This document shows, in pieces, positions 1-64,000 of a stretch of DNA of 64,000 nucleotides. Every line of letters starts with the position of its first letter. Position 1 is the stretch's first letter. Source of the DNA: Amycolatopsis cihanbeyliensis (GTDB taxonomy: Bacteria; Actinomycetota; Actinomycetes; Mycobacteriales; Pseudonocardiaceae); NCBI RefSeq assembly GCF_006715045.1, contig NZ_VFML01000001.1, positions 62,001 to 126,000 on the forward strand, in the 5' to 3' direction. A program made the position numbers and the translations under genes. Below the pieces are notes generated by a model that saw nothing but the letters and a program-made list of their open reading frames with translations, was not told the origin of the DNA and did not search any database.

Positions 1-2
1 AC

Positions 3-3000
3 CGGCTGCGGCGCTGGGAGCCACGGCTGTCCCTGGCCGCGGTGAACGGCCCGCGGTCCGTGGTGGTGTCCGGTGACTACACCGCGCTCGAGGAGTTCGC
101 CGCGGCCTGTGCGGCCGAGGACATCCCGGCCAAGCCGGTCACCGGTGACTTCCCTGCGCACTCGGCGCGGTTCGAGCGGGTGCGCGAGCGGATGCGCACC
201 GGGCTGGCCGGCATCCGGCCGGCGACGGGTGCGGTGCCGCTGCTGTCCACGGTCACCGGCGACTGGCTGGACCCCGCGGGGATGGACGCGGAGTACTGGT
301 ACGCCAACATGCGCGAGACCGTCCGGTTCGACGACGCCGTCCGCGCGCTGCTCGGCCACGGCCGGCCCCTGTTCGTCGAGGTCGGCCCGCACCCGGTACT
401 GACCGCGGGGATCGCCGAGACCATCGACGCGACCGGCGCGGAGGCCGGCACGGTACCCACCCTACGGCGCGGTGACGGCGGGCGCGCCCGGCTGCTGCGC
501 TCGCTCGCCGAGGCCCAGCAGGGCGGCGCCCCGGTGGACTGGGCCGCCTGTTTCGACGGCACCGGGGCCCGCCGGGTGGACCTGCCCACCTACGCCTTCG
601 ACCGCACGCGCTACTGGCCGCACCCCGTGCCGGACGCGGGAGACCCGGCGGCCGCCGGTCTCACCCCCACGCGGCATCCCCTGCTGGGCGGGGCGATGCG
701 CCTGGCCGACCGCGGTGGGGAACTGGTGCTCACCGGCCGGGTCTCGCTGGCCACCCACCCCTGGCTCGCCGACCACACCGTGTTCGGCTCGGCGCTGTTC
801 CCCGGGGCCGGGTTCGTCGAACTCGCCGTGCGCGCGGGCGACGAGGTCGGCTGCGACCGGGTGGCCGAGCTGGCACTGGCCGAACCGATGGTGCTGCCCG
901 CTCGGGACGCCCTGCGGCTCCAGGTCGTGGTGGGCGAGCCCGGCGAGTGGGGGCAGCGCGGCCTCGCGGTGTACTCCCGCCCGGAGGGCGCCGAGGACCT
1001 GCCGTGGACGCGGCACGCCACCGGGCTGCTCGCCGCGGGCGATCCGGCCGGGGACGCCGGTGGCCCCCCACCCTTCGACGCCACCGCATGGCCGCCCCCG
1101 GGAGCCGAGCCCGTCCCGATCTCCGGCTGCTATGCCGGGTTCGCCGAGTGGGGCTTCGACTACGGCCCCGCGTTGCAGGGCCTGCGCGCGGTGTGGCGGC
1201 GGGGCACCGAGGTGTTCGCCGAGGTCGCGCTCCCGGCCGGGGAGCCCGGCGCGTTCGGCCTGCACCCGGCCCTGCTCGACGCCGCCCTGCACGCCGCCAT
1301 GACCGGCGAGGCCGGACCCACCGGCCTGCCCTTCTCCTGGGAGGACGTGCGGCTGCACGCCTCCGGCGCGAGCGGACTGCGGGTGCGGCTGGCCCCGTCC
1401 GGCGCCGGTGCCCTCTCCCTCAGCGCGGCCGACCCGGCGGGCGAACCGGTCGCCTCGGTATCCGCCCTGCGGGTCCGGGCCGTGCGCGCCGACCAGGTGA
1501 CCGGCCCGGCAACGGACTCGCTGTTCGGTCTCGAATGGGCACCGGTACAACTGTCCATAATGGACCATTCGGTGAGTGTGCTCGAGCCGGACGAGCTCGG
1601 CCTCGCCGCGCGGTTCGACCGGACGGTGCCGCCCGACCTCGCGGCGGAACGGCAGGTGGTGCTGGTGCCCGTGGCCGGTGCGGGTGGCCGGGACACGATC
1701 GGCTCGGCGCACGAGTGCACCGCGCGGGCGCTGGCGCTGATCCAGGACCGGCTGTCCCTGACCGAGGGTGCCCGGCTGGTCTTCCTCACCCGGGGCGCGC
1801 TGAGCGGGCAGGATCCCGCGGCGGCCGCCGTATGGGGCCTGGTGCGGACGGCGCAGGCCGAGCGGCCCGGCTGCTTCGGGCTGGTCGACCTTGACCCGGA
1901 GGGCGGTGCGCCGCCGCCGGAGATCCTCGATCCGGCCGAGCCGCAGCTCATCGTCCGGGGCGGGCGGGTGCTGGCCGCCCGGCTCGCCAGGGTCACCGGG
2001 TCGCCCGAGCCATCCCGGCCGTCCACATGGGACACCGGCGGCACGGTGCTGGTCACCGGCGGCACCGGCGGGCTCGGCGCGGTCGTGGCGCGACACCTGG
2101 CCGAGCGGGGATTCCGGCACCTGCTGCTGGCCGGGCGCCGGGGTACCGCGGCGGAGGGGGTCGCGGACCTGGTCACCGAACTCGCCGCACGGGGCACCCA
2201 GGTACGGGTGGCGGCCTGCGACGCGGCCGACGCGACGGCCGTGGCGGAGCTGATCGCCGGGGTTCCCGCGGAGCACCCGCTGACCGCGGTGGTGCATGCC
2301 GCGGGCGTGCTGGACGACGGGGTGCTGGAGTCGCTGACCCCGGGACGGCTGGCCACCGCCCTGCGGCCGAAGGTGGACGCGGCGTGGAACCTGCACGAGG
2401 TCACCCGCCACCTCGACCTGGACGCCTTCGTGCTGTTCTCCTCCGCGGCCGGGATCCTCGGGGCCGCGGGGCAGGGAAACTACGCCGCGGGCAACGCCTT
2501 CCTGGACGCGCTCGCCCGGCACCGGCGTGCGGGCGGCCTGCCCGCCCAGTCGCTCGCCTGGGGAGGGTGGGCCGAGGCGGGGATGGCCGCCGGGCTCGCG
2601 CCGGCCGAGCGGGACCGGATGACCCGCCGTGGCCTGCCGCCGCTGCCCACCGAACGGGGGCTCGAGCTGTTCGACCTGGCGACCGTTCTCGACGAGCCGG
2701 TGCTGCTGCCGGTGCGGCTCGACCTGCCCGCGATCCGCGCGGGTGGCGCGGTGCCGCCGGTACTGCGCGGGCTGCTTCCGGCCGCCGCGCGCCGCGCGGC
2801 ACACCAGGCCCCCGCGGCGGCAGGGCAGCTCACCGGCGAACTGCTCGGCCTGGACGCGCGGGAACGCGCCGAGCGGCTGGGCGAGCTGGTGCGCGCCCGC
2901 ATCGCGGCCGTGCTCGGCCACGACAGCCCGGAGTCGGTCGATCCGGACCGGGCGTTCTCCGACCTCGGGTTCGACTCGCTGACCGGGGTGGAACTGCGCA

Positions 3001-6000
3001 ACCAGCTGGCGGCCGCGACCGGGTTGCGGCTGCCGGCCACGGCCGTGTTCGACTACCCCTCGGCCGCGGCGCTGACCGGGCACCTGCTGGCGGAGCTGCT
3101 CGGCGACACCGCGCCCGAGCGGGCACCGGCCGTGCCGGCACCGGCCGAGGACCCCATCGTGATCGTCGGGATGAGCTGCCGCTATCCCGGCGGGGTCGGC
3201 TCCCCGGAGGAGCTGTGGCGGCTGGTGCGGGACGGGACCGACGCCACCGCGGAGTTCCCGGACGACCGCGGCTGGGACCTGGAGACGCTGCGACACCCGG
3301 ACCCGGACCGTCCCGGCAGCTCGCACACCCGCAGGGGCGGCTTCCTGACCGACGCGGCCGGGTTCGACGCCGGCTTCTTCGGCATGAGCCCCCGGGAGGC
3401 ACTGGCCACCGACGCACAGCAGCGGCTGCTGCTGGAAGCCGCCTGGGAGGCGCTGGAAGCGTCCGGAGTGGACCCTGCCGCGGCCCGCGGCAGCCGCACC
3501 GGCGTGTTCGCCGGCCTGATGTACGGCGACTACGCGACCCTGCTGGACGGGCCGGAGTTCGAGGGCTACCGGGGTAACGGCAGCGCCGCCAGTGTGGCGT
3601 CGGGTCGGGTGGCTTACGCGTTGGGTCTTGAGGGTCCCGCGGTGACGGTGGATACGGCGTGTTCGTCGTCGTTGGTGTCGTTGCATTTGGCGGTGCAGGC
3701 GTTGCGGTTGGGGGAGTGTTCGTTGGCGTTGGCTGGTGGGGTGACTGTGATGTCCACCCCGGCGGCCTTCGTGGAGTTCTCCCGTCAGGGTGGGTTGGCG
3801 CCGGACGGCCGTTGCAAGGCCTTCGGGGATGCCGCCGATGGGGTGGCGTGGTCGGAGGGTGTGGGGGTGTTGGTGTTGGAGCGGTTGTCGGATGCGGTGC
3901 GGAATGGGCGTCGGGTGTTGGCGGTGGTGCGGGGTTCTGCGGTGAATCAGGATGGTGCGTCGAATGGGTTGACGGCGCCGAATGGTCCTGCGCAGCAGCG
4001 GGTGATTCGGCAGGCGTTGGGGTCGGCGGGGTTGTCTGGTGCGGATGTGGATGTGGTGGAGGGTCATGGGACGGGGACGTCGTTGGGTGATCCGATTGAG
4101 GTGCAGGCGTTGCTGGCGACGTATGGGCAGGGTCGTGAGGTTCCGTTGTTGTTGGGTTCGGTGAAGTCCAACCTCGGGCATACGCAGGCGGCGGCGGGGG
4201 TGGCTGGGGTGATCAAGATGGTGCAGGCGATGCGGTACGGGGAGGTTCCTCCCACGCTGCATGCGGGGGAGCCCTCCTCCCAGGTGGACTGGACGGCCGG
4301 GGCGGTGGAACTCCTCACCCGCCGCACCGGTTGGCCCGCCGCCGACCGGCCGCGGCGCTGCGCGGTGTCCTCGTTCGGGATCAGCGGCACCAACGCCCAC
4401 GTCATCCTCGAACAGCCCGAACAGCAACCCGCGGCCGGAGTGACCCCGGCCGCGGAGGGATGCGTCCCCTGGCTGCTGTCCGCGCGCGACCTGCCCGCGC
4501 TCAGGGAGCAGGCCGACCGCCTGCGGCGGCGGGTGCGGGCGGGCGAGCTCACGGCCCGCGACATCGGGTACACCCTGGCCACCGCCCGCCCCGCGTTCGG
4601 AAGGCGCGCCGCGATCCTGGCCGGGGAAGCCGGTCGGGACGCCGCCCTGCGCGCGCTCGGCGCGCTCGCCGCGGGCGAATCGGACCCCCTGCTGGTCGAG
4701 GGCGGGCCCGTGCCCGGCCGGATCGCCGCCGTGTTCCCCGGCCAGGGCGCGCAACGGCTCGAGATGGGGCGGGAGCTCGCGGCCCGCTACCCGGTGTTCG
4801 CGGCGGCCTTCGAGAAGGTGTGCCAGGTTATGGACGGCCTGCTGCCGCGCCCGCTGCGCGAGGTCGTATGGGGGACGGAGGCCGCGCTGCTGGATCGCAC
4901 CGGCTGGGCGCAGCCCGCGCTGTTCACCTTCGAGGTGGCCCTGTTCCGGTTGCTGGAGTCCTGGGGGCCGCGGCCGGATCTGCTCATCGGGCACTCGGTC
5001 GGCGAGGTCGCGGCCGCGCATGTCGCCGGTGCCGTGTCACTGCCGGACGCCTGCACCCTGGTGGCGGCGCGGGCCCGGCTGATGGAGGCGCTGCCCGAGG
5101 GTGGCGCCATGATCGCCGTGCGCGCCACCGAGGAGGAAGTGCAGCCACTGCTCGGGGCCGGGGTGTCGGTCGCCGCGGTGAACGCACCCGGCTCCGTGGT
5201 GCTGTCCGGGGACGAGGAGGCGGTGGAGACGCTCGCCGCGCGGTTCGCGGGCCGGGGACGGGACACCAGGCGCCTCACGGTGAGCCACGCGTTCCACTCG
5301 CCGCTGATGGAACCGATGCTCGACGAGTTCGCGGCGGCCGCGCGCGGGATCGAGGTCGCCGAGCCCACCATCCCGCTGGTGTCCACCGTGACCGGTACGC
5401 GGGTGACCGCGGCGGAGCTGGCCGAGCCCGGCTACTGGACCACCCAGGCGCGGCACACCGTGCGCTTCGCAGCCGGGATCCGCACGCTACGCGCGGAGGG
5501 CGCCGGGATCTTCCTCGAGCTCGGACCGGACGCGGCCCTCACCGCGATGGTGGAGGACACTCTCGCCGAGCAGGACGGCTCGCGGCCGTGGCTCGCGCTG
5601 CCGGCGCTGCGGGCCGGCCGGGACGAGCAGGCCGCCCTGCTGACCACACTCTCCACCGCGCACTGCGCCGGGGCGGAGCCGGACTGGCCGTCCTTCTTCG
5701 CCGGAACCGGCGCCGCGCTGGTGGACCTGCCGACCTACCCGTTCCAGCACGCGCGGTACTGGCCCGCCGGTGGCCCCCGGCGCGGCGATGTGACCGCGGT
5801 CGGCCTGGCCGATGCCGAGCATCCCCTGCTCGGGGCGGTGGCCGAACTCGCGGATGGCGACGGCGCGCTGTTCACCAGCAGGCTGTCCCAGGGCGCGTAC
5901 CCGTGGCTCGCCGATCACGCCGTGCTCGGCAGGGTCCTGCTGCCCGGAACCGCCTTCGTGGAGCTCGCCCTGCGTGCCGGTGCCGAGCTCGGCTGCGGCA

Positions 6001-8546
6001 ACCTGACCGAACTCACCCTCGCCGCCCCGCTGTTGCTGCCCGCGGACGGCGAGATCGCGTTGCAGGTCCGGGTCGGCGCCCCGGACCAGGACACGCGGGA
6101 AGGGCACCGCACCGTCACCATCCACTCCAGACCGTACGGCGCGGGCACCCCGTGGACCCTGCACGCCACCGGGACGGTCGCGGCACGGCCGGGCACCCCC
6201 GGCGCCCCCGTGCGGTGGCCGCCCGAGGACGCCGAACCGGTCGACCCGGCGGGCTGCTACGAGCACTTCGGTGCGGCGGGGCTCGGGTACGGACCCGCGT
6301 TCCGCGGGCTGCGCGCGGTGTGGCGGCGAGGGGAGGAGGTGTTCGCCGAGGTCGGGTTGCCCGAGGAGGTGCGCGAGCAGGCGACCCGCTTCGGGCTGCA
6401 CCCGGTGCTGCTCGACTCCGCCCTGCACGCGATCCCGCTCACCGGCGAGCACAGTGGACGGTTGCGGCTGCCGTTTTCCTGGGAAGGCGTCACCCTGCAC
6501 ACCGAGGGGGCGTCCGTGTTGCGCGTGTGCCTGCGCTGGTCCGGGGACACCCTGGCCATCCTCGCCACCGACGAACGGAACCGGCCCGTGGTCACCGTGG
6601 ACGGTCTGCGCCTGCGTGCCGTCTCCGCCGAGCAGCTCTCCGCCGCGGAGGCCGCGGACCCGGTGCGGGACTCGCTCTTCCAGCTCGACTGGACCGCCGC
6701 ACACCCGGCGGGCCAGGAGACGGCGACCGCGGCGGTGCTCGGCGCGGGCTCCGCCGGGCTCCCGGCCCGGGCCGTGGCCGACCTGGACGAACTGGACCCG
6801 GTGCCCGAGGTGGTGGTCCTCGCCATGCCCGGCGAATCCGGCCGTGCACCCGGTGACGAGCTGCCGGACTCGGCACACCGGCGGGTCACCGAGGCGCTGC
6901 GCCTGGCGCAGCGGTGGCTGGCCGAAGACCGGTTCACCGGCTCGCGGCTGGTGTTCCTCACCCGCGGTGCGGTGCCGGCAGGGGACGCACCGGCGGACCT
7001 GGCCGCCGCCGCGGTCTGGGGTCTGGTGCGTTCGGCCCAGGTGGAGCATCCCGGCCGGTTCGGCCTGCTCGACCTGGACGACTCCGCGCCGCCGGAGGAG
7101 ACGGAGCTGGCGCGGGCCGTGGCGGCCACCGCGACCGAACCGCAGCTCGCCCTCCGCGACGGCGAACTGCTCGCGGCCCGGTTGCACCGCGTGCCCGCCG
7201 CGGGGCAGGAAGGTCCGGCGTGGGACCCGGCGGGCACCGTCGTGATCACCGGCGGCACCGGGGGCCTCGGCGGCGTCCTCGCCAGGCACCTCGCCACCGA
7301 GCACGGGGTGCGCCGGTTCCTGCTGCTCAGCCGTGCCGGCCCGGACGCGCCGGGCGCCGCGGGGCTGCTCGCGGAGCTGGCCGACCACGGCGCGATCGCC
7401 CGCGCCGTGGCCTGCGACGCGGGCGATCGCGCCGCGCTCGCCGCCGCGCTGGCGACCGTGCCTGCCGAACACCCGGTGCGGGGCGTGGTGCACGCCGCCG
7501 GGGTGCTGGACGACGGCGTCGTGGACGGCCTGACCCCGCAGCGGGTCGGCCGTGTGCTGCGCCCCAAGGTGGACGCGGCGTGGCACCTGCACGAGCTGAC
7601 CAGCGGGCTCGACCTCACCGCGTTCGTGTTGTTCTCCTCGGTGGCCGGCACCCTCGGCGCCGCGGGGCAGGCGAACTACGCCGCGGCCAACGCTTTCCTC
7701 GACGCGCTTGCCCGGCATCGGCAGGCGGCCGGGCTCCCCGCGGTCTCGCTGGCCTGGGGACCCTGGGGTCCCGAGGCGGGGATGACGGAGACGCTGCGCG
7801 CCGCGGACGCCGAGCGGATGCGCCGCACCGGCATGCCGGCCCTGTCCGCGGCGGAGGGCCGAACGCTGTTCGACGCCGCGTTGCGTGGCGGCCTGCCGGC
7901 GGTCGTGCCCGCGCGGCTGGACCTGACCGCACTGCGCGCGCACGAGGAGATCCCGCCCCTGCTGCACGGCCTGGTCCGGCCGCGAGGTGGCCGCGCGGGC
8001 GCGCGGGCGGGCAGCGCGGAGCCGGCCGAGGCCCTGCGGCAGCGCCTGGAGGGCCTGCCCGGAGCGCGGCGGGAACAGGCCCTGCTCGAGCTGGTCCGGG
8101 GCGAGGCGGCCGCGGTACTCGGTCACCCGGGCGCGGAGGCGGTCGAGCCGGAGCACCGCTTCGCCGATCTGGGATTCGACTCGCTCACCGCGGTGGAGCT
8201 GCGCAACCGGCTCGGCAGGGCGACCGGGCTACGGCTGCCCGCCGCGCTGCTGTTCGACCACCCCACCCCGGAGGCGCTGGCCGGGCACCTGCTGCCACTC
8301 CTGGCCCCCGCGGCGGACGAGGGGCGGACCGTGCTGGCGGAACTGGACCGGCTGCGGGCGCGGCTGGCCGAGCTGACGGCCGACGACCAGCTGCGCGGGC
8401 AGGTGGCGGGCAGGCTGGAGGTGCTGCTGGCCGGATGGACCGGGCAGCAGGGGCCCGAACCGAACGGGAACGGTGCGGTCGACTTCGACTCGGCCTCGGA
8501 CGAGGAGATGTTCAGCCTGCTCGACCACGAACTCGGGCAGTCCTGA
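3..8546 (+). CDS. Modular type I polyketide synthase, two modules (5' partial)
   Basis: The reading frame is open from the window edge, so the N-terminus lies upstream. Residues are counted from the GTG at 42. Domains in order: AT, C-terminal part (1-165); DH (about 210-480, HxxxGxxxxP present); KR (about 670-880, GGTGGLG and LDD, so B-type); ACP (serine in GFDSL near 977); then KS (about 1036-1460, TACSSS, HGTGT), malonyl-type AT (FPGQGAQ near 1564, GHSVG, HAFH near 1748), DH (about 1900-2180), B-type KR (about 2400-2590), ACP (near 2710) and a C-terminal docking tail ending in acidic residues. There is no ER and no thioesterase. Each module should therefore leave a double bond, and the chain passes to a further subunit. 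The first AT has PAHS where malonyl ATs have HAFH. The product is unknown. Confidence 0.95.
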
Positions 8547-8554
8547 GCCGGGAA

Positions 8555-8580
8555 GGTCCCCGGCCCGCCGGCCGGGGACC
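8555..8580. terminator. Hairpin between convergent genes
   Basis: Perfect 11-bp arms, GGTCCCCGGCC and its complement, flank a 4-base loop. The hairpin lies 8 bases after the PKS stop codon and 9 bases from the 3' end of the convergent dehydrogenase gene. It probably terminates both transcripts. No U-run follows, which is usual in high-GC actinomycetes. Confidence 0.7.
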
Positions 8581-8589
8581 CGTCCGCGT

Positions 8590-9639
8590 TCACGGCTCGA
8601 TGGTCACCTTGATCGCCGCACCGGCGCCCACCAGCCGGATGGCCTCGGGCAGCCGGTCCAGCGGCAGCGTATGGGTGATCAGGTCCCGCACGGGCACGTC
8701 GCCCCTGGCGATCAGCTCGAGTGCTCTCTTGTTGTGCGCCGGAGTGGATCCGTTGGCGCCCACGATGCTCAGCTCGCGGTAGTGCACCAGGTTCGCGTCC
8801 AGCGTGATCGTCGGCTTGTCCTTGGGCAGCCCGCCGAACAGGCTGATCCGCCCGCGGCGCGCGGTCATCCGCAGCGCGTCCTCCTGCGCCGCGCCGGAGG
8901 CCGCGGCGGTGATCACCACATCGGCTCCGCGCCCTCCGGTCAGCGTGAGCACCTCGTCCACCACGTCCACTTCGGACCCGCAGATCGCCGCGTCCGGCTC
9001 GACCACGGCGGCCGACATGTCCAGCCGGGACCGGCTCAGCTCGACAAGGAACACCCTGGCCGCGCCGCGGGCGCGGGCCAGCCGCACATGCATGCAGCCG
9101 ACCGGGCCCGCCCCGATCACCACCACCTCGTCCCCGGAACCGACCCCGGCCAGTTCCTGGCCGTTGAGCACGCAGGCCAGTGGCTCCGCCACCGAGGCCT
9201 CGGCGAAACCGACCCCCTGCGGGATGCGATTCAGCCCGTCCACCGCCAGCACCTGCACCGGAACCACGAGATACTCGGCGAAACCACCGTCGTAGTGATA
9301 TCCCACCGAGGTCTGGCCGGGGCAGATGGTCATCCGGCCACCCGCGCAGTCCGCGCAGGTGCCGCAGGGCACGGCGGCGATCACCTGCACCCGGTCGCCC
9401 ACCGCCCAGCCGGCACCGCCGGTGAGGTCCGTCCCGAGCTCTACCACCTCGCCCGCGATCTCGTGCCCGATCACCCGCGGTGGGACCAGATGGTGGTGGC
9501 CGTGGTTGAAGATCTTCACGTCGGTGCCGCAGGCCGAGCAGTGCCGGACCCTGATCCGCATCTCGTCCGTGCCGAGCGGTCGCTGCTCGGCCTCCTCCAG
9601 CCGGAGATCCCCCGGGGCGTAGAACCGCGCCACCTTCAT
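8590..9639 (-). CDS. Zinc-dependent alcohol dehydrogenase, sorbitol/threonine dehydrogenase-like
   Basis: A 349-residue medium-chain dehydrogenase. The N-terminal half carries the catalytic-zinc pattern (CSACGTD, GHE) and a structural-zinc cysteine cluster (C-G-T-C-A-D-C-A-G-G and a later C). The Rossmann motif is GAGPVG, near residue 175. Such enzymes oxidise polyols or amino alcohols with NAD(P)+. Being last in a PTS hexitol operon, it probably oxidises a hexitol or hexitol phosphate; the exact substrate is not readable. The ATG overlaps the stop of the upstream PTS IIA gene by four bases, so the two are translationally coupled. Confidence 0.88.
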   Translation of the reverse strand: MKVARFYAPGDLRLEEAEQRPLGTDEMRIRVRHCSACGTDVKIFNHGHHHLVPPRVIGHEIAGEVVELGTDLTGGAGWAVGDRVQVIAAVPCGTCADCAGGRMTICPGQTSVGYHYDGGFAEYLVVPVQVLAVDGLNRIPQGVGFAEASVAEPLACVLNGQELAGVGSGDEVVVIGAGPVGCMHVRLARARGAARVFLVELSRSRLDMSAAVVEPDAAICGSEVDVVDEVLTLTGGRGADVVITAAASGAAQEDALRMTARRGRISLFGGLPKDKPTITLDANLVHYRELSIVGANGSTPAHNKRALELIARGDVPVRDLITHTLPLDRLPEAIRLVGAGAAIKVTIEP

Positions 9640-10103
9640 GCGCCGACCTCCCTGCCTACCGTCGACAGCAGCTCGTACACGGTGTGCACACTGGTCGTGG
9701 TGCGCAGCCGCTCGGCCCGGTCCGGATCGAGCAGCACCTCCGCCAGTGCGGAGAGCACGGTGATGTGTTCCTCGCCCTTCGCCGCGATGGCCACGCACAC
9801 GCGCACCGGGGTGCCGGCATCCCAGTCCACCCCGCCAGGGAACTGGAGCACCCCCAGCGCCGTGCGCCGGACGAGCGCCCTGGCGGCGTCGGTGCCGTGC
9901 GGGATCGCCACGCCCTCGCCGACGTAGGTGGACACCGACCCCTCGCGTTCCAGCATGGTCCGCGGGTAGCCCGGCTCCACCGCGCCGATATCGCTCAGCA
10001 GGGCGCCGCACTGCGCGATCGCGTCCCATTTGTCGGCCGCGGTCAGCCCGAGCCGGATACCGTCCTTCGACAACACGTCCTGAGCTGGTCTCGAATCAGC
10101 CAC
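9636..10103 (-). CDS. mtlF: PTS EIIA component, fructose/mannitol family
   Basis: A 155-residue cytoplasmic phosphocarrier of the fructose/mannitol EIIA family. The phosphorylated histidine lies in GVAIPHGT. It passes phosphate from HPr to the EIIB domain of the neighbouring permease. A GTG start at 10103 was chosen because AAGGAG lies a few bases upstream and the family similarity begins just after it. The longer in-frame reading upstream only copies the opposite frame of the permease gene. It overlaps the upstream EIICB gene by 8 bases. EIIA is a separate protein here, whereas E. coli MtlA is a CBA fusion. Confidence 0.87.
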   Translation of the reverse strand: MADSRPAQDVLSKDGIRLGLTAADKWDAIAQCGALLSDIGAVEPGYPRTMLEREGSVSTYVGEGVAIPHGTDAARALVRRTALGVLQFPGGVDWDAGTPVRVCVAIAAKGEEHITVLSALAEVLLDPDRAERLRTTTSVHTVYELLSTVGREVGA

Positions 10104-11562
10104 GGAGCTCCTTATCCTCCTTGATCGCGGCTTCGATCCGGTCGAAAGCCGGATCCTTGAGGAACGAACGGAACTCGACCACCACGGCATGGGGCGCGTT
10201 CGCCCGTGCCTGGTCGGCCAGGTCGGTGTGCGTGAGCACCAGCCGAGCGTCCGCGGGAATCTCGTGCACCGATACCGCCTCCACCCGCACGCCGTGCGGT
10301 TCCAGCCGTGTGCGCAGCTGGCCGGTGAGCATCACGCTGCTGCCCATACCGGCGTCGCAGGCTACGACGAGCGTGGTGACCGTGCGCCCCCGCAGCACGG
10401 GACCGGCCGGCGCCGGGTCCGGTTCCGCCTGCCGCCCCGGCGCGGCGCCGTTGCGGGTGTGCGGTGCCGCGCTCGCCTCCGGGGTGACCTCCGGCGCGGT
10501 GATCGGCCCGTCCTGGCCACGGCCGAACTTGAGCAGCGCCGCGGCGAACGCGAACGCGACCACGGCGGCGACCACGATGCACAGCAGCACGCCGAGATGC
10601 CCGCCGCGCGGGGTCACCGCGAGATAGGCGAAGAGGCTGCCGGGGGCGGGCGTGGCGAGCAGGCCCGAGTTGGTCAGCATCGCGGTGGCCACCCCGGCCA
10701 TGCCACCCGCGATGGCCGCCAGCACCAGCCGCGGTTTCATCAGCACGTACGGGAAGTAGATCTCGTGGATGCCACCGAGAAAGTGAATGATCATGGCGCC
10801 GGGGACGGTCGGCCGCATCGTCCGCGGTCCGAAAAGGAGGAACGCGGTCAGGATGCCGAGACCGGGGCCGGGATTGGTCTCGATCATGAACAGCATGGAC
10901 TGCCCGGCCTCGGCGACCTCGGCCGCGCCGATCGTGCCGAGCACGCCGTGATTGATCGCGTTGTTCAGGAACAGCACCTTGGCCGGTTCCACGATGAGCG
11001 ACACCAGCGGCAGCAGGTTGTTCGTGATCAGCGCGTCCACGCCCTCGCCGGCCGCGGTGGTCAACGCCTCCACGAGCGGCCCGACGACGGCGAGCCCGAG
11101 CAGCGCCATGCCCGCACCGAGGATGCCGACACTGAAGTTGTTGACCAGCATCTCGAAACCGGCCTTGATCCGGCCGTCGACCAGCTCGTCGAACTTCTTC
11201 AGCAGGAGCGCGGCGACCGGTGCGACGAGCATCGCACCGAGGAACATCGGCACTTCGGTGCCGACCACCACACCCATCGTGGCCACCGCGCCGACCACCG
11301 CACCGCGCTGCCCGTGCACCATCCGGCCGCCGGTGTAGCCGATCAGCAGCGGCAGCAGCGTGCCGAGCATCGGGTCCACCAGCGCGCCGAACGTCTCGTT
11401 CGGCAGCCAGCCCTCCGGGATGAACAGCGCGGTGATCAGGCCCCAGGCGATGAAGGCGCCGATGTTCGGCATGATCATCCCGGCCAGGTAGCGGCCGAAG
11501 CGCTGCACCCTTGCCCGCGCGCCCGGGCCCTGCAAATGCTTGAGTTCGGCGGTACTGGTCAT
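10096..11562 (-). CDS. mtlA: PTS mannitol-type EIICB permease
   Basis: A 488-residue membrane permease. The N-terminal EIIC domain (about residues 20-345) is hydrophobic. It carries NNAINHGVL and GGIHEIYFPYV, the GIHE-type signature of mannitol permeases. A linker rich in Ala, Pro and Gly follows. The C-terminal EIIB domain (about 395-488) has the phospho-cysteine in CDAGMGSS. It imports a hexitol, most likely mannitol, and phosphorylates it. It lies downstream of the DeoR regulator and upstream of EIIA and the dehydrogenase, on one strand. Confidence 0.92.
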   Translation of the reverse strand: MTSTAELKHLQGPGARARVQRFGRYLAGMIMPNIGAFIAWGLITALFIPEGWLPNETFGALVDPMLGTLLPLLIGYTGGRMVHGQRGAVVGAVATMGVVVGTEVPMFLGAMLVAPVAALLLKKFDELVDGRIKAGFEMLVNNFSVGILGAGMALLGLAVVGPLVEALTTAAGEGVDALITNNLLPLVSLIVEPAKVLFLNNAINHGVLGTIGAAEVAEAGQSMLFMIETNPGPGLGILTAFLLFGPRTMRPTVPGAMIIHFLGGIHEIYFPYVLMKPRLVLAAIAGGMAGVATAMLTNSGLLATPAPGSLFAYLAVTPRGGHLGVLLCIVVAAVVAFAFAAALLKFGRGQDGPITAPEVTPEASAAPHTRNGAAPGRQAEPDPAPAGPVLRGRTVTTLVVACDAGMGSSVMLTGQLRTRLEPHGVRVEAVSVHEIPADARLVLTHTDLADQARANAPHAVVVEFRSFLKDPAFDRIEAAIKEDKELRG

Positions 11563-11699
11563 CGGCTCTTACTCCGTCCGTGCACCTGGTGCGGCCCCTG
11601 CGGCGGTCACGAAAGGTGGTTAGATCCCCGGTGGCGACCCGCCGCATGGAGCACGCGGGCGGTGGCTTCGCGCGCGGGGGAGCCCGAGTTCACCGCCGG

Positions 11700-12461
11700 T
11701 CATGTGCGGATCACCGTCGGGCCGCGGGACTCGATCTCAGCGGCGGTGCGCTCGTCCAGTCCGGTGTCGGTGATGAACGTGTCGACCTCGTTCAGGTCGC
11801 CGAACCGGGCCAGATGATCCGCGCTGAGCTTGGTGTGGTCGGCCAGCAGCACCACCCGCCGGGCCGCGGCGATCATCGCGCGTTTCACCGCAGCCTCGGC
11901 CTGGTCGGGTGTGGTGAGCCCGCGCTCGACCGAGATCCCGTTCGTGGCGAGAAAGGCGATCTCCACATAGCTCTGCCCCAGTGCGTCCAGCGCCCACGGG
12001 TCCACGCAGGCGAGCGTGCGGCCGCGGATCCGGCCACCGATGAACAGCACGTTGAGGTGGGACCGGGTGGCCACCGACAGGGCGGTCGGCAGCGCGTTGG
12101 TGAGCACCGTCAGCTTCCGGTCTCCGGGCAGGATCTCCGCCAGGCGCGCGGTCGTGGATCCCGCGTCGAGCAGGATGGCGCCCTCCTCGGGCACCTCAGC
12201 CAGCGCCGCCTTGGCGATCCGGTCCTTCTCCGCGGTCAGCAGTTCGTCCCTTGCCGCGAGTGCGGGCTCGAAACCCAGGCGTTCCACCGGAATCGCGCCA
12301 CCGTGCACCCGGCGCAGGAGCCCGTGCCGTTCCAGGACGGAGAGGTCCCGCCGGATCGTCTCGCCGGTCACCGTCAGTTCCGCCGACAGTTCAGCGACAT
12401 CGACCCGGCCCACCCGGCGGGCGTGGTCCACGATGTGCTGCTGGCGCTCTTCCGCATACAT
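11700..12461 (-). CDS. DeoR-family transcriptional regulator
   Basis: A 253-residue DeoR-type repressor. The N-terminal winged helix (residues 1-60) has the family pattern ETIRRDLSVLERHGLLRRVHGG. A sugar-phosphate-sensing DeoR C-terminal domain (about 75-235) follows, with GSTT and TNG motifs. Such proteins repress sugar operons and are released by a phosphorylated sugar. It is the first gene of the minus-strand PTS operon, with 137 bases to the permease gene, and is divergent from the ABC operon. It is the natural candidate to control both. Confidence 0.9.
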   Translation of the reverse strand: MYAEERQQHIVDHARRVGRVDVAELSAELTVTGETIRRDLSVLERHGLLRRVHGGAIPVERLGFEPALAARDELLTAEKDRIAKAALAEVPEEGAILLDAGSTTARLAEILPGDRKLTVLTNALPTALSVATRSHLNVLFIGGRIRGRTLACVDPWALDALGQSYVEIAFLATNGISVERGLTTPDQAEAAVKRAMIAAARRVVLLADHTKLSADHLARFGDLNEVDTFITDTGLDERTAAEIESRGPTVIRT

Positions 12462-12487
12462 GTGGCTTTACCACCCAAGGAATCTGT

Positions 12488-12505
12488 AAGTACTACTGTG
12501 TACTT
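12488..12505. promoter_or_regulatory. Inverted repeat upstream of the DeoR-family gene
   Basis: AAGTAC, six bases, GTACTT: a perfect 6-bp inverted repeat starting 27 bases upstream of the regulator's start codon. It could be an autoregulatory operator. It differs from the two palindromes nearer the ABC operon, so a different protein may bind it. Confidence 0.35.
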
Positions 12506-12748
12506 GGTCTCACCTTTGAAAGTCAAGACGTGTGCTGGTCCGGCCGGTGGGCCCGTTTCCTGGGGATTGCCCCAGTCGGGTGTCGAGCACGCTGGGGGTA
12601 CCGAGTGTGGCGCCGAGTGAACTGAGAGGTACGTGCGGCACCGGAGAGGTACCGGGAGGTGCCGGCACCCTCCGGCTCCCCGGGGTCGTGTTTCCACTGT
12701 GGACGCACGAAACCGGTGGACGATTAACTTCGAACCGGGGCAGGTAAA

Positions 12749-12762
12749 TGCTCATATGAGCA
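12749..12762. promoter_or_regulatory. Palindromic operator candidate, copy 1
   Basis: TGCTCATATGAGCA is a perfect 14-bp palindrome in the region between the DeoR gene and the ABC operon. An identical copy lies 97 bases downstream. Two identical palindromes before one operon are typical of a repressor that binds cooperatively. Confidence 0.55.
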
Positions 12763-12845
12763 GCTAAATCTCGTTATGGCATACTCCCTTGACCGAGTTT
12801 GTCTGCCGAAGTTCACTTTTCCCGTCGCTCACACGTACAAGGAAG

Positions 12846-12859
12846 TGCTCATATGAGCA
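12846..12859. promoter_or_regulatory. Palindromic operator candidate, copy 2
   Basis: A second exact copy of TGCTCATATGAGCA, about 15 bases before the chosen start codon of the sugar-binding protein. A protein bound here would cover the ribosome-binding region or block elongation. The site also contains an in-frame ATG (12853), which would place the start inside the operator. Confidence 0.55.
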
Positions 12860-12873
12860 AGACGGAGGACATC

Positions 12874-14247
12874 ATGGCATATGGTTTCCGGCGAACGGGA
12901 CCCGGTCCCGCGCTCGGGATCTCCTTCGCCGCCACCGTCGCGCTGCTGGCGAGTTCCTGCGCCGGCGCCGGCGGTGGCGGCGACTCGGGGGACGGGGGCG
13001 CGACCGTCACCATCGCGACGGTCGCCAACCCGCAGATGCAGGACATCGAGAAGCTGACGCCGAAGTTCAACGAGCAGCATCCGGATATCAACATCGAGTT
13101 CGTGACACTGCCGGAGAACGAGTTGCGGGACCGTGTCACGCAGGACATCGCGACGCAGGCGGGCCAGTACGACGTCGTCACCATCGGCACCTACGAAACG
13201 CCGATCTGGGCGGAGAACGGCTGGCTGACCGGGCTGGACGAGTACGCGAGCCAGGGCGGCTACGACCCGGCGGACATCATCGGCCCGGTCCGGGAGGCGC
13301 TGTCCTTCGAGGACCAGATGTACGCCGCGCCGTTCTACGGCGAGTCGTCCTTCCTGATGTATCGCAAGGATCTGTTCGAGCAGGCCGGGCTCACCATGCC
13401 CGAGCAGCCGACCTGGGAGGACGTGGCCGGTTTCGCCGAGCGGCTCGACAACGATGCCGAGCAGCGGGCCGGGATCTGCCTGCGCGGGCTGCCCGGGTGG
13501 GGTGAGGTGCTCGCCCCGCTGAACTCGCTCATCCTGACCTACGGTGGCCAGTGGTACGACGAGAACTGGGACGCCAAACTCGATTCCCCGCAGGTCAAGG
13601 AGGCGGCCCAGTTCTATGTGGACCTGGTGCGTGAGCACGGGCAGCCGGGAGCGCCGAACGCCGGGTTCTCCGAGTGCCTGACCTCGATGGCGCAGGGTAA
13701 CTCCGCGATGTGGTACGACGCCACGGTGGCCGCGGGTTCGCTGGAGGACTCGAGCACCAGCACGGTGGCGGGCGAGATCGGGTACGCGCCGGCCCCGACG
13801 ATGGAGACCGACCACGCCGGCTGGCTGTGGGCGTGGTCGCTGGCGATCCCGGAGACCTCGGACGCCAAGGACGCCGCGTGGGAGTTCGTCTCCTGGGCGA
13901 CATCGAAGGAGTACCACCGGTTGGTGGGTGAGGAACTCGGCTGGACGAGGGTGCCGCCGGGCAGCAGGCTCTCCACCTACGAGATCCCGGAGTACCAGGA
14001 GGCCGCGGGCCAGTTCGCCGAACCGACGCTGGACGCGATCCAGAACGTGGACGTCAACCAGCCCGGGGTGCACCCGCAGCCGTGGACCGGGGTGCAGTAC
14101 GTCGCGATCCCGGAGTTCCAGGACCTGGGGACGAAGGTCTCCCAGGAGATCTCCGCGGCCATCGCCGGGCAGCAGTCCGTGGACGAGGCGCTGGCGAAGG
14201 CCCAGGGATACGCGGAGGAGACCGCCAAGGAGGGCGGGTACAAGTAA
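12874..14247 (+). CDS. ABC transporter sugar (polyol)-binding lipoprotein
   Basis: A 457-residue family 1 extracellular solute-binding protein. The signal peptide ends in the lipobox LASSC, near residue 27 from this start, followed by a Gly/Ser-rich tether. The body shows the usual family segment ESSFLMYRKDLFEQAG. The closest recollected relatives are sorbitol/mannitol binding proteins (SmoE type), consistent with the neighbouring PTS hexitol operon. ATG 12874 was chosen because GGAGG lies six bases upstream. ATG 12853 is in frame and also possible. The gene overlaps the next permease gene by TAATG. Confidence 0.9.
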   Translation: MAYGFRRTGPGPALGISFAATVALLASSCAGAGGGGDSGDGGATVTIATVANPQMQDIEKLTPKFNEQHPDINIEFVTLPENELRDRVTQDIATQAGQYDVVTIGTYETPIWAENGWLTGLDEYASQGGYDPADIIGPVREALSFEDQMYAAPFYGESSFLMYRKDLFEQAGLTMPEQPTWEDVAGFAERLDNDAEQRAGICLRGLPGWGEVLAPLNSLILTYGGQWYDENWDAKLDSPQVKEAAQFYVDLVREHGQPGAPNAGFSECLTSMAQGNSAMWYDATVAAGSLEDSSTSTVAGEIGYAPAPTMETDHAGWLWAWSLAIPETSDAKDAAWEFVSWATSKEYHRLVGEELGWTRVPPGSRLSTYEIPEYQEAAGQFAEPTLDAIQNVDVNQPGVHPQPWTGVQYVAIPEFQDLGTKVSQEISAAIAGQQSVDEALAKAQGYAEETAKEGGYK

Positions 14248-15182
14248 TGAGTGCCGATCTCGCCACGGCGGCGTCCCTTCCGGGGCGCCGCCGCGCTCCC
14301 CGCAAACCCGGCGCGGCGACCCGCTGGAAGCTTCGCGGTCCGCTGCTGCCCGCGCTGGCCATCGTCATCCTGCTGACCCAGATCCCGCTGCTGGTGACGC
14401 TCTACTACAGCCTGTTCTCGCGGAACCTGCTGCGACCCGGATCGACCGAGTTCGTCGGGCTGGACAACTACGCGAAGGTGTTCACCGACGGGCTCTTCCG
14501 CAACGCGGTGCTCAACACGGTCGTGCTCACCGCGGGTACGGTGCTGTTCTCCATCGTGTGCGGTACGGCGCTCGCGGTTCTGCTGGACAAGAAGTTCTTC
14601 GGCCGCAGCATCGTGCGCACCCTGCTGATCACCCCGTTCCTGGTGATGCCGACGGCGGCCGCGTTGCTGTGGAAGACCTCCATGTTCAACGCGGTGTTCG
14701 GCATGCTCAACTGGGTGCTGTCGCCGTTCGGCGTGGAGGACATCGACTGGGTCAGCCAGTTCCCGATGGCTTCGGTGATCCTGGTGCTCACCTGGCAGTG
14801 GACCCCGTTCATGATGCTGATCGTGCTGGCCGGCCTGCAGAGCCAGTCCCCGGAGGTGCTCGAGGCCGCCAGGGTGGACGGCGCGGGTGGCTGGGCCACC
14901 TTCTGGCAGATCACCATGCCGCACCTGCGGCAGTTCATCGAGCTGGCGATCCTGCTCGGGTCGATCTTCATCGTGCAGACCTTCGACGCGATTTTCATGA
15001 TCACGCAGGGCGGGCCGGGGCAGGCGACCACCAACCTGCCGTACTTCATCTACCAGCAGACCTTCCGCGCGTTCGACGTCGGTGAGTCGGCCGCGGCCGG
15101 TGTCATCGTCGTCGTGGCGACCATCGTGATCGCCACCTTCGCGTTGCGGGTGATCTCCCGCCTGTTCCGAGAGGAGGGGTGA
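14247..15182 (+). CDS. ABC sugar transporter permease, subunit 1
   Basis: A 311-residue inner-membrane permease of the MalF/SmoF type. A basic N-terminal tail is followed by about six hydrophobic segments. The EAA loop that contacts the ATPase reads EVLEAARVDGAGGWATFWQI, near residue 210. The start ATG shares bases with the stop of the binding-protein gene. No ATPase gene lies in this operon. Actinomycete sugar importers often share a distant multitask ATPase (MsiK), so this is expected. Confidence 0.92.
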   Translation: MSADLATAASLPGRRRAPRKPGAATRWKLRGPLLPALAIVILLTQIPLLVTLYYSLFSRNLLRPGSTEFVGLDNYAKVFTDGLFRNAVLNTVVLTAGTVLFSIVCGTALAVLLDKKFFGRSIVRTLLITPFLVMPTAAALLWKTSMFNAVFGMLNWVLSPFGVEDIDWVSQFPMASVILVLTWQWTPFMMLIVLAGLQSQSPEVLEAARVDGAGGWATFWQITMPHLRQFIELAILLGSIFIVQTFDAIFMITQGGPGQATTNLPYFIYQQTFRAFDVGESAAAGVIVVVATIVIATFALRVISRLFREEG

Positions 15183-16090
15183 GCGTGTCACATCTCGCCC
15201 CCGCTTCCCCGCGGCCCGCGGCACGGAAGGATGTCGTGCCCCCGACCGGCAAGCAACCGGGCAAACCCCGGCGCCGTCGCCGCAGGTTCGGCAGCCCGTG
15301 GCTGGCGTTGCTGGCCTGGGCCGTGGGACTGATCGTGTTCTTCCCGGTGCTGTGGATGTTCCTCACCGGGTTCAAGCAGGAGTCACAGGCTTCCACCGAC
15401 CCGCCCACGTTCTTCTTCGAGCCGACCCTCGAGCAGTACCGGGCGATCCTCGGGCGGGACTTCGGCCCGTACTTCCTCAACTCGCTGAGCGCGACGCTCA
15501 TCTCCACGGCGCTGGTGATCGTGCTGGGTACCCCGGCGGCCTACGCGCTGTCCCTTGCGAAGATCCCGCGCTGGCGGGACTCGCTGTTCTTCTTCATCTC
15601 CACCCGGATGATGCCGGTCGTGGCGATCATCCTGCCGCTGTACATCATCGCGAAGAACCTGAACCTGCTCGACAACGTGACGATGCTGGCGCTGGTCTAC
15701 ACCGTGATGAACCTGCCCATCGCGGTGTGGATGATCCGCTCCTTCCTGATCGAGATTCCCGGTGAGGTACTCGAGGCCGCGCGGGTGGACGGGGCCTCGC
15801 GCCTCACCGAGATGCGGCGGATCATCCTCCCGATGATCGCACCCGGGCTGGCCGCGACGGCACTGATCTGTTTTATCTTCGCCTGGAACGAGTTCTTCTT
15901 CGCGGTCAGCCTGACCGCGACCCAGGCGCCGACCGTGCCGGTCTTCCTCGTCGGCTTCATCACCAGCGAGGGCCTGTTCTGGGCCCGCCTCTCGGCGGCC
16001 TCCACCATGGCCGCCCTGCCGGTGATCCTGGCCGGGTGGGCCGCGCAGAAGTGGCTCGTGCGCGGGCTTTCCCTCGGCGCGGTGAAGTAG
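15179..16090 (+). CDS. ABC sugar transporter permease, subunit 2
   Basis: A 303-residue permease of the MalG/SmoG type, partner of the preceding gene. It has a long basic, proline-rich N-terminal tail, six hydrophobic segments and an EAA loop (EVLEAARVDGASRLTEM). A GTG at 15179 overlaps the previous stop. The GTG at 15185, with a better-spaced GAGGAGGGG upstream, is an equally good start. Its own stop overlaps the GTG of the phosphatase gene, so four genes are read as one coupled unit. Confidence 0.92.
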   Translation: MSVSHLAPASPRPAARKDVVPPTGKQPGKPRRRRRRFGSPWLALLAWAVGLIVFFPVLWMFLTGFKQESQASTDPPTFFFEPTLEQYRAILGRDFGPYFLNSLSATLISTALVIVLGTPAAYALSLAKIPRWRDSLFFFISTRMMPVVAIILPLYIIAKNLNLLDNVTMLALVYTVMNLPIAVWMIRSFLIEIPGEVLEAARVDGASRLTEMRRIILPMIAPGLAATALICFIFAWNEFFFAVSLTATQAPTVPVFLVGFITSEGLFWARLSAASTMAALPVILAGWAAQKWLVRGLSLGAVK

Positions 16091-16863
16091 TGCGCGAGAT
16101 CGGGGCGGAACTCGTGCGTACCGCGCTGCTGGCCGGGGAGGCGGCGGGCAGCCTGCTGCGTACCCGGCAGGCGGGGGTGCGGCAGGCCGCGACCAAGTCC
16201 AGCCCCACCGATCCGGTCACCGAGGCCGACCGGGCAGCCGAGCGGACCGTGGTGGACCTCCTCCGCCTGCGGCGTCCCGAGGACGCCGTACTGGCGGAGG
16301 AGGGCACCCTGCTGCCCGGCACGAGCGGTTACCGGTGGGTGATCGACCCGCTGGACGGCACCGTGAACTACCTCTACCAGCGCGCGGGCTGGGCGGTGAG
16401 CGTGGCGGTGGAGGACGCGGACGGCGCCGTCGCCGGCGTGGTGGTGGATCCGGTGCTCGGGGAGACGTTCCACGCGGTGCGGGGAGGGGGTGCCTACCTC
16501 GGTGACCGGCGGCTCCGGGTGAACGAGCCGGTTCCGCTCGACCGGGCACTGGTCAGCACCGGCTTCTCCTACCACCCGCGGTCCCGGGAGCGGCAGGGCA
16601 GGCTGGTGACCGGGTTGTTGCCTGCCGTGCGCGACATCCGGCGGACCGGTACCTGCGCGGGGGATCTGTGCGCGCTGGCCGCCGGCCGGGTGGACGCCTT
16701 CCTCGAGGACGAGCTGTCGCACTGGGACTGGGCCGCGGGCGCGCTCATCGCCACCGAGGCCGGGGCCGTGATCAGCGACCTGCGTCCGGCGCAGGAGCGG
16801 CACGGGTTGCTGGCCGCGGGTCCGGCCCTGCACGCCGAGTTGGGGAAGCTGGCCGAGAGCTGA
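16090..16863 (+). CDS. Inositol-monophosphatase-family sugar phosphatase
   Basis: A 257-residue IMPase/HisN-family enzyme. The metal-site motifs are visible: DPVTEAD, an E-E-G pattern, IDPLDGTVNY near residue 80, and the C-terminal W-D-W-A-A-G. The family removes phosphate from inositol, histidinol or sugar phosphates with Mg2+. The GTG start overlaps the permease stop (TAGTG). A longer reading to GTG 16036 would run into the permease gene. Co-transcription with a polyol importer suggests dephosphorylation of a sugar or polyol phosphate. Whether it acts on the product of the neighbouring PTS is inference. Confidence 0.85.
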   Translation: MREIGAELVRTALLAGEAAGSLLRTRQAGVRQAATKSSPTDPVTEADRAAERTVVDLLRLRRPEDAVLAEEGTLLPGTSGYRWVIDPLDGTVNYLYQRAGWAVSVAVEDADGAVAGVVVDPVLGETFHAVRGGGAYLGDRRLRVNEPVPLDRALVSTGFSYHPRSRERQGRLVTGLLPAVRDIRRTGTCAGDLCALAAGRVDAFLEDELSHWDWAAGALIATEAGAVISDLRPAQERHGLLAAGPALHAELGKLAES

Positions 16864-16930
16864 TCGGGGGTACTTTCGAAAGGCCGCGGATAATTTCTAC
16901 CGCCGAACGGGTTATTCCCGAATGCGCGAA

Positions 16931-16950
16931 CCGGGCCGCGATTGGCCCGG
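16931..16950 (+). terminator. Hairpin after the ABC/phosphatase operon
   Basis: CCGGGCC, six-base loop, GGCCCGG. It lies 67 bases after the phosphatase stop and directly before a promoter, so it probably ends the polyol-transport operon. Confidence 0.5.
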
Positions 16951-16952
16951 TG

Positions 16953-16981
16953 TTGACAGCGAACCGGTGAGCAAGGATAGT
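16953..16981 (+). promoter_or_regulatory. SigA-type promoter for the HAF-repeat gene
   Basis: TTGACA, 17 bases, GATAGT. The -35 is a perfect match and the -10 is good, at standard spacing. Transcription would begin near 16988, leaving a leader of about 100 bases before the start codon at 17092. This is the clearest housekeeping promoter in the window. Confidence 0.65.
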
Positions 16982-17091
16982 GAAATCATTGACTACTGGG
17001 GATCATGTTTGCGCGGCCAAAGTCTGCCATTGTGGGCGTTTCGGAATCAGTTTATCGATTCTTCGTCGAGGTATGAGGAAAGGACGCGGTG

Positions 17092-18120
17092 ATGCGAATC
17101 CTGGCTGGCGTGCTCACGACGCTGGCGTTGACCGCGGGCCTGGCCACCGCGGCCCCGGCCGCGGCCACGGCCGAGCGAAGTGCGGCGTACGCGGTCAACG
17201 ACGACGGGATCATCATCGGCAGTGTCGGCGACGCGGCGGCGCGATGGGATACCGGCGGCTCCCTCGGGAAGCTCGAAACCCTGCCGAACAGCATCGTCAC
17301 CCACGCGAACGGGATCAACGGCAGCGGCACGATCGTCGGTACCGACTACGTCGGTGACCAGCAACAGGTGGCCGTGCGGTGGGATGCCGACGGCGCCATC
17401 AGCGAGCTGGGCGGCCACGACGCCGTCTACAGCTCGGCCCGCGCCGTCAACGACGCCGGCGTGACCGTCGGCGATATCGGCGGTTTCACCTCGGGGTCCG
17501 CGGTGCGCTGGGACGGCGAGGGCCGGCTCGCCAGGCTGGACACCCCGTCCGGCTACGTCAGGGCCACCGCGCGGGCGGTGAACGACTCCGGTGCGATCGC
17601 CGGGTACCTCTCGACCGGCGGTTCCGAGCCCGGAACCAACCGGACCCGGGCGGTGCGGTGGAACAGCGATGGCGCCGCCACCATCCTGCCCGGGCTGCCC
17701 GATGGCGGCAGCAGCTACGCCCTCGGGATCGGCCGGGACGGTACCGTCATCGGTGAGGCCGAGGACGCGGCGGGCAACGGCCACGCCGTGCGGTGGGACG
17801 GGAACGGTGACCTCACCCGGCTGGCCACCCTCCCCGGCGACACGGTGAGCTCGGCCTCGGCGATCAACGACGACGGGGTGATCGTCGGCTACACCACGAC
17901 CCCGGATCGCGCCCGCGTGCACCCGGTGCGCTGGGACGGAAACGGAACCGTTCGCGAGCTCGCCACGCGGCCGGGGGACACCTCGGGCGTGGCCGAGGGG
18001 ATCAACGGCAGCGGCGTGATCGTCGGCTACACGCTGGACGGTGACCGGACGGCGACCGCGGTCCGGTGGAACCGCGACGGCACCATCGGCGAACTCGGCG
18101 GGAACCGCGGGACACCGTGA
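17092..18120 (+). CDS. Secreted HAF-repeat protein
   Basis: A 342-residue exported protein. Residues 1 to about 26 form a signal peptide (basic MR, hydrophobic core, Ala-rich cleavage region). The remainder consists of about seven repeats of 45-50 residues alternating a VND.G.I.G segment with a VRWD..G.....L segment, the pattern of HAF (extracellular, beta-propeller-like) repeats. The family has no assigned enzyme activity and its role is unknown. ATG 17092 was preferred to the adjacent GTG 17089 because of the GAAAGGA seven bases upstream. The gene has its own promoter and stands alone. Confidence 0.8.
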
Positions 18121-18194
18121 CACCCTGGCGGGTGGTGCCTCACGCGTCGAGCCGGTAACGCCGGATCGCCTCGCGCGGGCCCCGGCTGTGCTAC

Positions 18195-18620
18195 CGCCGG
18201 CATCGCCGTCGCCGTGCATCGCGAGCACGGCGACGGTGATCGACTCGGCGTCGATGTGGAAGTGCCTGCGCAGGGCGGTTCGCAGGTCGGATCTGCCGAA
18301 GCCGTCGGTGCCGAGGGAGAGGTAGTCCTTCGGCAGCCAGGGCGCGATCTGATCCGGCACGGCACGCATGAAGTCGCTGACCGCGACCACCGGCCCGGGC
18401 TGCTCGCGCAGGGCGCTGGTGACGTACGGGACCCGTCGCGGCTCGTCCGGGTGCGGCAGGTTCCACTCGTCGCAGTCCATGGCCTCCCGGCGCAACTCGC
18501 TCCAGGATGTCGCCGACCAGACGTCGGCCGCGACGCCCCAGTCCTCGGCGAGCAGGCGCTGCGCCTCCAGCGCCCAGGGCATCGCCACGCCGGAGGCGGA
18601 GTAGCTGGGCCCACTGCCGG
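18195..18620 (-). pseudogene. aceE: 3' fragment of pyruvate dehydrogenase E1 (aceE)
   Basis: Read on the minus strand, this stretch encodes about 140 residues resembling the C-terminus of homodimeric pyruvate dehydrogenase E1. Segments seen include [54 protein letters not shown] and [20 protein letters not shown]. An intact AceE has about 900 residues, so only the last sixth remains. There is no start codon or RBS of its own, and no stop where the family normally ends. It is a relic of a deletion or recombination. A short unrelated reading from about 18670 ([16 protein letters not shown]) abuts its 5' end. Confidence 0.75.
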
Positions 18621-18725
18621 TACACCGGCCAGCCCTCGATCCACTGCCGTACGCCCATCGGCCGCCTTCCGCAGGTCCGCTGCGCCACCGCCCACCGTAA
18701 CTACCCCGGCGGCGGTTCCGGCAAC

Positions 18726-18968
18726 TCACGCGCCGATCCGGTCCAATTCGGCGAGCGCGCCCTCGGCGCCCTCCTCGCCGCGCTCCGCGCTGGTGGCCAG
18801 CGCCTCCCGGAAGTGGGACCGCGCGTCCTCCAGAGTGGCCCACTGCTCCCGGTCGAGGCGGGCTTCCAGCCCGGACTCCACCACCGTGTCGTAGCCACCC
18901 TGGTCGTTGGGTTCGATGGCGTAGCGCATCCCGTCCGGGCGGTGCCAGACCCAGATAGCCAGGGACAT
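18726..18968 (-). CDS. Small hypothetical protein, 80 aa
   Basis: An 80-residue soluble, acidic protein starting [20 protein letters not shown]. The second half is a charged helix rich in Glu, Ala and Arg. No family is recognised. The start overlaps the stop of another short reading frame (ATGA at 18965-18968), which supports real translation. It survives between two gene relics. Confidence 0.55.
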
Positions 18969-19195
18969 CAGCGCGCACTCCCTTCCCGCGGATCTCCGCG
19001 GCCGGTCTCACCCGGCCACAGCGCGTGGGTGTCGGTGTCCTCCCCGGGCGCGGCGTGCGCGTCCCGTCTCCCGGAGTCCCTGCCCGTCAGCAACTCCGGG
19101 CCTCCCCAGGTCGAACGGTCGTCCTGCTCCTCGATCCGGTGCCTGCCCATGGTCGGGAATACCCACCGGCTTCGCCCGGTAAACGGTGGGGTCAC
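18968..19195 (-). CDS. Possible small hypothetical protein, 75 aa
   Basis: A 75-residue reading frame, Arg/Asp/Gly-rich, with no recognised family. Its stop overlaps the start of the 80-residue protein by four bases. The 5' end is doubtful: GTG 19195 or ATG 19150, neither with a good ribosome site. The GTG would overlap the end of the CocE/NonD relic. It may itself be a remnant. Confidence 0.3.
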
Positions 19196-20459
19196 AGGTG
19201 GTCACGGGGTACCGTGGCGTCCCAGTTGCGGGACAGCACCCGCGTATCGTCCTCGTACGCGTCGAGCTGGGCGTGGATTCGGAACTCCGCGGCCGTGCAG
19301 GTCAGGATCCGTGCGGGTCACCGCCCGCGCGTTCCACCCGTCCCTGCGGAATCCGGTGGTCCAGGTGACCTCCCCGCGTACCGAGGTGAAGTCCTCGCCC
19401 ACGCTGCTGTAGATCTCCTCGGCGTTCTGGGTCACCTCCAGGCCGATGTCGTCCAGCAGAACGGTCCCGGAGTCCTTGATGACGTGCAGCGCGGAGTGGT
19501 AGTCGATCAGGTCGCGGACCACGTTCCAGCGTTGCCTTCCCGGTTGCAGCTCGGTGACGCGCAGCGGCGGCGCCCCCTCCGGCTCGTCGAACGGGCGTGG
19601 GGCCACCTCGTCGGAGTCGGCAACCGCGCGCATCGGCAGGGACAGCGTCGAGGCGCCGGGGAACACGGTCAGCCGCACCGGCCGTGGCGGCGGCCAGGCC
19701 AGCGGCCAGTACGATGTGGACAGTGAAAGCCGGATGCGGTGGCTGGGAGGGAAGGTCTGGGCCACCCCGTTCAGGGTGATCCGGGCGCGGTACCGCCTAC
19801 CGGGTTCGAGCTCCTCCGGCTCGGCGTCGTCGGCGCGATGGGTCAGGTTGAGCAGGCCGTAGGTCACCCGGGTGGCGCGGCCGTCCGGTGCGACGTCGGA
19901 CAGCCGCGCGGCGACCATCGTGACCGGCCGGTCCACGGTGAACTCGAGGTCGACGGCCGGCGCGCCGAGGACCCCGTGTTTTTCGGCGAGCGTGTCGGTC
20001 TCGAAAACCAGCGACCCGCCGTCCTCCTCGCGCTGGTCGTAGGGCAGGTCGGGGGGAGCGTTGTAGGAGCACCACTTCCCGGCGAGCTGGCCGACCGAAA
20101 GGGGCGACTCGACGGACAGCTCCTGCTGCTCGCGCTCGGGGCTCGCGGCGGCCGACGGCGGGAGGATCCGGTGTGCCGCGAGCCCGTGGCTGACCGTCCG
20201 GACATGCGGGGAGGGCGACGCGGGCTCACCGACCCAGCGGCCGGGGCGTTCCTCGTAGGACGTGGAGGGCGGAACGCTGTCCTGCATCCAGGTACGCGGC
20301 ATCGGTTCGTCCAGCACGCCGTTGTCCTCACCCTTGAGCCAGCGGTCCCACCAGCGCAGAAGTTCCTGCAGGAAACCGATCGCGGGTCCGGGTTCGCCGA
20401 GGTGCGGGTACTTGTGCGACCACGGCCCGATGACCCTTGCGCGGTACGGCCAGCCGCCA
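19192..20459 (-). pseudogene. CocE/NonD-family hydrolase, 5'-truncated and frameshifted
   Basis: Minus-strand remains of an X-Pro-dipeptidyl-peptidase/cocaine-esterase-family hydrolase. What is left starts near IGPWSHKYPHLGEPGPAIGF and LRWWDRWLKG, just after the catalytic region, and runs through the C-terminal jelly-roll domain. The N-terminal alpha/beta-hydrolase part with the nucleophile serine is missing. Near 19305 the frame shifts: before it the protein reads EVTWTTGFRRDGWNARAVT, and the matching continuation EFRIHAQLDAYEDDTRVLS lies in the next frame and ends at a stop at 19192. One extra base explains this. The 5' side abuts an unrelated plus-strand gene end near 20,460. Confidence 0.75.
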
Positions 20460-20596
20460 TGATGCTGGAGGCGACCTTCAAACGGGTGCTGCTGCCGATG
20501 GGTAAGCGCGGGCTGGAACCCAACGTCCCCGGAAGGAAACCCAAGGAGACCATCCAGTTCCAACTGGGAGAGCCCGGAGTCAAGGTCGGCCAGTAG
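20460..20596 (+). pseudogene. Orphan 3' end of an unrecognised gene
   Basis: About 45 residues, MLEATFKRVLLPMGKRGLEP and then a segment ending FQLGEPGVKVGQ, followed by TAG and immediately by a 48-bp palindrome. The composition looks like genuine protein and the position just before a terminator fits a gene end. Everything upstream in this frame is antisense to the CocE/NonD relic. The rest of the gene was probably lost at a recombination junction near 20,460. The family was not recognised. Confidence 0.4.
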
Positions 20597-20597
20597 C

Positions 20598-20645
20598 GAT
20601 CCCGGCAAGCGCACCCCGACGCGTCGGGGTGCGCTTGCCGGGATC
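20598..20645. terminator. 48-bp perfect palindrome (terminator)
   Basis: Two 24-base arms, the first beginning GATCCCGGCAAGCGCACCCC, are exact complements with no loop bases besides the central CG turn. It starts two bases after a TAG stop codon. It probably works as a strong rho-independent terminator, and it insulates the siderophore cluster that starts downstream. Confidence 0.7.
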
Positions 20646-20783
20646 GGACAGCTCGCCGGGGAACCGATACTCGGCCGCCTGCGCCGGTCGTGCTAATCGC
20701 GGCCATCGTCCGGGCGGCACGATCGGCACCGGGCGTGGGCCGTCTGTCTGATTCATCACGTGGCCCATTGCGCACTAGCTCGA

Positions 20784-20802
20784 TTGGGTTAGGCTAACCT
20801 AA
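20784..20802. promoter_or_regulatory. Iron box (DmdR/IdeR site) for the DHB operon
   Basis: TTGGGTTAGGCTAACCTAA matches the IdeR/DmdR consensus TTAGGTTAGGCTAACCTAA at 18 of 19 positions. A possible -35 (TTGCGC, 20768-20773) places it over the -10 region, where an Fe-loaded repressor would block transcription. It lies 120 bases before the first DHB gene. The operon is therefore predicted to be on under iron starvation. Confidence 0.85.
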
Positions 20803-20921
20803 ACCGTCCACTGGGGGCTGGGCGCCGGTTTTCCGGCGCCCATGGCCGCGCCCCGCGCGGGGTCGTCCCCAGCCGTCGCGGAACTCCGTGCCGTGCAAGC
20901 AGCCAGCAGAAAGGGTCGACC

Positions 20922-21560
20922 GTGCTCCCCACCATCGCGCCGTACCCCCTTCCCGTCCGGTCCGAGCTGCCGGACAACCGGGTCGCGTGGCGAGCCGACC
21001 CTTCCCGTGCCGTCCTGCTCGTGCACGATATGCAGAACTACTTCCTCGCCGCGTTCGGCGACGCGGGCAGTCCGCTGCCCGCCGCGGTGGACAACATCGC
21101 CGCGCTGCGCAAGCACTGTGCCGAGCTGGCGGTCCCGGTGATCTTCACCGGGCAGCCGCCGGGGCAGAGCGCGGCGCAGCGCGGGCTGCTCCAGGAGTTC
21201 TGGGGCTCCGGGCTGCCCGACGACCCGCATGCGGCCGCCATCACGACCGCCCTTGAGCCCGGCCCCGGTGACCTGCGGCTGACCAAGGCGCGTTACAGCG
21301 CCTTCGTCGGCACCGATCTCGCCGAGCTGCTCGGTGAGCGGGACCAGCTGATCCTGACCGGGGTGTACGCGCATATCGGCGTGCTCGCCACCGCGGTGGA
21401 TGCCTTCATGCGGGACGTCCGGCCGTTCGTGGTGGCCGACGCGGTCGCCGACTTCGGCCCCGAGGAACACGAGCGGGCGATGCGGCAGGTCGCCCAGCGG
21501 TGCGGTTCGGTCACCACCACCGCGGCGCTGGTCGACGACCTCGACGCCGGTGCCCGATGA
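20922..21560 (+). CDS. dhbB: Isochorismatase (2,3-dihydro-2,3-dihydroxybenzoate synthase)
   Basis: A 212-residue isochorismatase: isochorismate to 2,3-dihydro-2,3-dihydroxybenzoate plus pyruvate. Catalytic Asp is in [10 protein letters not shown] and Lys in LTKARYSAF; the conserved GVYAHIG turn is present. The residue after that turn is Val where EntB/DhbB have Cys, as in PhzD from phenazine pathways. The protein stops at the end of the hydrolase domain. The aryl carrier domain fused in EntB is a separate gene here (26429). First gene after the iron box; it overlaps the next gene by ATGA. Confidence 0.93.
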
Positions 21561-22633
21561 CGGTCCTCGCCGACGACACCGCGCGGGTGGTCGCGACCTT
21601 GCCCGCGCCCGCCCGGCTTGCCGCGCGGCTGCCACTCGGCGCGGGCCCGCGCGCGGGTATCGCCGAACACCGGCGGGCGGTGCGCGCGATCGTCGAGGGC
21701 ACCGACGACAGGTTGCTGGTCGTCGTGGGCCCGTGCTCGGTGCACGATCCGGAGGCCGCGCTGCACTACGCCCGTGGTCTCACCGCGGTGGCCGCCGAGT
21801 ACGAGCGGGAGCTGCTCGTCGTCCTGCGCGCCTACCTGGAGAAGCCGCGCAGCCTGGTCGGCTGGAAGGGTCTGCTGCACGACCCGGACCTGGACGGCGG
21901 CGAGGACCTGGCGGAGGGGCTCCGGCGCGGGCGCGAGTTCCTGCTGCGGGCCGCGGGCACCGGGCTGCCGCTGGCGTACGAGTTCGTCGACCCTTTCCTG
22001 GCGCCGTTCCTGCTCGACCTGGTGTCCTGGGGTGCGATCGGTGCTCGCACCGTCGCCGCCCAGCCGCATCGTCAGCTGGCGTCCGCGCTGCCGATGCCGG
22101 TCGGGATGAAGAACGCGGTGGCCGGTGAGGTGGAGGTGGCGATCGCGGCGGCGCGTGCCGCGGGCGTGCCGCACGTGTTCCCCGGACTCGGACCCACCGG
22201 TGCCCCCGCCGTACTGGCCGGGGCCGGCAATCCGGCCTGCCACGTGGTGCTGCGTGGTGGTGTGCTGCCCAACTACGACGCGGCCTCGGTCGGCTCGGCA
22301 CTGGAGCTGCTGCGCGCCGCCGGCCTGCGGGCGCGCCTGATGGTGGACGCCTCGCACGGCAACAGCGGCAAGGATCACCGCCGGCAGCCCGCGGTCGTGG
22401 CCGAGCTGGCCACGCAGGTGGCGGAAGGGCGTCACGGGCTGATGGGGGTGATGGTCGAGTCGTTCCTGGAGCCGGGGTGCCAGGAGATCACCGCGACGCC
22501 GTTGCGCTACGGCGTCAGCGTCACCGACGCCTGCCTGGGGTGGGCGGACACCCTCGGCTGCCTGGACGCCCTCGCGGCGGCCGTGCGAGCCCGGCGAGGG
22601 CACCCACGCCGGCCGAGCCCGGGAGGGGAGTGA
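21557..22633 (+). CDS. 3-deoxy-7-phosphoheptulonate (DAHP) synthase, class I
   Basis: A 358-residue AroG/AroF-type DAHP synthase, which condenses phosphoenolpyruvate with erythrose 4-phosphate to enter the shikimate pathway. The metal ligands and active-site segments are intact: [41 protein letters not shown] and SVTDACLGW. Its start is in the ATGA overlap with the isochorismatase gene. A dedicated copy in the iron-controlled operon would raise chorismate supply when the siderophore is made. Many actinomycetes use the unrelated class II enzyme for housekeeping. Confidence 0.93.
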
Positions 22634-22634
22634 G

Positions 22635-23414
22635 ATGCCGGTCTCACCAGGGACAGCGCTGGTCACCGGCGCGGCGCGGGGCATAGGCGCAGCGGTGGCC
22701 GAGGCCTTCGCGCGGGAGGGCACGCCGGTGGCATTGCTCGATCGGGACCCGGACGTCCGGCGGGCGGCGAAGCGGCTCACCACGACCGGGGCGCGGGCTC
22801 TGGCGCTGGTCGCCGATGTCGCCGACCCGGCCGAGGTGGAGGCGGCCGTCGCGCATACCGAGGCCGAACTCGGCCCGGTGACCGTGCTGGCCAACGTCGC
22901 GGGCGTCCTGCGCACCGGAGGGATCCTCGACCTCGACGACGCCGACCTCGCGCACAGCCTCGCGGTGAACGCCACCGGGGTGTGGAACACCGGCCGCGCG
23001 GCCGGGCGCCGGATGCGCGAGCGCGGCGCGGGCAGCATCGTCACGGTCGCCTCGAACGCGGCCGCGACGCCACGGGTCGGGATGGCCGCCTACTCGGCTT
23101 CCAAGGCCGCGGCGGTCGCGCTGACCCGCACCCTCGGCCTCGAGCTCGCCCCGCAGGTGCGGTGCAACATCGTCTGCCCCGGCTCGACGGACACCGACAT
23201 GCTGCGGTCGATGTGGCCCGATCCCACCGACGACCGCGGCTCCGAGGCCGTCGTGGCAGGCAATCAGGGGGAGTACCGCCTTGGCATCCCGCTGCGCCGA
23301 CTCGCCGAGCCCCGGGACGTGGCCGCCGCGGTGCTGTTCCTGGCGAGTGACGCCGCCCGGCACATCACGATGCAGTCCGTCACGGTCGACGGCGGCGCCA
23401 CCCTGGGTGGCTGA
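22635..23414 (+). CDS. dhbA: 2,3-dihydro-2,3-dihydroxybenzoate dehydrogenase
   Basis: A 259-residue short-chain dehydrogenase that oxidises dihydro-DHB to 2,3-dihydroxybenzoate with NAD+. The cofactor motif TGAARGIG is near residue 11, the NVAG motif near 94, catalytic Ser in VASNAA and Tyr-Lys in YSASK. Length and context match EntA/DhbA. One base separates its ATG from the DAHP synthase stop. Confidence 0.93.
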
Positions 23415-23466
23415 CCCCGGCGAGCTGGTGACCACAACCCGAAACCCCGGCGAAAGGAAGTTCGAC

Positions 23467-24675
23467 GTGTCCACACCGGCCCTGGTCCGGCCCCGGCCCG
23501 TGCACCGGGCATCCGACCTGCTCGCCGCCTACCTGCCCGGCTCGTTCTACTACTCCTCGGGGCGCGGGTCGCTGCTCGCGGACGGGGTGCACAGCTGCGT
23601 GCGGGCCCGGCCCGGCGCGCGTGCCCACGCGGCGGCCGAGGCACTGGACGCGGCGGCGCTGGCCGGGTTGGCGGATCCGGTGGTCGTCGGCGCGCTCGGC
23701 TTCCGGCCGGACGCCGAGAGCAGCCTGGTCGTGCCCGCCGTGGTGCGCCGGGCCGGCGCACCGGACGGCGCCGGTGCGCGCCCGCCGGGAGAACCCGTGC
23801 CGGGCCACACCGACTGGGCGGTGACTCCGCGGCCCGAGCCGGAGGGCTACGCGGACGGGGTTCGCCGGGCGCTCGACCTCATCGGCACCGGCGAGGTGAG
23901 CAAGGTCGTGCTCGCCCGCTGCCTCGAGCTGACCGCGGGTGCGCCGGTCGCCGTGCCCTCCCTGCTCGCCCGGCTGGTGCGGGCGGACCCGGCCGCGCAT
24001 GCCTTCGCGGTGGACGTCACCGCCCCGGGGGACCAGGCCACGCGCACCCTGGTCGGGGCGAGCCCGGAACTGCTGGTGGCCCGCCGCGGGGCGATGGTGG
24101 TGGCCAACCCGCTCGCCGGTTCGCTGCCGCGCTGCGCGGACGAGGCAGAGAACCGCGGGCGGGTGGCCGCGTTGCTGGCCTCGGAGAAGGATCGCCGGGA
24201 GCACGCCCACGTGGCCGCGCAGGTCGGCGAGGTGCTGGGCCGGTTCTGCACCGAGGTGACGGTCCCCGGCGAGCCGGAGGTGATCGGCACGCCGACGATG
24301 TGGCACCTTTCCAGCCGGATCACCGGGCGACTTGCCGACCCCGCCGACCCCGCCTCCTCCTCGCTCGCGCTGGCCGAGGCACTGCACCCCACACCCGCGG
24401 TGTGCGGGGTGCCCGCTGCCGGGGCCCGGGACGCGATCGCGGAGCTGGAACCGGAGGACCGCGGCTACTACTCCGGACTGGTCGGCTGGACCGGACCGGA
24501 CGGCGACGGGGAGTGGGTGGTCACGATCCGCAGCGCCGAGGTATGCGAGCGGACGGTCCGGCTGCACGCGGGCGCCGGGATCGTCGCGGGCTCGGACCCC
24601 GCGGCGGAGCTCGCCGAGACCAGCGCGAAGTTCCGCACCCTGCTGCGCGCACTCGGACTGGAGGACGCGGCGTGA
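23467..24675 (+). CDS. dhbC: Isochorismate synthase
   Basis: A 402-residue chorismate-binding enzyme that isomerises chorismate to isochorismate with Mg2+. The C-terminal family motifs are EVSKVVLAR, PTPAVCGVPA and RGYYSGLVGW with a following E-W-V-V-T-I-R-S-A. A GTG start at 23467 has AAGGAAG just upstream; 52 bases separate it from dhbA. The stop codon falls inside a short repeated sequence that continues to the next gene. Confidence 0.92.
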   Translation: MSTPALVRPRPVHRASDLLAAYLPGSFYYSSGRGSLLADGVHSCVRARPGARAHAAAEALDAAALAGLADPVVVGALGFRPDAESSLVVPAVVRRAGAPDGAGARPPGEPVPGHTDWAVTPRPEPEGYADGVRRALDLIGTGEVSKVVLARCLELTAGAPVAVPSLLARLVRADPAAHAFAVDVTAPGDQATRTLVGASPELLVARRGAMVVANPLAGSLPRCADEAENRGRVAALLASEKDRREHAHVAAQVGEVLGRFCTEVTVPGEPEVIGTPTMWHLSSRITGRLADPADPASSSLALAEALHPTPAVCGVPAAGARDAIAELEPEDRGYYSGLVGWTGPDGDGEWVVTIRSAEVCERTVRLHAGAGIVAGSDPAAELAETSAKFRTLLRALGLEDAA

Positions 24676-24776
24676 GCGCGAAGGCGACGAGGAGCGAGCA
24701 TCGCAGGTCCCCCGGGGGCCGAGGAGCGCAGCGAGGAGGAGTCGAGCCATGAGCGCCAAGGCGACGAGGAGCGAGC
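24672..24776 (+). repeat. Short direct repeat, two copies, between dhbC and dhbE
   Basis: A 28-base unit beginning TGAGCGC and ending AGGCGACGAGGAGCGAGC occurs at 24672-24699 and 24749-24776, with one internal mismatch and a G/A difference at the first base. Between them lies related GAGGAGCGCAGCGAGGAGGA sequence. The second copy supplies the GAGGAG ribosome site of dhbE, whose ATG follows at 24778. It looks like a small intergenic repeat that was adopted as a translation signal. Confidence 0.6.
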
Positions 24777-24777
24777 C

Positions 24778-26421
24778 ATGAGCGCCGCCGGTCCGGATCA
24801 TGTTGCCTGGCCGCCGGAGGTCGCGGCCCGCTACCGGGCGGCGGGGCACTGGCGCGGGCAGACCTTCGGCGCGCTGCTCGGCACGCTGGCCGCCGCGCAC
24901 GCCGGGCGTACCGCGGTGGTCGGGGAGACGGCGGGCGAGACGGTGCGCTGGACCTTCTCCGAGCTGGACGCGCGAGCGCACCGGATCGCAGCCGGGCTGG
25001 TCGAGTCGGGCATCACGGCGGGGGAGCGAGTGGTGCTGCAACTGCCGAACGTGCCGGAGTTCCTGCCGGTGGTGTTCGGGCTGTGGCGGGTAGGCGCCTG
25101 GCCGGTGTTCGCGCTGCCCGCGCACCGGCACAGCGAGCTGAGGCACTTCGCCGAACAGAGCGAGGCGACCGCGATCGTCACCGTCGACACGCACGAGCGG
25201 CACGACCACGCCGCCACCGCGCGCGCCGTCGCGGACGAGGTGGCCTCGGTCAAGCGGGTACTGGTCGTCGGGTCCGCGGAGTTCGACGAGCTGGCCGCCA
25301 CCGCGCCGCGGGAGCTGCCCGACCCCGACTCCGAGGGCGTGGCGTTCCTGCAACTGTCCGGCGGGAGCACCGGGCTGCCGAAGCTGATCCCGCGTACCCA
25401 CGACGACTACCTCTACAGCGTCCGGGAGAGCGCCCGGATCTGCGCCCTGCGCCCGGACAGCGTGTACCTCGCCGCGCTCCCGGTCTCGCACAACTACCCG
25501 CTCAGCTCGCCAGGGGTGCTCGGTGCGCTGCACGCGGGCGCGGCGACCGTGCTGGCCCCGCGTCCGGACGCGGACACCGCGTTCCGGCTGGTCGAATCCG
25601 AGGGGGTGACGATCACCGGCGTCGTCCCTCCGCTGGCGGCGGCCTGGGTACAGGCCGCGGCACGGACCGAGCGGGACCTTTCCAGCCTGGAGGTCCTGCT
25701 CGTCGGTGGCGCGAAATGCGGTCGCGAGCTGGCCGAGCGGATCGGGCCCGCGCTCGGGTGCCGGCTGCAGCAGGTCTTCGGGATGGCGGAGGGCCTGGTC
25801 TGCTACACCCGGCTGGACGATCCGGAGGAGCTCGTACTGACCACCCAGGGGCGCCCCATCTCGCTGGACGACGAGATCCGCGTCGTCGATCCGGACGACC
25901 CCGCCGCTCCGTCGGACGCGGTGGTGGAGCCGGGTGCGATAGGCGCCCTGCTGACCCGCGGCCCGTACACGATCCGCGGCTACTACCGGGCCACGGCGCA
26001 CAACGCCGAGGCGTTCACCCCGGACGGCTTCTACCGGACCGGGGACCTGGTGCGGTGCCACCCTTCCGGGCATCTCGAGGTGGTCGGCAGGGCGAAGGAA
26101 CAGATCAACCGGGGCGGCGAGAAGGTGGCTGCCGAGGAGGTCGAGAATCACCTGATGGCCCACCCCGCGGTACTGGACGCCGCCGTGGTCGGGGTGCCCG
26201 ACGCGTACCTGGGCGAGCGGACCTGCGCCTACGTCGTGCCCAGGGCCGGCACCGAGGTCACCGGGGCCGAGCTGCGACGGTTCGTCCGGGAGCGCGACGT
26301 GGCCTCGTTCAAGGTGCCGGACCTGATCGAGGTGGTCGCGCGGTTCCCGGTGACCGGGGTCGGCAAGACCAGCAAGCGCGAGTTGCGGGCGGCGCTGGCC
26401 GCCCTCGTCGAGAAGGAGTGA
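24778..26421 (+). CDS. dhbE: 2,3-dihydroxybenzoate-AMP ligase
   Basis: A 547-residue aryl-adenylating enzyme of the EntE/DhbE family. It activates DHB with ATP and loads it on the free aryl carrier protein. Motifs: [20 protein letters not shown] (P-loop), the [10 protein letters not shown] segment of aryl-acid enzymes, [20 protein letters not shown] and [11 protein letters not shown] with the catalytic Lys. It is followed eight bases later by the carrier protein gene. Confidence 0.95.
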
Positions 26422-26428
26422 TGCGTCC

Positions 26429-26671
26429 ATGAACGCACCCGCACTGTCCGCGGACCGGATCCGGGCCGATGTCGCCGGCCTGCTGGGCTGCGATCCCGCC
26501 GACATCGACGCGAGCGAGAACCTTTTCGACCGCGGCCTGGACTCGGTCCGGGTGATGTCCCTTGTCGAGCGTTGGCGCGCGGAGGGAGCCACCAGCCTGG
26601 AGTTCCCCGACCTGGCCGAGCGGCCCGAACTCGGGCACTGGACCGCGATCCTGGGCAAGGAGGGCACGTGA
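26429..26671 (+). CDS. Stand-alone aryl carrier protein
   Basis: An 80-residue phosphopantetheine carrier. The attachment serine is in LFDRGLDSVRVM, near residue 38. In enterobactin and bacillibactin systems this domain is fused to isochorismatase; here it is free. It should accept DHB from the ligase and present it to the first condensation domain of the NRPS at 32942. It overlaps the next gene by four bases (GTGA). Confidence 0.92.
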   Translation: MNAPALSADRIRADVAGLLGCDPADIDASENLFDRGLDSVRVMSLVERWRAEGATSLEFPDLAERPELGHWTAILGKEGT

Positions 26672-27540
26672 CCCGCATCGACCAGCGGGGTCGGCACCTG
26701 GAGCGGATCGCCGAGGTGCGCGCGGGCACCCGTGCCGAGAAGGTGCCCTACCCGATCCGGATCCGGCGGACCGAGATCCTGCGCACCCGGATGGTCGGCG
26801 CGGGCCTGCTCCGGGTCACCCTGGGCGGGCCGGGTGTCGCGGGGTTCGAGGCGCACTCGCCCGACGAGCACGTCAAGCTGATCTTCCCGGACGGCGACGG
26901 CACACTGCGCCTGCCCGAGCCGAACGGGTCGATGCTGCGCTGGCCGCGGCCGTCCCCCACCACCCGGGAGTACACGGTGCGCCGCTACGACCCCGCGGCC
27001 GGCGAGCTCGACATCGACGTCGCGCTGCACCCTGGCGGGCTCGGGTCGAACTGGGCGCGGGCGGCCCGGCCGGGCGAGGCCGTGCATGTCGCGGGCCCTC
27101 CCGGCGGGTTGATCGTCCCGCACAGCTACGATCGCTACCTTCTCGCCGGCGACATCACGGCGCTACCCGCGATCGCCCGCTGGCTCGAGGAACTCCCCCC
27201 TACCGCCGCGGGCTGGGCGTTCGTCGAGGTCGCCGATGCCACGGAGGAGATCGAGCTGTCCGCGCCCGAGGACGTCGAGGTGCGCTGGCTGCACCGCGGC
27301 GAGGCGCCCCCGGGCGGCAGCGACCTGCTGGAGCGCGCCGTCCGCGCGGTGACCGTGCCCGAGGGGGAGCGGGTGTACGTGTGGCTCGCCGGTGAGGCCG
27401 GTGTGCTGAAGCCGCTGCGCCGCTGGATCCGGGACGAGCTGCGGCTGGGCAAGGGCGACCACGACGTCACCGGTTACTGGAAGCGGGGGGTCGCGGACTT
27501 CGACGACGAGCATGAGCACGAACACAGTCACGGGCACTGA
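26668..27540 (+). CDS. Siderophore-interacting protein (FAD-dependent ferric-siderophore reductase)
   Basis: A 290-residue SIP-family (ViuB/YqjH) flavoprotein that releases iron from ferric siderophores by reduction with NAD(P)H. Features seen: the FAD-binding barrel with REYTVRRYD near residue 95, the LAGDITALPAIARWLEELP segment, and a C-terminal helix with GYWKRG. The protein ends in a His/Glu-rich tail (EHEHEHSHGH), which may bind metal. Last gene of the first iron-regulated unit; 61 bases separate it from the importer operon. Confidence 0.92.
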   Translation: MTRIDQRGRHLERIAEVRAGTRAEKVPYPIRIRRTEILRTRMVGAGLLRVTLGGPGVAGFEAHSPDEHVKLIFPDGDGTLRLPEPNGSMLRWPRPSPTTREYTVRRYDPAAGELDIDVALHPGGLGSNWARAARPGEAVHVAGPPGGLIVPHSYDRYLLAGDITALPAIARWLEELPPTAAGWAFVEVADATEEIELSAPEDVEVRWLHRGEAPPGGSDLLERAVRAVTVPEGERVYVWLAGEAGVLKPLRRWIRDELRLGKGDHDVTGYWKRGVADFDDEHEHEHSHGH

Positions 27541-27559
27541 CGCGGCGGCACCTGTCGTC

Positions 27560-27578
27560 TAAGGTAAGCCTACCCTAG
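27560..27578. promoter_or_regulatory. Iron box upstream of the siderophore importer
   Basis: TAAGGTAAGCCTACCCTAG matches the IdeR/DmdR consensus at 14 of 19 positions and keeps the AGG...CCT symmetry. It lies 23 bases before the binding-protein start, too close for a standard leader. It could repress a second promoter or act as a roadblock for read-through from the DHB operon. Confidence 0.65.
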
Positions 27579-27601
27579 CACTTGGACATCAAGGAGTACG
27601 C

Positions 27602-28597
27602 ATGTCTTCTGGTCGATCGCTGCGCCTCGCCGGGGCGATGGCGCTCGCGCTCACCGTGGCCGCGGGCTGCGCGTCGAGCGACGCGGGCGGCGACGGCGCC
27701 CAGGGCGAGACCCGGGTCTTCACCGCGGACAACGGCGAGGTCACCATCCCGGCCGATCCGCAGCGCGTGGTCGCGACCGGTTACGCCGTGCCCGTGCTCA
27801 TCCAGGCGGACGCGCCCCTGGTCGGGGTCTCGACCTGGAAGCGGGGGGTGCCGATGATGAACGAGGAGGACAAGGCCACCTACGAGGAACTGCCGAAGGT
27901 CGCGGGGGAGCAGGCGGCCGAGACCAACTACGAGGCGATCGCCAAGGCCGACCCCGATGTGATCATCATCGGGGTGCCGGCGCCGGTGCTGGGCGATATT
28001 GACGTTCCGCGTCTCGAGGACATCGCGCCGGTGGTGGCGATCGGCCCGACGGTGCCCTCCGCCTGGCGTGAGCTGTCCCGCCGCCAGGCGGACGCGGCCG
28101 GCGCGCTGGAGCGGTTCGACACCATCAAGGCCGAGTACGAGGCCAAGGCGAAGAAGCTCGCCGAGAAGTACCAGGATGTCCTTCCGCGGCTGAAGCTGGG
28201 TCACGTCGGCGAGTACGGCAAGGTGGCCAAGGGCACCTTCCAGCGCGAGTTCAACGGCTCCTGGGGGACCAACATCGCGGGCGACATCGGCGCGAACTAC
28301 TACGGCGAGGTCGAGGAGAAGGGCAAGGGCTCGCGGTCGGTCAGCGAGTACCCCTCCATCGAGGAGTTGCCGACCGCCTTCGCCGAGGCCGACGCGATCA
28401 CCTACTCCGTCGAGGCCGACGGCTCCATCCCGGAGTCGGTCCAGTACGTCATGGATTCCGAGCTGTGGAAGAACCTCCCCGCGGTCAAGGCGGGGGAGAC
28501 CTACCCGATCCGGTACACCCAAGCCGCGACCTACCGGGAAGCCATGCTGACCCTGGACGCGATTGACGAGTCGTTCGCGCCGATGCTGAAGCAGTGA
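27602..28597 (+). CDS. Ferric-siderophore-binding lipoprotein
   Basis: A 331-residue FepB/FhuD-type solute-binding protein. The N-terminal signal ends in the lipobox VAAGC (Cys 22), with a Ser/Gly/Asp-rich tether. The body shows the class III binding-protein layout, with the RVVATGYAVPVLIQADAPLV opening and the ADPDVIIIG strand. AAGGAG lies a few bases before the ATG. It captures the ferric catecholate outside the membrane. Its stop overlaps the GTG of the first permease gene. Confidence 0.92.
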   Translation: MSSGRSLRLAGAMALALTVAAGCASSDAGGDGAQGETRVFTADNGEVTIPADPQRVVATGYAVPVLIQADAPLVGVSTWKRGVPMMNEEDKATYEELPKVAGEQAAETNYEAIAKADPDVIIIGVPAPVLGDIDVPRLEDIAPVVAIGPTVPSAWRELSRRQADAAGALERFDTIKAEYEAKAKKLAEKYQDVLPRLKLGHVGEYGKVAKGTFQREFNGSWGTNIAGDIGANYYGEVEEKGKGSRSVSEYPSIEELPTAFAEADAITYSVEADGSIPESVQYVMDSELWKNLPAVKAGETYPIRYTQAATYREAMLTLDAIDESFAPMLKQ

Positions 28598-29613
28598 CAC
28601 TCGAGCGGCGGGCATTCGCGGCGGCGGGTGAGGCGCGGGCACGGGTCGCGGTGCTGGTCGCCGCGCTGGTCCTGCTCCTCGTGGTGGCCGTGGCCAGCAT
28701 CGGCATCGGCGCGCACGCCGTCGCCCCGGTCGAGGTCGTCCGGGCCCTGTTCGCCTACGACGGGTCCAGCGACCACGTCATCGTCTGGGACATCCGGGCG
28801 CCCCGGGCCCTGCTGGCCATCGGCGTGGGCGCCGCGCTCGCGACCGCGGGCACGTTGATCCAGACACTGTCCCGCAACCCGCTGGCCGAGCCCGGCATCC
28901 TCGGCGTCACCGCGGGCGCCGGCTTCGCGATCACCATGGGCTCGGCGCTCGGGGTGGCCGCCACCCAGGTCGGCCAGCTCGGCGCCGCCGTGGTGGGCTC
29001 GACGCTGGCCGCGCTGCTGGTCTACTCGGTGGGGCGCCAGTCGCCGCTGCGGCTGGTGCTCACCGGGGTGGCGTTGACCGCCATCCTGACCACCGGGCTC
29101 TCCCTCGGGCTGCGGCTGATGCTGCCGACGGTGTTCGACCAGTACCGGTTCTGGGCGGTCGGCTCGCTGGCGGGCAGGGAGCAGGCGCCGCTGACCCTGC
29201 CGCTGGTGGCGATCGGGCTCGCCCTCGTCGGTGCCCTGCTGGTCACGCGGGCACTCAGCGCGCTCGCGCTCGGCGAGACGGTGGCGCACACCCTGGGCGC
29301 CAACGTGGCCAGGGTCCGCCTCATGACGTTGGTTCTGGTCACCGTGCTGGCCGGTGCGGCCACCGCGGTGGCCGGGCCGATCCTGTTCGTCGGCCTGATC
29401 GTGCCCCATCTGGCCCGGCGGCTGGCCATGGGTTCCATCCCGTGGTTGATGGCCTACACGATGATCCTGGGTCCGATCCTGTTGCTGGTCTCCGACATCG
29501 GGTCCCGGATCCTGCTGCCCACCGGCGAGGTGCCGGTCGCCATCGTGACCGCGTTCCTCGGGGGCCCGGTCCTCATCTGGGTGGTCCGGCGGTACGGGAC
29601 GGTGTCGCTGTGA
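28594..29613 (+). CDS. Iron-siderophore ABC permease (FecCD family), first subunit
   Basis: A 339-residue FecCD-family membrane protein with about nine or ten hydrophobic helices. Family segments: IRAPRALLAIGVGAALATAG, the NPLAEPGILGVTAGA loop, and AGPILFVGLIVPHLARRL, the contact with the ATPase. It begins with GTG in the overlap with the binding-protein gene. Confidence 0.93.
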   Translation: MTLERRAFAAAGEARARVAVLVAALVLLLVVAVASIGIGAHAVAPVEVVRALFAYDGSSDHVIVWDIRAPRALLAIGVGAALATAGTLIQTLSRNPLAEPGILGVTAGAGFAITMGSALGVAATQVGQLGAAVVGSTLAALLVYSVGRQSPLRLVLTGVALTAILTTGLSLGLRLMLPTVFDQYRFWAVGSLAGREQAPLTLPLVAIGLALVGALLVTRALSALALGETVAHTLGANVARVRLMTLVLVTVLAGAATAVAGPILFVGLIVPHLARRLAMGSIPWLMAYTMILGPILLLVSDIGSRILLPTGEVPVAIVTAFLGGPVLIWVVRRYGTVSL

Positions 29614-30632
29614 GCGCCGTGGTCACCCTGCCCGGCACCGGCAGGTCGATCCACCTCGAGCGCCGGACGCTGGTGCTGGTGGCGGTGCTGGTCCTGGCCA
29701 TGCTCGGGCTGGGGCTGCTGGGCCTGTGCTTCGGCGCGTCCTGGGCGAGCCCGGGGGAGGCGCTCTCGGCACTGGCCGGGTACGGCGACTCGGTGGTGGT
29801 GATCAGGGACTGGCGGCTGCCGAGGGTGCTCGCCGGGGTGGTCTTCGGCGCCGCGCTCGGGGTGGCCGGGGCGATCTTCCAGAACCTCACCCGCAACCCG
29901 ATGGGCAGCCCGGACGTGATCGGTCTGGACGCCGGCGCCTACACCGGTGCGCTGATCGCGCTCACCGTGCTGTCCGGCACCTCGGTGCAGCTGACGCTGA
30001 GCTCGGTGCTGGGCGGGCTGATCGTCGCGGCCGTCATCTACCTGCTCTCGATGGAAGGCGGGCTGTCCGGGCTGCGGTTGGTCGTGATCGGGATCGCCGT
30101 GAACGCCATCCTGACCGCGTTGAACTCCTGGATCGTGCTGCGGGCCGAGCTGGAGATCGCGATCGCGGCCGTGGGGTGGAGCGCGGGCTCGCTGAACGGC
30201 ATCGACTGGGCGGACCTGTACCTGCCGTGCACGATCATCGCGGGGTTGCTGGTGCTGATGGCGACGCGGGCACACGCCATGCACCAGACCGGGCTGGGGG
30301 ACTCCGTCGCGGCGACCACCGGGGTTCGGCTGCACCGGCTGCGCCTGCTGATGGTGGTGGTCGGTGTGGGCTGCACCGCCACGGTGACCGCGGTGGCGGG
30401 CCCGATCGTGTTCATCGCGCTGGCCGCCCCGCAGATCGGCCGCAGGCTGGCCAAGGCACCCGGCGTCCCGCTGCTGCCCGCCGCGCTGACCGGCGCGGTG
30501 CTGCTGCAGGGCGCCGACCTGGTCGCCCAGATGCTGCTGGCACCGGTCGCGCTCCCGGTCGGTGTGGTGACCACCGTGATCGGCGGGTGCTACCTCATCT
30601 GGCTGCTGACCAAGGAAGTGAGACGGGTATGA
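29610..30632 (+). CDS. Iron-siderophore ABC permease (FecCD family), second subunit
   Basis: A 340-residue partner permease. Corresponding landmarks: WRLPRVLAGVVFGAALGVAG, NPMGSPDVIGLDAGA and AGPIVFIALAAPQIGRRL. The GTG start at 29610 overlaps the previous stop. The two permeases form the FepDG-like heterodimer channel. Confidence 0.93.
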   Translation: MSAVVTLPGTGRSIHLERRTLVLVAVLVLAMLGLGLLGLCFGASWASPGEALSALAGYGDSVVVIRDWRLPRVLAGVVFGAALGVAGAIFQNLTRNPMGSPDVIGLDAGAYTGALIALTVLSGTSVQLTLSSVLGGLIVAAVIYLLSMEGGLSGLRLVVIGIAVNAILTALNSWIVLRAELEIAIAAVGWSAGSLNGIDWADLYLPCTIIAGLLVLMATRAHAMHQTGLGDSVAATTGVRLHRLRLLMVVVGVGCTATVTAVAGPIVFIALAAPQIGRRLAKAPGVPLLPAALTGAVLLQGADLVAQMLLAPVALPVGVVTTVIGGCYLIWLLTKEVRRV

Positions 30633-31405
30633 GCGCACGCCTGACCGCGCGGGAACTCACCCTCGGCTACGGCGAGCGGGTGGTGTCGACGCGGCTCAGC
30701 CTGGACGTCCCGGACGGTGCCTTCACCGCGATCGTCGGGCCCAACGCCTGCGGGAAGTCGACCCTGCTACGCGCCTTCGTCCGGCTGCTGCGCCCCGACG
30801 ACGGGCAGGTGCGGTTCGACGAGCGGGAGGTGAGTGCGTACCAGCCGAAGGCGCTGGCCCGCTCGCTGGGCTTCCTGCCGCAGGACCCGCTGGCGCCGGA
30901 GAACATCAGGGTGCGCCAGCTCGTCGCCCGCGGGCGCTTCCCGCACCAGCCGTTCCTGTCGACCTGGTCGGCGGCGGACGAGTGCGCGGTCGCCGAGGCC
31001 ATGTCCGATGCGGGCGTGGCCGACCTGGCCGACCGGCCCGTGCACGAGCTGTCCGGCGGGCAGCGGCAGCGTGCGTGGGTCGCGATGGTGCTGGCCCAGC
31101 AGACGCCGTACCTGCTGCTCGACGAGCCGACGTCCTTTTTGGACATCACGCACCAGTACCAGTTGCTCGGCCTGCTCGCCAGGCTGCGCGACGAGGGCCG
31201 CACGGTGATCACGGTGCTGCACGACATCAACCAGGCCTGCCGGTTCGCCGATCACGTCGTCGCGATGCGAGACGGCCGCGTCGTCGCCGAGGGGAAGGCG
31301 GCGGACATCGTGGACGCGGAGCTGCTGAAGGAGGTCTTCGACCTGCCCAGCATCGTCGTCCCGGACCCGGTGACCGGCACCCCCATGGTCGTGCCGACGC
31401 TGTGA
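30629..31405 (+). CDS. Iron-siderophore ABC transporter ATPase
   Basis: A 258-residue FepC-type ATPase. Walker A is GPNACGKST (usually GPNGCGKST), followed by the Q-loop LGFLPQ, the signature LSGGQRQRAW, Walker B LLLDEP and the H-loop TVLHDINQ. It powers the two upstream permeases. The ATG overlaps the previous stop, making a four-gene coupled importer operon. Confidence 0.94.
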   Translation: MSARLTARELTLGYGERVVSTRLSLDVPDGAFTAIVGPNACGKSTLLRAFVRLLRPDDGQVRFDEREVSAYQPKALARSLGFLPQDPLAPENIRVRQLVARGRFPHQPFLSTWSAADECAVAEAMSDAGVADLADRPVHELSGGQRQRAWVAMVLAQQTPYLLLDEPTSFLDITHQYQLLGLLARLRDEGRTVITVLHDINQACRFADHVVAMRDGRVVAEGKAADIVDAELLKEVFDLPSIVVPDPVTGTPMVVPTL

Positions 31406-31554
31406 GCGTTGACGGACTGGATGGACGCGGAGACGAATGCTGGACGACCACCGGAGGACGCCCGAGCAGGTTGCCGAGCGGTGGAACCACGAGCGCTCGG
31501 TACTGACTACCCTGGCGCCATCCAGTCGAACCTACGAAATGTCCCTATTCACCG

Positions 31555-31884
31555 TCAGCACTTCCGTGCTACAGCTCCATGATCAGGATCGACCTGCGGC
31601 CACCGAATCTCACGGTCCGGATGTTCGGTTTCCTCGGCCCGCCGCCGGTCTCGCTCCACCAGTTCCGCGACCGATATGCGACCTGACTCGCGCAGGCCAT
31701 TCTCCCAACGGAGGAGCTGCAAGCGTCGTCGTGCGCGTACCCACTGCCGGATGCCGAGCGCCAGCCCGTACACCGCTGGCGGTGCCGTGGTCACCAGCAC
31801 CAGCACCAGCACCAGCACCAGCACCAGCCACGCCAGCGGTAGCTCAGACGACGGCTCGGGGTTCGGCGATTCACCGTCGGGTGA
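31555..31884 (-). CDS. Possible small membrane protein with a Leu-Val repeat helix
   Basis: A minus-strand frame encodes a membrane segment LAWLVLVLVLVLVLVTTAPP followed by a basic, then highly charged cytoplasmic tail (RRLQLLRWENGLRESGRISV and ERDRRRAEETEHPDREI). The tail looks like real protein. The membrane helix is built from the hexamer repeat at 31792-31829. No convincing start codon is seen; the open frame extends to 32109, antisense to the toxin relic. The 480 bases between the ATPase gene and that relic contain nothing else recognisable. Confidence 0.3.
   Translation of the reverse strand, partial: SPDGESPNPEPSSELPLAWLVLVLVLVLVLVTTAPPAVYGLALGIRQWVRARRRLQLLRWENGLRESGRISVAELVERDRRRAEETEHPDREIRWPQVDPDHGAVARKC
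31792..31829. repeat. Hexanucleotide tandem repeat (CACCAG), about six copies
   Basis: CACCAG is repeated about six times without interruption. In the minus-strand frame it encodes alternating Leu and Val. Such tracts expand and contract by replication slippage, so its length probably varies between strains. Confidence 0.8.
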
Positions 31885-32370
31885 TACCCGTGCACTGCTG
31901 TCGTGTCTGACGGTGCTCGCCAAGCTGGCCGAAGCGGCGGAATAGCTCAACACGGCGCTGGCGACCTGGGACGAGGTCAGTGCCGGCCTCCGCGTGTTGC
32001 AAGGAACGAACGATCCCGAGGCCCAACAGCTCCTGGCGAACCACGGCATCGGCCGTGACCAACTGCTCCAGATGCAAGAGACGCTGGAACGTTGCATCGA
32101 GCAGACCAAGAACTACGGGCACAGCATCGGGGTAGACCGGGCACCCGCGGCTGGCAGCGGTCCGGCGCCCCGAGACGCACCTCCGGTGTCTGGCACGCCG
32201 AGATCGAGATCAACCGGCCAGTATGCGGAACTACCCCAAAGGATCGGCAGTGGATGGAGACGTGCGACAAGCAGCTACCAAGGTTCCTGCCGCCGGGGTG
32301 GACACTGACCGTCAAGGACGGGTCGAGCCCCATAGGCAGGAAGTACGTCGGGCGAGAGGTGGAGGAATGA
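31885..32370 (+). pseudogene. Broken DddA-like (SCP1.201-type) deaminase toxin
   Basis: Two pieces of one gene are visible. The first reads LAKLAEAAE, then an in-frame TAG at 31943, then LNTALATWDEVSAGLRVLQG and a helical segment to EQTKNYGHSIG. This is the N-terminal coiled region common in actinobacterial SCP1.201-like proteins. After a frame change between about 32,130 and 32,190 the second reads HAEIEINRPVCG, a Cys, then LPRFLPPGWTLTVKDG, like the C-terminal strand of DddA-type cytidine deaminases. The part with the catalytic His-x-Glu appears to be deleted. The gene should make no active toxin. Its TGA overlaps the ATG of the intact immunity gene. Family assignment is from remembered sequence patterns. 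Confidence 0.6.
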
Positions 32371-32786
32371 GCATTACCGCAGGCTGGGTCGTGATCCACA
32401 ACGACGGCACCTACGACGGCATGAACACGACCCTGGAGACGCCCGAGGACGTTGCGGGGTTCGTGAACAAGGTCGCGGCTGCGGACCCGTATGTCGACTC
32501 CATCCGCATGATCCACAACGACCGTCCGCTCGAGAATGCGGAGCAAGGCTTCACCGATCACGATGTGTTCGCTGCCGTGGCAGACGGGTTCGGCTACCTC
32601 AGTCACCAAGATCGGGACAACGCCAAGGCGTTCCCACTCGGCGAGCCGGATTCAGCGGGGTGCGAGTTTGACGACGAAGACTTCCCCGCGGGGTCGGGAC
32701 TGCCGCTGGACCAGTTCACCGCCGCGCTTGTGGAGTTCCTGCACACCGCCAAGCGGCCGACCAACGTCCAGTGGACGATCCGGTGA
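32367..32786 (+). CDS. Imm1-like immunity protein
   Basis: A 139-residue acidic soluble protein starting MSITAGWVVIHNDGTYDGMN and ending RPTNVQWTIR. Layout and position agree with Imm1-family immunity proteins that neutralise DddA-like deaminases. GGAGG precedes the ATG, which overlaps the toxin relic's stop. It is uninterrupted although its toxin is broken. It may persist as protection against incoming toxins of related strains. Confidence 0.6.
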   Translation: MSITAGWVVIHNDGTYDGMNTTLETPEDVAGFVNKVAAADPYVDSIRMIHNDRPLENAEQGFTDHDVFAAVADGFGYLSHQDRDNAKAFPLGEPDSAGCEFDDEDFPAGSGLPLDQFTAALVEFLHTAKRPTNVQWTIR

Positions 32787-32874
32787 TCGCCGTGTGGCGC
32801 GTCTCATCGGGTCGCGATCTTTCCGCGTAGTCCGGATCGCGGAGTAACTCACGTCCTAACCCCGACCGTGCGTG

Positions 32875-32893
32875 TTAGGTTAGCCTACGTTTC
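32875..32893. promoter_or_regulatory. Iron box upstream of the siderophore NRPS
   Basis: TTAGGTTAGCCTACGTTTC has a perfect left half-site of the IdeR/DmdR box (TTAGGTTAG); the right half is degenerate. A CCTAAC (32855) and GTTAGG (32874) pair just upstream adds inverted symmetry. It lies 49 bases before the NRPS start. Together with the boxes at 20784 and 27560 it marks the third iron-controlled unit. Confidence 0.6.
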
Positions 32894-32941
32894 TCTCTGG
32901 GGATCGAAGGCTGAGCACTCCGACGAGTCGAGGAGCGTGAG

Positions 32942-35900
32942 TTGAGCACTGCCCGCGTCCAGTCCCGCAGGCCCGCCGAGGCGCCTGCCGAAGAGTTTCT
33001 CGCGCTGACCAGTGCGCAGCTCGGCATCTGGAACGCGCAACGGCTGGAGCCGGACTCGCGGGACTACCTGGTCGGGGATGTGCTGGAGATCTCCGGCGAG
33101 GCCCCGATCGACGTCCGGTTGCTGGCCGAGGCGATGCGGGCGACCACCGAGGAGGCGGAGAGCCTGCGGCTGCGGGTGTTCGAGACGCCGGACGGCCCGC
33201 GCCAGCTCGTCTCCGACGAGCCCGTGGCGCTGCCCGAGGTGGTCGACCTGCGGGCCGAGGCCGATCCGCTCGCGGCCGCGCACGCACGGGTGGAAGCCGA
33301 GCGGCACCGGGCCGCGGAGGCCTGCCGGGGGATGGTGGACCGCAGGCTGTACGCGCAGACGATCATCCGCCTTTCCGCGTGCACGGTCTGGTACACCCAG
33401 CTCGGGCACCACCTGATCTTCGACGGCTACACCGCCGCCATGCTGTCCCGGCGCACCGCCGCCCACTACACCGCGCTCGTGCGGGGCACCGAGGCCCCGC
33501 CGTCGAGTTTCGGCAGGTTCGCCGACCTGGTGGAGGCCGACCGGGCCTACCTGGCCGGCGAGCAGTTCGAGCGGGACCGCGCGTACTGGCGCGACCAGCT
33601 CACCCCGCTGCCCGAGCTGAGCGACCGGCAGACGCCGATGACCGGCCCGCCGGAGCGCACCCTGACCGCCCGTGCCGAGCTGCCGCCGGAGGAGGTCGCC
33701 CGGCTGCGGGCGGCCGCCGACGCGGCCGGTACCACCTGGGGCGAGGCGCTGATCGCCTGCTACGCCGCCTTCCTGCACCGGCTGCGGGGCGAAACCGACA
33801 TCGTCTTCGCGTTCCCGCTGATGTGCCGCACCGGCTCCACCGAGCTGCGCACCCCGGCCATGGCGGTGAACGTGCTGCCGCTGCGGGTCACGGTCCGCGG
33901 GGGCGACCGGCTGGACGAGCTGAGCGGGCGGGTCGCTGCCGTCATCAGGGAGATGCGTGCCCACCAGCGCTACCGCGGCGAGAACCTGCCGCAGGACCTG
34001 GGCGTGCCGGGAGCCGGCGCGCTGCTGCACGGGCGGGGAGTCAACCTCAAGGCGTTCGACCTCGAGCTCGACTTCGCCGGGTCCACCGGCGTGATGCGCA
34101 ACGTCGCGGGCGGCCCACCGGAGGACATGGGGCTGAGCGTGCTGCCCACCCGGGACGGCGGCCTGCTGCTCGGCTTCGAGGTCGACGCCAGGGGCAACGA
34201 CCAGGTCGGGGTGGATCGCAGGCTGGCCGTGCTGCGCGACCTGCTCGCCGGCCTGACCGCGCCGGACGCGCCCGCGGTGGGCCAGGTCGAGCTGCTCGAA
34301 CCCGCGGAACGCGCCCGGCTGCTGGAGGACTGGACGGCGCCCGCGCTGCCGGGGTCGCCCGAGGACGTGCCCGCGGTACTCGCGGAGCTCGCCGCCGCGC
34401 GGCCGGAGCGGACCGCGCTGGTGCACGGCAGGCGGCGACTCGCCACCGGCGAGCTCGCCGACCGGGTGCACCGCCTGGCCAGGGCGTTGCTGGCCAGGGG
34501 AGTAGGGCCGGATGACGTGGTGGCGCTCGCCCTGCCCCGGTCGGTCGAGCTGGTCGTCGCGCTGCTCGCGGTGCTGGACGCGGGCGCAGCGTACCTGCCG
34601 CTGGACACCGAGCACCCGCCCGAGCGGCTGGGCGAGCTGGTCGCCGACGCCCGGCCCGCGCTCCTGCTGGCCACCGCGGATTCCCCGGAGCTCGAGCCGG
34701 GCGAGGCCGGGCTGCTCCGCCTGGACGCCGCGGACACGCGCGCGGAGCTGGCCACGCTGTCCGGCGAACCGCTGTCTCCCGCCGAGCTGGCCGCGCCGCG
34801 GCACCCGGAACACCTGGCGTACCTCATCTACACCTCGGGTTCCACCGGGCGCCCCAAGGGGGTGCTGGGCCGGTCCGGCGGGCTGGCCGCGTTGCTGCAC
34901 CACCACCGCGCCACGGTGGTGGCCGAGGCGGAACGGGCCACGGGGCGGCCGCTGCGTGCCGCGCACACCTACTCCTTCGCCTTCGACTCCTCGCTCGACC
35001 AGCTGATCTGGCTGCTCTGCGGGCACGAGCTGCACCTCTACGACGCCGAGACCACCCGCGACGCCGACGCCCTGCTCGCCGCCTACCTGCGGGACCGGAT
35101 CGACGTCGTGGACACCACCCCCTCGATGGCCGCCCCGCTGCTCGAGGCGGGCCTGCTCACCGCCGACCACCGGCCATCCCTGCTCGTGCTCGGCGGCGAG
35201 GCCACCCCGGAAACGCTGTGGCGCCGGGTCGCGGCGGCCGGGATCCCGGCCCGCAACATGTACGGCCCCACCGAGGCCGCGGTGGACAGCGCCACCGCCC
35301 GGATCGACGGCGGCGAACCGACCATCGGCCACCCGCTGGCGGGCACCCGGGTCTACCTGCTGGACAACGCCCTGCGGCCGGTGCCGCACGGGACCCGCGG
35401 CGAGCTGTACCTCGCCGGGCCGCATCTGGCCCGCGGTTACGCGAACCAGCCGGGCGTCACCGCGGAGCGGTTCATCGCGGACCCGTGGGGGAGCCCCGAG
35501 GATACCGCGGCGCGAAGCGCCTCGATGGGGGGCGGTGGCCGGGTGACGGGTGGGCGGGCCTACCGCACCGGGGACCTGGCGCGCTGGGTGCCCGGCCGAG
35601 GGCTGGAGTACCTCGGCCGCGCCGACGGGCAGGTCAAGATCCGCGGCCACCGGGTGGAGACCGGGGAGGTCGAGGCCGCGCTGGGCGCGGTGCCCGGAGT
35701 GAGCGCGGCCGCCGCCGTGGTCCGCACCGACGGCGACCGCACCCGGCTGGTCGGCTACGTGGTGCCCGCGAGCTCCGGGACCGAGCTGACCGCAGACTCG
35801 GTGCGTGCCACGCTCGCCGAGCGGGTACCGGACCATCTGGTACCCGCGGCCGTGGTGTTGCTGGACGAACTGCCGGTCACCAGCAACGGCAAGCTGGATC

Positions 35901-38900
35901 GCGCCGCCCTGCCCGCACCACCCGCCACCGGCGGCGGCCGGGCCGCGAGCACGGAGCGGGAGCGGGTGCTGTGCGAGGCCGTCGCCGAGGTGTTCGGCCT
36001 GGAGCGGGTCGGCGTCGAGGACGACTTCTTCGCTCTCGGCGGGGACAGCATCACCGCCATCACCGTGAGCAGCAGGCTGCGGGCACGCGGACTGGAGCTG
36101 CGGCCGCGGGACCTGCTGGCGCGGCGCAGCCTCGCCGCGCTGGCGGCCGCGAGCAGGGAGATCGACGGCGACACCGCCGCGCCGCCGGACGAGGCGACCG
36201 GACCCGTGCCCGCCCCGCCGATCGTGCGCGCCCTGCTCGACCCGCACCCGGACATCGACGCGGTGGCCGGGTACGCGCAGTGGACCGCGCTGCGCCTGGA
36301 CGGCGAACTCGCACCGGCCGACCTGCTCGAGGGTGTGCGGGCGGTGCTGGACCGGCACGACGCGCTCCGGCTGCGGGGAGACCGCACCGGACTGGTCGTC
36401 CGGCCGCGGGGAGCGGTGGACGCCGCCGCGGTGGTGAGCGAGGCGCACACCGGCGAGGTGGCGGAACTGGCCGAGCGGCTGGCCGGTTCCCTCGACCCGC
36501 GCTCCGGTGACCTGCTGCGCGTGGCCCTGCTGCGCACCCCGCGCGGCGAGCCGGACCGGCTGGTCGTGGTCGCGCACCACCTGGTGATCGACGGGGTGTC
36601 CTGGCGCATCCTGCTGCCCGACCTGCACACGGCCTGCGTGGGCGGGGCGCGGGACCTCGCGCCGGGCACGACCTCGTGGCGCAGGCACGCCACCCTGCTC
36701 GCCGAGCAGGGTGAGACCGGCGCCCGCCGGGCCGAGCTGGACTACTGGCGCCAGGCGCTGGAGGGCACCCGCATCGGCGAGCGGGCGCTGGACCGGACCC
36801 GGGACACCGTGGCCACCGCCCACCGGTCCACCACGGTCGCCTCCGCGGAGACGACCGAGGCGGTGCTGGGCACGCTGCCGGCGGCCTACCGCGCCGGGGT
36901 GGACGAGGTGCTGCTCGCCGCGCTGGTGCTGGCGCTGCGGGACTGGGGTGTGCCGGCGGGGGAGGCGGTGACCGTCACCATGGAGGGCCACGGGCGGGAA
37001 CATCTCGACCTCTCCCGCACCATCGGCTGGTTCACCGCCGAGTACCCGGTACGCGTGGCCACCGGAGCCTCGCCGGAGGGCACCGACCCGGACCGGCTGC
37101 TGCGCGCGGCCAAGGAGGCCAAGCGGGGTGTCCCGGACGGCGGGATCGGCTACGGGGTACTGCGCCATCTCGACCCGGAGACCCGGCCACGGCTGGCGGA
37201 CATCCCGCCACCCGACGTGCTGCTGAACTACCTCGGCCGGTTCGCCCCGCTGCCCGGCACCGGATGGCACCTGCCGGAACGCGACGCCTTCGCGGTACTC
37301 GAGCCCGCGGGCAAGGCGCTGGAGCAGGTGCTGGCGCTGAACTGCTTCGTGCACGAGGAGGATTCGCCCCGGATCGCGGTGGAGTGGACCGCGGCGGGGG
37401 AGGTGCTCGACCGGGGCACCGTGGCCGGCCTCCAACGGGCGTGGGAGGCCGCGCTGGACACCCTGGCCGCCCACGCCGAGCGGATCGGGCCGGACGGCGG
37501 CGGGCTCACCCCCTCGGACCTGCCGCTGGTGGAGATCGACCAGGACACCATCGACGCGCTGGAACGGCGGCACCGCATCGCGGAGGTACTGCCCGCCACC
37601 GCGCTGCAGGCCGGGCTGTCCTTCCACACGCTGGTGCGCGACGACGAGGACACCGACGTCTACGTCGTCCAGGCGGTGACCGAACTGGCCGGCGAGCTGG
37701 ACGCCGGGCGGCTGGCCGCCGCGGCCGGGGAACTGCTGCGGCGGCACCCCGCGCTGCGGATGTACCTCGCGACCACGGCGGGCGGCGAGATCGTCCAGGT
37801 GATCCCCGCCGAGGTCGAGCTGGACTGGCGGCGACTCGACCTGTCCGGCCGGGCCGAGGAGTTCGCCGAGCACGCTCGCGCCGAGCTGGAACGTCCCTTC
37901 GACCCCGGCGAGCCGCCGCTGATCCGCTTCCTGCTGTGCACGCTCGGTCCGGCGGACCACCGGCTGGCCATCACCAACCACCACGCGCTGCTGGACGGGT
38001 GGTCGATGCCACTGGTCGGCCGCACGCTGCTGGCGATCTACGCCGAACTCGGCGGCGGCCCAGCGGTGCCGGCCGCGGCCGGGTTGCCGGAGTACTTCCG
38101 GTGGCTGGCGAGTAGGGACCGGGATGCCTCGCCGCGAGCCTGGCGGGAGGCACTGTCCGGAGTGGACGAGGGCACCCGGCTCGCTCCGGCCGCCGCCGGG
38201 GCCGCGGTCGAGCGGCCGGACCGGGTGTCGATCCCGCTGGGCGTGGAGTTCAGCGAGCGCCTGCGCGCCTTCGCCCGCGAGCGCGGGATCACCCTGACCG
38301 CCGTGCTGCAGACCGCGTGGGGGCTGCTGCTCGGCAGGCTCACCGGGCGGCGGGACGTGCTGTTCGGTTGCCCGGTCTCCGGAAGGCCGGCCGAGGTCGA
38401 CGGCGTGGAGTCGATGATCGGTCAGCTCGGCAACACCATCCCGGTCCGCGTCCGGCACCACCCCGCGGACACCGCCGCCCGGGTACTCGCCGAGGTGCAC
38501 GCGGACAACGTCGCGCTGGCCGAGCACCACCACGTCGGCCTGCCGGACATCCAGCGGCTCGCGGGGGTCGGCGACCTGTTCGACACGATGCTGGTGATGG
38601 AGAACTTCCCGCTGTCCAGCCGGCGGCGGACCCCGCTCGCGCCGGGACTGGACCTGGCAGGGGTGGACATCACCGACGCCACCCACTACCCGCTCACCGT
38701 CATCGTGATCCCCGAGGACGAGATCGTGGTCGGCCTCGGCTACCAGCCGCGGGCGTTCGACGGGGCCACCATCCGCGCCTACGGCCGCTGGTTGCACAAC
38801 CTGCTGCGGGAGATCGTCGCCGACCCGGGCCGGCCGGTGGCCCGGTTGCCGACGCTCGACCCGGCGGAGCACGACCGGTTGCTGCGCACCGGAACCGGGG

Positions 38901-41900
38901 ACCTGCCTGCCCGGCCGCGGCAGAGCTGCTTGGACACCTTCGCCGGCTGGGTGCGCCGCAAGCCCGCGGCGGAGGCGGTGGTGTGCCGCGACCGGAGCCT
39001 GACCTACGCGGAGCTGGACCGCCGGTCGAGCCGCCTCGCGCACGCGTTGATCGAACGCGGCGTGCGGCCCCAGGACCCGGTCGCCGTCCTGCTCGGGCGC
39101 GAGGTCGAGATGGTGATCGCCCTGTTCGGCGTGCTCAAGGCGGGCGCGGTGTACGTGCCGATGGACGCCGACTACCCGGCTGAGCGCCTCGCCTACATGC
39201 TTGCGGACATCGCCCCGGCCGCGGCGGTGACCACCGGCGAGGACCTGCCCGCCGCGCGGGAGACCCCGGTGTTGCGGCTGGACCACCCTGGCACCCTCGG
39301 CGAGCTCGACCGGACGTCCGCATGGGACACCGATCCCGCCTGGGCCCGGCGCGGGCTCACCGCGGACGCGCTGGCCTACGTCATCTACACCTCGGGCACC
39401 ACCGGGCGTCCGAAGGGTGTCGCCGTGCCGCACCGTGGGGTGCCCGACCTGATCGCGTTGCAGGAGGACGTCGTCGGGGTCACCGAGCACGACCGGTACC
39501 TGCACTTCGCCTCGACCAGCTTCGACGTGGCCTTCTGGCAGTTCATGGTGCCCCTGCTGTCCGGAGGCACCTGCGTGATCGCACCGGAGGAGGTGCGGGT
39601 GCCCGGCGACGAACTGCTGGACTACATCACCGAGCACCGGGTGACCGGGGTGAACCTGCTGCCGTCCTTCCTCGCGGCGATGCCGGACGACGCGGGCGTG
39701 GACCCGGAGGTGTTCTTCGTGGTCGGTGCCGAACGCCTCGACCCCGAACTGGCCCGGCGCTGGGGTAACGGCCGCACGGCACTGTTCAACGCCTACGGCC
39801 CCACCGAGGTCACGATCAACTCGGTGACCTGGCGATACGATCCGGACGACCCGGGGCCCCTGCCCATCGGCAGGCCCGACCCGAACATCCGGGCCTATGT
39901 ACTGGATGGCGGGCTGCTGCCGGTCGGCTTCGGCGTACCGGGGGAGCTGTACCTCGGCGGGCCGGGGCTGGCCCGGGGCTACGTCGGCAGGCCGGGCCTG
40001 ACCGCGACGGCCTTCGTCGCCGATCCCTTCGGGGCACCCGGCGACCGCGCGTACCGTACCGGGGATCTGGTGTACTGGCGACCGGACGGGCAACTGGTGT
40101 TCCTCGGCCGGGCCGACCACCAGGTGAAGATCCGCGGCTTCCGGATCGAGCTCGGCGAGATCGAGACCGTGCTGACCCAGCACCCGGACGTGCGAGCCTG
40201 CGCCGTGGTCGTGCGCGAGGACCGGCCCGGCGAGCGCCGCCTCGTCGGCTACGTCATCCCCACCGACGACGCGAACCTGGACCCGGTGGCGGTGCGCGAT
40301 TACCTGGCCGGGGAACTGCCCGACCACATGGTTCCCACCGCGCTGGTGCCGCTGGACCGGCTGCCGCTCAGCCCCAGCGGCAAGCTCGACCGGACCGCGC
40401 TGCCCGCCCCGGACGCGAACCCGGCGACCCCGGCGCGCCCACCCGCCACCGAGGCGGAGGCCACCCTGCTCGAGGTGTTCCGCGAGGTGCTGGGCAGCAC
40501 GGAGGTCCACCTCGACGACGCCTTCTTCGACCTCGGTGGGGACAGCATCGTGTCGCTGCAGGTGGTCTCCCGCGCCCGGCGCACGGGGTTGACCCTGACC
40601 GCCAAGGACGTGTTCGAGGGACGTACCGTCGCCGGGATCGCGGCCCGCGCCGGAACAGCCGAGCAGGAAGTGGAGACCATCGAGGCACCCGCCGTCGGGG
40701 ACGCACCGCTCACCCCGGTCATGCGGGACCTGCTGCGCCGGTGCGCGGCGGGCGGGGCATCCGCCACCGGGTTCTGCCAGTGGATGGAGATCTGCGTTCC
40801 GGCCGACGGCAGCGAGCCGATGTGGCGGGCCACGCTGGACACGTTGCTGCAGCGGCACCCCGTGCTGCGGGCGCGGCTGGCGCGCACCGGAGCCGGGCCG
40901 GTGCTGCGGATCCCGCCCGCCGGCACGGTCACCGGGGCGGACGTGCTGGACCACGTGCGGGCCGGCGAGTCCGCCGACCTGCGTGCCCTGGTGGACAGCA
41001 GGATCACCGAGGTCCGGGAACGGATCGACCCGTGGACCGGGCCCCTGTTCCGGGCCGTGTGGGTGGACGCCGGGCGCGCGCGGCTCGGCCGGCTGGTGCT
41101 GATCGCGCACCATCTCGTGGTGGACGGCGTGTCCTGGCGCATCCTCCAGGAGAACCTGGCGTACTTCGGGCGCACCGGTCTCTCGTTCGGCGAGTCCTTC
41201 CTCGGCTGGACGCGGCAGCTGCGCGCGGCAGCGGACTCCCGGCGCCGGGAACTGCCGCACTGGCGACGGATGGCGGCCACGCCGCCGATCGCGGGGCGCG
41301 CACTCGACCCGGCGCGGGACACCGTGGCCACCGCCCGGCACCACGAGATCCGGATCGGCCCGGAGCCGACCCGGACGCTGCTCACCACCCTGCCCCAGGC
41401 CTACCGCACCACCCCGGACCCCGTGTTGCTCACCGCGCTGGTCCAGGCGACGCACCGCTGGCGCGGCACGGCCGAGCTGCTCGTCGCCATGGAGAGCCAC
41501 GGGCGCCCGCAGCACACGGCCGACCGCCGGGGTCCGGTCAATCTGACCGAGACCGTCGGCTGGTTCACCGCGGTCCATCCGGCCCGGCTCGAGCTGACCG
41601 GCCCCGGCCTGCCGGAGACGGTGAAGGCGGTCAAGGAGCGGCTGCACGCCACCGGCGACGGCCTCGGCTACGGCATCCTCACCACCGCGGGCCTCCTGCC
41701 CGAGGTGCACCCGGAGGTCGGCTGGAACTACCTCGGCCGGTTCCCCGAACGGCCGAGCGAGGAAACCTCGTGGCGGCGCCCGCCGGACGCGGACCCGCTC
41801 GGATCCGGGGGCAACGAGGACCTGCCGCTGCCGCACGGCCTGATGATCAACGCGCTGGCCGAGGACGGCTCACTCGGTGTCCGGTTCACCTGGCCCTCCG

Positions 41901-43384
41901 CGCTGTTCACCACGGCCGAGATCGGTGAGTTCGCCGAACACTTCCGGCAGGCGCTCACCCGGCTCGCCACCGATCCCGAGGTCCTCGAACGGGCCGGACT
42001 CACCCCCTCCGACCTGCCGCTGTGCACAGTGGACCAGGACACCATCGAGGTGCTCGAGCTGGACCGTCCGGTCGCCGACATCCTGCCGCTCGGCCCGTTG
42101 CAGGAGCTGATGCTGCGGCACTCCAGGGCGGAGTCCCCGGACCCGTACACGGTGCAGTCGACCTTCTCGATCACCGGCGCACTCGACGTCGAGACCCTGC
42201 ACGCCGCCGGCGCGGACCTGCTGGAGCGGCACCCCAACCTCGGCGCGGTGTTCCCCGCCGGGTCCGAGGTCCAGGTGATCCCGGCGCGCCCTCGCCCGGA
42301 CTGCCGGGTGGTCGACGTGTCCGGTCCGGACACCGTGGACGGCGTGGATGTCGATCAGCGGGTGGATCGGATCCTGGCCGAGGACAGGGCCGAACCGTTC
42401 GACCTCGCGGCCGGTCCGCTGGTACGGCTGACCGTGATCCGCCGGGCGGCCGAGGAGTTCGAGTTCGTGCTCACCAGCCATCACGTGCTCTCCGACGGCT
42501 GGTCCGCGCCGCGCATGCTGACCGAGTTGTTCACTTTCTACACCGCGCGGTTGCGCGGCGCCCCACACCGGCTGGAAACGCCGATACCGTTCTCGGCGTA
42601 CCTGCGACTGTTGGGCGAGCGGGACCGGGAGGCCGCGCTGGCCGCCTGGCGCGCCGAGCTGGACGGCCTGCCCGAGGGCGACTACCTGACCGGTGACCGG
42701 ACGGTCGCGGGTTCGACCCGTGACGAGGATCCGGTGCTGCTGGAGTTCGAAGGTGAGCTGGTCGGCCAGCTCACCCGGGTCGCCGCCGAGCGCGGGCTGA
42801 CCCCCAACACCCTGCTGCAGGGCGCGTGGGCGACGGTGCTGGCGGCGCGGTCGGGCCGCCGGGACATCTGCTTCGGTGCCATGGTCGCCTGCCGCCCGCC
42901 GGAGCTCCATCAGGTGGAGGAGATGGTCGGCCTGCTGGCCAACACGGTGCCGGTGCGGGCCCGGTTCGGCGGCACGGTCGCCGACACGCTGGCCGACCTG
43001 CAGGCCCGGCAGCAGGCGATGACCGAGCACCACCACGTCGGGCTGGTCGAGCTGGAACGGCTGACCGGGCTCGGCAGGCTGTTCGACAGCCTGGTGGTGT
43101 TCGAGAACTACCCGGTGGACCCGGAACGCATCCGCGAGCCCGCGCCGGGGCTGACGATCACCGCGGCCCGGTTCCGGGAGGCGACCCACCACCCGCTGAC
43201 CCTGACGGTGATGCCGGAGGGCGGCGGCTGGGTGGGCGTCCTCGGGTACCGCTCCGGGATGTTCACCGCGGCGGAGGTCCGCGGGCTGGGCGCGGACCTG
43301 CTCGCGGTGCTCCGGGAGTTCCGGCAAGCGGGACGGCTCGAGGAGGACTCGCCCGGTTTCCTCGCCCGGTTCGCCGATGAGTAG
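32942..43384 (+). CDS. Siderophore nonribosomal peptide synthetase, C-A-PCP-E-C-A-PCP-E-C
   Basis: 3480 residues. C1 (to about 450; HHLIFDG near 156) lies first and should accept DHB from the free carrier protein. A1 (about 485-990), PCP1 (GGDS near 1033), E1 (HHLVIDG near 1211), C2 (HHALLDG near 1680), A2 (about 2000-2490), PCP2 (GGDS near 2531), E2 (HHLVVDG near 2723), C3 (HHVLSDG near 3180) follow. By hand alignment to GrsA the ten-residue code of A1 is DSDDVGMVDK, with acidic residues suggesting a basic amino acid such as Arg or Orn. A2 is DVWNFVAINK, without a clear match. Both amino acids should be epimerised to D. The protein ends in C3 with no A, PCP or TE after it. The TTG start follows GAGGAG, and the stop overlaps the MFS gene. 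Confidence 0.95.
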
Positions 43385-44804
43385 CGGGGGAGGGGTCGAC
43401 TCCGAGGGCGCCGAGCGGATCGACGCGCCGCTGCTGCGGACCGCGTTCATCCTGGTGCTCGGCACGTTCATGGCGACACTGGACGCCACGATCGTCACGG
43501 TCGGGATCGACACCCTCGCCACCGAGTTCGACGCCTCGGTCACCGAGATCCAGTGGGTCAGCACGGCCTACCTGCTCGCGGTCGTCACCGCCGTGCCCAC
43601 CTCGGGCTGGCTCGCGGATCGTTTCGGTGGCCGCCGCACCTGGATCTGCGCGGTGGTGGCGTTCCTGATCGGGTCGGTGCTGTGCGCCCTCGCCTGGTCG
43701 GTTACCAGCCTGGTGGTGTTCCGGGTGCTGCAGGGTCTCGGCGGCGGGCTGCTGCCACCGACCGGGCAGGCCCTGCTCGCCCGCGCCGCCGGCCCCCGCC
43801 GGATCGGCAGGCTGATCAGCGTGGTCGCGGTGGTGCCGATGCTGTCCCCGGTACTCGGGCCGCTGGTCGGTGGCTCGATCCTCGGGGTGGCCGACTGGCC
43901 GTGGCTGTTCTACGTCAACCTTCCGATCGGGCTGGGGGCGGTCCTGCTGGCGCGCCGGTACGTGCCTGCGCAGCCGTCCTCGGCCGCGGGTGCGCGGTTC
44001 GACCTCCGCGGGGCCGCGCTGCTCTCGCCAGGGCTCGCCGTGCTGGTCTTCGGTCTCACCGAGCTCGGGCACGGGCAGGTGGTGCCGGTGCCGGTGGCGT
44101 GGGCGGCGGTACTGACCGGCCTCGGGATGCTCCTCGGGTTCGTCTGGCACGGGCTGCGCACGAGCCGCAGCCCGCTGATCGACCCGCGCCTGTTCACCCG
44201 GCCGCCGTTCGGTGCGGCGGCGCTGGCGCTGGCCGTGTTGGGCGCCTCGGTGTTCGGCGCCACCTTCCTGCTGCCGCTGTACCTGCAGGCGGGCCGTGGG
44301 CTTTCGGCGTGGGAGGCGGGCCTGCTGCTCGCGCCTCAGGGTGTGGGGGCCGCGGCCGGGTCGCTACTGGTCAACCGGACCATCGACCGGCTCGCCGCGC
44401 GCACCCTCGTGGTGCTCGGGATCGGGCTGATCGCGTTCGGCACGTTCCCGTTCACCCAGCTGGCGAGCACGCCCGCGGACGGCCTGATCGCGGTGTCGCT
44501 GCTGGTGCGCGGCATCGGCATCGCCATGATCAGCGCCCCGGTGATGAACATCGTGTACAGCAGGATGGATCGGGACCACCTCCCGCGCGCGTCCAGCGCG
44601 CTGAACCTGCTGAACACGGTTGGCGGCTCGGTCGGAACCGCGGTGCTCGCGGTGATCCTGGAAGGCAGGCTGGCCGCGCGCGGGCCGGAGATCCCGCAGG
44701 CGTTCGCCGACACCTTCTGGTGGGTGCTGGGCTTCTGCCTCCTCGCCGCCGCCGGCGCGACACGGCTGCCCGGCCGCGACCGGACGGCGACCGGGCGCGC
44801 CTGA
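43377..44804 (+). CDS. MFS exporter, DHA2 (14-helix) family; probable siderophore exporter
   Basis: A 475-residue drug:H+ antiporter-type membrane protein with about 14 hydrophobic segments. Motif A ([11 protein letters not shown]) lies after helix 2 and the antiporter-like segment [18 protein letters not shown] further on. DHA2 exporters often sit in siderophore clusters. An 8-base overlap with the NRPS gene indicates the exported substrate is that NRPS product. Confidence 0.92.
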
Positions 44805-44844
44805 CCCGCTCGCGACCAGCCGCCGGCCGAGGCGCATGTGCTAT

Positions 44845-44860
44845 GTATAACGGCCTATAC
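44845..44860. promoter_or_regulatory. Inverted repeat before the MBL-fold gene
   Basis: GTATA, six bases, TATAC. It is an AT-rich island in high-GC DNA, 74 bases before the next start codon. A further GTATAG occurs at about 44,924. It could be an operator or promoter element of the MBL-fold gene. Confidence 0.3.
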
Positions 44861-44933
44861 GCCACCGCTGGTGTTCTCCGCTCCGCCACACGCGACTTGA
44901 CCTCCAGCGCGCTCGAGGTTTGAGTATAGGCAC

Positions 44934-45767
44934 ATGACGATATGGATCTGTACCGGATGCGGGCTGGAACACCCGGACTCACCCGAGCCGCCGCCGGTCG
45001 ACGGCTGTGTACTCGACCGCGGCGAGGTCGGCGTCGAGGAGCGTGGCGATCTGGGACCGCATGGCAGAGGGTGGACGACGCACGCGGAGCTGGCCGCGCA
45101 GCCGCACGAAACGTTGCGCAGGGACCACGGTCGTGGTGTGTACAGCCTGCGCAGGGAACCGAGGTTCGCCATCGGCCACTGGTCGTTCCTGGTGCGGACC
45201 GCGCACGGCAACCTGCTCTGGGATCCGCCCGCCTATCTCGACGAGGAGGTCCTGGGCCTGGTGCGCGAGCTCGGCGGGGTGGATGTGATCGCGGTGAGCC
45301 ACCCGCACATGTTCGCCGCGCAGGTGAGCTGGAGCCACGCCTTCGGACGCGTTCCCGTGTTGGTGAACGCCGACGACCAGGAGTGGGTGCCGCGCGCCGA
45401 TCCCGTCGTCGAATACTGGAAGGACCACGCCGAGCCGTTACCCGGCGTCGAGCTCATCCAACTCGGTGGGCACATGCCGGGCAGTTCGGTCGCCCGCACG
45501 AGCGACGGCACCCTGTTGGTCGGCGACACGATCAGCGGGGTTCCCGTGCACCCGGCCTGGGTGTCATTCACCCGCAACTACCCGAAGCTGGTGCCGCTCT
45601 CGCCCGCGGTGGTGCGCCGGATCGTGCGGCGGCTGGACGCCTACGAGTACGACCGGCTCTACACGCTGGGCGGCGACACCATCGACAGCCAGGCCAAAGC
45701 GGTCGTGCACCGCTCCGCGGACAGCCACATCCGTTGGGCCGGCGGGGAGTTCGACCGGCTGACCTGA
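44934..45767 (+). CDS. MBL-fold metallohydrolase-like protein with N-terminal zinc-ribbon remnant
   Basis: A 277-residue protein. It begins with a short rubredoxin-like knuckle (MTIWICTGCGLEHPD and one further Cys). A metallo-beta-lactamase-like fold follows: SHPHMFA near residue 121, GGHMPGSSV near 178 and GDTISG near 195. The canonical HxHxDH site is reduced to HPHxxx, so metal binding may differ from true lactamases. The second zinc cysteine pair is incomplete. It stands after the siderophore exporter, with 129 bases between, and its link to that cluster is unproven. Confidence 0.75.
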   Translation: MTIWICTGCGLEHPDSPEPPPVDGCVLDRGEVGVEERGDLGPHGRGWTTHAELAAQPHETLRRDHGRGVYSLRREPRFAIGHWSFLVRTAHGNLLWDPPAYLDEEVLGLVRELGGVDVIAVSHPHMFAAQVSWSHAFGRVPVLVNADDQEWVPRADPVVEYWKDHAEPLPGVELIQLGGHMPGSSVARTSDGTLLVGDTISGVPVHPAWVSFTRNYPKLVPLSPAVVRRIVRRLDAYEYDRLYTLGGDTIDSQAKAVVHRSADSHIRWAGGEFDRLT

Positions 45768-45786
45768 CCGTGCACCCGGAGGGCGC

Positions 45787-46113
45787 TCAGCTGCCCCGGT
45801 TCTCGCCGAGCTCCTCGACGATGGGGTTGGGCCGCGTCGCACGCTGATGCTCGGCGAGTCCGCTCGGAGCGTCCTGGCCCGCCTGCCGTGCCTTGTCCGA
45901 GCTTGACTGGCCTTCCTCGGCGGCCTTGTCCAGTGGGGCCGATCGGAGGACCTCGGCCACGTTGGCGTACTCGGCGGGAGGCATGGCCCGCAGAGCCCGC
46001 ACCGCGCCCGCGTCCACACCGTGGTTCTCGGCGTAGGAGACGAGCTGCTCCTTGCCGGCAGGGAAGTCGGCGTCGGACAGTGCGGCCTCGAGCGTCCTCC
46101 GGTCCGTGGTCAT
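45787..46113 (-). CDS. DUF2795 domain protein
   Basis: A 108-residue soluble protein. The segment FPAGKEQLVSYAENHGVDAG, followed by A-V-R-A-L-R-A-M-P, is the DUF2795 core. A hydrophilic tail follows. AAGGAGG stands a few bases before the ATG. The function is unknown. The gene is convergent with the MBL-fold gene, with 19 bases between their stop codons. Confidence 0.8.
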   Translation of the reverse strand: MTTDRRTLEAALSDADFPAGKEQLVSYAENHGVDAGAVRALRAMPPAEYANVAEVLRSAPLDKAAEEGQSSSDKARQAGQDAPSGLAEHQRATRPNPIVEELGENRGS

Positions 46114-46339
46114 GGGGTCGCGCCTCCTTGCTGCTCGGGTCTGCGGCCGCGACAGTGCGCCGCCGGTACGGGTTGCCCTTCGGGTACCCACCCGGCGCGC
46201 GGTCACACCCGGCGCGCACCTGCCAACCCTGGCGGCTCCGCGCCTCGGTTGACCGCCGTTTCCCGCTCGGTCCTGTCGGCTCCGGCGGCCGTCTCGGCTG
46301 ACCGGCCTGCGGCCACCGCCGGGGTCGCTACCCGCCGGC

Positions 46340-46583
46340 CCCCGGACCGGGCCGGTGCCCAGCCCGATTCGCCGGAATCCGGCTTCCGCCAGCCGGTCCG
46401 CCCCCCACCAGGTTGCGGGTGTCGACCGGCATGGCCCGGTCGGCGGCCTCCGCCGGCCGGGCCCAGTCGAGCGTGCGGAACCGGGGCCACTCGGTCAGCA
46501 GTACGATCCCGGCCCACGTCCTTGGCCACCAGGTAGGGATCGTCGGTTACCCGGAGTGGTGCCAGGCCCGCCGCCTCGGCCGT
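46340..46583 (-). pseudogene. Fragment of UDP-glucose 6-dehydrogenase (C-terminal part)
   Basis: Minus-strand remains. One frame gives PLRVTDDPYLVAKDV, the next VLLTEWPRFRTLDWARPAEA and AMPVDTRNLV, and the next RLAEAGFRRIGLG. Together they follow the end of a UDP-glucose/GDP-mannose dehydrogenase. At least two frameshifts separate them and the N-terminal Rossmann domain is absent, so the gene is dead. The 46114-46339 stretch before it shows nothing recognisable. Confidence 0.65.
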
Positions 46584-46586
46584 GCC

Positions 46587-46740
46587 GCGTCAGCCACCGC
46601 ATCGGCGGTGCGCGGACCGCCGCCGGTAGCAGTGCGATCGTGAGCGGCACGATGACGAAGGCCAGGTGCGAGAGACCGTGCGCAGCGCCCACAGCGCGAG
46701 GAAGAGAATCAGCAGCCGCGCGGCCACGATGGCCGCCAGG
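46587..46740 (-). pseudogene. Fragment of an AI-2E-family transporter (N-terminal part)
   Basis: Two hydrophobic pieces in different minus-strand frames, AIVAARLLILFLALWALRTV and HLAFVIVPLTIALLPAAVRA followed by a R-W-L-T-R-H-G end, resemble helices 1 and 2 of AI-2E/PerM-like membrane proteins. They amount to about 50 residues of a protein that normally has about 350. It lies directly against the UDP-glucose dehydrogenase relic. Confidence 0.45.
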
Positions 46741-47096
46741 CGTTGCTCAACGCGCACGACCACGTCCTCGGTCTGCTGGAGCTGCCCGACCCGTTCACCG
46801 CGATCATCGGTCGGGACGATGTCGGCAACGGCAAGCCGCATCCGGAGCCCTACCGCAAGGGGTGCGCCGCACTCGACGTGCCGGCGGCCGAAACACTGGT
46901 CTTCGAGGACGCGGTCAGCGGCGTCCGCTCGGCGATCGCCGCGAGGACACGCTGCGCCGGTATCGGTGTGCCGGAGCTGAGGGAGGCCGGCGCGTTCGAT
47001 GTCATCGACGACTTCACCGGCCTGTATGTCGATCGGAGTACGCCCGCCGCTGTCACGCTGCGCGGACTCCGCCCCGCCGTCCCGATCAGGAGATGA
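46734..47096 (+). pseudogene. HAD-superfamily phosphatase, 5'-truncated
   Basis: About 120 residues of a beta-phosphoglucomutase-like HAD hydrolase: RQALLNAH, then RDDVGNGKPHPEPYRKGCAA and ETLVFEDAVSGVRSAIAA with the Mg-binding D. The N-terminal motif I with the nucleophile Asp (DxDGT) and the cap domain are missing. No ribosome site precedes the first possible start (TTG 46743). It is a remnant joined to the opposite-strand AI-2E fragment. Confidence 0.65.
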
Positions 47097-48050
47097 GCCA
47101 GCGGCACGGTGCCGTGCCGGTGATCTTGATGTCGCTCATGTCGCGCCGAGTCGCCGGAGGAACCATCGGGTCAGGATGTCGTCGACCGCCGTGGCTGTGG
47201 GCAGTTGCGGGGCCGGTTCCAGGCTGGGTTCCTCATGGTCGGCTCCGGCGGCGGGATGCTGGTCTCCGGCGGAGAGTTCGAGCGCTCGTGCGGCATGGGC
47301 GGCCGATCGAGGATGTGCTTGACCCGAGTAGCCTTCCCCACAGGGTGGAGGAACGCCGCACCGGCAGCGCCGCGGCCCGCCCCGCATGGCGGGTCTCCTG
47401 CGTCGTGGTGCCACCCGCAATGATGGCACCCTTTCCATCGCGGTGTGCCGTCGCCCATGAGCGTCGCTTTGTCCGGGCGGCGCCGCACCTGATCTTCGCG
47501 GAATTGATCAATTGGGCCGGATGGGGGTTCGAACGTACGCGGCCGCGCCCCCCGGATTGGTCCGATGGGCGGTAGAAATTCCGTCGCCGGCAGGTATAAA
47601 CGTCAACCAAATGGCAGACCGACCCGGTCGCGCGTGCGTTTTGCCGGATTAATCGCCCGCCGGGCCGGGCCGGACGGGCGGTGGTCCGGAAATATGGCGG
47701 CATCGCTGTCGGGCGATGAACGTTTGACCGCACCAACGTTTACTGCTGGTGATGAGAGTTGGCATTCGGGTGGTCCAGTCGATCACCGCAACCGTATCCG
47801 TTCGCCTGACGTTGGATTCTGTGCTATCTTGGCGAGGTAGTCGCAAGATCGTCACATTCGGTTGCCCGGGTAGCTTGGTTGGACTATTGGTGGTTCGTCC
47901 GGGTGGTGGGTAGGATTGAGATTCCGCGCGGAGACTAACTTGCACCGCTGGGGGTGCTGGGATATTTACACAGGTAATACTGGGGTTCCCCGATAGTCAT
48001 TAATTGATTATTTCTTATTGTCGCATTATTGCGTGCAAACGACTGATGGG
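47097..48050. other. Long noncoding stretch upstream of the second NRPS cluster
   Basis: 954 bases without a supported gene. The left part (to about 47,560) is high GC, with only implausible reading frames; a small hairpin (arms CGGCACGG/CCGTGCCG) lies at about 47,103-47,120. The right part (about 47,580-48,050) is clearly AT-richer. It holds two AACGTTT direct repeats (47719 and 47735), a TATCTT -10-like box (47825) and a run of A/T just before the start codon. It probably contains the promoter and operator region of the operon starting at 48051. Confidence 0.5.
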
Positions 48051-49361
48051 ATGCATATGGTCGAATCGCGGCCGGACTCGCCGTCGACGTCTGATACCGC
48101 GGCAGGGCGGCTCGCCGACCTGCAATTGACCGCCCGGACCGCGGCTGGGCGCCAGTTCGTGGAGCTCGCCGAACGGCACGCCGAGGATTTCGCCGCCCGG
48201 GCGGAGCAGCACGACGTCGAAGGTTCCTTCCCGTTCCAGAACTTCAAGGAGATGGCACAGAGTTCCTTCCTGGCCGGCACTGTCGGCGCCGAGTACGGCG
48301 GCCTTGGCGTGGACTCCCTTTACGACGTCATGGTCGGGTTGAGCCGGCTGGCTCGCGGCGACGCCTCCACCGCGATCGCGGCGAACATGCACGTCGCGGG
48401 TGCCTCGGTGGCCGGCCAGTTCATGCGACGCAGCCTGGCCGAGGGCGATGAGCACACCGCGGCGATGCTGTCCGCGCTGCTGGGCCAGGTCGGATCGGGA
48501 GCGGTGGTGATGTGCTTCCCGACCACGGAGCGCGGCACCGACCTGACCGCGCCACAGATGGAGGCCACCCCGGCCGACGGCGGCTACGTGCTCAACGGGC
48601 GCAAGATCTTCGGCACCATCTCGCCCGCCGCGCAGCTGTTCTTCCCCAGCGTGCGTATTCCCAAGGACGGCGGCGGCTACCTCACCGGCACCGCGATGGT
48701 TCCCGGCGACGCCCCCGGGTTGGTGGTGGAGGACAACTGGGACTCGCTGGGGATGCGTGCCTCCGGAAGCAACGACATCACCTTCACCGACGTGCGCGTG
48801 CCCGCCAGCCACGTGTTCGCGGTGAAGGACAACTACGCCAAGGTCGGCCAGGGTTTCGCCACCTTCGCCCTGACGGCCAACATTCCCCTGATCGCCACCT
48901 TCCTGGGTGTCGCCGAGTGCGCGACGGCGCACGCGGCCGAGGCAGCGGGGAAGCGCAAGGGACCGCGCAAGCGGCGACTGGCCGATCGCATCCCGATCCA
49001 GCAGCTCATGGCCGAGATCGAGATCGACCTGGCGACCTGCCGGGCGATGCTCGCCAGGGTCGGGCAGCTGGCCGATGAGTTCCTCGCGCGCTACGAGACC
49101 GGCGACCCGCTCTCCGCCGAGTCGAATGCGCTGATGAAGGAGACGCAGTGCATGAAGTACGTGGTCAACCGCAAGTCCATTGAAGTGGTGGACCGGGCGA
49201 TGATCATCTGCGGTGGTGGCTCGTACATGAGCCGGCACCCGCTGGCCCGGTTGTACCGCGACGTGCGGGCCGGCCCGTTCATGCAGCCGTTCGCTCCGTA
49301 CGAGGCACTGGAGTACATCGGCAAGGTGTCGCTCGGCCTCGACCCGGCGCTGGACCGCTGA
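48051..49361 (+). CDS. Acyl-CoA dehydrogenase-like flavoprotein 1
   Basis: A 436-residue acyl-CoA dehydrogenase-fold protein. N-terminal helices are followed by the FAD/substrate region: VGAEYGGLGVDSLYDVMVGL, CFPTTERGTDL, DNWDSLGMRASGSNDITFTD, and a C-terminal helical domain with ICGGGSYMSRHPLARLYRDV. The family makes alpha,beta double bonds in acyl thioesters with FAD. The catalytic Glu was not placed with confidence. First gene of the FAAL-NRPS operon; the substrate is probably carrier-bound. ATG 48051 or ATG 48057 are both possible. A TTG at 48018 seems less likely. Confidence 0.85.
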   Translation: MHMVESRPDSPSTSDTAAGRLADLQLTARTAAGRQFVELAERHAEDFAARAEQHDVEGSFPFQNFKEMAQSSFLAGTVGAEYGGLGVDSLYDVMVGLSRLARGDASTAIAANMHVAGASVAGQFMRRSLAEGDEHTAAMLSALLGQVGSGAVVMCFPTTERGTDLTAPQMEATPADGGYVLNGRKIFGTISPAAQLFFPSVRIPKDGGGYLTGTAMVPGDAPGLVVEDNWDSLGMRASGSNDITFTDVRVPASHVFAVKDNYAKVGQGFATFALTANIPLIATFLGVAECATAHAAEAAGKRKGPRKRRLADRIPIQQLMAEIEIDLATCRAMLARVGQLADEFLARYETGDPLSAESNALMKETQCMKYVVNRKSIEVVDRAMIICGGGSYMSRHPLARLYRDVRAGPFMQPFAPYEALEYIGKVSLGLDPALDR

Positions 49362-49395
49362 CCGTGCCCGGTGACGACGGATCGGAGTCACAGCC

Positions 49396-51393
49396 GTGCT
49401 GACCCTCGGCCTGGCCGGTGGACTGGACCCGGCACACGACGTGGTCCTGGACACCCCGGAGAACTACACCTACGACGGCGCCGCGGTGCTGGTACGCGAC
49501 GGTGTGATCATCGCCGCCGCGGAGGAGGAACGGCTCAACCGGATCAAGCACTCCAACAAGTTCCCGGTCTCGGCGATCCGGTTCTGCCTCGACGAGGCCG
49601 GAGTGCGCCCGGAGGAGATCGACCGCTTCGCCTACTACGTCGACGAGGCCGCGGCCAACGCGTTGCTCACCCGGCTGTACCTGCGGATGCCGGACTGGCC
49701 GCTGCGCGCCGATGCTCGCACGATGTTCGCCGGAGCGCTCGGTGTTCACCTCGGCTGCGAGGTCGAGCAGGACAAGCTGGACTTCTACGCGCACAAGCTG
49801 ACCCACGCCGCCGGCGCGCTCGCGCACTCCGGTTTCGACGACACCCTGGTGTACGTGGTGGACAGCGCGGGAGGGGTGTTCGACGCGGGCTGGACCGCCG
49901 ACGGCGCGCTGCGCCTGGAGGAACTCGTCGCCATCCCGCCGGCGCGCTCGATGAACCAGTTGTGGGAGAAGACGCTGCCTTTCCTCGGTTTCGGGTTGTT
50001 CGAGGAGTACAAGGCGATGGCACTGGCAGCGCATGGTGACCCGGCCCGGTTCCGGCCGTTGCTGGAGCAGGTGTGCCGCCGGCTGCCGGACGGCGACTAC
50101 GCGGTGGACCTGGCCACGCTGGACCGGCTCGCCGGGGAGGTCCCGCCCCGCCCGCGGCACGAGGAACCAGCCGAGGTACACCGGGATCTGGCGGCGGCCT
50201 TGCAGGAGGCCACCGAGGAGGTGGTGCTGCACGTGCTGCGGCACTACCGGGAGAGGACCGGCAGGAGCACCCTGTGCATGGCCGGGGGAATGATCGAGAA
50301 CACCGCGGTGAGCGGGCGGGTGCTGCGCTCCGGCCTGTTCGACGACGTGTTCGTGCACCCCGCCGCCTACGACTCCGGGTGCGCGGTCGGGGCGGGGCTG
50401 CTGGCCGCCAACGACGCGGGGGACCGCCTGGACCGGTCCCGGGTGCGGCACGTGTACTGGGGCCGCTCGCTCGGCGGCGACCAGGACATCGATGCGGAGC
50501 TGGCCGGCTGGTCCGCGTTCGTGGACGTGGCACGACCGGAGCGGCCGGCAGAGCACGTCGCCGGGCTGCTCGCCGAGGGCAAGGTGCTCGGCTGGGTGCG
50601 GGGCCGGGCGGAGTTCGGCTCGCACGCACTCGGCAACCGCAGCATCCTCGCCGACGCTCGCCGGAAGGAGGCCCGCGCCCGGGTCAACGAGGTCACCGGA
50701 CGGAACGAGCCGTACCGGCCGCTCGCGCCGTCGGTGCCGGTGGAACGTGCCGCGGACTTCTTCGTGCTGCCAGGACGGACCGGCGCCTCGCCGTTCATGA
50801 CCTTCGCACTGGAGGTGCGCCCGGAGTGGCGGGCCGAGTTGCCCGCGGTCACCCACGCCGACGGCACCGCCAAGCTGCACACCGTGGCGCGGGAGGACAA
50901 CCCGGGCTACTGGGAACTGCTGACCGCCTTCGGCGCGCGGACCGGGGTCCCCGTGCTGCTGAACACGTCGTTCAACAACAGCACGGAACCGACCGTGGAC
51001 TCGGTGCGCGACGCGGTGGTCGCCTTCCTCACCACCGGACTGGACGGCCTCGTCGTCGGTGACCGCGTGCTCAGCCGTGCGGACCCGGCCGAGGCGGACT
51101 GGCGCGCATTGGAGGTGTCGGTGCCGCCGTACGTGAAGCTGTTCCGGGTCAAGGGGCAGACCGAACGCGACCAGGGTGGCGCTCGGCACGAGATCCGCAC
51201 CACCTACGACCCGCCGGTGCGGCGCAGGATCGGTCCCGCCGCCGCGGCGCTGCTGGACTCGCTGGACCGCCCGGCGAACCTCGGTGACGCGTTGGACCGG
51301 GTCGATGCCGACCCCACGGAGCTCCTCGCCGAACTGCGGGGCCTGTGGGCCGAACGATTCCTTCGTCTTGCGCCCCAAGGAGGTGCGGCATGA
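49396..51393 (+). CDS. NodU/CmcH-family carbamoyltransferase homologue with altered motifs
   Basis: A 665-residue member of the O-carbamoyltransferase family, which adds carbamoyl groups from carbamoyl phosphate and ATP. The Kae1-like domain keeps HxxxH (HKLTH, near 133) and LNTSFNNSTEPTVDS. Two motifs kept by its paralogue at 52624 are changed: GGVALNCTMNG has become GGMIENTAVSG (near 296) and GPRALG has become GSHALG (near 409). This suggests lost or altered catalysis. Residues after about 575 form an extra C-terminal domain of about 90 residues. It lies 34 bases after the first dehydrogenase gene and overlaps the second by ATGA. Confidence 0.85.
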   Translation: MLTLGLAGGLDPAHDVVLDTPENYTYDGAAVLVRDGVIIAAAEEERLNRIKHSNKFPVSAIRFCLDEAGVRPEEIDRFAYYVDEAAANALLTRLYLRMPDWPLRADARTMFAGALGVHLGCEVEQDKLDFYAHKLTHAAGALAHSGFDDTLVYVVDSAGGVFDAGWTADGALRLEELVAIPPARSMNQLWEKTLPFLGFGLFEEYKAMALAAHGDPARFRPLLEQVCRRLPDGDYAVDLATLDRLAGEVPPRPRHEEPAEVHRDLAAALQEATEEVVLHVLRHYRERTGRSTLCMAGGMIENTAVSGRVLRSGLFDDVFVHPAAYDSGCAVGAGLLAANDAGDRLDRSRVRHVYWGRSLGGDQDIDAELAGWSAFVDVARPERPAEHVAGLLAEGKVLGWVRGRAEFGSHALGNRSILADARRKEARARVNEVTGRNEPYRPLAPSVPVERAADFFVLPGRTGASPFMTFALEVRPEWRAELPAVTHADGTAKLHTVAREDNPGYWELLTAFGARTGVPVLLNTSFNNSTEPTVDSVRDAVVAFLTTGLDGLVVGDRVLSRADPAEADWRALEVSVPPYVKLFRVKGQTERDQGGARHEIRTTYDPPVRRRIGPAAAALLDSLDRPANLGDALDRVDADPTELLAELRGLWAERFLRLAPQGGAA

Positions 51394-52580
51394 GTAACGG
51401 CCCGAGTGCGCTTTCCCCGCAACACCGCGAACAGCTCGACGCGCTCGTGGCGGCGCTGCGGGAGTCGCTGCCCACCGGTGACCTTCCCGGTTTCTACCGC
51501 CGGTTCCGCGAGAGCGACCTGCCGTTCGTGCCGGTGCGCGGCGAGCTGGACACCGGGAAGCTGTTCCGGTTCTGCTACGAGGTGCTGCACCGGCTTGGCA
51601 GCGTGTCCCCCGCCGTGGCGCTGGCGGTGGAGAACCACTATTACGTCACTTCCGCGCTGGCGACCTTCCCGGCCGGCGGCGACCCCGTGCTCGACGCCCG
51701 CCGCGACGCGCTACTCGAATCGGTGCGGGACAACCGATGGCTGGTCGCCAACACCAACTCGAAGGTGCACGGCAACAAGCTCGGCGCGGTCGGTACCTAC
51801 GCCAAACCCATGCCCGACGGGTTCGCCGTCAACGGCTCCGCCGCTTACACCTCCCTGGCCACCGAGGGCGATCTGCTGGTGTTCATCACCCAGATCCTCG
51901 ACCAGGGGCCCGGCGTGTTCGCCATCGCGCCGATGCAGGACAACCCGGCCATCGAGATCGGTCCGTACCTTTTCCCCTCGGCGATGCTGGACTCCGACAC
52001 CCGCCGGATCACCTTCCACGACCTGGAACTGCCCGCGGACAGCCAGCTCATCGACCCGGCGAACTCCCATGCGGAACTGCTGTTCGCCTTCGAGATGGCC
52101 TGGCACCAACTGCTGATCCCGGCGCTCTACCTCGGCGGTGCGGCCGGTGCGCTGGAGGAGGTGCGCACGTTCCTGCGCGACACCCAGGGCCGGGACGGCA
52201 AGCCGCTGGCCGAGCTGGACGGCATGGTGATCGACATCGGCAGGCTGGCTATCGACTACCGCAGCGCCTGCCAGGTGTTGCAACGCGCGGGGGAGCGCCT
52301 CGCCGAGGTCAGGCGCATACCGGAGGATGCCGACCTGCTCGCCGCGGCCTCGGCGGAGGCCGGCGTCGCCAAGTACGTCGGCACCCGGCGTGCCGAGGAG
52401 GTGGTGACCGTGGCCCGCCGCATCGTCGGCGCCCGCACCTTCACCGGCGGGCACCTGCTGGAACGACTGTCCCAGGAGATCATGTTCGGCCCCCTCGGCC
52501 CCGAGGTGAGCGCCGTCATCGAACGCCGTCTCGGTACCCGCGCCCTCGACGACCAGTCGTTCCTCAACCCCTGGTGGTGA
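51390..52580 (+). CDS. Acyl-CoA dehydrogenase-like flavoprotein 2
   Basis: A 396-residue acyl-CoA dehydrogenase-fold protein, distant from the copy at 48051. Landmarks: VALAVENHYYVTSALATFPA, ANTNSKVHGNKLGAVGTYAK, NGSAAYTSLATEGDLLVFIT, and a C-terminal region with VARRIVGARTFTGGHLLERL. AAGGAGG stands before the ATG, which overlaps the preceding stop. Two such enzymes could form a heteromer or act at two positions of the acyl chain or amino acid. The substrate is unknown. Confidence 0.82.
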   Translation: MSNGPSALSPQHREQLDALVAALRESLPTGDLPGFYRRFRESDLPFVPVRGELDTGKLFRFCYEVLHRLGSVSPAVALAVENHYYVTSALATFPAGGDPVLDARRDALLESVRDNRWLVANTNSKVHGNKLGAVGTYAKPMPDGFAVNGSAAYTSLATEGDLLVFITQILDQGPGVFAIAPMQDNPAIEIGPYLFPSAMLDSDTRRITFHDLELPADSQLIDPANSHAELLFAFEMAWHQLLIPALYLGGAAGALEEVRTFLRDTQGRDGKPLAELDGMVIDIGRLAIDYRSACQVLQRAGERLAEVRRIPEDADLLAAASAEAGVAKYVGTRRAEEVVTVARRIVGARTFTGGHLLERLSQEIMFGPLGPEVSAVIERRLGTRALDDQSFLNPWW

Positions 52581-52623
52581 CCCCGATCGGCCCCTCGGGG
52601 GTCGTCGTCTGGAGGAAAGTTCT

Positions 52624-54632
52624 ATGCTCGTGCTCGGCTTCAGTGGCGGGCTCAACCGTGTTCACGAGAACCCGTTCCAGCTCCCGCGAGCACTGACCCA
52701 TGACGGTGCCGCGGCCATCGTGCGCGACGGCGAGGTCGTCGCCGCGATCGAGGAGGAACGGCTCAACCGGATCAAGCACTCCAACAAGTTTCCCCGGGAG
52801 AGCATCCAGTTCTGCCTCGACACGGCGGGTGCGACCATCGACGACGTCGACCGGTTCGCCTTCTACGCCACCGAGGAGTACTGCGACGCGCTGCTGGCCC
52901 GGATGTTCCTCACGGTGCCGGAGATGCCCCAGCGTCCCACGGCGCGGGGACTGGTGAGCCACTTGCTTGAGCAGGAGTTCGGTCGCCCGATCGATCCCGC
53001 GAAGATCGACTTCACTCGGCATCACCTGGCGCATGGCGTGAGTGCCACGGCCATGTCCGGCTTCGACCGCAGCCTGCTGCTGGCGATAGACGGCTACGGC
53101 GACTTCCTCTCCGGCCTTGTCGGCACCGCCGACGGCGCGAGCGTCACCGAGATCGCCAGCTTCCCGCAGCGCAAGTCGCTGGGCCTGCTCTATCTCGACG
53201 TGATCCAGTTCGTCGGCTACAAGCAGTTCGACGAGTACAAGGTCATGGGCCTGGCGCCCTACGGGGACCCGTCCGTGTACCGGGACCTGTTGCGCGAGAT
53301 CTACCAGCTGCTGCCGGGCGGGGACTACGAGCTGGATCTGGACCGCATCGTCCCGGCGCTGCTGCCCGCGATCGAGGTGCGCAAGAAGGGCCAGCCGTTC
53401 ACCCAGCAGCACAAGGATCTCTCCGCCGCGCTGCAGGAGGCGCTGGAGACCATCGTGCTGCACGTACTCGCCCACCACAGGGAGACCACCGGGCTCACCA
53501 AGCTCGCCATGGCCGGCGGTGTCGCGCTGAACTGCACCATGAACGGCAAGATCGCCGAGTCCGGGATGTTCGATGACCTGTTCGTCCAGCCGGCCGCACA
53601 CGACGCGGGCTGCGCGCTGGGCGCCGCGTTGCTCGTCTCGGACGAGCACGGCAAACCGGCCCCGCGCCGGCCGCTTCGGCATGTCTACTGGGGCACCGAC
53701 ATCGGCGAGGAGGCCGCGATCAAGCGTGAGCTGGAGGGCTGGTGCAACTTCCTCAGCTTCGACCGGATGCCCGATGTGACGCTGAGCGCGGCGGTGTGGC
53801 TGGCCAAGGGATCGGTGATCGGCTGGGTGCAGGGCCGGTCCGAGTTCGGGCCGCGCGCCCTCGGCCACCGCAGCATCCTGGCCGACCCGCGCCCCGCGGC
53901 CAACCGCGAGCGGGTCAACCAGGTGGTCAAGAAGCGGGAGGGTTACCGGCCGTTCGCACCGTCGGTGTTGGAGGAGGACGCCCGCGACTATTTCGAGCTG
54001 CCGTCGGGTACCGACAGCTACCCGTTCATGATCACCGTGTTCCCGGTGAAGGAGGACAAGCGCAGCCTGCTGCCCGCGGTGACGCATGTCGACGGTTCCG
54101 CGCGCCCGCAGACGGTCTCCCGCGAGGTCAGCCCGCGTTACTGGGAGCTGATCAACGTCTTCCGGCGGCTGACCGGTGTTCCGGTTCTGCTCAACACCTC
54201 CTTCAACAACAACGTCGAGCCGATCGTGGACTCGGTGGAGGACGCGATCGTCTCGTTCCTGACCACCGAGCTGGACTGCCTGGTGATCGGTGACTTCGTG
54301 GCCCGCAGGATCGAACCGCGCCAGCAGGACTGGCTGGGCCTGCACATCTCGCTGCTGCCGCATATCCGGCTCCAGCAGACCAAGGGGCACACCGGCCCGG
54401 CCGAGGTGACCATCACCGCCGAGCTGCGCACCACCTACGACGCCCGCTTCAGCCACCCGCTGTCCGAACGCCTGGCGACCCTGCTGATGGGCCTGCACGG
54501 CGAGCGACCGGTGGGAGAGCTGTTCGCCGACGAGCCCGCGGACAACCTTCCCGTGCTGCTGAAAGAACTGGTCGAGCTGTGGGAGCTGCGGCTGATCCGG
54601 CTGCGCCCGGTGGCGGGCAGGGGGGAGAGTCG

Positions 54633-54636
<4 letters not shown>
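52624..54636 (+). CDS. NodU/CmcH-family carbamoyltransferase with intact motifs
   Basis: A 670-residue carbamoyltransferase. HHLAH (near 132), AMAGGVALNCTMNG (near 297), GRSEFGPRALGHRSILADPR (near 404) and LNTSFNNNVEPIVDS match the active family (TobZ, CmcH, NodU). Both this protein and its paralogue share the N-terminal EEERLNRIKHSNKFP, so they arose by duplication. The C-terminal extension of about 90 residues resembles a small winged-helix or PqqD-like domain. It probably adds a carbamoyl group to a hydroxyl or amine of the lipopeptide. AGGAAAG precedes the ATG; it overlaps the NRPS gene by ATGA. Confidence 0.9.

Positions 54637-64000
<9,364 letters not shown>

Follow-up and report, generated by a model that had tools for sequence, protein, structure and literature searches.

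The locus described here brings together enzyme families with known roles elsewhere. Acyl-CoA dehydrogenases (ACADs) encoded beside fatty-acyl-AMP ligases (FAALs) desaturate acyl-ACP in some lipopeptide clusters, nitrososynthases act on aminosugars, and the viomycin carbamoyltransferase VioL is of the transcarbamylase type. Two described pathways come closest, and in both the proposed substrate is carrier-bound 2,3-diaminopropionate (Dap). In L-alanosine biosynthesis, the ACAD-like enzyme AlnG is proposed to hydroxylate this Dap on nitrogen (extracts of PMC7347517 and PMC11705231), and in viomycin biosynthesis the FAD dehydrogenase VioJ and the carbamoyltransferase VioL are proposed to act on it (extracts of PMC10880069). 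Among class III carbamoyltransferases, the H27N variant of GdmN is inactive, and loop 4', which comes from the partner subunit, is essential (extracts of PMC9633730).

We analyzed a window of 64,000 nucleotides from Amycolatopsis cihanbeyliensis (contig NZ_VFML01000001.1, positions 62,001 to 126,000), in which two ACAD-like and two carbamoyltransferase-like genes precede a FAAL-loaded NRPS. The locus resembles the L-alanosine pathway in combining Dap with an ACAD-family enzyme that we propose to N-oxygenate it on a carrier. It differs in its FAAL-NRPS, in its two class III carbamoyltransferase homologues and in that no N-N bond gene was recognized among the cluster genes scanned; AlnG was compared by description. 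With viomycin it would share Dap, combined within one NRPS cluster with an ACAD-like flavoprotein and a carbamoyltransferase (VioJ was likewise compared by description), whereas its carbamoyltransferase is doubled and of another family than VioL, an N-oxygenase-type gene is found in four of the seven clusters known to us, and the predicted product is a lipopeptide.

Results

Organization of the locus

The features of the cluster are as follows, with gene starts taken from a home-made caller.

ACAD1: 48051..49361, + strand, nitrososynthase-branch flavin monooxygenase (with its ATG at 48051 or 48057)
CARB1: 49396..51393, + strand, GdmN/NodU-type carbamoyltransferase homologue that has lost key residues
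ACAD2: 51390..52580, + strand, flavoprotein of a highly divergent family with the ACAD fold, in which W238-H239-Q240 is invariant
CARB2: 52624..54636, + strand, class III carbamoyltransferase of the GdmN/NovN type, complete and including the C-terminal dimerization domain
FAAL-NRPS: 54633..64000 (first part, within the window), + strand, FAAL-T-(C-A-T)x4-TE synthetase
FAAL loading domain: 54669..56360, + strand, from PDB sequence search
A1 adenylation domain: 58050..59612, + strand, code residues read from an alignment
SbnA: 73392-74357, outside the window, about 9 kb past its end, above the NCBIfam family cut-off

The gene calls and Pfam domains, which agree with the assigned families of all four genes, bear out the order given in a preliminary description of this DNA, in which an ACAD-like and a NodU/CmcH-like gene alternate twice and lead into the FAAL-loaded NRPS. 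The four genes are co-directional and share the GC3 bias of actinomycetes. That description also counted an ATGA overlap into the NRPS, which is present at 54633-54636, and, to judge by its wording, two such overlaps among the inner junctions, of which one exists: CARB1 and ACAD2 overlap at 51390-51393, while ACAD1 and CARB1 are separated by 34 bases and ACAD2 and CARB2 by 43. Its two paralogous pairs hold well for one pair only: CARB1 and CARB2 are clear paralogues (46% identity over 671 aa), but ACAD1 and ACAD2 are so distant (25% over 316 aa, E 3e-9) that they are better described as remote members of one superfamily.

The NRPS gene runs past the window to coordinate 70085 and encodes 5150 aa, arranged as FAAL-T, four C-A-T modules and TE; with an N-terminal fatty-acyl-AMP ligase domain, it is a FAAL-initiated NRPS. 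In the PDB sequence search, the named fatty-acid-AMP ligases matched by this domain are FadD23 (316 bits), FadD32 (302) and 3pbk (267). Two entries score higher and neither is named as a FAAL: 7r7f, 'Polyketide synthase' (563), and 3kxw, 'Saframycin Mx1 synthetase B' (468).

A rare block shared by distant soil bacteria

The full order ACAD1-CARB1-ACAD2-CARB2-FAAL-NRPS recurs in two Acidobacteriota loci from MAGs. A Corallococcus contig carries CARB1-ACAD2-CARB2-FAAL-NRPS, and a second one has SbnA, SbnB, a hydrolase, ACAD1, an AMP ligase and an ACP in a row; we infer that the two contigs belong to one cluster. At three Sorangium loci the order is CARB1-ACAD2-CARB2-SbnA-SbnB-FAAL-NRPS. SbnA, ACAD2, CARB1 and CARB2 are common to all seven genomes, and ACAD1 is present in four, no relative of it being found in the three Sorangium genomes at E 1e-25. 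The doubled arrangement noted earlier is real and conserved, in Sorangium in part. The preliminary description had regarded relatives that lack one pair and make the same product as counter-evidence; Sorangium, without ACAD1, supplies the first half of this.

Pairwise identities of CARB1, ACAD2, CARB2 and the FAAL-C1 region correlate at 0.96-0.99 across the seven genomes, a figure raised by the three close Sorangium strains, and on these identities the cassette genes appear to have diverged together. Searches for ACAD2 at E 1e-60 in four groups of 397, 396, 235 and 247 genomes returned the centre genome only each time, and none of its relatives appeared in plasmid and viral collections at the limits used. 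Contig sizes were compared for all 119 ACAD2 matches with a contig, 63 of 120 CARB2 matches and 68 of 120 ACAD1 matches; of the 57 contigs that carry ACAD2 and measure at least 8 kb, 22 or more agree in size with a contig bearing CARB2 or ACAD1, although equal size is no proof of the same contig. The gene set is rare, and very distantly related soil bacteria have it in common as a block. No such doubled cluster appeared among the open-licence papers listed in literature searches, which is weak evidence of novelty given that coverage.

Probable Dap supply and the first adenylation domain

The SbnA of the window cluster scores 367.3 against NCBIfam TIGR03945 (cut-off 349.95), and the SbnB of this genome 397.7 against TIGR03944 (cut-off 326.9); by that score the genome's PF02423 match is classed as SbnB and not as a plain ornithine cyclodeaminase. 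The TIGR03945 equivalog cut-off is passed by all five SbnA proteins scanned, four of them from relatives, and that of TIGR03944 by all four SbnB proteins scanned, namely three from relatives and the only such protein of this genome. Among the Sorangium strains the scan covered So0157-2, and the SbnA and SbnB of So0008-312 and So ceGT47 are near-identical to its copies (dN 0.05-0.09). Every one of the seven genomes has an SbnA-type gene and six have SbnB, which makes Dap the likely substrate. In A. cihanbeyliensis the SbnB gene stands apart from the window cluster, some 600 kb away, and it was not seen in the examined part of the Blastocatellia contig.

The code of the first adenylation domain, D-I-W-E-L-T-A-D-D, which like the other codes was picked out manually after alignment with MAFFT, is identical at all nine residues in the six complete copies; the seventh cluster has a partial copy. 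A2-A4 of the window cluster, which we take to be specific for a beta-amino acid, Val and an Asp-like residue, respectively, differ from A2-A3 of Sorangium, and the other three clusters end before A2. A text search of the literature for the A1 code matched no paper, and extracts of a poly-Dap synthetase paper (PMC4668381) contained no specificity code.

Two unlike flavoproteins

The best matches of ACAD1 in the PDB sequence search are 4kcf/3m9v (207 bits), DnmZ (188) and 3mxl, 'Nitrososynthase' (171); 4kcf/3m9v and 3mxl are presumably KijD3 and ORF36. 5gj7/5z8t ('acyl-CoA dehydrogenase type 2 domain protein') follow with 134 bits and the next dehydrogenase with 68. Nitrososynthases are thus the closest solved relatives of ACAD1, and they share with it the stretches DNWDxLGMRxSG and AGxFMxP. 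Gln stands at the catalytic-Glu position of ACADs, a column located by aligning the MCAD motif without gaps, in all 22 aligned ACAD1 relatives (21 of the 120 matches listed and one locus, hand-picked for diversity), within a stretch shared with nitrososynthases. The C-terminal domain of ACAD1 thus lacks the Glu of a functional acyl-CoA dehydrogenase. By its sequence ACAD1 belongs with the nitrososynthase branch as a putative flavin N-oxygenase, and the earlier suggestion that it desaturates an acyl chain is rejected on these two grounds. Nitrososynthases such as DnmZ, 4kcf/3m9v and 3mxl have aminosugars as substrates, unlike ACAD1, whose substrate is likely an amino acid.

ACAD2 has diverged too far from known ACADs to be classed. 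Among 23 sequences hand-picked for diversity from the 120 matches listed, the catalytic-Glu column, again placed by the MCAD motif, holds Pro in 20 and Gly in 3, and a Glu stands one column beyond it in 21; W238-H239-Q240 is invariant.

One complete carbamoyltransferase and a degenerate paralogue

CARB2 aligns over its full length to GdmN, NovN and NolO, through the Kae1-like, YrdC-like and about 100-aa C-terminal dimerization domains. The base His (GdmN H27) is kept in all seven orthologues and in all 120 matches listed, the window copy included; the Fe ligands H133, H137, D156 and D333, Y82, the oxyanion Gly and the YrdC Arg are likewise kept in 7/7, and the R158 position holds Tyr or Ser. 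CARB2 is a class III carbamoyltransferase of the GdmN subclade. In CARB1, by contrast, the general-base His is Tyr in 7/7 orthologues, of which a single genus contributes three, so that a characteristic residue of that subclade is missing; it also lacks the oxyanion Gly and the invariant YrdC Arg and retains the iron ligands in 7/7. It is under purifying selection, as measured among Sorangium orthologues, and the window copy forms a long branch in an unrooted tree. Of the two proteins, only CARB2 looks catalytically complete. Two equivalent carbamoyltransferases, as had been supposed, are unlikely since the general base is gone from CARB1, and we rejected this idea. For the GdmN class, extracts of PMC9633730 describe no degenerate paralogue one gene away.

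Discussion

We tentatively propose that the cassette builds a Dap-derived first residue of a FAAL-initiated lipopeptide through N-oxygenation, carbamoylation and oxidation, a reading that we hold to be possible and just short of probable. SbnA and SbnB, both above their family cut-offs, would supply Dap; we infer the steps that follow it. ACAD1, as its branch suggests, would hydroxylate Dap on its side-chain amine while the amino acid is bound to a carrier, the reaction proposed for AlnG. CARB2 would then move a carbamoyl group from carbamoyl-AMP onto the N-OH or the amine; carbamoylation of something bound for the peptide is likely, as first suggested. CARB1 may be a retained near-pseudoenzyme that forms a GdmN-like dimer with CARB2 and, as its partner subunit, provides the substrate loop, and ACAD2, judging by its position in the block, might afterwards oxidize the same residue. 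The modified Dap would be loaded at module 1, the modules downstream differing between clusters where readable. N-oxygenation by ACAD1 would not be universal, because the three Sorangium genomes have no relative of it; there, HypE/HypF adjoin the NRPS instead.

The set common to all seven genomes, SbnA, ACAD2, CARB1 and CARB2, would also suit a viomycin-like logic that could be right but strikes us as doubtful: ACAD2 would dehydrogenate carrier-bound Dap, with which the Glu that 21 of 23 sequences have in the column next to the ACAD base may agree, and CARB2 would carbamoylate the side-chain nitrogen to give beta-ureidodehydroalanine or beta-ureidoalanine, with ACAD1 as an extra step in some clusters. 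However, CARB1 and CARB2 are of class III, unlike VioL, and ACAD1 is left without explanation in four of the seven genomes. The proposed roles of VioJ and VioL argue for such a route, as does NodU-like StdF, which carbamoylates a lysine amine (extracts of the preprint PMC13174530). No relatives of ACAD1 or ACAD2 (E 1e-5) were found near VioD-like genes in the six genomes over the cut-off (of 14 matched); six stretches were covered there, five of 40 kb and the sixth of about 4 kb. The pairing of an N-oxygenase-type with an O-carbamoyltransferase-type gene suggests that the carbamate might instead serve as a leaving group, an idea raised in the preliminary description that we think unlikely: ACAD1 would make a Dap hydroxylamine or oxime, CARB2 would O-carbamoylate it, and loss of the carbamate, which CARB1 with its iron site and no base could assist, would yield a nitrile, an azirine, an imine or enamine, or an N-N bond. 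Elimination of a carbamate has been proposed for products of Asm21, an enzyme of the GdmN subclade (extracts of PMC3388874). Sorangium lacks ACAD1, which speaks against this route, and has HypE/HypF beside the NRPS, which speaks for it. HypE/HypF form the carbamoyl-to-cyano system of hydrogenase maturation. A specific form of this idea, also improbable, would have the oxidized and O-carbamoylated amine lose its carbamate to leave a nitrile, azirine or N-N warhead on the lipopeptide, with CARB1 converted from transferase to iron-site partner or eliminase and with HypE/HypF, a dedicated cyano-forming pair taken over from hydrogenase maturation, filling this slot in Sorangium.

In the model of the preliminary description, the ACADs would introduce double bonds into the acyl chain, and the carbamoyltransferases would cap hydroxyls on either the peptide or the lipid. 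This model draws on ACADs found beside FAALs in other clusters and is very unlikely to apply here: ACAD1 groups with the nitrososynthases and has Gln in place of the Glu, SbnA/SbnB together with the conserved A1 speak for an amino acid, and CARB1 lacks its base His. An alanosine-like route would lead from N-hydroxy-Dap to a metal-binding diazeniumdiolate, with the carbamoyl nitrogen as a possible source of the distal nitrogen. It has the AlnG precedent in its favor, but a cupin, an HDO and a nitrite-forming gene were not recognized among the cluster genes scanned, which include part of the flanking genes, and we give it the slimmest chance of all. Enamidonin-type lipopeptides were set aside as a match: they contain Dap, and the text of PMC11204786 mentions neither carbamoyl nor acyl-CoA dehydrogenase.

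Rare blocks that hold their gene order over three bacterial phyla tend to be devoted to a single, specific piece of chemistry. If our Dap proposal is correct, it would be a carrier-bound route to N-oxidized, carbamoylated Dap in which a carbamoyltransferase works with a catalytically degenerate paralogue, and it would mean that some ACAD-family enzymes are misannotated as dehydrogenases. The HypE/HypF variant of Sorangium, if confirmed, would bring the cyanide chemistry of hydrogenases into the making of natural products. A further likeness to the L-alanosine pathway, suggestive only, is seen in Corallococcus, where the AMP ligase and the ACP stand alone.

A rare, old four-gene block leads into a FAAL-NRPS

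The A. cihanbeyliensis genome spans 7.4 Mb, and the window (C1:62001-126000) has a GC content of 72%. Two ACAD-family genes (ACAD1, ACAD2) and two homologues of NodU/GdmN-like carbamoyltransferases (CARB1, CARB2) lead into a lipopeptide synthetase, followed by further genes on its 3' side.

Genes of the locus (window coordinates, continuing past 64,000)
48051/48057-49361, +, ACAD1, upstream of the synthetase
49396-51393, +, CARB1, upstream of the synthetase
51390-52580, +, ACAD2, upstream of the synthetase
52624-54636, +, CARB2, upstream of the synthetase
54633-70085, +, NRPS of 5150 aa (FAAL, T, four C-A-T, TE)
70082-71206, methyltransferase, 3' of the NRPS
71221-71445, MbtH protein, 3' of the methyltransferase gene
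71450-72316, alpha/beta hydrolase, 3' of the MbtH gene
72407-73351, EamA transporter, 3' of the hydrolase gene
73392-74357, PLP enzyme (SbnA), 3' of the EamA gene

Among named fatty-acid-AMP ligases, a PDB search matched the NRPS loading domain to FadD23 (316 bits), FadD32 (302) and 3pbk (267); its two top matches, 7r7f and 3kxw, are named otherwise.

Related loci, sought by protein search and pattern scan with one genome per species, were found in Corallococcus, a Blastocatellia and a Terriglobia MAG (both Acidobacteriota) and three Sorangium strains, giving seven genomes with our own. By translated comparison, both MAGs have the window's order, ACAD1-CARB1-ACAD2-CARB2-FAAL-NRPS. The Corallococcus contig reads CARB1-ACAD2-CARB2-FAAL-NRPS, with ACAD1 on a different contig adjoining SbnA and SbnB, and Sorangium reads CARB1-ACAD2-CARB2-SbnA-SbnB-FAAL-NRPS; a search at E 1e-25 gave no ACAD1 relative for any of its three strains. 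Across the seven genomes the identity matrices of CARB1, ACAD2, CARB2 and FAAL-C1 correlate at 0.96-0.99, a figure raised by the three close Sorangium strains. In an unrooted tree, one branch (100/99) has all seven CARB1 sequences on one side and all seven CARB2 on the other; the 15 other rows, including rhizobial NolO types, group on the CARB2 side. From these correlations and this split we infer that the CARB1/CARB2 pair predates its spread, and the comparisons support a block that is real and old. We call it rare because, among 397, 396, 235 and 247 genomes from four groups, ACAD2 was found at E 1e-60 in the centre genome only. Relatives of CARB2, ACAD2 and ACAD1 in Bradyrhizobium sp. 188 (proteins P0040, P0216, P0268) and Rhizobium rhizogenes (P0154, P0298) suggest that Alphaproteobacteria may carry the block too; the loci compared here include none from that class. 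Our claim of novelty rests on the open-licence papers listed for this gene combination, some of the listings being capped; none of these papers showed such a cluster. Upstream of the Terriglobia cluster (locus L018, 3-2198) lies a gene for a PhpK-family radical SAM P-methyltransferase, which scores 645 bits against a cut-off of 600.

Two distinct ACAD branches

The closest solved relatives of ACAD1 are nitrososynthases, namely 4kcf/3m9v (KijD3, 207 bits), DnmZ (188) and 3mxl, 'Nitrososynthase' (171), followed by 5gj7/5z8t (134), named in the PDB merely 'acyl-CoA dehydrogenase type 2 domain protein'; ordinary dehydrogenases score 68 bits at most. All 22 aligned relatives carry Gln at the position of the dehydrogenase catalytic Glu. 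Homology thus places ACAD1 in the nitrososynthase branch, whose annotation is inconsistent: among the 120 relatives listed, two metagenomic proteins (P0276, P0309) have L-evernosamine nitrososynthase as their name in the source, and others with JGI names are labelled AidB-like acyl-CoA dehydrogenase.

ACAD2 is, judging by its sequence, a separate and very diverged ACAD branch. At E 0.01 the C-terminal ACAD domain was matched in 23/23 aligned members, the middle domain in 13/23 and the N-terminal domain in none. Its profile reaches ACADs, DszC and nitroalkane oxidase and, lower down, 3m9v/4kcf. The family has an invariant W-H-Q and lacks Glu at the ACAD column; Glu stands one column on in 21/23 members, so ACAD2 may still act as a dehydrogenase.

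One complete and one degenerate carbamoyltransferase

CARB2 aligns over its full length with NovN and GdmN, including the extra C-terminal domain. In GdmN this domain is described as forming a face-to-face dimer, where a pocket is closed off by loop 4' from the opposite subunit, with H27 as the base and H27N inactive (PMC9633730). The base, Y82, iron ligands, oxyanion Gly and YrdC Arg are present in 7/7 CARB2 orthologues, and Tyr or Ser stands where GdmN has R158; base, Fe ligands, Gly and Arg are kept in all 120 CARB2 matches listed, the window copy included. The seven CARB1 orthologues retain the four iron ligands and Y82, and all have Tyr at the base, Ser/Asn at the oxyanion Gly and His/Val at the YrdC Arg position. 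CARB2 and four NolO-type enzymes share 230 invariant columns, and at 131 of these one or more CARB1 sequences have another residue. These residues mark CARB2 as a predicted complete carbamoyltransferase and CARB1 as a degenerate one. Between Sorangium strains omega is 0.33-0.39 for CARB1 versus 0.22-0.30 for CARB2, values which argue that CARB1 is not decaying. We read CARB1 as a partner subunit; the alternative is a repurposed iron site.

A likely diaminopropionate substrate

The PLP enzyme exceeds the SbnA equivalog cut-off in 5/5 proteins scanned and the dehydrogenase the SbnB cut-off in 4/4, including the window genome's only SbnB (C1:737064-738026), about 600 kb from the cluster; this enzyme pair makes 2,3-diaminopropionate (Dap). 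SbnA is present in all seven genomes, two unscanned Sorangium copies being counted by closeness to the scanned So0157-2 copy. In the window genome it lies 3' of the NRPS; both MAGs have it upstream of the block, the three Sorangium strains within the block, and Corallococcus on its ACAD1 contig. No SbnB was seen in the examined part of the Blastocatellia contig. The nine-residue code of the module 1 adenylation domain (A1), D-I-W-E-L-T-A-D-D, is identical in the six clusters with a complete A1 (the seventh copy is partial), whereas later modules differ between the window and Sorangium, the sole clusters comparable past module 1. Together, the SbnA/SbnB scores, the ubiquity of SbnA and this constancy suggest that residue 1 is Dap or derived from it. 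Corallococcus locus L026 (9573-16854) holds a run SbnA-SbnB-667-aa hydrolase-ACAD1-AMP ligase-ACP, which looks like a stand-alone carrier route for N-hydroxy-Dap.

Proposed route and its rivals

With the components demonstrated here (a Dap pathway, a nitrososynthase-branch ACAD1, a complete and a degenerate carbamoyltransferase, a FAAL start and a conserved module 1), the route on Dap probably runs from ACAD1 through CARB2, with CARB1, to ACAD2. ACAD1 would hydroxylate the side-chain amine of carrier-bound Dap, a step modelled on that proposed for AlnG in alanosine (PMC7347517; PMC11705231). CARB2 together with CARB1 would carbamoylate the hydroxylated Dap, and ACAD2 would perform a further oxidation.

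The strongest rival follows viomycin, where VioJ and VioL are proposed to convert tethered Dap to beta-ureidodehydroalanine (PMC10880069); ACAD2 and CARB2 would act likewise. It gains weight from the presence of ACAD2, CARB1, CARB2 and SbnA in all seven genomes when ACAD1 is not in all, and carbamoylation of an amine by a NodU-like enzyme is reported in a preprint (PMC13174530). A carbamate acting as leaving group also has precedent, in the Asm21 products (PMC3388874).

HypE and HypF beside the Sorangium synthetase

In all three Sorangium strains the FAAL-NRPS is followed directly by an isochorismatase-like hydrolase, HypE (C-terminal PRLC), HypF and an ABC exporter (L021 4580-10326, minus strand, with the So ceGT47 equivalent on L022, and L053 8672-14371). 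The scan covered So0157-2 and gave 408.8 bits for HypE (cut-off 251.6) and 759.3 for HypF (cut-off 466.1); in this strain the HypE/HypF and HypF/ABC gene calls overlap. So0157-2 and So ceGT47 have a second HypF elsewhere, so the NRPS-side pair looks dedicated to the cluster in these two strains; So0008-312 has the NRPS-adjoining HypF alone. No HypF match was found in the window genome, Corallococcus or Terriglobia, and Blastocatellia has one on a contig other than the cluster's. HypE and HypF convert carbamoyl phosphate to a protein-bound cyano group. A Sorangium product bearing a cyano group would agree with this chemistry, as far as one genus can suggest.

Neighbouring clusters

About 3 kb of weakly coding ORFs (44805-48050), those scanned having no Pfam match, separate ACAD1 from a distinct catechol-type siderophore cluster (20922-44804). 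The latter holds isochorismatase, DAHP synthase, SDR, chorismate-binding enzyme, AMP ligase, carrier, siderophore-interacting protein, Fe ABC transporter, NRPS and MFS exporter genes. A large modular PKS gene enters the window from the left (1-8546, upstream to about -19778), with KS, AT, DH, KR and ACP domains in the scanned part (3-8546).
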